In this document: positions 1 to 37,826 of the stretch, piece after piece
How the letters are laid out: every line of letters starts with the position of its first letter
Position numbering within the stretch: position 1 is the stretch's first letter
Source: Rhodobiaceae bacterium
GTDB taxonomy: Bacteria; Pseudomonadota; Alphaproteobacteria; Rhizobiales; Tepidamorphaceae
Length of the DNA: 37,826 bases
NCBI GenBank assembly: GCA_020441995.1
Contig: JAGRLC010000073.1
Coordinates: forward strand, 7,777-45,602
Direction of reading: 5' to 3'
Notes under the pieces: model-generated
The model's input: only the letters and a program-made list of their open reading frames with translations
The model's database searches: none
Told to the model about the DNA's origin: nothing
Program-made: the position numbers and the translations under genes

Positions 1-1251
1 CCGGTCGAGAACGCCTCCTTCATGCCGTGGCTCGCGGGGACAGCGCTGCTGCACTCGGCCATCGTCATGGAAAAGCGCGAGGCGCTCAAGGTCTGGACCA
101 TCCTGCTGGCGATCCTCACCTTCTCGCTCAGCCTGCTCGGCACCTTCCTCGTGCGCTCCGGCGTCCTGACCTCGGTTCATGCCTTCGCCTCCGATCCCAC
201 GCGCGGCCTGTTCATCCTGCTGATACTGTTGAGCTTCACCGGCGGCGCATTGGCGTTGTTTGCCTGGCGCGGACAGACCTTGCGGCAGGGCGGTCTTTTC
301 TCGCCGATGAGCCGTGAAGGCGCGCTGGTCTTCAACAACATCCTGCTGACCGCGGCTTGCGGAGCCGTCTTCGTCGGCACGCTTTATCCGCTCGCGCTTG
401 AAGCGATGACAGGCGACAAGATTTCCGTCGGCGCGCCGTTTTTCGACAAGACCTTCGGTCCGCTGATGATCCCGCTTCTGCTTGCGGTGCCCTTCGGGCC
501 GATGCTGGCGTGGAAACGCGCCGATGCCTTTGCCGCCGCGCAACGCCTCGCTTTCGCCGGCGGTCTCGCGGTTATCGCGGGGCTGGCCATCGCCTGGTAC
601 GAGACCGGCGGTCCGGTGTTCGCCGCACTCGGCCTCATGCTCGGCGTCTGGCTGATTGCGGGCGCGCTCTCCGAGATCGCCTTCCGTGTCAAGCTCGGCA
701 GTGCGCCCTTGTCGGAGTCGATCCGCCGCGCGGTCAATCTGCCGCGTTCCTCCTGGGGCACGGCAATTGCCCATGCCGGCGTCGGCTTGACCGTGCTTGG
801 CGTCGTTTCGGTCACCGCATTCGAAACAGAGGCCGTGAAGGTTCTGAAACCCGGCAACACGCTCGATGTTGCGGGATACTCGGTGATGTTCGACGGAGCG
901 GTGCCGCGCGAGGGACCCAACTACCGTGACATGGTCGGCCACTTCACGGTGCGTTCCGGCGGGCGGGTCGTCGCCGAGGCCGACCCGGCCAAGCGTATCT
1001 ACACCGCAACCGGCAGGCCCACGACGGAAGCCGGCATCATCACCTTCGGCTTTTCGCAGCTCTACATCACCCTGGGTGATCCGCAGGATGGCGGCGGTTT
1101 TGCCGTCACCGTCTATCACAAACCGCTGGTAACGCTGATCTGGCTTGGCGCGGTGGTCATGTTCGCTGGCGCCGTCACATCCCTGAGCGACCGCCGTTTG
1201 CGTGTCGGCGCGCCGCAGCGCGCCAAGCCGCAAGCCGTACCGGCAGAGTGA
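1..1251 (+). CDS. ccmF: Cytochrome c-type biogenesis protein CcmF (CycK), 3' part only
   Basis: This is the C-terminal 416 residues of CcmF; the reading frame is open at base 1, so the start lies outside the window. CcmF is the inner-membrane haem lyase of system I cytochrome c maturation and attaches haem to apocytochrome CXXCH motifs at the periplasmic face. The visible part opens with the family signature PVENASFMPWL and carries several hydrophobic segments, a periplasmic loop (roughly window residues 265-360) and a last membrane helix near the C-terminus. The family is usually about 650 residues, so some 240 are missing, including the WWD haem-handling region. The stop overlaps the start region of ccmH, as expected for one cycHJKL-type operon. 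Confidence 0.93.
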   Translation, partial: PVENASFMPWLAGTALLHSAIVMEKREALKVWTILLAILTFSLSLLGTFLVRSGVLTSVHAFASDPTRGLFILLILLSFTGGALALFAWRGQTLRQGGLFSPMSREGALVFNNILLTAACGAVFVGTLYPLALEAMTGDKISVGAPFFDKTFGPLMIPLLLAVPFGPMLAWKRADAFAAAQRLAFAGGLAVIAGLAIAWYETGGPVFAALGLMLGVWLIAGALSEIAFRVKLGSAPLSESIRRAVNLPRSSWGTAIAHAGVGLTVLGVVSVTAFETEAVKVLKPGNTLDVAGYSVMFDGAVPREGPNYRDMVGHFTVRSGGRVVAEADPAKRIYTATGRPTTEAGIITFGFSQLYITLGDPQDGGGFAVTVYHKPLVTLIWLGAVVMFAGAVTSLSDRRLRVGAPQRAKPQAVPAE

Positions 1252-1253
1252 CA

Positions 1254-1739
1254 ATGCAGATCTTTTCAATGATCCGGCTGCGCGCGCTTGTAATCACCCT
1301 GATGCTTGCGGTCACGGGACCGGCGGCCTTTGCCGTCACGCCGGATGAAATCCTCGATGATCCCGTCCTTGAGGCGCGCGCCCGGGAGATTTCCTCAGGG
1401 CTGCGCTGCCTCGTTTGCCAGAACCAGTCCATCGACGATTCCGATGCGCCGCTGGCGCATGATCTCAGGGTGCTTGTGCGCGAGCGGCTCGTCGCCGGGG
1501 ATACCGATGAAGAGGTCATCGCCTTCATCGTCGAGCGCTATGGCGAATACGTTCTGCTGTCGCCGCGTCTGAGCCGTCACACACTCTTTCTGTGGCTAGC
1601 CCCGATAGGGTTCCTCGTCATTGGCGCACTGCTGGCCTATTTGCTGTTCCGGCGCGGCTCGGCGCGGGGCGGTTCGCCCACGCCGCTGACCCGTGAGGAG
1701 GAGGCGCGCATCGAAGCGCTTCTGGACGACCAGAAATAG
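1254..1739 (+). CDS. ccmH: Cytochrome c-type biogenesis protein CcmH (CycL)
   Basis: A small membrane-anchored periplasmic thiol protein that keeps apocytochrome c cysteines reduced for haem ligation by CcmF. It has an N-terminal signal segment, the family motif LRCLVCQNQSI with its redox CXXC pair near residues 51-54, and a C-terminal membrane helix near residues 108-130 followed by a charged tail. Its length of 161 residues fits the family. I chose ATG 1254; a GTG at 1248 lies two codons upstream, overlaps the ccmF stop, and is equally possible. The tight coupling to ccmF supports cotranscription. Confidence 0.92.
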   Translation: MQIFSMIRLRALVITLMLAVTGPAAFAVTPDEILDDPVLEARAREISSGLRCLVCQNQSIDDSDAPLAHDLRVLVRERLVAGDTDEEVIAFIVERYGEYVLLSPRLSRHTLFLWLAPIGFLVIGALLAYLLFRRGSARGGSPTPLTREEEARIEALLDDQK

Positions 1740-1789
1740 ACCGGCCAGCGCCCTTGCAGCTGGTCCCGATATTCAGGGAGAGGCTATCA

Positions 1790-3019
1790 ATGGCGGTTGC
1801 AGACAAGGTTTCCTTCCCCGGTGCGCACGGCACCGATCTTGCCGCAAGGCTTCATATGCCCGATGGCCCGGTGCGGGCCGTGGCGCTGTTCGCCCATTGC
1901 TTCACATGCGGCAAGGACACCGTCGCTGCGAGTCGGATCGCCACGGGGCTGTCGGATGAGGGCTATGCGGTCCTGCGCTTCGACTTCACCGGCCTTGGCG
2001 GCTCCGATGGCGATTTCGCCAATACGAACTTCTCATCGAATATTGCCGATCTGGTCGCAGCCAGCTCCTGGTTGCGCGAGAACATCGCGGCGCCGTCGCT
2101 ACTTGTCGGCCATTCGCTCGGCGGCGCCGCCGTGATCGCCGCTGCCGGTGAAATCCCCGAAAGCCGCGCCGTGGTTACCATCGGTGCGCCCGCCGACACC
2201 GCCCATGTCCTGCACAATTTCGGCGGCGCGCTCGAAGAGATCGAGGCGAAGGGCGAGACCGAAGTGGAACTTGCAGGCCGCCCCTTCACGATCCGCAAGG
2301 AATTCGTCGACGACGTGAAAATGCACGATCAGGACGCGCGTATCGCGAACCTGCGCAAGGCGCTCCTGGTGCTGCATGCACCGACCGACGACACGGTCGG
2401 CATCGACAACGCCAGCCGGATTTTCACCACCGCCAAGCATCCCAAGAGCTTCATCTCGCTTGATGGCGCCAATCATCTGCTGACCGACAGGAAAGATGCC
2501 GCCTTCGCCGCCGGTGTCATCGCCGCCTGGGCGTTGCGCTACGTCGGCAATGCCGGGGAGAACGCGGAGGCGGCTGAAAGCGAGGATGTGACCGTCACGG
2601 AGACCGGCAAGGGTAAATTCCAGCAGCGGGTTCGCGCCCGCAGTCACGCTTTCGTTGCCGACGAACCCCGCGACGTTGGCGGTCTCGATAGCGGCCCCAC
2701 CCCTTATGATTTGCTGGCAGCCGCGCTCGGCGCCTGTACGGCAATGACGCTGCGGATGTATGCCGACCGCAAGAAGCTGGACCTGGGCCGGGTCAGCGTT
2801 ACCGTCGCGCACGGCAAAGTGCATGCGAAGGACTGCGCCGGCTGCGCGGAGGAAATTGCCGAGCGTGGCGGCAAGGTCGACCGCTTCGAGCGCGTTATTA
2901 CCGTTGAAGGCGGCGTGGCGGGCGAGTTGCGCGACAAGATCCTGGAAATCGCCGACAAATGCCCCGTCCACCGCACGCTGGAATCGGGTGCGGCGATTGT
3001 CAGCCGCTACGAGGAATGA
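1790..3019 (+). CDS. Bifunctional alpha/beta hydrolase - OsmC family protein
   Basis: A 409-residue fusion. Residues 1-250 are an alpha/beta hydrolase with nucleophile elbow GHSLGG (Ser109), a probable acid near Asp200/201 and His229 in GANH. Residues 270-409 are an OsmC/Ohr-like domain with the two expected cysteines, Cys316 (GACTAMT) and Cys391 (KCPVHRTL), which in OsmC proteins reduce organic hydroperoxides. The natural substrate of the hydrolase half is unknown. I chose ATG 1790 because GGGAGAGG sits just upstream; a TTG at 1754 would give a longer form without such a site. The gene lies between ccmH and degP. An additional CXXC-like pair (DCAGC, 349-352) lies inside the OsmC half. Confidence 0.88.
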   Translation: MAVADKVSFPGAHGTDLAARLHMPDGPVRAVALFAHCFTCGKDTVAASRIATGLSDEGYAVLRFDFTGLGGSDGDFANTNFSSNIADLVAASSWLRENIAAPSLLVGHSLGGAAVIAAAGEIPESRAVVTIGAPADTAHVLHNFGGALEEIEAKGETEVELAGRPFTIRKEFVDDVKMHDQDARIANLRKALLVLHAPTDDTVGIDNASRIFTTAKHPKSFISLDGANHLLTDRKDAAFAAGVIAAWALRYVGNAGENAEAAESEDVTVTETGKGKFQQRVRARSHAFVADEPRDVGGLDSGPTPYDLLAAALGACTAMTLRMYADRKKLDLGRVSVTVAHGKVHAKDCAGCAEEIAERGGKVDRFERVITVEGGVAGELRDKILEIADKCPVHRTLESGAAIVSRYEE

Positions 3020-3153
3020 GCTAAATTACAGCCAACCTTACGGGAATTTAATGCCGCGGACAGGTCGCAGTAATCGCGCCTGAGACATATCTCTCCTCAA
3101 GACGAATTCACGCCCCGCCCCCACGGGGTCCAAGCCTGAGGAGATAAACCACC

Positions 3154-4668
3154 ATGCTTAAACGTATCCGCAAACACATTACGGCCCGCACGTCGGCCTT
3201 GGCGCTTGTCGCGGTACTGGGTGCCGGGGGCGTTGCCGTTCCCTTCATCAAGGGCGACGTATCGATTTCCACTCCCGCGCATGCCGAGAACCTGTCCCAG
3301 TCCCAGCCGATGACGCAGGCGCCGTTCTCGTTTGCCGATGTGGTTGAGCGGGTTGCGCCCGCCGTCGTGTCCGTCATCGTCAAGGCGGAAACCGAACAGA
3401 CCTCGATGACCCTGCCTGACTTCGGCGACCTGCCGGAGGATCACCCCTTCCGCCGCTTCTTCAAGGAATTCGGCGACCGGTTCGGCAACGGCAATGAAGG
3501 CAACCAGCAGCGCCCGCACAAATTCGCCACCGCGCAGGGCTCCGGCTTCTTCATTTCCAATGACGGCTATCTCGTCACCAACAACCACGTCGTCGCCAAG
3601 GCGGCCGAGGTTTCGGTGCGCATGGACGATGGCACCGAACTGCAAGCCAAGATCATCGGCACCGATCCCAAGACCGACCTTGCCCTGCTCAAGGTCGAGG
3701 GCCGCGATAAGTTTCCTTTCGTGAAATTCGCAACCCATGATGTCCGTGTCGGCGACTGGGTGATTGCCGTCGGCAACCCGTTCGGCCTCGGCGGTTCGGT
3801 GACCGCCGGCATCGTGTCGGCGCGTGGCCGCGACATTGGCGCCGGTCCCTATGACGACTTCCTGCAGATCGATGCGCCCGTGAACCGCGGCAACTCCGGT
3901 GGTCCGGCGTTCAATCTCTATGGCGAGGTCGTTGGCGTTAATACGGCGATCTTCGCGCCGGGCGGCGGCGGCAACGTCGGCATCGCCTTCGCCATTCCCG
4001 CCGCGACAACGCAGGACATCATCAAGGACCTGCAGTCCAACGGTGCGGTGGCCCGTGGCTGGCTCGGCGTCCAGATCCAGGCCGTCACCGATGAGATCGG
4101 CGAATCGATCGGCCTCAAGGACGGCAAGGGCGCCATCATCGCCAGCATTCTCGACAATGGTCCTGCCGCTGACTCCGAACTGCGTGTCGGCGACATCATC
4201 ACCAAGGTTGATGGCAAGACTGTCGAGGACAGCCGCGATCTCGTCCGTCAGATTGGCGGCCTTGATCCCAACCACAAGACCGAACTGACCATCTGGCGCG
4301 ACGGCAAGGAGCAGACGATCAGCATCAAGCTTGGCAAGCAGCCGGGCGATGAGACCATCGCCAGCGTCCAGACGCCTGAAGGCAAGCCGGCGGTGGCCGA
4401 GCTGGAAGAAAGCCTCGGGATCGCGGTGGAGCCTGCTGAAGGCGGCAAGGGCGTCGCGGTCATGAAGGTGAACCCCGATGCCGACGCGGCCGAGAAGGGC
4501 GTTTCCGAAGGCGACGTGATCCTGCAGATCAACGGCAAGGACGTGTCTTCTCCCAGCGACCTGTCCGAAGCGGTCGCGGCGGCAAAGAAAGATGGCCGCA
4601 AGGCGGTTCTGGCGCTCGTCCAGAGCGCCCAGGGTCAACGCTTCATTCCGCTCGGCATCGGTGGCTGA
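3154..4668 (+). CDS. degP: DegP/HtrA (Do) family periplasmic serine endoprotease
   Basis: An envelope-stress protease and chaperone that degrades misfolded periplasmic proteins. The 504-residue protein has an N-terminal signal peptide ending near PAHAEN (about residue 44), a trypsin-like domain with the full triad His145 (NNHVV), Asp175 (KTDLALL) and Ser248 (GNSGG), and two PDZ domains at roughly 290-370 and 410-500. ATG 3154 is preceded by GAGGAG about 9 bases upstream. The gene is followed by a two-component system, the arrangement known as degP1 in rhizobia, so that system may sense envelope damage; this is inference from context. Confidence 0.95.
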   Translation: MLKRIRKHITARTSALALVAVLGAGGVAVPFIKGDVSISTPAHAENLSQSQPMTQAPFSFADVVERVAPAVVSVIVKAETEQTSMTLPDFGDLPEDHPFRRFFKEFGDRFGNGNEGNQQRPHKFATAQGSGFFISNDGYLVTNNHVVAKAAEVSVRMDDGTELQAKIIGTDPKTDLALLKVEGRDKFPFVKFATHDVRVGDWVIAVGNPFGLGGSVTAGIVSARGRDIGAGPYDDFLQIDAPVNRGNSGGPAFNLYGEVVGVNTAIFAPGGGGNVGIAFAIPAATTQDIIKDLQSNGAVARGWLGVQIQAVTDEIGESIGLKDGKGAIIASILDNGPAADSELRVGDIITKVDGKTVEDSRDLVRQIGGLDPNHKTELTIWRDGKEQTISIKLGKQPGDETIASVQTPEGKPAVAELEESLGIAVEPAEGGKGVAVMKVNPDADAAEKGVSEGDVILQINGKDVSSPSDLSEAVAAAKKDGRKAVLALVQSAQGQRFIPLGIGG

Positions 4669-4710
4669 CACAGGTCCCCTGAAAGCGTTATGAACTGAGA
4701 ACATAAAGCT

Positions 4711-4738
4711 GGGTGCGGCCGGATTTCCGGCCGCGCCC
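4711..4738. terminator. Hairpin downstream of degP, no T-run
   Basis: A near-perfect stem (GGGTGCGGCCGG against CCGGCCGCGCCC, one G-T pair, loop ATTT) lies 42 bases after the degP stop and 29 bases before the regulator gene. It lacks a following T-tract, so it may be a weak or Rho-assisted terminator, or an mRNA 3'-end stabiliser that separates degP expression from the two-component genes. Confidence 0.5.
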
Positions 4739-4767
4739 GCATCCGTTCCCGGCAGGCTGTTCGAAAA

Positions 4768-5448
4768 ATGAAAATATTGCTTGTTGAAGACGACGCCGAG
4801 GCCGCCCGCTACATCGTCAAGGGCCTGAACGAGGCGGGGCATGCCTGCGATCATGCCAGTGACGGCGATACCGGGCTGGAGATGGCTGGCGTCGGCGGCT
4901 ACGATGTCGCCATCATAGACCGCATGCTGCCGAAGCTCGGCGGTCTGGATATTGTGCTCGCCATGCGCGATGGCGGCGACACCACGCCGGTGCTGATCCT
5001 CTCCGCCCTGGGGGAGGTCGATGACCGCGTCACAGGTCTGCGCGCCGGCGGCGATGACTATCTCGCCAAGCCCTACGCCTTTTCCGAATTGCTTGCCCGC
5101 GTCGAGACACTTGCGCGGCGCAACAGCGGTGCGGCTTCGGGTGATGTGAAATTGAGCGTGGCCGACCTGACGCTCGACAGGCTATCGCGCAAGGTTGTGC
5201 GCGACGGGCAGCCGATCCTGCTGCAGCCGCGCGAGTTCCGCCTGCTTGAATACTTGATGCGCCATGCGGGCCAGGTGGTGACGCGAACCATGCTTCTTGA
5301 AGGCGTCTGGGATTATCACTTCGATCCGCAGACCAACGTGATCGATGTCCATATCTCGCGCCTGCGCGGCAAGATCGACAAGGACTTCGACGTCCCCCTT
5401 CTGCATACGGTGCGTGGTGCGGGATACGTTCTGCGTGAGCCGGAATGA
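4768..5448 (+). CDS. OmpR/PhoB-family response regulator
   Basis: A 226-residue DNA-binding response regulator. The receiver domain (1-115) has acidic residues EDD at 7-9, phospho-acceptor Asp51 and Lys101 (AKPY). The C-terminal winged helix (about 130-225) contains the typical recognition region ending in HTVRGAGYVL. It sits downstream of degP and its stop overlaps the start of the cognate sensor kinase (ATGA at 5445-5448), so the two are translationally coupled. The regulon is unknown; the degP neighbour hints at envelope stress. No strong Shine-Dalgarno is seen before ATG 4768, though the homology clearly begins there. Confidence 0.93.
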   Translation: MKILLVEDDAEAARYIVKGLNEAGHACDHASDGDTGLEMAGVGGYDVAIIDRMLPKLGGLDIVLAMRDGGDTTPVLILSALGEVDDRVTGLRAGGDDYLAKPYAFSELLARVETLARRNSGAASGDVKLSVADLTLDRLSRKVVRDGQPILLQPREFRLLEYLMRHAGQVVTRTMLLEGVWDYHFDPQTNVIDVHISRLRGKIDKDFDVPLLHTVRGAGYVLREPE

Positions 5449-6878
5449 CAACGGAAACGCAGGGCCTCTTCCGTTCCGCGGCGTTCCGCCTGTCGCTGTT
5501 CTATCTGGCGGTTTTCGCGGCCTTCGCCGGTGCGCTGATTGCCTATATGGCCTGGTCGACCCGTGTCATTCTCGCCGCCGAAACCCGCGAAACGATTGCC
5601 GCCGAAACCCGGGAGCTTGCCGAGGAATACGCCGCCGACGGCATCCAGCGTCTCGTTGAGGCGGTCGCGAAGCGCTCGCAGGGCCCCGCCAACGCACTTT
5701 ATCTCATCAGCTCGTTTGCGGGTGAATCCATCACCGGAAACATCGCCTATCTGCCTCTCAAGACACTGAAGGCGGAAGGGTATCAGCGTGTCCCTTACCG
5801 CCATACCGGCGATGCGGCGGACATCACCCGCGAGGCGGAGTTGCGCGTCTTCCGGCTGACCGGAGGCTTCGTGCTCGTTGTCGGCCGGGATATTTCCGAA
5901 CGCGTCGCCGTGGAGCGCGTTCTGTGGCGGGCGGGCATATTCGCTGTCGTGCTGACGCTGCTGCTGGCGGTTGCCGGTGGCGTGTTCGTGCGCATGCGCA
6001 TCCTCAAGCCCATCGACGCCATGTCCGATACCGCCCGCGCCATCATGGGCGGCGACCTGTCGAACCGCGTGCCGCTTTCGGGTTCGGAAGACGAGTTTTC
6101 CCGTCTCGGCGAGAGCCTCAACGCCATGCTGGCGCGTATCGAGGCGCTGGTGCGGGGTATGCGCGAGGTGACCGACAACGTTGCGCACGACCTGAAAACG
6201 CCGCTGACCCGCATGAAGGCGCGCGCCGAGGACGCGCTGCGCGCCATCGAGACGGGCAAGGGGCTGGACGAGGGTGCGCAGCGGCAGGTTCTGGAGGACA
6301 CGATCCGCGAGGCGGATGAACTGATCTCGGTCTTTTCCGCCCTGCTTGCGATTGCCCGGGCGGAAGCGGGCGAGGGCGCAGGCCACGACCGCATCGCGCT
6401 TGGAGCGCTCGCCGCCGATGCGGCGGAGCTTTACGAACCGGCGGCGGAAGACGCCGGTGTGAAGCTGACGGCGGAAACGGCGGACGAGGTCTTCGTCAGC
6501 GCCAACAAGGCGCTGCTGGCGCGCGCCGTGTCCAACCTCATCGAGAACGCCATCACTCATGGCCGCACCGGCGGTGGCGGCAAGGTCAGCATCCGCACAG
6601 CGCGCAATGGCCGCTTCGGCGAACTGACAGTCGCAGACAACGGGCCCGGCATCGCGGAAGCGGACAGGAAACGGGTGCTTGACCGCTTCGTGCGCCTGGA
6701 GCAGAGCCGCTCGCGCCCGGGCTCCGGATTGGGTTTGAGCCTTGCCAACGCGGTCGCGCGGCTTCACAACGGTGAGTTGGAACTCAACGACAATTCGCCC
6801 GGCCTTCGCATAACGATGCGTTTCCCCTTGGCTGAGGCGGGAGGAAACGATGGCGGAGGAAAAGGCCTCGGCGGATAA
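5445..6878 (+). CDS. Two-component sensor histidine kinase
   Basis: A 477-residue inner-membrane kinase paired with the preceding regulator. The first membrane helix is near 15-37, followed by a periplasmic sensor region (about 40-160), a second helix near 163-183, a HAMP linker (184-237), a HisKA domain with phospho-acceptor His248 in AHDLKTPL, and an HATPase_c domain with N-box NLIENA and G-boxes DNGPGI and GSGLGLSL. The ATG overlaps the regulator stop by four bases, and the 3' end overlaps glnE by 29 bases. The signal sensed is not evident. Confidence 0.94.
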   Translation: MTTETQGLFRSAAFRLSLFYLAVFAAFAGALIAYMAWSTRVILAAETRETIAAETRELAEEYAADGIQRLVEAVAKRSQGPANALYLISSFAGESITGNIAYLPLKTLKAEGYQRVPYRHTGDAADITREAELRVFRLTGGFVLVVGRDISERVAVERVLWRAGIFAVVLTLLLAVAGGVFVRMRILKPIDAMSDTARAIMGGDLSNRVPLSGSEDEFSRLGESLNAMLARIEALVRGMREVTDNVAHDLKTPLTRMKARAEDALRAIETGKGLDEGAQRQVLEDTIREADELISVFSALLAIARAEAGEGAGHDRIALGALAADAAELYEPAAEDAGVKLTAETADEVFVSANKALLARAVSNLIENAITHGRTGGGGKVSIRTARNGRFGELTVADNGPGIAEADRKRVLDRFVRLEQSRSRPGSGLGLSLANAVARLHNGELELNDNSPGLRITMRFPLAEAGGNDGGGKGLGG

Positions 6879-9840
6879 ACCGCTGGCGGAGCGGTTCGCT
6901 CCCGATTGCCTGTATGCCGGAACCGCGGATGGCCCGCCGCGTGGCGAATGGCTGTCCGATGTCATTTCCAAAGCCGATGAAGAAACGGCCGCAGCTTTGA
7001 CAAAACTGCCGGAGCCCGTGCGCGATGGGCTCGATGCCGCCTTTGCGGGCTCGCCCTATCTGCATGGCCTAGCGCTGCGTGAGCCGGATTCGCTTGCCGC
7101 CGCATTGTCCGCTTCTCCGCATGTCCGCCTTGCCGAACTTGCATCCACCGCACAGGCCGGCATGCGCGAGGCAGGCGACATGAACGCCGCCATGGCGGTG
7201 CTGCGGCGTTACAAGAACCACGCCGCCTTGACGATTTCGCTTGCCGACATCGGCGGCGCGTTCGCCCTGTCCGAAGTGACCGGCGCGCTGACCGGAATCG
7301 CCGATACCGCGTTGTCGTTGTCGGTCGACTGGCTGCTGACCCGTGCGGCGGCGCAGGGCAAGTTCTTCCCCGCCGATGCCGGTCATCCTTCCAGGGACTG
7401 CGGCCTGATCGTCCTTGCCATGGGCAAGCACGGGGCGGGCGAACTGAACTTTTCCTCCGACATCGACATCATCGTTTTTTTCGAGACGGTTGCCGAGCGG
7501 CTGAAAGAGCCCGGCGAGGCGCAGGTCTTCTTCGTCCGCCTGACCCGCGACCTCGTGAAGATGATGCAGGACCGGACCGGCGACGGTTATGTTTTCCGCA
7601 CCGACCTGCGGCTTCGCCCGGACCCCGGCGCGACGGCGGTCGCCATCTCGGTGACGGGCGCGCTGAACTATTACGAGAGCTTGGGCCAGAACTGGGAACG
7701 CGCGGCGATGATCAAGGCGCGCCCCTGCGCCGGAGACATCGCGGCGGGCGAGAGCTTCCTGCATGAGATACGCCCCTTCGTCTGGCGCAAGTACATGGAC
7801 TTCGCCGCGATCGCCGATACCCAGGCGATGAAGCGCCAGATCCATCGCCACAAGGGCCATGGCGCGGTTGCCGTTGCCGGCCACAACATCAAGCTGGGGC
7901 GCGGCGGCATTCGCGAGATCGAGTTCTTCGCCCAGACTCAGCAATTGATCGGCGGCGGGCGCAACCGCGATCTGCGCGCACGCGGCACGCTCGAGGCGCT
8001 GAACGCCCTTGTTGCGGCTGGCTGGATCGAGGCGGGTGTGCGCGACGAGCTGACCGCGGCCTATGATTTCCTGAGGCGCATCGAGCACCGTTTGCAGATG
8101 GTCGCCGATGAACAGACCCACACGATCCCCGTTGAGGGCGCGGCGCTGGAGCGGTTTGCCGCCTTCTGCGGTTTTGCGTCCGTGGCTGATTTCGAGGCCG
8201 CTGTCACGAAAGTTCTGAAGACCGTCGAGAACCACTACGCGAACCTGTTCGAATCCGCTTCCGGTCTTTCCGGTGATGCCGGCGGCAGCCTCGTCTTTAC
8301 CGGTGGCGAGGACGACCCCGAAACCGTCGATACGCTCCAGCGGATGGGGTTTGAAAAACCGTCCGAAGTCACCAGCGCCATCAGGAGCTGGCATTTCGGC
8401 CGCTTCCCCGCGACGCGCTCCACGCGCTCCCGGGAGCTTCTCACCGAACTGACGCCGCAGCTTCTTGCCAGCGTCAGCCATACCCAGAACCCGGACGCCA
8501 CCTTCATCGCGCTGGATCGTTTCGTCCAGCATTTGCCAGCCGGCGTGCAGCTGTTCTCGCTGCTCAGGGCCAATCCGCAGCTGCTGGAAATGATCGTTGA
8601 AATTCTCGGCTCGGCTCCAAGGCTGGCCGAGACGCTGTCGCGGCGCCCCCATCTGTTCGACGCATTGATCGATCCCGCCTTCGCCGGAACGCTGCCCGGC
8701 CGCAAATCCTATGCCCGGCGCCTGTCTCGCGCCTTGACGGATTCAACCGGCTACGAGGACACACTCGACCGCGTGCGGCTGTTCGGACAGGAGCAGATGG
8801 CGCTGATCGGAGCGCGCATGCTGACCGGCGGAGTTACGCCGGAAACGGCGGCGGAGGGCTTCACCGCGCTTGCCGATGCGCTGCTGACGCGCCTGCATGC
8901 CGAGGCGCAGGAGGCGTTCGCGAAAGCCCATGGCCGTTTGCCCGGCGGCTGCTCGGCGCTTGTCGCCATGGGCAGGCTCGGCGGCCAGGAAATGACGGCG
9001 TCGTCCGATCTCGACCTGATCCTGATCTATGACGTGGATGAGGATGCGCGGGAGTCGGATGGCGCAAGGCCGCTCGCGCCCGCGCCATACTTCACGCGCT
9101 TTGCCCAGCGTTTCATCGCGGCCATCAGCGCCCCGACAGCTGTTGGCGGGCTCTATGAAGTCGATATGCGCCTGCGGCCTTCCGGCCGTTCCGGAATGCT
9201 GGCGACCCGCATGGAATCGTTTGAAAGCTATCAGGCCAAAGAGGCCTGGACCTGGGAGCACATGGCGCTGACGCGCGCCCGCGTCATATGCGGCGACGAG
9301 GCGCTGAGCGGGCGCATTCGCGCCTGTGTCGCCGATGTCCTGACCTGCGAGCGCGACGCCGCCAGAATCGCCCATGACGTGCGCGACATGCGCGAGCGCG
9401 TCTACCGCGAAAAGGGATCGGCGGATGTCTGGAACCTCAAGGCGGTGCGCGGCGGCCTCACCGATGTGGAATTCATCGTGCAGTATCTTATGCTCGTTCA
9501 TGCGCATGACCGGCCTGCCATCCTCACGGGCAGTACCGTGTCTGCGTTGACTGCGCTGCGCGATGCCGGATTCCTGGATGCGGGGGCCGCTGAAACGCTT
9601 GCCGAAGCCGCGGGTCTCTATGGCCGCATACTCCAGATCCTGCGGGCCGCGACGGATGGCGCTTTCGATCCGCAAACGGCCCCGCGCGGCCTGGCCGCGA
9701 TGCTTGCCGCCGTTGCCGGCGAACCGTCTTTCGACCGCCTGGCGCCAAGGCTTGAAAGGCTGCAGGGCGAAGTGGATGCTTTGCTGCGCGAACTGGTGCC
9801 GGCCGCTGATGGCGAAGAGCAGGCGGCGCGGACGGAATAG
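6850..9840 (+). CDS. glnE: Bifunctional glutamine synthetase adenylyltransferase/adenylyl-removing enzyme
   Basis: GlnE adenylylates glutamine synthetase when nitrogen is plentiful and removes AMP when it is scarce, under PII control. The 996-residue protein has two nucleotidyltransferase domains: the N-terminal removing domain with FSSDIDIIV near residue 204 and GGIREIEF near 350, and the C-terminal transferase domain with SSDLDLILIY near 718 and GGLTDVEF near 870. The length matches the family. GGGAGGAAACG precedes ATG 6850, and the start lies inside the 3' end of the kinase gene, so translation is probably coupled. The stop codon abuts the stop of the convergent kinase gene with no gap. 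Confidence 0.96.
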   Translation: MAEEKASADKPLAERFAPDCLYAGTADGPPRGEWLSDVISKADEETAAALTKLPEPVRDGLDAAFAGSPYLHGLALREPDSLAAALSASPHVRLAELASTAQAGMREAGDMNAAMAVLRRYKNHAALTISLADIGGAFALSEVTGALTGIADTALSLSVDWLLTRAAAQGKFFPADAGHPSRDCGLIVLAMGKHGAGELNFSSDIDIIVFFETVAERLKEPGEAQVFFVRLTRDLVKMMQDRTGDGYVFRTDLRLRPDPGATAVAISVTGALNYYESLGQNWERAAMIKARPCAGDIAAGESFLHEIRPFVWRKYMDFAAIADTQAMKRQIHRHKGHGAVAVAGHNIKLGRGGIREIEFFAQTQQLIGGGRNRDLRARGTLEALNALVAAGWIEAGVRDELTAAYDFLRRIEHRLQMVADEQTHTIPVEGAALERFAAFCGFASVADFEAAVTKVLKTVENHYANLFESASGLSGDAGGSLVFTGGEDDPETVDTLQRMGFEKPSEVTSAIRSWHFGRFPATRSTRSRELLTELTPQLLASVSHTQNPDATFIALDRFVQHLPAGVQLFSLLRANPQLLEMIVEILGSAPRLAETLSRRPHLFDALIDPAFAGTLPGRKSYARRLSRALTDSTGYEDTLDRVRLFGQEQMALIGARMLTGGVTPETAAEGFTALADALLTRLHAEAQEAFAKAHGRLPGGCSALVAMGRLGGQEMTASSDLDLILIYDVDEDARESDGARPLAPAPYFTRFAQRFIAAISAPTAVGGLYEVDMRLRPSGRSGMLATRMESFESYQAKEAWTWEHMALTRARVICGDEALSGRIRACVADVLTCERDAARIAHDVRDMRERVYREKGSADVWNLKAVRGGLTDVEFIVQYLMLVHAHDRPAILTGSTVSALTALRDAGFLDAGAAETLAEAAGLYGRILQILRAATDGAFDPQTAPRGLAAMLAAVAGEPSFDRLAPRLERLQGEVDALLRELVPAADGEEQAARTE

Positions 9841-12174
<2,334 letters not shown>

Positions 12175-12284
12175 GGGTGCCCTTCTTCGGAAATCCCCGC
12201 CAGCCCACGGCGGAGTCCGCATCGTTCCGAATCACCCCCATCAGAATCGATGCGAGTCGCCTTGTCCAGAGTCGGCGAAGGTAA

Positions 12285-12308
12285 ACCAATTATTAATTTT
12301 CAATTGGT
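12285..12308. promoter_or_regulatory. Inverted repeat upstream of the PAS kinase gene
   Basis: ACCAATT and AATTGGT form 7-base arms around a 10-base AT-rich spacer, about 110 bases upstream of the kinase start in an unusually AT-rich island. The shape fits an operator or promoter region. No regulator can be assigned from sequence alone. Confidence 0.35.
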
Positions 12309-12406
12309 CCGCACAGGATTCGTACAACTATGAATTTATGCCCTCACGGAATAAGGACAAATCCGGATAATGGCGGAATTCAAGGGGATCCGCCTTTCCC
12401 GGGCGG

Positions 12407-15067
12407 CTAGCTGTCGGACAGAGACCGGGTCACGATGTCGGCCACGTCGGAAGAAAGCCCCTCGGCGCCGGCAATTCGCTCCAGTGCCTTGCGGGCCAGT
12501 GCCTTGCGGGCGGATTCCAGCGTCTTCCAGCTTCTGAACGCGCCAAGCATCCGTGCGGCGACCTGCGGATTGAGCTTGTTGAGCTCGAGAACCTGGTCCG
12601 CGACGAAGTTGTAACCTGCGCCGTCCTTGCGGTTGAAGGCAACCGGATTGGCCGCGGCAAAGGAGCCGATCAGCGCGCGTACGCGATTGGGGTTGCGGAT
12701 CGAGAAGGCTGCGTTGTCCATCAGGGCAACGACGCGGTCGAGCGTATCGGGGGAGGGAACGGTTGCCTGTAGCGCGAACCACTTGTCGATCACCAGCGGG
12801 TAGGACCGGTAGCGTTCGAAGAAGGTTTCCAGCGCTTCGCTGCCGCTGTCCTTGCCGCGCTGCACGAGAATGCCGAGCGCGCCGATCCGGTCGGTCATGT
12901 TGTTGGCGCCATCGAACTGCTCGCGCGCGCGCTTCAGCGCATCCGCGTTTGAATCCGCCGCATAGAGCGCCAGCGCCGCGTTCTTCAGCGCACGCTGCCC
13001 CGTGGCGGCCGCGTCGGCTGAGAAAGCGCCCGTCTGAGTTGCCGCATCGATGATGCCGGCGAGTTGCGTTCCGCCCTGCTTGGCGAATGCCGAACGCAGG
13101 GTTTCGAGAGCAACATGAATGGCGTCGGGATCGACACCGTCGCTGATTGCCTGCGCCACATCGGGGAAGGACGGCGGTTTGAGCAGCTCCGCCCGGAACG
13201 CATCGTCGAACCCAGTGTTTCCGGCCGCTTCAAGAACAGCGTCCACGACATCGCCCGACACAGATGCGCTCCGGCCCTTGCGGGCGTCGGATTGCGCCTG
13301 GCGCAACTCCGACAGCAGCATGGTTTGCGCGGCCTGCCAGCGGTTGAACGGGTCGGCGTCATGGCGTAGCAGGAACAGCCGGTCGTCCTTGCTCAGATCG
13401 TCCTTGAGTTTGACGGGGGCGGAGAAATCCCTGAGCAGCGAGACCACAGGACGTTTCGCTATTCCGGTGAAGGTGACGGTCTGATTGGCCTCGCTCAGCT
13501 CGATCAGACCGTCGCGGGCCTGATTGGCGCCGGCATCGCTGCGTTGCGCCACAATCTCCTCGCCGTCGGGGCCAAGCAGCGCGAAGCGCACCGGAATGGT
13601 CATCGGCGCCTTGTCGGTCTGGCCGGGCGTGGGCGGGCAGGTTTGCGCAAGGTCGATGGTGAACGTCCCGGATGCCGCGTCATGCGAGGTCGTCACGGCG
13701 ACTTCAGGCGTGCCGGCCTGTCTGTACCACAGCATGAATTGCGCGAGGTCGCGGCCGCTAACTTCCGCGAAACAGGCGATGAATTCCTCGATCGTCGCGG
13801 CATCGCCGTCGTGGCGGTCGAAATAGAGGTCCATGCCGCGAGCGAAGGCGTCGTCGCCGATCAGCGTTTTCAGCATGCGGATGACTTCCGCGCCCTTCTC
13901 GTAAACGGTCGCGGTATAGAAGTTGTTGATCTCCCGGTAGGCCTCGGGACGCACGGGATGCGCCAGGGGGCCTGCGTCCTCGCTGAACTGATGGGTGCGC
14001 AGAAGCCGTACGTCCTGAATGCGCTTTACGGGGCGCGAGCGCGTATCGGAGGTAAACTCCTGATCGCGGAACACCGTCAGCCCTTCCTTCAGGCAGAGTT
14101 GGAACCAGTCGCGGCAGGTGATGCGGTTGCCGGTCCAGTTGTGGAAGTACTCATGCGCGATGACCGCCTCGACGCCCTCGTAGTCTGAATCGGTCGCCGT
14201 TTCCTGCGCGGCCAGAACGTATTTGTCGTTGAAGACGTTGAGCCCCTTGTTCTCCATTGCGCCCATATTGAAGTGGGACACCGCGACGATGGAGAAAACG
14301 TCGAGATCGTATTCGCGCCCGAAAGCCTCCTCGTCCCAGCGCATCGAGCGGATCAGCGCGTCCATGGCGAAGGCGGCCTGACCCTCATTACCCTGCTCGA
14401 CATAGACGCGCAGATCGACGGGGCGGCCCGACCTGGTGGTGAAATCCTCGCGCACCAGCGCCAGATCGCCGCCGACCAGCGCGAAGAGATAGCAGGGCTT
14501 GGGATGCGGATCGTGCCAGACAGCGAAATGCCGGTCCGTGCCGGCGATGTCGCCTTCTTCCACAGGATTGCCGTTCGACAGCAGGATCGGCGCATCCGAT
14601 TTCCGCGCTTCGATCCGCGTCGTGTAGACGCTGAGCACGTCAGGCCGGTCGAGGAACCAGGTGATGCGGCGGAAGCCTTCCGCCTCGCATTGTGTGGTGT
14701 AGACGCCGTTGGAGCGGTAAAGCCCCATCAGCTGGGTGTTCGCTGAAGGATCGATCTTCGCAATGGTGCGCAGCGTGAACGGCGCGGCCGGCGGTTCGTT
14801 CAGGGTCAGACTGTCCGTGCCGATCGTGTAAGCCTCCGCCGGCACCGGCATGCCGTCGATTTCAATGCCCTCAAGCTTCAGCTCCTCGCCATCGAGTTTC
14901 AGCGCGCCGCGCGGACCCTTGAAGTCCGGATTGGGGCGCATTGCCAGCCGGGATTCGATGCGCGTCGCATCCGGCGCAAGCTTCACATCGAGCTGAACCG
15001 TGTCGATCAGATAAGAGGGCGGGGTGTAGTCGGCGAGGCGAATCATCTGCGGCGTGTCGGTGCGCAT
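12407..15067 (-). CDS. pepN: Aminopeptidase N (M1 zinc metallopeptidase)
   Basis: A cytoplasmic aminopeptidase that removes N-terminal residues from peptides during protein turnover. The 886-residue protein shows the exopeptidase motif GAMEN (269-273) and the zinc site HEYFH (305-309) with the second glutamate ligand at 328, followed by the long C-terminal helical domain typical of bacterial PepN. I chose the ATG at 15067, which has GGAG about 6 bases upstream and fits the family N-terminus; an ATG at 15103 would add 12 residues. It lies 232 bases upstream of the PAS kinase gene on the same strand. Confidence 0.96.
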   Translation of the reverse strand: MRTDTPQMIRLADYTPPSYLIDTVQLDVKLAPDATRIESRLAMRPNPDFKGPRGALKLDGEELKLEGIEIDGMPVPAEAYTIGTDSLTLNEPPAAPFTLRTIAKIDPSANTQLMGLYRSNGVYTTQCEAEGFRRITWFLDRPDVLSVYTTRIEARKSDAPILLSNGNPVEEGDIAGTDRHFAVWHDPHPKPCYLFALVGGDLALVREDFTTRSGRPVDLRVYVEQGNEGQAAFAMDALIRSMRWDEEAFGREYDLDVFSIVAVSHFNMGAMENKGLNVFNDKYVLAAQETATDSDYEGVEAVIAHEYFHNWTGNRITCRDWFQLCLKEGLTVFRDQEFTSDTRSRPVKRIQDVRLLRTHQFSEDAGPLAHPVRPEAYREINNFYTATVYEKGAEVIRMLKTLIGDDAFARGMDLYFDRHDGDAATIEEFIACFAEVSGRDLAQFMLWYRQAGTPEVAVTTSHDAASGTFTIDLAQTCPPTPGQTDKAPMTIPVRFALLGPDGEEIVAQRSDAGANQARDGLIELSEANQTVTFTGIAKRPVVSLLRDFSAPVKLKDDLSKDDRLFLLRHDADPFNRWQAAQTMLLSELRQAQSDARKGRSASVSGDVVDAVLEAAGNTGFDDAFRAELLKPPSFPDVAQAISDGVDPDAIHVALETLRSAFAKQGGTQLAGIIDAATQTGAFSADAAATGQRALKNAALALYAADSNADALKRAREQFDGANNMTDRIGALGILVQRGKDSGSEALETFFERYRSYPLVIDKWFALQATVPSPDTLDRVVALMDNAAFSIRNPNRVRALIGSFAAANPVAFNRKDGAGYNFVADQVLELNKLNPQVAARMLGAFRSWKTLESARKALARKALERIAGAEGLSSDVADIVTRSLSDS

Positions 15068-15103
15068 GCTAACTCCGGTGTGAAACAGGAACGCATCCGC
15101 CAT

Positions 15104-15306
15104 AGCAGTCGCCCGTTAAAGGGACAAGCTGGTGCGAATTCGCGGTAAAAAATTATACAACTAAAAATTGCGCCTATAGATCATGCAAAAACTGATGCCG
15201 AGTGTCGTCTCAGCTATGGAGTTGAGGACAGACTTGTGCGAAGCAACGGATCGATTTTTGCCTGGAGAGTGATGGCGGCTTCCATAGATTACCGACTGGG
15301 GCAGGG
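15104..15306. promoter_or_regulatory. Divergent intergenic region with AT-rich promoter island
   Basis: This gap separates pepN (leftward) from the DHDPS-family gene (rightward). It contains an AT-rich stretch at about 15148-15172 in an otherwise GC-rich region, which probably holds one or both promoters. I could not assign specific -35 and -10 boxes, and I saw no small gene or strong hairpin. Confidence 0.35.
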
Positions 15307-16260
15307 ATGAAATATTCCAGGCTTGAAGCAAAGGATTACGCGCGCGCTCATCTGCGTGGCATATGGGCTGCTCCGCTCAATCCCATGCACTCCGATTTTT
15401 CAATTGATGAAGAGGGTCTGCGCGCCAACATCCGCCACTGGATCGACGATCTTGACATCGATGGCATGTGCGCCTGCAGCAAGCTTGGCGAATGTGGTTC
15501 GCTGTCACTTGCGGAACTCAAGCGCGTTGCCGAAATCATAATTGAGGAATGCGGCGGGGATACCGGAACCGCGGTCACCTGCATGGACCAGAATCCGGAC
15601 ACTGTTCTTGAACTGGCCCGGCACGCGCAAGATGCGGGCGCAGACTTCATCGTGATCCATACACCGGTGCTGCCTCTCGTCGTGGAAAGATGCGAAACGG
15701 TCCGTGTCTATTTCGAATATCTGTGCAGCAAGCTCGACATCGGAGTCATCGTCTGGAGTCATCCCGACGCCGGTTATGTTCTGAGCCCTGAATCCTGCGT
15801 GGAACTGGCGCGGATACCTAACATTGTTGGCTTCAAATATTCCGGCCCGCGCCCGATGTACGCCGCGCTGACCCGGATGGCAGGCGAAAACTTCGTTGTG
15901 ACATGTGGCTCGGAAACCGAGTGGCTGCAAAACATCACCGAGCTTGGCTGGCAACTGTATTTTTCGAATTCGTGGCCGTACCTGATGCAAACGAGGAACG
16001 ACAGGCGTATTCGCGAATATACCGACTTTGCCATGCGTGGCGAAGTGGAGAAGGCGCGCGAGATCCATGGCAGTCTGGAACAGGTGCGTCAGGCCCTGCG
16101 CTCTTCGCGCCCGTCCGGAAAGCCGCATGCGCATCAGAAATACTGGCTTGAGTTGCTCGGGCAGACCGGTGGCAGCGTCCGCCGTCCGATGCTGGAGCTG
16201 ACTGATGCCGAGAAGGCGAACGTGCTCGCTGCGTTTCAGGGGTGCGGCCTGCAGCTCTAA
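15307..16260 (+). CDS. DHDPS/N-acetylneuraminate lyase-family protein with altered active site
   Basis: A 317-residue TIM-barrel class I aldolase-like protein. The Schiff-base lysine is kept (Lys177 in VGFKYSG). The positions equivalent to the DapA GTTGE motif read SKLGE (58-62), and the catalytic tyrosine of YNVP is replaced by Trp150 in WSHP. The DapA substrate-carboxylate arginine is also absent (the PSRTG region reads PDAGY). It is therefore unlikely to be dihydrodipicolinate synthase and may be an aldolase, lyase or dehydratase for another 2-oxo acid. CAGGG lies close before ATG 15307. The glutamine amidotransferase gene begins 66 bases downstream. Confidence 0.82.
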   Translation: MKYSRLEAKDYARAHLRGIWAAPLNPMHSDFSIDEEGLRANIRHWIDDLDIDGMCACSKLGECGSLSLAELKRVAEIIIEECGGDTGTAVTCMDQNPDTVLELARHAQDAGADFIVIHTPVLPLVVERCETVRVYFEYLCSKLDIGVIVWSHPDAGYVLSPESCVELARIPNIVGFKYSGPRPMYAALTRMAGENFVVTCGSETEWLQNITELGWQLYFSNSWPYLMQTRNDRRIREYTDFAMRGEVEKAREIHGSLEQVRQALRSSRPSGKPHAHQKYWLELLGQTGGSVRRPMLELTDAEKANVLAAFQGCGLQL

Positions 16261-16326
16261 TACCACTTGCGCACGACCTGCGCCTGCATCATGGTTTGCG
16301 CAAAGCACATCATTGCCCGGCCTTGC

Positions 16327-17064
16327 ATGCGCATCCTCGTCTTCCAGCATACCGAAACCGTTCATCCCGGCGTCTTCCGCGATTATCTTGCAGGCGACGG
16401 CGCCGATCTGACGTTCGTCGAGTTCGAGAAAGGCGCGTCCATCCCCGCTCTCGAAGGCTTCGACGCCTTGTGGGTCATGGGCGGGCCGATGGATGTCTGG
16501 GAGGTGGACGAGCATCCCTGGCTTGAGGGTGAAATCGCCGCCATCCGCGAGGCGGTGGTGACCCGAGGCATGGGCTACTTCGGCCTGTGCCTGGGGCATC
16601 AGCTTCTCGCGGCTGCGCTGGGCGGCAAGGTTGGCGTGGCCAGGACGCCGGAGGTCGGCATTCTTCCCATCGACCTGAACGGCGAGGGACTGCAAAGTCC
16701 CTGGTTCGCGGGGATCGAGAGCGGCTTTCACGCGCTGGAATGGCATTACGCCGAAGTTGTCGAACCACCGCAGGGCGCGCGCATCCTTGCGTCGACGCCG
16801 GCCTGCCCCGTCCAGGCCATGAGCTGGGGCGAGCGCGCGGTTTCGCTGCAGTTCCACCTGGAATCGACCCGTGACACGATAGAGGAATGGCGCTCCATTC
16901 CCGGCACCGACGAATTGATTGTCGAAGCCATGGGCGAAAACGGGGCCGAGATATTCACCCGCGCCTTCAACGAACGCGCCGATGAGGCGCACGCCGTTGC
17001 CCGCAAGGTCTACGACAACTGGAAATCCGCCGCTCTGGGCGAGCGTGCGCTGGCAGGGGCGTAG
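16327..17064 (+). CDS. Class I glutamine amidotransferase family protein
   Basis: A 245-residue stand-alone GATase-1 domain like the amidotransferase half of GMP synthase. Catalytic Cys88 lies in GLCLGHQLL, and His177 and Glu179 lie in LQFHLES, so the triad is complete. Such proteins release ammonia from glutamine or, in some members, hydrolyse gamma-glutamyl compounds; the acceptor is unknown here. I chose ATG 16327 because the family's first beta strand starts there (MRILVFQHTE). An ATG at 16267 would add 20 non-conserved residues. No clear Shine-Dalgarno is seen. Confidence 0.87.
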   Translation: MRILVFQHTETVHPGVFRDYLAGDGADLTFVEFEKGASIPALEGFDALWVMGGPMDVWEVDEHPWLEGEIAAIREAVVTRGMGYFGLCLGHQLLAAALGGKVGVARTPEVGILPIDLNGEGLQSPWFAGIESGFHALEWHYAEVVEPPQGARILASTPACPVQAMSWGERAVSLQFHLESTRDTIEEWRSIPGTDELIVEAMGENGAEIFTRAFNERADEAHAVARKVYDNWKSAALGERALAGA

Positions 17065-17088
17065 GTTTCACGGACACGGACAAGTGGA

Positions 17089-17113
17089 GCCCGCACTGTT
17101 TACGCGTGCGGGC
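17089..17113. terminator. Hairpin between convergent genes
   Basis: GCCCGCAC pairs perfectly with GTGCGGGC around a 9-base loop, 25 bases after the amidotransferase stop and 40 bases past the cytochrome b stop on the other strand. There is no clear T-tract, so termination is only suggested by position. Confidence 0.45.
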
Positions 17114-17152
17114 ACCACCCGGCTGGCAGGCCGTTCCGATTGGGGGAACCGG

Positions 17153-17713
17153 TCAGGCCCGCTTGTTGCCCGTGACCATCGCGCGTACGAGGTTTTCCCC
17201 GTGCTCGATGCTGGCAAACACGACACCGCCGATATGCAGGGCGATAAGAACAAGTGTCGCGTTGGCCGCGAATTCGTGAACTTCCTCGACCCAGTCGACG
17301 CCCCAGAACGTGTCCGTCTCCATCATGTATCCGGTCGCGCAGATCGCCGAGATGGCAAGGAGCAGGGCAATCACCATCACAGCCCCGGCGGGGTTGTGCC
17401 CGAGATGGCGCTTGGCGCGGAATGAAACCGCATCCTTCACATAGCCGATTGCCGTGCCGGGTCCGGTGACGAAATTGGTGAAGCGGGCATGCTTCGTGCC
17501 GATGAAGCCCCACACCACGCGCAGCGCAATCAGCCCCGCGATCGTGTAACCGGCGATCTCATGCGGCTTGTCCCATTCATCGCCGGTCAGAAAGGCGAAG
17601 GCGAACAGCGCCACCAGCGACCAGTGAAAAATGCGCACGAACGGGTCCCAGACCCGGACGGTCGCCGGCAGTGTCGCACCGCCGGCTTCCGCCGTGCTGC
17701 CTCTTGCGTCCAT
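17153..17713 (-). CDS. Cytochrome b561-type membrane protein
   Basis: A 186-residue integral membrane cytochrome of the Ni/Fe-hydrogenase b-type/b561 group. Four hydrophobic helices are visible, with candidate haem-ligand histidines in FHWSLV (near 31), KPHEIAG (near 53), VHEFA and ALHIGG (near 145-160). It probably moves electrons between the quinone pool and a periplasmic partner. Its ATG overlaps the stop of the upstream PepSY gene by one base, so the two are cotranscribed. That pairing suggests a small periplasmic haem or redox module controlled by the divergent two-component genes. Confidence 0.87.
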   Translation of the reverse strand: MDARGSTAEAGGATLPATVRVWDPFVRIFHWSLVALFAFAFLTGDEWDKPHEIAGYTIAGLIALRVVWGFIGTKHARFTNFVTGPGTAIGYVKDAVSFRAKRHLGHNPAGAVMVIALLLAISAICATGYMMETDTFWGVDWVEEVHEFAANATLVLIALHIGGVVFASIEHGENLVRAMVTGNKRA

Positions 17714-18003
17714 CAGTCGTCGGATTTCGATTTGACGATCTTGCCCGTTGCGGGATCGAAATAGGCCTCGACGCGCTTGCCGTCCTTGTCGATGGCATAG
17801 GCCTCATAGCAGCCGTCCTCGACCTTGATGCTGCGCACGTCATAGCCAAGCTCCGTCGCCTTGGCGCGCACCTGTTCCACGCTCATCCACTGGTCTTTCG
17901 GCGTCTCGCTGCAGCGCTCTTCGGCCTGCGCCGCGAAGGGAAGGGAAAGCGCGGCGATCGTGGCTGAGGTGGCGAACAGTTTGCGAAGTGTGCTGGTCTT
18001 CAT
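17713..18003 (-). CDS. Small periplasmic PepSY-domain protein
   Basis: A 96-residue secreted protein with a signal peptide probably cut after AQA near residue 26, then a single PepSY domain with the typical ending in which a DPATGK motif precedes the C-terminus. One cysteine follows the signal (EERCSE) and another lies in the domain. PepSY domains are thought to inhibit or bind periplasmic partners; the function here is unknown. GGAGG lies about 10 bases before the ATG. It is translationally coupled to the cytochrome b gene and divergent from a second PepSY gene. Confidence 0.85.
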   Translation of the reverse strand: MKTSTLRKLFATSATIAALSLPFAAQAEERCSETPKDQWMSVEQVRAKATELGYDVRSIKVEDGCYEAYAIDKDGKRVEAYFDPATGKIVKSKSDD

Positions 18004-18044
18004 AGGTTAAGTCCTCCGTCTGGCCGGCGGGGCCCTCCCGCCGT

Positions 18045-18109
18045 GATGACAGGGACCATGGCAGGCGCGCGATGACAGATGGCTGATGCGGCTTGTCAGG
18101 CAATTGTCA
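18045..18109. promoter_or_regulatory. TGTCA repeat cluster between divergent PepSY genes
   Basis: Four copies of a TGTCA element are visible. Two are on the minus strand, as GATGACAG at 18045-18052 and 18071-18078. Two are on the plus strand, as TTGTCA at 18093-18098 and 18104-18109. The last two are direct repeats with an 11-base period, the spacing usual for OmpR/PhoB-family regulators. The most likely binder is the regulator encoded at 18459; this is inference. Confidence 0.5.
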
Positions 18110-18134
18110 TTTTTTGCCCGCCATAAAGCTCCGC

Positions 18135-18455
18135 ATGTATAAAGCCGCCGCCATACTTGCCGTCATGCTTGCTACGCTCGCCGCCCAGCCGGTTCTTGCC
18201 GACCGGGAGAATGGGCGCGAAGCCTCTCATGACGATCTCTACGAAGCGCGTCAGCGCGGCGACATCCTGCCGCTGCCGGAAATCCTGGAAATGATCCGTC
18301 CGCAGACCGGTGACCGCATTCTTGAAATCGAGTTCGAGGAAGAGGACGGGATCCCGATCTACGAGATATATTTTATCGACTCGTCCGGGCATCGCGGTGA
18401 AATTCACGTCAACGCCGCGACCGGCGAAATCCTGCCCGACAGGAAGGATGACTGA
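18135..18455 (+). CDS. Small periplasmic PepSY-domain protein
   Basis: A 106-residue secreted protein with a signal peptide (hydrophobic stretch AAAILAVMLATLAA, probable cut after VLA near residue 22) and a PepSY domain ending in NAATGEIL. The mature part is strongly acidic. ATG 18135 gives a clean signal peptide; a TTG at 18093 would put the start inside the regulatory repeats and is rejected. The gene precedes the response regulator by three bases and is probably cotranscribed with it. PepSY proteins in such operons may act on the sensor, but this is not shown. Confidence 0.84.
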   Translation: MYKAAAILAVMLATLAAQPVLADRENGREASHDDLYEARQRGDILPLPEILEMIRPQTGDRILEIEFEEEDGIPIYEIYFIDSSGHRGEIHVNAATGEILPDRKDD

Positions 18456-18458
18456 ACC

Positions 18459-19130
18459 TTGCGCGTTCTGCTGATCGAGGACGATGACCGCATCCGGGCG
18501 GACGTGACCGCCGCGCTGGAAGCCGCGGGCTACGTTGTCGATGCTGTGAGCGACGGTGAGGAAGGCTGGCACCTCGGCGATACCGAGATGTACGGCGCGG
18601 CGATCCTCGATCTTGGGCTGCCGGGTATGGACGGACTTGCCGTGCTCAAGCGCTGGCGCGGCGCGGGCCGCGATCTTCCCGTGCTGGTGCTGACGGCGCG
18701 CGGCGCCTGGGCCGAGCGGGTCGAAGGCATCGATGCCGGCGCCGACGATTATCTCGCCAAGCCGTTCCGCATCGAGGAGGTTCTGGCGCGGTTGCGCGCC
18801 ATCGTGCGCCGTTCCGGCGGGCATGCGGCGCCCGTGATCGAAGTCGGGCGCGCCAGCCTCGATACGCGCCAGATGCGCCTCAGCATCGATGGCGTGCCCG
18901 TCAGCCTGTCGCCGCAGGAATATCGGCTTGTCGCCTATCTCATGCTGCACAAGGGGCGTGTCGTGCCGCAGCAGGAATTGGCCGAACACCTGCAATCTGT
19001 GCACTTTGAACGTGAGTCCAACGCCGTGGAGGTTCTGATCGGCCGGGTGCGGCGGAAGCTGCCCGTCGCGCTGATCGAGACCCGGCGCGGCTTCGGCTAT
19101 ATTGTCCCGGACGATGCGGACACGGCATGA
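18459..19130 (+). CDS. OmpR/PhoP-family response regulator
   Basis: A 223-residue response regulator with receiver domain (EDDD at 7-10, Asp51, AKPF near 100) and a C-terminal winged-helix domain ending in ETRRGFGYIV. The start is TTG at 18459 (MRVLLIEDD), three bases after the PepSY stop and preceded by GGAAGGA; no ATG fits the family N-terminus. It belongs to the PhoP/QseB-like group and is followed by its kinase with a four-base overlap. It probably controls the divergent PepSY promoters. Confidence 0.92.
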   Translation: MRVLLIEDDDRIRADVTAALEAAGYVVDAVSDGEEGWHLGDTEMYGAAILDLGLPGMDGLAVLKRWRGAGRDLPVLVLTARGAWAERVEGIDAGADDYLAKPFRIEEVLARLRAIVRRSGGHAAPVIEVGRASLDTRQMRLSIDGVPVSLSPQEYRLVAYLMLHKGRVVPQQELAEHLQSVHFERESNAVEVLIGRVRRKLPVALIETRRGFGYIVPDDADTA

Positions 19131-20479
19131 GCGTCCTCAAGTCATTGCGGGTACGGCTCGTCGCCTATGCGGCCGGCGTCATGGCGATCGTGCTTGTCGC
19201 TGCTGGCATCGGCCTCACGTCCCTGTTCTCCCGTCACCTTGAACGCCGCGTCGGCGTCGAACTGGACACCCACATTGTCCAGCTTTCGGGAAGTCTGCGC
19301 ATTGGTGCCGATGGCGCGCTGACGCTTGTGCGCCAACCTGTCGACCCGCGCTTCAACCGGATCTATGGCGGGCTCTACTGGCAGATCACGGACACCATGT
19401 CCGGCGCGCGGATGCGCTCGCGTTCGCTTTGGGACAGCGCGCTCGCGCTTCCCGACGACCCGCTCGAACCGGGCGCGATCCATGTTCACGACGCCAGTGG
19501 GCCCGACGGACAAGAGCTGCTCGTTCATGAGCAGGCCTTTCTGGTTCCCGTAGGCGGGCGTGACCATGATGTGCGCCTGTCCGTGGCGCTGGACCGGGCC
19601 GAGATCGCTTCGCTTGAAGCGGATTTCGCCCGCGACATAACCCCGGCCCTGGCGCTGCTTGGCCTGTTCCTGCTTGCCGGCTTCTCGATCCAGATCGGCG
19701 CAGGCCTGAAGCCATTGGGCTCGATGCGCGAGCGGCTTGCCGACATCCGCGCCGGGCGCAGTGCGCGGCTTTCATCCGACGTGCCTTCAGAAGTTGCCCC
19801 GCTGGTCGATGAAATCAACGAACTGCTGGCGGCCCAGGAAGCCGATCTCGTGCGGGCGCGCGATCGCGCCGCCGATCTTGCCCATGGGCTGAAGACGCCG
19901 CTGACGGCGCTCGCAACCGACATCGCGCGCCTGCGCGACAAGGGCGAAACGGCAATTGCCGATGACCTTGATGAGGTCTCGACGCGGATGCGCCGCCACA
20001 TGGAGCGCGAGCTTGCCCGCGCCCGCGTGCGCCATGGCCGCGCGGCGGTGTCGGCGCCGGTTGCAACGTTGGCTGCGGGCATCGTGCGGACGCTGGAGCG
20101 CACGCCAGACGGGCGCGGCAAAACCTATGCTCTCGATATCGCCGATAGTGTTGCGGCTCCCATGGACGGCGATGATCTCGCCGAGCTTCTCGGTAACCTG
20201 ATGGAGAACGCGACGCGCCACGCGAAGGAGCGGATCTCGGTCAGTGCGTTGCGGGAGGGCGGCAAGCTGACACTCATCATCGAGGACGATGGGCCGGGCC
20301 TCGACGCGACCGCCCGCGCCACGGTTCTTGCCCGCGGTAAACGTCTCGATGAGGCTGGCGGCGGCGCGGGTCTCGGTTTGGCGATCGTGCGCGATATTCT
20401 TGCCGCTTATGAAGGCGACCTTGCCCTGGAAGAGGCGGATCTGGGCGGTCTTAAAGCCGTCGTCACGCTTCCTGCCTGA
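19127..20479 (+). CDS. Two-component sensor histidine kinase (PhoQ-like)
   Basis: A 450-residue membrane kinase partner of the preceding regulator (ATGA overlap at 19127-19130). The first helix is near 12-34, the periplasmic sensor about 35-170, the second helix near 172-194, then HAMP. The HisKA box carries His253 in LAHGLKTPL, the HGLKTPL form seen in PhoQ-like kinases. HATPase_c has N-box NLMENA and G-boxes DDGPGL and GGAGLGLAI. Its last 17 bases overlap the convergent hydrolase gene. The signal is unknown; periplasmic PepSY proteins are candidate modulators. Confidence 0.93.
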   Translation: MSVLKSLRVRLVAYAAGVMAIVLVAAGIGLTSLFSRHLERRVGVELDTHIVQLSGSLRIGADGALTLVRQPVDPRFNRIYGGLYWQITDTMSGARMRSRSLWDSALALPDDPLEPGAIHVHDASGPDGQELLVHEQAFLVPVGGRDHDVRLSVALDRAEIASLEADFARDITPALALLGLFLLAGFSIQIGAGLKPLGSMRERLADIRAGRSARLSSDVPSEVAPLVDEINELLAAQEADLVRARDRAADLAHGLKTPLTALATDIARLRDKGETAIADDLDEVSTRMRRHMERELARARVRHGRAAVSAPVATLAAGIVRTLERTPDGRGKTYALDIADSVAAPMDGDDLAELLGNLMENATRHAKERISVSALREGGKLTLIIEDDGPGLDATARATVLARGKRLDEAGGGAGLGLAIVRDILAAYEGDLALEEADLGGLKAVVTLPA

Positions 20480-21305
20480 ACCAGCCATCGTCGCCGGTGA
20501 TCGCCGCCACCAGCGGCGAAGCCTTGTCGCCCAGCGCTTCCACAACGGTGAAGTGATTGCGGGTGCCGTCATGGACGCTGCGGGTCGTCGCGCTTAAGCC
20601 CGTCCAGACGTTGGCGAGCAGATCGTTCTGGCGGACGAACTCGGGAAGTTCGCCGCCGCCCACCCATGCTGTCAGCTTGATGCCTTCGAGCGGCTCCAGC
20701 AGGCAAGGGCTCTCGGCGCGCGCTTCGGCGTCATCCATGCGCAGGACCGCGTTCAGCTGCGTATTCAGCAGCGGGCGCAGGTCATGCACGCCGCTGATCG
20801 AAACGACATTGGCGATCCGCGCCAGTATGTCTTCGTCGAGCTTGGTATCCAGGCACACCATGCGGCTGACCAGATGCCCGCCGGCGGAATGCCCCGACAG
20901 GTGGATCGGTCCACCGATTTCGCCGGCGAGAAACGAAATGGCCGCACTGATTTCCTGTGCGATGCCGGCGATGCGGATGTCCGGGCACAGCGTGTAGGAG
21001 GGCAGGGCGACCGCCCAGCCCGCATCCACGCAACCTTGAGCCACATGCGACCACACCGACTTGTCGAACGCGCGCCAGTATCCGCCATGCACGAAGACCA
21101 CGAGGCCCAGCGGGTCGCCGTCCGGCAGGAACAGGTCGGCAAGGTTGCGTTCACCCGGCCCATAGCGCAGGTCGAGCCGCGCCTTGCCCTTCGCGCTCAT
21201 GGCCTCTCGGTAAAGCGCCGCGGCCGCCATCCATTTCGGCGGATAGGACGGTCCTTCCTTCACATGGTCCATGTTGGCGTAGGCCGCATCCCAGTCGGTG
21301 ATCAT
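20463..21305 (-). CDS. Alpha/beta hydrolase, kynurenine-formamidase-like
   Basis: A 280-residue alpha/beta hydrolase with the oxyanion-hole motif HGGYW (73-77), nucleophile Ser140 in GHSAGGH and a likely catalytic His in RNHF near residue 258. The HGGYW form and length resemble bacterial arylformamidase-like and carboxylesterase proteins, but no tryptophan-catabolism genes are near, so the substrate stays open. I chose the ATG at 21305 because the family N-terminus starts there; an ATG at 21440 would add 45 residues that look like upstream DNA. It is divergent from the ABC-transporter operon. Confidence 0.82.
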   Translation of the reverse strand: MITDWDAAYANMDHVKEGPSYPPKWMAAAALYREAMSAKGKARLDLRYGPGERNLADLFLPDGDPLGLVVFVHGGYWRAFDKSVWSHVAQGCVDAGWAVALPSYTLCPDIRIAGIAQEISAAISFLAGEIGGPIHLSGHSAGGHLVSRMVCLDTKLDEDILARIANVVSISGVHDLRPLLNTQLNAVLRMDDAEARAESPCLLEPLEGIKLTAWVGGGELPEFVRQNDLLANVWTGLSATTRSVHDGTRNHFTVVEALGDKASPLVAAITGDDGWFRQEA

Positions 21306-21399
21306 TCCTGCCCCGTTCTTTTGCGTTTTCGCGTGCCGGAGTGTGCCCCGGCTTCGCTTTGTGCGGCAATAGACGATTGTCTTTGCGTTAGGGGCTGGC

Positions 21400-21421
21400 T
21401 TTGCGCATCGCCTTGCGCAAA
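21400..21421. promoter_or_regulatory. Inverted repeat TTTGCGCA-N6-TGCGCAAA, candidate operator
   Basis: Perfect 8-base arms with a 6-base spacer lie in the divergent region between the hydrolase and the ABC substrate-binding gene, about 70 bases upstream of the latter. The geometry suits a dimeric repressor or activator. The regulator is not encoded next to it. Confidence 0.45.
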
Positions 21422-21489
21422 TATTGCCGCCCGAGGCCAAACCGATTTCTCAACCCGTAGTCACGGGCACAAATGTCCGGGAGGATTGT

Positions 21490-22632
21490 ATGAAGCGTTT
21501 CACAACCAAATTTGCTGCCGCAGCGCTTGCGCTGACGCTGGCCGTACCGGCTCTCGCCGAGCCGGTCAAGGTCGGCATGATTACCACGCTGACCGGCGGC
21601 GGTGCGAGCCTCGGCATCGACGTGCGCGACGGCTTCATGCTCGCCATCAAGCAGGCCGGCAACAAGGATATCGAGGTTATCGTCGAGGACGATCAGCGCA
21701 AGCCCGACGTTGCCGTGCAGCTTGCCGACAAGCTGATCCAGAACGACAAGGTTGATGTGCTGACCGGCATCATCTGGTCGAACCTTGCCATGGCGGTTGT
21801 TCCCGCCGCGGTGGGGCAGGGCAAGTTCTACCTTTCGCCGAATGCCGCGCCCTCCGCGCTCGCCGGCAAGGGCTGCAACCCGCATTACTTCGCCGTCTCC
21901 TACCAGAACGACAACCTACACGAAGCCTCCGGCGCTTATGCCAATGACGCCGGCTTCAAGAAGACCTTCATCCTGGCGCCGAACTATCCGGCGGGCCAGG
22001 ATTCGCTGACCGGCTTCAAGCGCTTCTACAAGGGCGAGCTGGCCGGCGAGGTCTACACCAAGCTCGGCCAGGACGACTACGCAGCCGAGATCGCTCAGAT
22101 CAAGGCATCCGGCGCCGACAGCGTGTTCTTCTTCCTGCCCGGCGGCATGGGCATCGCCTTCATGAAGCAGTATGCTCAGTCGGAAGTCGGCCTGCCGCTG
22201 ATCGGTCCGGCCTTCTCCTTCGACCAGAACATCCTGCAGGCGGTTGGCGACGCAGCGCTTGGCGTCAAGAACACCGCCAACTGGTCCAAGGACATCGACA
22301 ACGAAGCCAACAAGAAATTCGTTGAGGGCTATCAGGCCGAATACGGCCGCCTGCCGTCGATCTACGCCTCCTACGGTTACGACACGGCCAACCTGCTGAT
22401 GTCGGCGCTGGCCAAGGCGCCGGTCTCTGACATGGCCGGCTTCCAGGCGGCGCTTGAAGCGGCTGATTTCTCATCGGTGCGCGGCAAGTTCTCCTTCGCG
22501 TCGAACCACCATCCGATCCAGGACATCTACGTGCGCGAAGTGATCAAGGAAGGCGACATCCTGACCAACAAGATCGTCGCAACCGCGATGACCGACCGCG
22601 ACAATGCCTACGTCTCAGAGTGCAAGATGTAA
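21490..22632 (+). CDS. ABC transporter periplasmic substrate-binding protein (HAAT/LivJ type)
   Basis: A 380-residue type 1 periplasmic binding protein with a signal peptide (cut after ALA near residue 22) and the family start VKVGMITTLTGGGASLG. It delivers a small solute, in this family usually an amino acid, amide, urea or aromatic acid, to the LivH/LivM-type permeases encoded downstream. GGGAGGA lies just before ATG 21490; upstream in-frame starts (such as 21424) are rejected. A strong hairpin follows the stop, which would let this gene be expressed above the rest of the operon. The solute cannot be read from sequence. Confidence 0.92.
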   Translation: MKRFTTKFAAAALALTLAVPALAEPVKVGMITTLTGGGASLGIDVRDGFMLAIKQAGNKDIEVIVEDDQRKPDVAVQLADKLIQNDKVDVLTGIIWSNLAMAVVPAAVGQGKFYLSPNAAPSALAGKGCNPHYFAVSYQNDNLHEASGAYANDAGFKKTFILAPNYPAGQDSLTGFKRFYKGELAGEVYTKLGQDDYAAEIAQIKASGADSVFFFLPGGMGIAFMKQYAQSEVGLPLIGPAFSFDQNILQAVGDAALGVKNTANWSKDIDNEANKKFVEGYQAEYGRLPSIYASYGYDTANLLMSALAKAPVSDMAGFQAALEAADFSSVRGKFSFASNHHPIQDIYVREVIKEGDILTNKIVATAMTDRDNAYVSECKM

Positions 22633-22651
22633 GCTGCGGAAACGCGAATGC

Positions 22652-22681
22652 CGGTGGCGCGGATCCTGTTCCGCGCCACCG
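22652..22681 (+). terminator. Strong intercistronic hairpin after the binding-protein gene
   Basis: A perfect 12-base stem (CGGTGGCGCGGA with TCCGCGCCACCG, loop TCCTGT) lies 20 bases after the stop and ends 13 bases before the LysE-family gene. No T-run follows. It is best read as a partial terminator or 3'-end stabiliser that raises binding-protein mRNA over permease mRNA, as in other ABC operons. Confidence 0.7.
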
Positions 22682-22694
22682 TTAAGGACCGACC

Positions 22695-23309
22695 ATGGAT
22701 ATCCTGATCAGCTTGCCGGTGATCCTGCTCGCCGCGCTCATCGCCCAGGCCTCGCCGGGGCCGGCCACGCTGGCCATTGCCTCCACCTCCATGACCCGGG
22801 GACTGGGGGCGGGCATGCGCATGGCCGCCGGTGTCCTGAGCGGATCGCTTGTCTGGTCGATCCTGACGGCGGCGGGCCTTGCGACCCTTGCCATGCGGCA
22901 TGTCTGGGCGCTCGAAGCGGTCCGCTATGTCGGTTCTGCCTATCTTTTCTGGCTGGCCTATAAATCGGCCCGCGCCGCCTTGAAGGGCGGCATGAGCGAG
23001 GGGCAGGTGTCCCGGTCCAGGCCCTATCTGCGCGGCCTCTTCATTCACCTGACCAATCCCAAGGCGATCCTCTTCTTCGCCGCGCTCTATTCCGTCATCC
23101 TCAAGCCGGGGCAGCCGGTGGCGAGCTTAGCCATCGTCGTGGCTGCGGTCGGCATCCAGAGCGCTCTCATCAATTTCGGCTATGCGTTCCTGTTTTCGCG
23201 CCAGGGACCGATGGCCGTCTATCGTCGCATGGCGCGCTGGATCAACGGCGTGTCTGCGATGCTGTTTGCCGGTTTCGCAACCAAACTGCTCACCGCCCGG
23301 CTGACATGA
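22695..23309 (+). CDS. LysE/RhtB-family transporter (amino acid exporter)
   Basis: A 204-residue membrane protein with about six hydrophobic segments and the family motif ASPGPATL near residue 26. LysE/RhtB proteins export amino acids or their derivatives. It lies inside the ABC import operon: AAGGA precedes ATG 22695, and its stop overlaps the LivH-type permease start by four bases (23306-23309), so it is translated with the importer. An exporter fused in this way to an importer operon suggests overflow control of the same or a related solute. Confidence 0.88.
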   Translation: MDILISLPVILLAALIAQASPGPATLAIASTSMTRGLGAGMRMAAGVLSGSLVWSILTAAGLATLAMRHVWALEAVRYVGSAYLFWLAYKSARAALKGGMSEGQVSRSRPYLRGLFIHLTNPKAILFFAALYSVILKPGQPVASLAIVVAAVGIQSALINFGYAFLFSRQGPMAVYRRMARWINGVSAMLFAGFATKLLTARLT

Positions 23310-24226
23310 GCGCAGCGCTCGTCTTCGAACAGCTCCTCAACGGATTGCAGTTCGGCGTCATGCTGTTCGTCATGGCGGCGGGGCTGACGCTGGTCTTCGG
23401 CGTCATGGGCCTGATCAATCTCGCCCACGGTTCGCTCTACATGCTCGGCGCCTTCGCCTGCGCCGCCGTTGCCGCAGCGACCGGATCGTTCATGCTCGGC
23501 CTTGCAGCGAGCCTCGCGGCGGCTGCCATCGCAGGCGTGCTGGTCGAGGTGCTGATCATCCGCCACCTCTATGCCCGCGACCATCTAGATCAGGTCATCG
23601 CAACCTTCGCGCTGATCCTCGTTTTCACCGAGGGCACGCGCTGGGCCTTCGGCTCCTTCCCGCTTTACCTCACTTTGCCGGACGCGCTGTCGGGATCCGT
23701 CGCGCTGCCCGGCGGCATCACCTATCCGCTGTTCCGTCTGCTGATCATCGGCGTCGGGCTGGGGATTGCCGGCGGGCTCTTTCTGCTGGTCAACAGGACG
23801 CGGCTCGGCATGCGCATCCGCGCCGGTGAATCCGACCGCGAGATGATCGCGGCGCTCGGCGTCGACATCGGCAAGCTCTACACAATCGTCTTCGCGCTCG
23901 GCGCGGCGCTGGCGGGGCTTGCAGGCGCGCTGGTCGGTTCGGTGCAGGCGGTGCAGATCGGCATGGGCGAGCCGGTGCTGATCCTCGCCTTCGTCGTTAT
24001 CGTCGTCGGCGGCATCGGCTCGATCACCGGCGCATTCATCGGCGCGGTCCTCGTCGGCCTCACCGACACGCTCGGACGCTTCCTGCTGCCGCAGGCCTTC
24101 GGGCTGATCATGGATGCATCCAGCGCCACGTCTGTCGGCTCCGCGCTCGCCTCCATGCTGATCTATGTGCTGATGGCGCTGGTGCTGGTGTTCAAGCCGA
24201 CCGGCCTGTTCGGAAAGCCCGCGTAG
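23306..24226 (+). CDS. Branched-chain amino acid-type ABC transporter permease, LivH family
   Basis: A 306-residue inner-membrane permease of the LivH type, with the family signature VFGVMGLINLAHGSLYMLGA near residues 30-50 and several membrane helices, ending in the usual FKPTGLFG. It forms the transport channel with the LivM-type permease encoded next. The start overlaps the LysE-family stop, and the stop directly abuts the LivM ATG. Confidence 0.93.
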   Translation: MSAALVFEQLLNGLQFGVMLFVMAAGLTLVFGVMGLINLAHGSLYMLGAFACAAVAAATGSFMLGLAASLAAAAIAGVLVEVLIIRHLYARDHLDQVIATFALILVFTEGTRWAFGSFPLYLTLPDALSGSVALPGGITYPLFRLLIIGVGLGIAGGLFLLVNRTRLGMRIRAGESDREMIAALGVDIGKLYTIVFALGAALAGLAGALVGSVQAVQIGMGEPVLILAFVVIVVGGIGSITGAFIGAVLVGLTDTLGRFLLPQAFGLIMDASSATSVGSALASMLIYVLMALVLVFKPTGLFGKPA

Positions 24227-25210
24227 ATGAAGCGGGAAACCTTCATAACGCTGCTGCTGATGGCGCTGCTTTTCGGCGCGGCCTTCCATGGCAAAACGGG
24301 TGATGAGCCATTCATCATCACGCTGGCGACAAAGGCGGCGATCTTCGCCATAGCAGGCGTCGGCCTCAACCTGGCGCTCGGCTATGGCGGGTTGGTTTCC
24401 TTCGGGCATGCGGCCTTCTTCGGCATCGGCGGCTATGCGGCGGGCATCATCGCGTCGGCTGCCCGCAACTACGCGCCGGTCATGACCTGGCCCATGGAGA
24501 TCGCGGGCAGCACAAGCATGCCGGTGATCTGGCTTGCTGCCATTGTCGCGGCGATGATCACCGCCATCCCCATCGGCATCTTCAGCCTGCGCACCGGCGG
24601 CGTCTACTTCATCATGATCACGCTCGCCTTCGCCCAGATGCTCTACTACTTCGCCGTCTCGTGGCCCGCCTATGGCGGCGAGGACGGGCTGTCGTTCTAC
24701 GTGCGCAATGAGGCTCTCGGGCTGAACATGATGGACCCGTGGACGTATTTCGCCGTCTGCTTCGGCGTGCTCGCCGTGGTGCTGGCGCTGATGGCGGTGC
24801 TGGTGCGATCGCGCTTCGGGCTGGCGCTGGAGATGGCGCGGCAGAACCCGCAGCGGCTGACCGCAAGCGGCATCCGCCCGTTCAACGTGCGCCTGACCGC
24901 CTTCGTCATCTCCGCCATGATCACCGGTCTTGCCGGCGCGCTCTATGCCGATCTCAACCGCTTCGTGTCGCCGTCGATGCTGTCGTGGCACACGTCGGGC
25001 GAGATCATGGTGTTCGTCATTCTCGGCGGCGTCGCGCGGCTCGGCGGACCCGTCGCCGGCGCCTGCCTTTACCTGCTGCTGGAAGAGGTGCTCGGCGACG
25101 TCACCGACTACTGGCAGGTGCTGCTCGGCATCGTGCTGCTTCTGGTGGTGCTGTTCGCGCGCGGCGGGCTGGTCGGCCTGCTGGCAGGCAGGAGGGCGGC
25201 GCATGACTGA
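24227..25210 (+). CDS. Branched-chain amino acid-type ABC transporter permease, LivM family
   Basis: A 327-residue permease with the LivM signature LNLALGYGGLVSFGHAAFFG (about 45-65) and a late conserved FVILGGVARLGGPVAGA segment. It pairs with the LivH-type permease. The ATG follows the LivH stop without a gap, and the 3' end overlaps the ATPase gene by eight bases, so the whole operon is tightly coupled. Confidence 0.93.
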   Translation: MKRETFITLLLMALLFGAAFHGKTGDEPFIITLATKAAIFAIAGVGLNLALGYGGLVSFGHAAFFGIGGYAAGIIASAARNYAPVMTWPMEIAGSTSMPVIWLAAIVAAMITAIPIGIFSLRTGGVYFIMITLAFAQMLYYFAVSWPAYGGEDGLSFYVRNEALGLNMMDPWTYFAVCFGVLAVVLALMAVLVRSRFGLALEMARQNPQRLTASGIRPFNVRLTAFVISAMITGLAGALYADLNRFVSPSMLSWHTSGEIMVFVILGGVARLGGPVAGACLYLLLEEVLGDVTDYWQVLLGIVLLLVVLFARGGLVGLLAGRRAAHD

Positions 25211-25952
25211 TCCCGTCCTCGAAGTCACCAACCTCTCGAAATCCTTCGGCGCGCTCGCCGCCTGCAAGAACGTGTCGCTCGACCTGATGCCCGGCGAAAT
25301 CCATGCGCTGATCGGCCCGAACGGCGCGGGCAAGACGACGCTGGTCAAGACCATTGCCGGCGAGATCGCGCATGATGCGGGCCACATCCGCTTCGATGGC
25401 GAACTGATAAGCCATCTCGATGCGGCGGGGCGTGCGCGGCTCGGCCTGGCGCGCACCTTCCAGATCTCCAGCCTCGCCATGGAAATGTCGGCGCTGAAGA
25501 ACGTCATGCTGGCGGTGATGGCGGTGTCGGGCGAAGTCTTCCGCTTCTTCAGGCACGCCGGCAGCGACGATGCGTTGCTTGGCCCCGCGCGCGCGTGTCT
25601 TGAGGAAGTCGGCTTGCAGAACCGCGCGCACACCCGCGTCGCCGAACTCTCCCACGGCGAACGCCGCCAGCTCGAAATCGCCATTGCGCTGGCGATGAAG
25701 CCGAAAGCCTTCCTGATGGACGAGCCGATGGCCGGCATGGGGCCGGAAGGCCTTGCGCGGCTGTCGGGCCTGCTTCGCGACCTGAAAGAGACCGCGCCCG
25801 TGCTGCTGATCGAACACGACATGGACGTGGTGTTCTCGCTGGCGGACCGCATCTCGGTGCTGGTCTATGGCGAGGTCATCGCCACCGGCACGGTCGAGGA
25901 AATCCGCGCAAATCCGGACGTGCAGGGCGCCTATCTGGGGGACGCGGCATGA
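25203..25952 (+). CDS. ABC transporter ATP-binding protein, LivG family
   Basis: A 249-residue ATPase with Walker A GPNGAGKT (38-45), a LivG-type signature LSHGERRQ (149-156) and Walker B ending in Asp173-Glu174 (FLMDEP). It couples ATP hydrolysis to import through the LivH/LivM permeases. The start is ATG 25203, where the family N-terminus (LEVTNLSKSFG) begins; it overlaps the LivM stop. The stop overlaps the LivF start by four bases. Confidence 0.94.
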   Translation: MTDPVLEVTNLSKSFGALAACKNVSLDLMPGEIHALIGPNGAGKTTLVKTIAGEIAHDAGHIRFDGELISHLDAAGRARLGLARTFQISSLAMEMSALKNVMLAVMAVSGEVFRFFRHAGSDDALLGPARACLEEVGLQNRAHTRVAELSHGERRQLEIAIALAMKPKAFLMDEPMAGMGPEGLARLSGLLRDLKETAPVLLIEHDMDVVFSLADRISVLVYGEVIATGTVEEIRANPDVQGAYLGDAA

Positions 25953-26641
25953 GCGCGCCCTTCCTCAAGGTCGCAGGTCTGACTGCCGGCTACGGCGCGT
26001 CGCAGGCGCTGTTCGGCGTCGATCTTGACGTGGGCACGGGCGAGGTCGTCGCCCTGATGGGCCGCAACGGCATGGGCAAGACGACGACGATCAAGACCGT
26101 GTGCAAGCTGCTTCCCATCACTGGCGGCAGCATCATGATCGATGGCCGCGACACGAAGCGGATACCGGTTCACAAGGCGGCCCGCCTCGGCATTGGCCTG
26201 GTGCCGGAGGGCAGGCGCTGCTTCCCCAACCTGAGCGTTGAGGAAAACCTCGTTGCCGCCGCGCGGTCAGGCGAATGGACTTTCGACGAGGTGGCGAAGC
26301 TTTTCCCGCGCCTCGCCGAGCGGCGGACGCAATCGGCCAGCACGCTATCGGGCGGCGAACAGCAGATGCTGGCCATCGGCCGCGCGCTGATGACAAACCC
26401 GAAACTGCTGATCCTTGACGAGGCCACCGAAGGCCTCGCCCCCGTCGTGCGTCAGGAGATCTGGGCGGCGATCTATGCCCTGAAGGACAGCGGCCTGTCG
26501 ATCCTCGTCGTCGACAAGACCATACGCGAACTGAAAGCCGTCGCCGACCGCTGCGTCATCCTCGAACGGGGGCAGAGCGTGTGGACGGATAAGCCGGAGA
26601 ACTTAAGCGATGAGGTGTGTGCGCGGTATCTGGGGGTTTGA
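25949..26641 (+). CDS. ABC transporter ATP-binding protein, LivF family
   Basis: A 230-residue ATPase with Walker A GRNGMGKT (38-45), signature LSGGEQQ (133-139), Walker B with Asp157-Glu158 (LILDEAT) and the LivF-typical LVPEGRRCFPNLSVEENL region near 84-101. It forms the ATPase pair with the LivG-type protein. It is the last gene of the transporter operon; its stop is 24 bases from the stop of the convergent DddL-like gene, with no obvious terminator between. Confidence 0.94.
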   Translation: MSAPFLKVAGLTAGYGASQALFGVDLDVGTGEVVALMGRNGMGKTTTIKTVCKLLPITGGSIMIDGRDTKRIPVHKAARLGIGLVPEGRRCFPNLSVEENLVAAARSGEWTFDEVAKLFPRLAERRTQSASTLSGGEQQMLAIGRALMTNPKLLILDEATEGLAPVVRQEIWAAIYALKDSGLSILVVDKTIRELKAVADRCVILERGQSVWTDKPENLSDEVCARYLGV

Positions 26642-26665
26642 GCATTCAGATATTGGCTGCCGCAG

Positions 26666-27352
26666 TTATCCCACCTTCTTCGAGAAATTCATGCCCGGCT
26701 TGGCGAGCTTCTCCGGCGGGCCGACCCAGGCATAGGCGAGGAGGCAGGGGTCGCGTTCGCCCGTCGTGATGCGGTGGTTGTGATCGGAGCGGTTGAGGAT
26801 CAGCGAGCCCGGCGAGTAGACCGCTTGGTCGTTCTCCGACCAGTTGCCCGAGATCGAGATATAGCTCTCCTCGATCTCCTTGTGGTGATGCTGCGGGTAG
26901 GTCGTCTCGGGCGCAAACAGCACGAAGCCGAGGATCAGCTTATTCGTCACCACCGGTCCCTGCGGGCCGAGCACCTCGCAATAGGCGTATTTCCGCATCA
27001 GCGCCTTGGGCACTTTCTCGTAGCCGTATTCCCACGTCAGCAGATGGGCGACGCGTTCCAGCGCCTTCGCCAGGCCGAACATCGCGTAGCGCGAGCCGAC
27101 ATCGAAGGCGCGGTTCAAATGCGCGGTGACCGGCTTCGATGCCGGCGGGCGCGGATTGATCGGCGGATTGGAGTCGATGATCGCGGCAAGTGAATCGCGG
27201 ACCCGCTTGCGATGGCCGCGGATGATCTTGCTGCCGCCCGCGAAGCCTGGCCGGTACAAAAGCTCGAACTCGCGCAGCAGGTAGTCCCAGTCGGGCACGT
27301 CCTGCAGGCGGGTTCGGGTTTCTTCAACCGGCTCGGTTTGCGCGTCGCTCAT
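26666..27352 (-). CDS. dddL: DddL-like cupin, probable dimethylsulfoniopropionate (DMSP) lyase
   Basis: A 228-residue protein with a helical N-terminal half and a C-terminal cupin. The candidate metal site is His155-x-His157-x3-Glu161 plus His193, the same HxH-x3-E...H pattern known for cupin DMSP lyases such as DddW. Tyr164 follows in EESY. The N-terminal segment DVPDWDYLLREFELLYR and the following AGGS and GHRKRVRD blocks agree with what I recall of DddL. DddL cleaves DMSP to dimethyl sulfide and acrylate. The gene starts 26 bases after the stop of an upstream reductase gene, so the two form an operon, echoing acuI-dddL in Rhodobacter. A related cupin with another substrate remains possible. 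Confidence 0.72.
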   Translation of the reverse strand: MSDAQTEPVEETRTRLQDVPDWDYLLREFELLYRPGFAGGSKIIRGHRKRVRDSLAAIIDSNPPINPRPPASKPVTAHLNRAFDVGSRYAMFGLAKALERVAHLLTWEYGYEKVPKALMRKYAYCEVLGPQGPVVTNKLILGFVLFAPETTYPQHHHKEIEESYISISGNWSENDQAVYSPGSLILNRSDHNHRITTGERDPCLLAYAWVGPPEKLAKPGMNFSKKVG

Positions 27353-27378
27353 GACGCGAGTTTATACCGGGTTTGCGC

Positions 27379-28359
27379 TCAGGGCTTCAGCAAAATCTTG
27401 CCGCGGTGCTGGGCCGCTTCCATCATCGCGTGCGCTTCCGCGGCCTGCGACATCGGCAGCACGGAGTGGGTCACGGTGACAAGCTTCTTCGGAAACAGCG
27501 GCCAGACCTTTGCCTGGAGTTCCGAGGCGATCGCGGTCTTGAAGCTGTCTGGGCGCGAGCGCAGCGTGGAGCCCGTGTAGGTGAGGCGCTTCAGCATCAC
27601 CGGCATCAGGTTGATCTCCATCTTCGAGCCCTTGTTGAACGCGATCTGGACGATGCGCGCATCGTGCCGCGCGGCCTTGAAATTACGCTCCACATAGTCG
27701 CCGGCGATGATGTCGAGGATGATGTCGGCGCCGCCTGCCTCGCGCACGGTCTCGACGAAATCCTCGTCGTGGAAATTGATCGCGCGGGCCGCGCCAAGGC
27801 GCTCGCAGTAATGACAGTCTTCCGCCGAACCGGCGGTGGTGAACACCTTCAGCCCCATCGCCGCGCCAAGCTGGATCGCGGTGGAGCCGATGCCGCCCGC
27901 GCCGCCATGGACGAGGAAATTCATGCCTTCCTTGACGTCGTGGCCGTGGAAGATGTTGCTCCACACCGTGAAGAAGGTTTCGCACAGGCCGGCGGCGTCG
28001 GTGAGGGAGACACCTTCGGGAATGGTCAGGCAGTGGCTTGCGTCGATGGCGACATATTCCGCGTAGCCGCCGCCGTTGGTCAGCGCGCAGATCCTGTTAC
28101 CGGCTTTCCACTTGGTGACGTCGCCGCCGACCGCGACCACCTCGCCGGAAACTTCCAGACCGAGCAGGTCGGACGCGCCCTTGGGCGGGGGGTAGTGACC
28201 GCGCCGCTGGATGATATCCGGCCCGTTGACGCCGCAGGCATCCACCTTGACCAGAACTTCATGGGCCGCGGGCGAGGGCACCGACCGCTTGCCGAGCTCG
28301 AGCACTTCCGGCCCGCCGGGTTCTGTCGCTACGACGACGTCCATTTCAGTCGGGATCAT
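27379..28359 (-). CDS. PIG3-type medium-chain NAD(P)H-dependent oxidoreductase
   Basis: A 326-residue zinc-independent medium-chain dehydrogenase/reductase. It has the N-terminal GroES-like fold with the QRRGHYPPP segment of the PIG3 quinone-oxidoreductase group, and the nucleotide-binding motif HGGAGGIGSTA at 151-161. Automated naming would be NAD(P)H-quinone oxidoreductase. The position directly upstream of the DddL-like gene makes an acryloyl-CoA or other enoyl reductase role attractive, although the known AcuI enzymes are of the YhdH branch, which this does not resemble. The ATG at 28359 follows AAGAGA. A 281-base structured gap separates it from the upstream ligase genes. Confidence 0.85.
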   Translation of the reverse strand: MIPTEMDVVVATEPGGPEVLELGKRSVPSPAAHEVLVKVDACGVNGPDIIQRRGHYPPPKGASDLLGLEVSGEVVAVGGDVTKWKAGNRICALTNGGGYAEYVAIDASHCLTIPEGVSLTDAAGLCETFFTVWSNIFHGHDVKEGMNFLVHGGAGGIGSTAIQLGAAMGLKVFTTAGSAEDCHYCERLGAARAINFHDEDFVETVREAGGADIILDIIAGDYVERNFKAARHDARIVQIAFNKGSKMEINLMPVMLKRLTYTGSTLRSRPDSFKTAIASELQAKVWPLFPKKLVTVTHSVLPMSQAAEAHAMMEAAQHRGKILLKP

Positions 28360-28391
28360 TGGGTCTCTTTCTATTTATCTCACGCCAGTTC

Positions 28392-28556
28392 CCTCGGACC
28401 GTATCCGAGGCCACGGTTCCGATGGGGCGCGCAAACGTGCGCGACGCCCAGTCGGGCTTGTGAACCTTTCAGGTTCGTTACGTATCTCATCAGCGTTGAA
28501 TGCAGCAAGGCTGACACCAGCGATGTGCGGGGTTCAGGAGCGAATAGCCCTGAACC
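28392..28556. other. Cluster of inverted repeats in the leader region of the reductase gene
   Basis: Three perfect hairpins lie in the gap between the SucD-like and reductase genes: CCTCGGA/TCCGAGG at 28392-28410, GAACCT/AGGTTC at 28462-28476, and GGTTCAGG/CCTGAACC at 28531-28556. Read on the minus strand they would form a folded 5' leader or a small RNA ahead of the reductase-dddL genes. I recognise no known riboswitch and see no coding sequence. Confidence 0.4.
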
Positions 28557-28561
28557 GGAGC

Positions 28562-28601
28562 GCGATTGCGCGGCCGGCCAACTTTTTGGCCGCGCCATCG
28601 C
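28562..28601 (-). terminator. Hairpin downstream of the SucD-like gene
   Basis: GCGAT plus GCGCGGCC pairs with GGCCGCGC plus ATCGC, with one mismatch and a 12-base loop, 40 bases past the SucD-like stop on the minus strand. The stem is strong but has no T-run after it. It probably ends or attenuates the ligase transcript before the reductase gene. Confidence 0.55.
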
Positions 28602-28640
28602 AGGCCCGGGCATGGCGAGGAATAGCCGTGAGATGGAAAA

Positions 28641-29519
28641 TCAACTCTCAAGCGCCGCTCGCATCTCGGCGGCAACATCATCGGCGGTATCGGCGATGAC
28701 GACACCGGCGGAGGCGAGACGGTCGATCTTCTCTTCCGCGCTTTGCAGCCCGAACAGCGACAGCGTGCCGGCATGGCCCATGCGCCGTTCCTTCGGCGCG
28801 TGCCGCCCGACGATCAGCGCCACGACCGGCTTGCCGTAGTCGACGGAGTTCAGGTAGTCGGCCGCGTCCTCTTCCTCGGTGCCGCCGACTTCGCCGATCA
28901 GGATGACGCCCTGCGTGTCCGGATCGTCCTTGAACAGCTCAAGACAGCGTCTGAAGCCGATACCGTGGACAGGATCGCCGCCGACGCCGACGGTGGTTGA
29001 CTGGCCAAGACCCACAGCGGATGTCTGCGCCAGGATTTCGCTGGTCAGCGAGGCCGAGCGCGATGCGATGCCGATAACGCCGGGGCTTGCATCCGTGGTC
29101 GCCATCACACCGATCTTGCAGGCGCCGGGCGTCAGCACGCCCTGCGAGTTCGGCCCGACGAGCGTGGTCCTGGAGCCTTTGAGCGCCGCCTTGACCTTCG
29201 AGATGTCATGCACGGGCACGCGCTCGGTGACGCAGACCACGAGCGGAATTTCAGCCTCGATCGCCTCGATCAGCGCCGCGCCGGCCTTGGGCGCGGGCAC
29301 CATCACCATGCTGGCGTTCGCCTGGGTTTCCTCGACCGCGTCCTTCACCGTGTTGAAGATCGGCAGCCCCATGTGCTGTGTGCCTCCCTTGCCGGGGCGC
29401 ACGCCGCCGACATAGGTCGAGCCGTAGCGGATCGCGAGGTCGGTATAGAAGGTGCCGGAGCGGCCTGTCATGCCCTGCACGATGACGCGGGTATCGGGTC
29501 CAACGAGAATGGCCATCAT
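28641..29519 (-). CDS. Succinyl-CoA synthetase alpha (SucD)-like acyl-CoA ligase subunit
   Basis: A 292-residue subunit of an ADP-forming acid-CoA ligase with CoA-binding fold, phospho-histidine His249 in RMGHAG and Glu210 in IGEVGG, so the phosphotransfer core is intact. Normally invariant SucD stretches differ: GPNCPG reads GPNSQG (123-128) and SRSGTLTYE reads SRSASLTSE (153-161). This points to a changed acid substrate rather than succinate. The ATG at 29519 overlaps the beta-subunit stop by four bases, with GGGAGG upstream; a second ATG follows directly. It is probably a paralogue of the housekeeping sucD, which usually lies with mdh and sucAB. Malate-CoA ligase (MtkB) is a related alternative. 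Confidence 0.85.
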   Translation of the reverse strand: MMAILVGPDTRVIVQGMTGRSGTFYTDLAIRYGSTYVGGVRPGKGGTQHMGLPIFNTVKDAVEETQANASMVMVPAPKAGAALIEAIEAEIPLVVCVTERVPVHDISKVKAALKGSRTTLVGPNSQGVLTPGACKIGVMATTDASPGVIGIASRSASLTSEILAQTSAVGLGQSTTVGVGGDPVHGIGFRRCLELFKDDPDTQGVILIGEVGGTEEEDAADYLNSVDYGKPVVALIVGRHAPKERRMGHAGTLSLFGLQSAEEKIDRLASAGVVIADTADDVAAEMRAALES

Positions 29520-30691
29520 GCCCTCCCTGTACGTGCGATCTCGACCGCGCGTTCGACGGCTTCGCCCATGGTGTCGAAACTGTCGAACTCAAGCCGCCGG
29601 TTTCTCAGCACGCTGACAGCCCATTCCGCGTTCGTGCCGGCCAGCCGCACGACAACGGGCGGCTTGCGGCTGGAGCGCGAATAGGCGATCGCGAAGCCTT
29701 CCGCCACCGTGTCGCAGGCGGTCATGCCGCCGCCATGCACGTTGATGAGCATGACCGTTACGCTTGTATCCTGCAGCAGCATGGCGATGCCGCGTGCGAT
29801 TTGAAGGCTCGTGGTCGTCGTGCGGATGTCCATGAAGTTCGCCGGCCTGCCGCCTGCGTCGACGATCATGTCGTTGGTCGCAAGGCCGAGGCCCGCGCCA
29901 TTGACGACGACGCCGATATTGCCGCCCAGCTTGACGAAGTTGATGTCGTTTTCACTGGCGATGCGTTCCTGCTCCTCGCGCTGCGCCTCGCTGTTCGCAT
30001 CGTCGAACTCGGGGTGGCGGAACAGGGCGTTGCCGTCGAGGCTGATCTTGGCGTCGACCGCAACCGCGCTGCCGTCCTTGCGCACGGCCAGCGGGTTGAT
30101 CTCGACCAGCGTCGCGTCGTTGTCGAAGAAGGCTTTCGCGGCACCCTTCGCGATTTTCAGAACGCCGTCGCGGGCCTTGTCCGGGATGCCGGCCTTTTCA
30201 AGGAACGCGCCGATAGCCGCTTCGTCGAACTCGCCATCCGACGGCAGCGTCAGATGGCTGACGATGTCAGGGTCCATGCGGGCCGCCTGCTCGAACTCCA
30301 CACCGCCCTTGGCCGAGCACAGCAGGACCGGCTGCCCGTCATGCTGGTCGAAGGCCAGCGACAGGTAATAGCTGTGGACGATGTCGATGGCTTCCTCGAC
30401 ATATACGGAGTTGACCATCTCGCCGGCTTCCCCGGTCTGGTCGGTGACGAGGCGCTTGCCGATCAGCTTGCCCGCTTCGGCGCGCACCGCCGACGGGGTG
30501 GCGGCGAACTTGATGCCGCCGACGAGCCCGCGTCCGCCGGCGCCGATCTGCGCCTTCACAACATATTTCGCAGAATCGATTTCCTTGCAGCTCGCCTCGG
30601 CCTCTTGCGGGCTTGTCGCCAGCCGTCCGGTCGGAATCGCAACGCCGTACTGCGCCAGGATTTCCTTGGAAAGGTGCTCCGAAAGGTTCAT
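29516..30691 (-). CDS. Succinyl-CoA synthetase beta (SucC)-like acyl-CoA ligase subunit
   Basis: A 391-residue ATP-grasp subunit that pairs with the SucD-like protein. It keeps VKAQIGAGGRG (about 45-55), LVEINPL (195-201) and NGAGLGLAT (264-272). The loops near the substrate site differ: the usual DVGGGATKE reads DIRTTTTSL (288-296), and NIFGGIVRCD becomes NVHGGGMTACD (317-327), losing the arginine and gaining one residue. It is therefore also diverged from MtkA as I recall it. The acid may be oxalate, acrylate or another small acid. I chose the ATG at 30691, which has AAGGGGGA about 6 bases upstream; an ATG at 30739 would add 16 residues. Confidence 0.86.
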   Translation of the reverse strand: MNLSEHLSKEILAQYGVAIPTGRLATSPQEAEASCKEIDSAKYVVKAQIGAGGRGLVGGIKFAATPSAVRAEAGKLIGKRLVTDQTGEAGEMVNSVYVEEAIDIVHSYYLSLAFDQHDGQPVLLCSAKGGVEFEQAARMDPDIVSHLTLPSDGEFDEAAIGAFLEKAGIPDKARDGVLKIAKGAAKAFFDNDATLVEINPLAVRKDGSAVAVDAKISLDGNALFRHPEFDDANSEAQREEQERIASENDINFVKLGGNIGVVVNGAGLGLATNDMIVDAGGRPANFMDIRTTTTSLQIARGIAMLLQDTSVTVMLINVHGGGMTACDTVAEGFAIAYSRSSRKPPVVVRLAGTNAEWAVSVLRNRRLEFDSFDTMGEAVERAVEIARTGRA

Positions 30692-30763
30692 CGCATTCCC
30701 CCTTCCGCTCTTTGCGCTGCCATGTCCCGATAAGGACAAGACCGCGTCCGGCGGTTCAACTTT

Positions 30764-30773
30764 TGGTATCCCA
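30764..30773. promoter_or_regulatory. Candidate GntR operator upstream of the SucC/SucD-like genes (one mismatch)
   Basis: TGGTATCCCA differs at one base from the palindrome TGGTATACCA found at the two other GntR-linked promoters in the window. It lies 73 bases upstream of the SucC-like start, a sensible operator position. A single degenerate 10-base site could also occur by chance. Confidence 0.4.
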
Positions 30774-30870
30774 CGGGTCCGGTACGGTCAATGATGCCCG
30801 CCCTTGCCCCGCAGCCTAGCACCGCTCAAACGTGATGTCCGGTGCTTTGGTGCCCTGTATCCCCCAAGTC

Positions 30871-30906
30871 CAAAAAACAGGCGGTGCGGCCAGTGCCGCA
30901 CCGCCT
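30871..30906 (-). terminator. Rho-independent terminator of the isochorismatase-family gene
   Basis: A perfect 12-base stem (AGGCGGTGCGGC with GCCGCACCGCCT, 4-base loop) at 30879-30906 is followed on the minus strand by a run of six T (the A-run 30872-30877). It lies about 75 bases past the isochorismatase-family stop and isolates that gene from the ligase operon. Confidence 0.9.
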
Positions 30907-30980
30907 CTTTGAGTTTTGGCCTTGAGGCCAGGAGGATACTTTCATCAGCCATGGATCCATGACCTGGAACGCATCGCCGC

Positions 30981-31520
30981 TTACTTCACCAGCGGCAGGA
31001 TGCGCTTGAACTGTTCGGACCCGGCACGGCCGAGCCACTCGAAAACCACCATCTCGGTCGTCACGATGCCGGCCCCGATGGCGCTGAGCCGCTGGATGCA
31101 GGCGTGTTCGCTCTCCAGCGTGCGCGAGGCGGTGGCGTCGGATACGACGAAAACCTCGTAATCTTCCTCGATCAGGCTGGCGGCGGTCTGGACGACGCAG
31201 ATATGCGCCTCCATGCCGGAAATGACAGCCTGCTTGCGGCCAAGGGCGCGGAACGCCTCGCCAAAGGCCTGATCTTCCATGCAGGAGAAATGCATCTTGG
31301 AAAATACCGGCGCTTTCGTCGCGGATGCGATCTCGGGTACGGTATGTCCAAGTCCCTTGGGATACTGCTCTGTAAGCAGAACCGGGACGTCCATTTCCGT
31401 CGCCGCCGCAATCAGCGTTTTCGTGTTGCGGATCGTGCGCGCCGGAGCCTGCATGGCAGGGACCAGGCGTTCCTGCATGTCGATAACGACAAGAACGGAG
31501 TCGGACGCACGTATCAGCAT
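30981..31520 (-). CDS. Isochorismatase-family cysteine hydrolase
   Basis: A 179-residue cysteine hydrolase with the complete triad Asp14 (VVIDMQ), Lys75 (FSKMHF) and Cys108 (GMEAHICV), and the cis-peptide VxGMEAHIC loop. The family includes nicotinamidase, carbamoylases and many amide hydrolases of unknown substrate. The start at 31520 is the only in-frame ATG near the family N-terminus; AAGGAGG lies unusually far upstream (about 17 bases), so translation may be weak or the leader folded. It is divergent from the hydroxyacid dehydrogenase and shares its putative GntR operator, so it may work in the same pathway. Confidence 0.88.
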   Translation of the reverse strand: MLIRASDSVLVVIDMQERLVPAMQAPARTIRNTKTLIAAATEMDVPVLLTEQYPKGLGHTVPEIASATKAPVFSKMHFSCMEDQAFGEAFRALGRKQAVISGMEAHICVVQTAASLIEEDYEVFVVSDATASRTLESEHACIQRLSAIGAGIVTTEMVVFEWLGRAGSEQFKRILPLVK

Positions 31521-31578
31521 GGCCGGTTAAAAGCCTTCCTCCTTGAAAGTTGACATGCCGTCTTTCGTGCGGCATTTC

Positions 31579-31595
31579 TGGTATACCATATACCA
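31579..31595. promoter_or_regulatory. Putative GntR-family operator in the divergent promoter
   Basis: The sequence contains the palindrome TGGTATACCA (31579-31588) followed directly by TATACCA, so it also reads TGGTATA-CCA-TATACCA, a larger inverted repeat. It lies between the divergent isochorismatase-family and hydroxyacid dehydrogenase genes. The same 10-mer occurs upstream of the nearby GntR gene, so the GntR protein is the likely binder. Confidence 0.65.
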
Positions 31596-31665
31596 CGGGG
31601 CGTGGACGACTTCAATATCGGTCATAACGATTAATGGTCCTCCACAACGGGGAAGCGCTTGAATT

Positions 31666-32619
31666 ATGAAAATCGTCTGCCTGGACAAGGATACCTACGC
31701 GTCGGATCTCGATCTGCACCGTCCCTCGTTCGACCATGACTGGGTCGAATACGCACAGACGTCTCCCGACCAGATTCTGGAACGCCTCGCGGGTGCGCAG
31801 GTCTGCATTACCAACAAGGTGCCAATGCGCGCCGAGACATTGGCGAAGCTTCCGGACCTGAAGATGATCTCGGTTTCGGCCACCGGCTATGACGTGATCG
31901 ATGTGCCGGCCTGCCGCGAGCATGGCGTTGTCGTTTCCAATGTGCGCGGCTATGCCGAGAACACGGTGCCGGAGCACACATTCGCGCTGATCCTTGCCTT
32001 GCGCCGCGGCATTGTCGGCTACCGCGAGGACGTCATCAACGGCGAGTGGCAGAAGTCCGGACAGTTCTGTTTCCACACCCACATGATTCGCGATCTGGCC
32101 AACTCGACGCTTGGCATTATTGGCGAGGGCGTGATCGGGCAGGGTGTTGCGCGCATCGCACGCGGCTTCGGCATGAAGATCCACTTTGCCGCCCACAAGG
32201 GCGTTGAAGGCCTCGGCCCCCTCTACACCCCCTTCGAGCAGGTGCTGGAGGAGAGCGACATCATCACGATGCATTGCCCCCTCAACGCCCACACTAAGGA
32301 TACGCTGGGCGCGGCGGAGTTCGCGAAGATGAAGCGCAAGCCGCTGATCATCAACACGTCGCGCGGCGGATTGGTCAATGAAGCGGCCCTCGTCGATGCG
32401 CTCGAATCCGGCCAGATCGCGGGCGCCGGTTTCGACGTGCTGACCAAGGAGCCGCCGGCGGCCGACAACCCGCTGCTGCGCCTCCTGGGTCGGCCCAACT
32501 TCATCCTGACGCCGCATGTGGCGTGGGCAAGCCGCGAGGCGCAGACGGAGTGCTGGCGCCAGACCATCGCAAACATTGAGAATTTCGTTTCCGGAGACCC
32601 GTCCAACACCGTGACCTGA
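31666..32619 (+). CDS. D-2-hydroxyacid dehydrogenase, glycerate/hydroxypyruvate reductase-like
   Basis: A 317-residue NAD(P)-dependent dehydrogenase with nucleotide-binding motif GEGVIGQG (153-160) and catalytic Arg233 (NTSRGG), Glu262 (KEPP) and His284 (TPHVAW). The AGAGFDVLTKEPP and LTPHVAWASREA blocks are typical of the HprA-type glycerate dehydrogenase branch, which reduces hydroxypyruvate or glyoxylate. Next to oxalate genes this fits glyoxylate/glycerate handling. Its ATG at 31666 has only a modest upstream GGGGAAG. It shares an operator region with the divergent hydrolase and lies upstream of the GntR gene. Confidence 0.87.
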   Translation: MKIVCLDKDTYASDLDLHRPSFDHDWVEYAQTSPDQILERLAGAQVCITNKVPMRAETLAKLPDLKMISVSATGYDVIDVPACREHGVVVSNVRGYAENTVPEHTFALILALRRGIVGYREDVINGEWQKSGQFCFHTHMIRDLANSTLGIIGEGVIGQGVARIARGFGMKIHFAAHKGVEGLGPLYTPFEQVLEESDIITMHCPLNAHTKDTLGAAEFAKMKRKPLIINTSRGGLVNEAALVDALESGQIAGAGFDVLTKEPPAADNPLLRLLGRPNFILTPHVAWASREAQTECWRQTIANIENFVSGDPSNTVT

Positions 32620-32651
32620 ATCCGGGGACGCGGCGCTTAGGAAAAATCCGG

Positions 32652-32686
32652 TTGTAAGGCATTGGACTTTTGTCTATGGTATACCA
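32652..32686 (+). promoter_or_regulatory. Promoter and overlapping GntR operator of the regulator gene
   Basis: TTGTAA at 32652-32657 and TATGGT at 32675-32680 have a 17-base spacing and could be the -35 and -10 boxes. The perfect palindrome TGGTATACCA (32677-32686) overlaps the -10, as expected for repression by a GntR protein that controls its own gene. The match to the site at 31579 is exact. Confidence 0.55.
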
Positions 32687-32740
32687 CACAACAAATGCCA
32701 GTGAGCTGACTCTGATACAGGGCGGCAAGGCAATAAAAAG

Positions 32741-32776
32741 CCCCGCAAACAAACGCGGGGAAGGGAAACGCGGGGA
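32741..32776 (+). promoter_or_regulatory. Leader with two alternative pairing partners near the GntR start codon
   Basis: CCCCGC at 32741-32746 can pair with GCGGGG at 32755-32760 or with an identical GCGGGG at 32770-32775. The two lie in an exact 11-base direct repeat (AAACGCGGGGA at 32751 and 32766). The second copy forms part of the Shine-Dalgarno region just before ATG 32781, so one fold would hide the ribosome site and the other would free it. It could also be a simple promoter-proximal hairpin. Confidence 0.45.
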
Positions 32777-32780
32777 GAGC

Positions 32781-33494
32781 ATGGCGGGCGTAACGCTCAA
32801 GCCAATTGGCACCAGCTTTATGCTGAAGGACCACATTTACGAGGTCCTTCTGGAAGCGATTCTTGCCTCGAATATCTACGATGAAGATGCCAACCTGCGC
32901 CTTGACGAGCGCACGATGGCCGAGCAGCTCGGCATCTCGCGCACGCCGGTGCGTGAGGCGCTTGCCCGGCTTGAGCGCGATGGTTTCGTCGATATCCAGC
33001 CGCGCAAGGGCGTTTTCATCCGCCGCAAGTCTCTCGAAGACGTTCAGGAGATGGTGATCGCCTGGGCCGCGCTTGAATCCATGGCCGCGCGTCTCGCCAC
33101 GCAGTACGCCACGGAAGAAGAGCTGCAAAATCTGCGCTCGATGGCGGTGCGCGACAGCAAGAATGCATCGCACGCCAACATCGAGGAATACTCGGAAGCG
33201 AACATAAAGTTTCATCAGGCCATCCTCGAGATGTCCCATTGTTCGCTTCTCAAGGATATGGCGGATGGCCTGTTCATGCACATGCATGCCATTCGCCGCC
33301 GTGCGATGGGCGAGGGTGATCGCGTCGATCGTTCGGTTATCGACCATATGGAAATCATCGAGGCTCTGGAAAGCCGTGACGCGGACCTCGCCGAGCGGCT
33401 TGTGCGCGAGCACACCATGAAGCTTCACGACCACATCAGACGAACCTGGAGAAAGATCGCGGTGATGTCGCGCACGCGGCGGGCGGCTGAATAG
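32781..33494 (+). CDS. GntR-family transcriptional regulator (FadR/FCD subfamily)
   Basis: A 237-residue regulator with an N-terminal winged helix-turn-helix (about 15-80; GISRTPVREALARLERDGFV is the classic GntR recognition segment) and a C-terminal all-helical FCD ligand domain with spaced acidic and histidine residues that usually bind a metal and a small carboxylate. The ligand could be oxalate, glyoxylate or glycolate; this is inference from neighbours. I chose ATG 32781, with GGGGAGAG upstream; a TTG at 32670 would place the start within the operator. It is followed 53 bases later by oxc and probably controls it together with the TGGTATACCA promoters. Confidence 0.92.
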   Translation: MAGVTLKPIGTSFMLKDHIYEVLLEAILASNIYDEDANLRLDERTMAEQLGISRTPVREALARLERDGFVDIQPRKGVFIRRKSLEDVQEMVIAWAALESMAARLATQYATEEELQNLRSMAVRDSKNASHANIEEYSEANIKFHQAILEMSHCSLLKDMADGLFMHMHAIRRRAMGEGDRVDRSVIDHMEIIEALESRDADLAERLVREHTMKLHDHIRRTWRKIAVMSRTRRAAE

Positions 33495-33547
33495 CCGCGC
33501 ACGCAGAACACCACGTGATTTCTTTGATTTTTTGGAGGTAGGACAAG

Positions 33548-35308
33548 ATGTCTGCAGCAGTGCCCAGCACGGAACCCACTCAGTCGGTGGACAATCTCAC
33601 CGACGGTTTCCATCTGCTCATCGACGCGCTGAAGATCAACGGCGTTAAGACGATCTACAACGTTCCCGGTATTCCGATCACGGATCTGGGCCGCTATGCG
33701 CAGGCGCAGGGCTTGCGCGTTCTGTCGTTCCGTCACGAGCAGCACGCCGGCTATGCCGCCGCCGCCGCGGGCTTCCTCACCAAGAAGCCGGGCATCTGCA
33801 TGACGGTTTCGGCGCCGGGCTTCCTCAACGGCCTGACCGCGCTGGCCCATGCCACCACCAACTGCTGGCCGATGATCCTGATCTCCGGCTCTTCCGAGCG
33901 TGAGATCGTCGATCTGCAGCGCGGTGACTACGAGGAGATGGATCAGTTGGCCATCGCCCGTCCGCATTGCAAGGCGGCCTACCGTATCCTGCACGCCGAG
34001 GACATCGGTCTGGGTGTTGCCCGCGCCATCCGCGCCGCGCTGACCGGGCGTCCGGGCGGTGTCTACCTCGACATTCCCGGCCAGCTTCTCGGCCAGGTGA
34101 TGGACGCGGTCGAGGGCCAGAAGTCACTCATCGAGGTTGTCGATCCCAATCCGGCGAGCGTTCCGTCTCCCGAAGCCATCTCGCGCGCCGTGGACGTTCT
34201 GAAGTCAGCCAAGAAGCCGCTCATCATTCTCGGCAAGGGCGCCGCCTACGCGCAGGCTGACGACAAGGTCCGTGAGTTGGTCGAGACCCTCGGCTTCCCG
34301 TACCTGCCGATGTCGATGGCCAAGGGCCTTCTGCCGGATACCCATCCGCAGTGCGCTTCCGCCGCCCGTTCGCTGGTGCTGAAGGAAAGCGATTGCGTCT
34401 TCCTGATCGGCGCCCGCCTCAACTGGCTCCTGCAGCACGGCCAGGGCAAGTCCTGGGGTGAGAAGGGATCCAAGAAGTTCGTCCAGATCGACATCGAGCC
34501 GACCGAGATGGACTCCAACCAGAAGATTTCCGCGCCGCTGATCGGCGATATCGAATCCTGCGCCACGGCGCTGCTCGACGCGATCGGTTCCAACTGGCAG
34601 AAACCGCCGGAGGAGTGGACCGGCGCGGTTAGCTCCAAGGTCAAGGCGAACGTCGAGAAAATGGCGCCGCGCCTGCGCAACAACAATTCGCCCATGGACT
34701 ACCAGGGTTCGCTCGGCGTGATGAAGGAACTCATCGCCCAGAACCCCGATGTCGTGCTGGTCAACGAAGGCGCCAACGCGCTCGACCAGGCTCGCTCGAT
34801 CATCGACATCCACAAGCCCCGCAAGCGTCTCGACGTCGGCACCTGGGGCATCATGGGCATCGGCATGGGCTCCGCTGTCGCGGCCGCGGTCGAAACCGGC
34901 AACCAGGTTCTGGCCATCGAGGGCGACAGCGCCTTCGGCTTCTGCGGCATGGAGGTCGAGACGATCTGCCGCTACAACCTGCCGGTCTGCATCGTGATCA
35001 TGAACAACAACGGCATCTACCGCGGCGACGGCACCAACTGGTCCGGCGGCGAGGACCCCTCGACCACCGTTTTCGTCAAGGGCGCGCGTTACGACCTGAT
35101 GATGCAGGCCTTCGGTGGTGAAGGCGTGACCGTCAACAACCCCGATGAGCTGCGTCAGGCAATCCAGGCTGCTTTCGACAGCCGCAAGCCCACGCTGATC
35201 AATGCCGTTATCGCCGAAGACGCCGGCAAGGAAAGCGGCAACATCGGCAATCTCAACCCCTCTTCGGTGGTGGCGCAGGCGCGCTATCCGCAAGCGAAGA
35301 AAATCTAA
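33548..35308 (+). CDS. oxc: Oxalyl-CoA decarboxylase
   Basis: A 586-residue thiamine-diphosphate enzyme that converts oxalyl-CoA to formyl-CoA and CO2. It matches the Oxalobacter enzyme closely throughout: the ThDP-activating Glu64 lies in FRHEQHAGYAA, SAPGFLNG and GSSEREIVDLQ follow, and the ThDP/Mg motif begins GDSAFGF and ends in MNNNGIYRG. GGAGG lies 11 bases before ATG 33548. It lies between the GntR gene and frc, 21 bases from the latter, and is surely cotranscribed with it. 2-hydroxyacyl-CoA lyases are the nearest alternative family, but the residue pattern favours true Oxc. Confidence 0.95.
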   Translation: MSAAVPSTEPTQSVDNLTDGFHLLIDALKINGVKTIYNVPGIPITDLGRYAQAQGLRVLSFRHEQHAGYAAAAAGFLTKKPGICMTVSAPGFLNGLTALAHATTNCWPMILISGSSEREIVDLQRGDYEEMDQLAIARPHCKAAYRILHAEDIGLGVARAIRAALTGRPGGVYLDIPGQLLGQVMDAVEGQKSLIEVVDPNPASVPSPEAISRAVDVLKSAKKPLIILGKGAAYAQADDKVRELVETLGFPYLPMSMAKGLLPDTHPQCASAARSLVLKESDCVFLIGARLNWLLQHGQGKSWGEKGSKKFVQIDIEPTEMDSNQKISAPLIGDIESCATALLDAIGSNWQKPPEEWTGAVSSKVKANVEKMAPRLRNNNSPMDYQGSLGVMKELIAQNPDVVLVNEGANALDQARSIIDIHKPRKRLDVGTWGIMGIGMGSAVAAAVETGNQVLAIEGDSAFGFCGMEVETICRYNLPVCIVIMNNNGIYRGDGTNWSGGEDPSTTVFVKGARYDLMMQAFGGEGVTVNNPDELRQAIQAAFDSRKPTLINAVIAEDAGKESGNIGNLNPSSVVAQARYPQAKKI

Positions 35309-35329
35309 TTCGGTTCTGGAGGCAAAGTT

Positions 35330-36604
35330 ATGAAAGCTCTTGAAGGCGTGAAGGTTCTCGACTTCACACACGTTCAGTCAGGACCGACCTGCACCCAGCT
35401 TCTGGCCTGGTTCGGCGCCGACGTTATCAAGGTCGAGCGTCCCGGCGTTGGCGATGCGACGCGCAAGCAGCTCGTCGACGTGCCCGGTGCGGACAGCCTG
35501 TATTTCACCATGCTGAACCACAACAAGCGCTCCATCGAGATCAACTCGAAGGACCCCGCCGGCAAGGAAGTGCTGACCAAGCTGATCGAAACCTGCGACG
35601 TCATGGTGGAGAACTTCGCTCCCGGCGCGCTCGATCGCATGGGCTTCTCCTGGGAGAACATCCAGAAGATCAACCCGCGCATCATCCTGGCTTCGGTGAA
35701 GGGTTTCGGCCCCGGCAAGTACGAGGACTGCAAGGTCTACGAGAACGTCGCGCAGTGCGCCGGCGGCTCGGCTTCGACCACCGGCTTCCTCGACGGCCCG
35801 CCGCTCGTGACCGGCGCCCAGATCGGCGATTCCGGCACCGGCCTCCACCTCTGCCTTGGTATCGTTACCGCGCTTTACCAGCGTGAGAAGTCCGGCCGTG
35901 GCCAGAAGGTGCTCGCACCGATGCAGGATGGCGTTCTCAACCTGTGCCGCGTCAAGCTGCGCGACCAGCAGCGCCTCGCGGCCGGTCCGCTGACCGAGTA
36001 CTCGCAGTTCGGCGAAGGTATCCCCTTCGGTGAGGCGACCCCGCGCGCGGGCAACGACTCCGGTGGCGGTCAGCCCGGCCGCATCCTGAAGTGCAAGGGC
36101 TGGGAAACCGATCCCAACGCCTACACCTACTTCATCACCCAGGCGGCGGTCTGGGAGAAGGTCTGCGACGTCATCGGCGAGCCGGACTGGAAGACCGACC
36201 CCGAGTACGCGACGCCGAAGGCGCGCCTGCCGAAGCTCAACGCGATCTTCGCGCGCATCGAAGAGTGGACGATGACCAAGACCAAGTTCGAGGTCATGGA
36301 CATCTGCAACCCGCTCGATATTCCGGTGGGCCCGATCCTCTCCATGAAGGAAATCATGGAAGACGAGGGCCTGCAGAAGACCGGAACGATCGTCAAGGTC
36401 GATCACCCCGAGCGCGGCGCCTATTACTCCGTCGGCTGCCCGATCAAGCTGTCCGACAGCCCGGTTGATGTGAAGCGTTCGCCGTTGCTTGGCGAGCACA
36501 CCGAGGAAATCCTCAGCAGCGTTCTTGGCTACCAGGGCGACGATCTGCAGCGGCTGACCGAGTCCGGCGCGTTCGGCGACCTGCGTAAGGAAGCGGCTGA
36601 GTAA
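35330..36604 (+). CDS. frc: Formyl-CoA:oxalate CoA-transferase
   Basis: A 424-residue class III CoA transferase that moves CoA from formyl-CoA to oxalate, giving formate and oxalyl-CoA for Oxc. Catalytic Asp167 lies in IGDSGTG, matching Asp169 of the Oxalobacter enzyme, and the flexible glycine loop reads SGGGQPG near residue 245. Family blocks [29 protein letters not shown] and LKCKGWETD are present. Oxc and Frc together form the complete oxalate cycle. GGAGG precedes ATG 35330. A hairpin after the stop separates it from the formyltransferase gene. Confidence 0.95.
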
Positions 36605-36626
36605 CACGGAATAGAAATTGAATTTC

Positions 36627-36657
36627 CGGGCGGGCCCGCGTCAGAACGGGCCGCCCG
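36627..36657 (+). terminator. Intercistronic hairpin between frc and the formyltransferase gene
   Basis: CGGGCGGGCCCG pairs with CGGGCCGCCCG with one bulged G and an 8-base loop. It begins 22 bases after the frc stop and ends 15 bases before the next ATG. With no T-run it is probably a partial terminator or an mRNA-stability element inside the operon. Confidence 0.5.
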
Positions 36658-36672
36658 TCAGGGGAGAGCGAT

Positions 36673-37590
36673 ATGCGTTTGATTGTTATGGGGCAGCAGG
36701 CCTTCGGTAAGGACGTGCTTGCAAAACTTCTGGACACCGGCACCGATGAGGTTGTCGCGGTCTATTGCGAGCCGGACAAGGAAGGCAAACCTATTGACCC
36801 GATCAAGGAATTCGCGCTTGAGAAGGGGCTGCCCGTAGAGCAGCCGGCGAATTTCGATGCTGAGGAAACGCTGGAGACGCTGAAAGGCTACAACGCCGAC
36901 CTGATGGTCATGGCCTTCGTCAATGTCTTCGTTCCCGAGGCCGCGCGCGATACGCCGACCCACGGTTCAATCTGCTTCCATCCTTCGCTGCTGCCGCTGC
37001 ACCGCGGACCTTCCGCGGTCAACTGGCCGATCATCATGGGCTCCAAGAAGTCCGGCTTTTCATGGTTCTACCCCTCCGACGGTCTCGACGAGGGCGACAG
37101 CCTGATGCAGTGGGAATGCGAGATCGGCCCCGACGACACGGTCATCGATCTCTACTTCAAGAAGATCTACCCCGTTGCCGTCGACAGCGTGCTTGAGGTT
37201 GTCGACCTCTACCGCAAGGGTAATCCGCCACGCATCGTCGCCAACGAGGACGAAGCGACCTACGAGCGCCGTTGCACGACCAAGCATTCACGCATCGACT
37301 GGAACAAGCCGGTGCAGCAGGTTTACGACCTGATCCGCGGCACAAACCCCTCTCCAGGCGCATGGACGACGTTCAATGGCGAGACCATTGGTGTCTTCGA
37401 CTGTGCGCTTGTGCCCGGTGACGGTATCTCCAGCCGCGTCCGCGAAATCACCGACGAAGGCTTCGCCGTGCAGTGCATCGGCGGCCGCGTCCTGGTGAAG
37501 CGCGTGCGTCCCAAGGATGGCGGCAAGGTTGGAGCCGCCGAATGGGCCGCCAGCGTCGGCCTGAAAGCCGGCGACGAGTTCGGCGTCTGA
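36673..37590 (+). CDS. Formyltransferase family protein like the hydrolase domain of 10-formyl-THF dehydrogenase
   Basis: A 305-residue protein with a formyl_trans_N domain (1-200) and a formyl_trans_C domain (205-305). It resembles the N-terminal hydrolase domain of vertebrate ALDH1L1 more than Fmt: [15 protein letters not shown] with His103 and DGLDEGD with Asp139 match the catalytic His106 and Asp142. The position held by Asn in Fmt and Ile in ALDH1L1 is Cys101 here. No aldehyde dehydrogenase domain follows. Known relatives split 10-formyl-THF to formate and THF, which would oppose the adjacent formate-THF ligase. Formyl transfer involving formyl-CoA is a possible alternative. GGGGAGAG precedes ATG 36673. 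Confidence 0.85.
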
Positions 37591-37621
37591 GGCCAGTGAA
37601 TACAATTCGGAGAATAGACTG

Positions 37622-37826
37622 ATGTCCGATATCGAAATTGCCCGCGCAGCAAACAAGAAGCCGATCCAGGAGATCGGCGCAAAGCTCGACATTCCCTCCG
37701 AGCACCTGCTGCCCTTCGGCCATGACAAGGCCAAGGTGTCGGCCGACTTCATCAAGTCGGTGTCGGGCAACAAGAACGGCCATCTCGTTCTGGTGACCGC
37801 GATCAACCCGACACCGGCCGGCGAAG
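37622..37826 (+). CDS. fhs: Formate-tetrahydrofolate ligase, 5' part only
   Basis: The first 68 residues of formate-THF ligase, which makes 10-formyl-THF from formate, THF and ATP. The segment [14 protein letters not shown] is the family signature that leads into the GKTT nucleotide loop, which lies just beyond the window. GGAG lies about 10 bases before ATG 37622. The gene begins 31 bases after the formyltransferase stop and belongs to the oxc-frc operon, so formate from oxalate can enter folate one-carbon metabolism. The rest (family length about 560) is outside the window. Confidence 0.95.

Follow-up and report, generated by a model that had tools for sequence, protein, structure and literature searches.

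The window analyzed here, a stretch of 37,826 nucleotides from a Rhodobiaceae bacterium, carries two adjacent genes for a SucC-like β subunit and a SucD-like α subunit (Table 1). Their reading frames share 4 bp (ATGA), and the SucC-like gene starts with an ATG at position 30691 that is immediately preceded by a purine-rich stretch. Both proteins match the NCBIfam SucC/SucD models as well as succinyl-CoA synthetases (SCS) in the PDB, and the pair has the layout of the SCS-type (NDP-forming) superfamily, in which ATP-grasp_2, CoA-binding, and ligase domains are distributed over two neighboring subunits. The scores were below the cut-offs of TIGR01019 (330.5 vs 353.2) and TIGR01016 (362.2 vs 375.55) and above those of PRK05678 (338.3 vs 336) and PRK00696 (387.1 vs 370); the latter two NCBI naming models still give the name succinate-CoA ligase, which counts against the oxalate reading developed below. 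Single-chain AF2 models had pLDDT values of 80 (SucC-like) and 72 (SucD-like) with unreliable domain packing (TM about 0.54), and the best PDB fold match of the modeled SucC-like chain is SCS β. The host genome also encodes a canonical SucC on another contig, adjoining malate dehydrogenase (mdh), and thus the TCA-cycle role is already filled. Elsewhere in the window, positions 21424-26641 (+) hold a urea/branched-chain-type ABC transporter operon, in which an RhtB-like exporter gene lies between the genes for the binding protein and the first permease.

Table 1. Genes and motifs around the SucC/SucD-like pair (positions in the window)
Feature	Position	Strand	Remarks
DddL-type DMSP lyase	26666..27352	-	directly after PIG3 gene; Pfam DMSP_lyase
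PIG3-type NAD(P)H-quinone oxidoreductase	27379..28359	-	directly downstream of the pair
SucD-like α subunit	28641..29519	-	292 aa
RRMGHAG with phospho-acceptor His249 (SucD-like)	28767..28787	-	intact
SRSASLTSE, 153-161 (SucD-like)	29037..29063	-	canonical SRSGTLTYE; Ser155 retained, Ser160 in place of succinate-binding Tyr
GPNSQG, 122-127 (SucD-like)	29139..29156	-	canonical GPNCPG; Asn124 kept
SucC-like β subunit	29516..30691	-	391 aa, type A; ATP-grasp and ligase domain
Rebuilt acid loop H319-GGGMTACD-327	29711..29737	-	canonical FGGIVRCD; one extra Gly
Rebuilt glycine loop D288-IRTTTTS-295	29807..29830	-	canonical DVGGGATK
Isochorismatase-like hydrolase	30981..31520	-	recurs in islands L008, L049, La 6 plasmid, L101
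D-2-hydroxyacid dehydrogenase (glyoxylate/hydroxypyruvate reductase-like)	31666..32619	+	same place in closest relative L003 only
GntR regulator	32670..33494	+	first in divergent oxc-frc operon
Oxalyl-CoA decarboxylase Oxc	33548..35308	+	TIGR03254, 958.8 bits vs cut-off 739.4
Formyl-CoA transferase Frc	35330..36604	+	TIGR03253, 708.2 bits vs cut-off 504.2
Fmt-like formyltransferase	36673..37590	+	conserved in islands

Acid pocket and phylogeny of the pair

A sequence-only reading of this locus had claimed an intact catalytic core surrounded by altered substrate loops, and we examined this by residue-by-residue comparison with E. coli SucC and with pig and human SucD. The core was borne out: the phospho-His (H249) and its partner Glu (E210) of the SucD-like subunit are intact and invariant, and the ATP-grasp residues E197, N199, and D213 of the SucC-like subunit are intact. 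The claimed changes in the SucC loops DVGGGATKE and GGIVRCD are all real, the single inserted residue being a Gly in GGGM, and those in SucD (GPNCPG to GPNSQG and SRSGTLTYE to SRSASLTSE) are equally present in the alignment. The proximal acid-site residues Asn124 and Ser155 of the SucD-like subunit are kept at the same numbers, and the DIRTTTTS glycine loop introduces Arg290, an invariant residue, into the SucC-like subunit. In pig SCS with bound succinate (PDB 5CAE), the near end of the acid, the phosphate, and Mg are contacted by α Asn124, Ser155, and His249 together with a β glycine, while the far (C4) carboxylate is held by the hydroxyl group of α Tyr160 and the backbone of β GIV (PMC11489063; pocket positions are given there in HpfYZ numbering). 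Both distal-carboxylate contacts are replaced in the window pair, Tyr160 by Ser160 in α and GIV by GGM plus one inserted Gly in β. These loop changes fit an acid other than succinate, and taken alone they do not specify oxalate.

Retuning of SCS-type ligases has precedent in the 3-sulfopropionate-CoA ligase HpfYZ and the sulfoacetate-CoA ligase SqwKL (PMC11489063). HpfYZ is changed at the same two positions (α 160 and β GIV), but it has His160 and GIN where the window pair has Ser160 and GGM (GGMT) with an insertion, and oxalate genes instead of sulfonate genes lie near the latter. SucCD and SUCLG1-SUCLA2 share with the pair the fold, subunit make-up, ATP-grasp core, phospho-His, and proximal Asn and Ser at identities of about 34-41% (β) and about 50% (α), whereas the pair lacks the distal-carboxylate Tyr, GIV, and the canonical glycine loop, has one inserted residue, and falls in a separate clade. 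The malate-CoA ligase MtkAB is likewise an SCS-type paralogue with a shifted substrate, but it differs in its FAGINRCD loop, its clade, and a malyl-CoA-lyase-like neighbor gene.

Rhodobacterales, Tepidamorphaceae, and other alphaproteobacteria have orthologues whose SucC is 55-71% identical, and the loop changes proved to be a family signature of 13 type-A loci and a sister pair from Phyllobacterium. The DIRT..TS motif is kept in 13/13 type-A loci (with one DIRTSATS and one DLRTT), as is HGGGM, and type-A SucD has GPNSQG and SRSASLTSE wherever it is readable. The sister form, type P, occurs on two Phyllobacterium plasmids and carries the same motifs at 41% SucC identity, whereas the more remote sister type X (G184 and G079) has D-V/I-RP.ATRDQ and GGGILRCD in SucC with the SucD motifs of type A. 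Overall, DIRT/S..TS-type and HGGGM loops occur in 15/15 SucC of the clade (13 type A and 2 Phyllobacterium) and are absent from E. coli SucC and from all 36 other SucC that span the loops, that is, 27 sequences (L012-L038), the malate-type L060, six of type B (a canonical-loop SucCD), and two of type X. Because of this distribution (15/15 vs 0/36; the count test used 35 of the 36), the signature is not due to chance. Types A, P, and X share the SucD motifs GPNSQG and SRSASLTSE, which none of the canonical SucD compared has.

The sequence-only reading had named a phylogeny against SucCD and MtkAB as a check, and the pair was placed outside both clades. In the SucC tree, types A and P group with support of 100/99, and canonical SucC, malate-CoA ligase, and type B all fall outside this group; the grouping persists in the SucD tree, which is a quick tree, and in a SucC tree with the loops masked, where A, P, and X cluster together (SH-aLRT 99). 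Since the distal contacts are replaced, neither the SucC clade nor the malate-CoA-ligase clade includes the pair, and a canonical SucC adjoins mdh, the substrate is probably not succinate; on this point the earlier claim has good support from sequence and phylogeny. The pair is predicted to be a new ADP-forming acyl-CoA synthetase.

Gene company of types A, P, and X

The order PIG3 - SucD - SucC, divergent from GntR - Oxc - Frc - Fmt-like - (Fhs) - Usp - TctC-TctB-TctA - KPR1, recurs as an island. Oxc scored above its curated cut-off in 13/13 type-A genomes, and in 12 of these the ligase and Oxc lie in one cluster; in the remaining one (G454), the ligase is located at a contig end. Among 391 genomes sampled from the order of G782 (Roseovarius), 5 had type A and 12 had Oxc, with an overlap of 5 (Fisher 1e-8, an optimistic value given shared ancestry). 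Seven of the 12 Oxc genomes are without the type-A ligase, and oxalate use therefore does not require it, which leaves room for formate or another small acid as the substrate. One of the seven (G899) has a type B SucCD in the same slot and two have OxlT with a second Frc, while the others, including G957 despite its KPR1, show no visible ligase nearby.

The slot occupied in G899 bears on whether type A is simply a drifted succinyl-CoA synthetase that gives Frc succinyl-CoA as a CoA donor. Type B SucCD also directly follows oxc-frc in Azospirillum and Skermanella, as such a role would predict; nevertheless, we consider this quite unlikely for type A, which retains neither succinate contact, branches as a deep clade of its own, and is found alongside type B in L004, L008, P. 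alcaliphilus, and La 6. As a separate observation, oxc-frc of Azospirillum, Skermanella, Paracoccus, and Phyllobacterium has type B SucCD and an ACD-type acyl-CoA ligase as neighbors (L116:23477-25553, L117:34314-38001, L039:8377-10554 and 15136-17222, and L101), whose annotations are those of TCA or acetate enzymes. These ligases likely provide an accessory CoA supply, perhaps by feeding succinyl-CoA to Frc.

Other genes recur in these regions. The isochorismatase-like hydrolase is well conserved (73-85%), and in L008, L049, La 6, and L101 it adjoins SucCD, which may belong to either type. The Fmt-like formyltransferase regularly follows Frc (the window, L007, L008, L058, L118, and L119), often with formate-THF ligase behind it, and may act in the transfer of either formyl-THF or formyl-CoA. 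Plasmid CP031587.1 of La 6 (about 46000-90000; L040, L062) bears an apparently complete oxalate assimilation island with ligases, Oxc, Frc, Fhs, reductase, SHMT, aminotransferase, HprA, Ppc, PPDK, and formate dehydrogenases.

Type P and type X loci have related company. In the Phyllobacterium loci, OxlT, a divergent TPP enzyme, and Frc are followed directly by SucCD, with KPR2 nearby. We had considered type X a non-oxalate system because no Oxc scored above the cut-off, but this was overturned by Frc and an oxalate-type island with the divergent TPP enzyme: both type-X genomes have Frc above the cut-off, a Tct-GntR-TPP-Frc-Fmt-Fhs island, and KPR2, which in G079 is directly downstream of SucCD. 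As Frc occurs in 33/374 genomes of the class sample, its presence in two of two type-X genomes is unlikely to be chance, yet the figure is not overwhelming. The divergent TPP enzyme (L061:8799-10553, L041:6664-8418, L118:7882-9678, and L119:8556-10277), which has about 24% identity to Oxc and is under the Oxc cut-off, replaces Oxc before Frc and is possibly a second oxalyl-CoA decarboxylase lineage.

Two kinds of reductase accompany the ligases. In Cupriavidus, Caballeronia, and Nonomuraea, KPR2 homologues are encoded no more than a few kb from frc, and they fit the description of ApbA2 of C. necator, which was found near frc-oxc via PanE2 of Methylobacterium and whose deletion slows growth on oxalate (PMC7486775). 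KPR1, a ketopantoate-reductase-like protein, is present in 13/13 type-A genomes and near the island in 8; it matches Pfam ApbA only marginally and has about 21-24% identity to the ApbA2-like KPR2. From its location and family likeness, KPR1 is a plausible candidate for a second type of oxalyl-CoA reductase. Copies were seen at L062:12568-13617, G000:C171:31301-32344, and G000:C152:76497-77543.

The sequence-only reading had offered oxalate and acrylate as candidate substrates. The neighborhoods in 13 genomes favor the former. For the latter, the pair would be an acrylate-CoA ligase cooperating with DddL and the PIG3-type reductase, and the acrylate would stem from DMSP; in the window, the genes for DddL, PIG3, SucD, and SucC follow one another on the minus strand as a putative operon, and PIG3 has a superfamily-level likeness to acryloyl-CoA reductases. 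However, DddL adjoins the pair only here and is missing from all orthologous loci, which suggests a local gain, and PIG3 fits the quinone-oxidoreductase model (437 bits) far better than AcuI (46 bits). We therefore rejected the acrylate reading, to which we give almost no probability. The idea of PIG3 as an obligatory partner reductase was weakened as well: the gene follows SucCD in 9/12 readable loci but is missing in L049, L056, and L057, which keep SucCD and Oxc and so also count against acrylate, and PIG3-like genes also occur near oxalate islands without SucCD.

Predicted reaction and rival substrates

Taken together, the rebuilt acid pocket and the company of oxalate-breakdown genes suggest that the pair probably attaches oxalate to coenzyme A using ATP. 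Our favored reading, which we hold with modest confidence, is that of an ADP-forming oxalate-CoA ligase with two tasks, namely priming Frc/Oxc and providing oxalyl-CoA for assimilation. For the wider proposal of a new SCS-type subfamily of such ligases, in which the subclades A, Phyllobacterium, and X are linked with Frc and with oxalyl-CoA reductases of two kinds, we see the chances as evenly balanced. The overall reaction would be ATP + oxalate + CoA -> ADP + Pi + oxalyl-CoA, with substrate and direction as predicted here. By analogy with SCS and from the conserved residues, ATP would phosphorylate His249 of SucD, the phosphate would move from His249 to oxalate, and CoA would then displace it. 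The oxalyl-CoA formed could prime the cycle in which Frc moves CoA only from formyl-CoA to oxalate and Oxc converts oxalyl-CoA to formyl-CoA. Because Frc only swaps CoA, it can neither start itself nor make a net thioester. In addition, each reduction of oxalyl-CoA to glyoxylate by the island's ketopantoate-reductase-like enzyme, a putative reductase, would destroy one thioester, and the ligase, unlike Frc, could replace the thioesters lost to this route. An ATP-driven oxalate-CoA ligase would meet both needs, priming and thioester replacement.

The gene associations fit oxalate, formate, and other acids of the same pathway alike, and formate is the nearest rival substrate. A formate-CoA ligase (formyl-CoA synthetase) could run forward, so that formyl-CoA made from formate primes Frc, or in reverse, capturing ATP from surplus formyl-CoA when glyoxylate is oxidized via oxalyl-CoA. 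It would share the neighborhood of Oxc, Frc, Fmt-like, and Fhs genes, formate dehydrogenase adjoins the pair in L005 and La 6, and the lost distal-carboxylate contacts would suit an acid without a second carboxylate. We nevertheless regard it as unlikely, since a charged substrate explains the new invariant Arg290 more easily, formyl-CoA is already handled by Frc, and formate is consumed by Fhs. We assign the same low probability to a ligase for another small acid of this metabolism, such as malate (serine cycle), glyoxylate, malonate, or tartronate, although the La 6 island also has the serine-cycle genes ppc, glyA2, and hprA and an aminotransferase. Malate-CoA ligases form a separate clade with other loops (GGGAS and FAGINRCD), and the malate-CoA ligase model PRK14046 gave a score of 322.9, far under its cut-off of 604; clade and loops led us to reject malate-CoA ligase as the identity of the pair. 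Moreover, this genome (75% complete) showed no Ppc of the La 6 type, and in La 6 a canonical-loop SucCD adjoins ppc and could fill the malate role.

Returning to oxalate, other organisms meet the predicted task with different enzymes. The oxalyl-CoA synthetases AAE3 and FAT2 form AMP, not ADP. They yield the same predicted net product, oxalyl-CoA, from an unrelated enzyme family in plants and yeast, and ATP-driven oxalate activation to oxalyl-CoA is known in plants through AAE3 (PMC4763187, PMC12686821). E. coli primes the Frc/Oxc cycle by a separate acetyl-CoA:oxalate CoA-transferase, YfdE (PMC3720670); the job is the one predicted for the window pair, but YfdE is a CoA-transferase and the pair a predicted ATP-driven ligase. 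A literature search, with most subscription papers outside its reach, found no ADP-forming oxalyl-CoA synthetase, and as far as the searched literature shows, bacterial oxalate activation is not yet assigned to the SCS family.

If the oxalate reading is true, alphaproteobacteria would have a direct ATP-driven route to oxalyl-CoA. Few answers are known to the priming of Frc/Oxc and to the thioester cost of diverting oxalyl-CoA to glyoxylate, namely YfdE in E. coli and, in plants and yeast, a synthetase that forms AMP. A ligase that acts directly and forms ADP would close this gap and provide one more example of the SCS scaffold changing its substrate. It would also draw attention to a class of genes whose current annotation is the TCA-cycle succinate-CoA ligase, and it could serve oxalate-degrading strains and the design of C1/C2 pathways.
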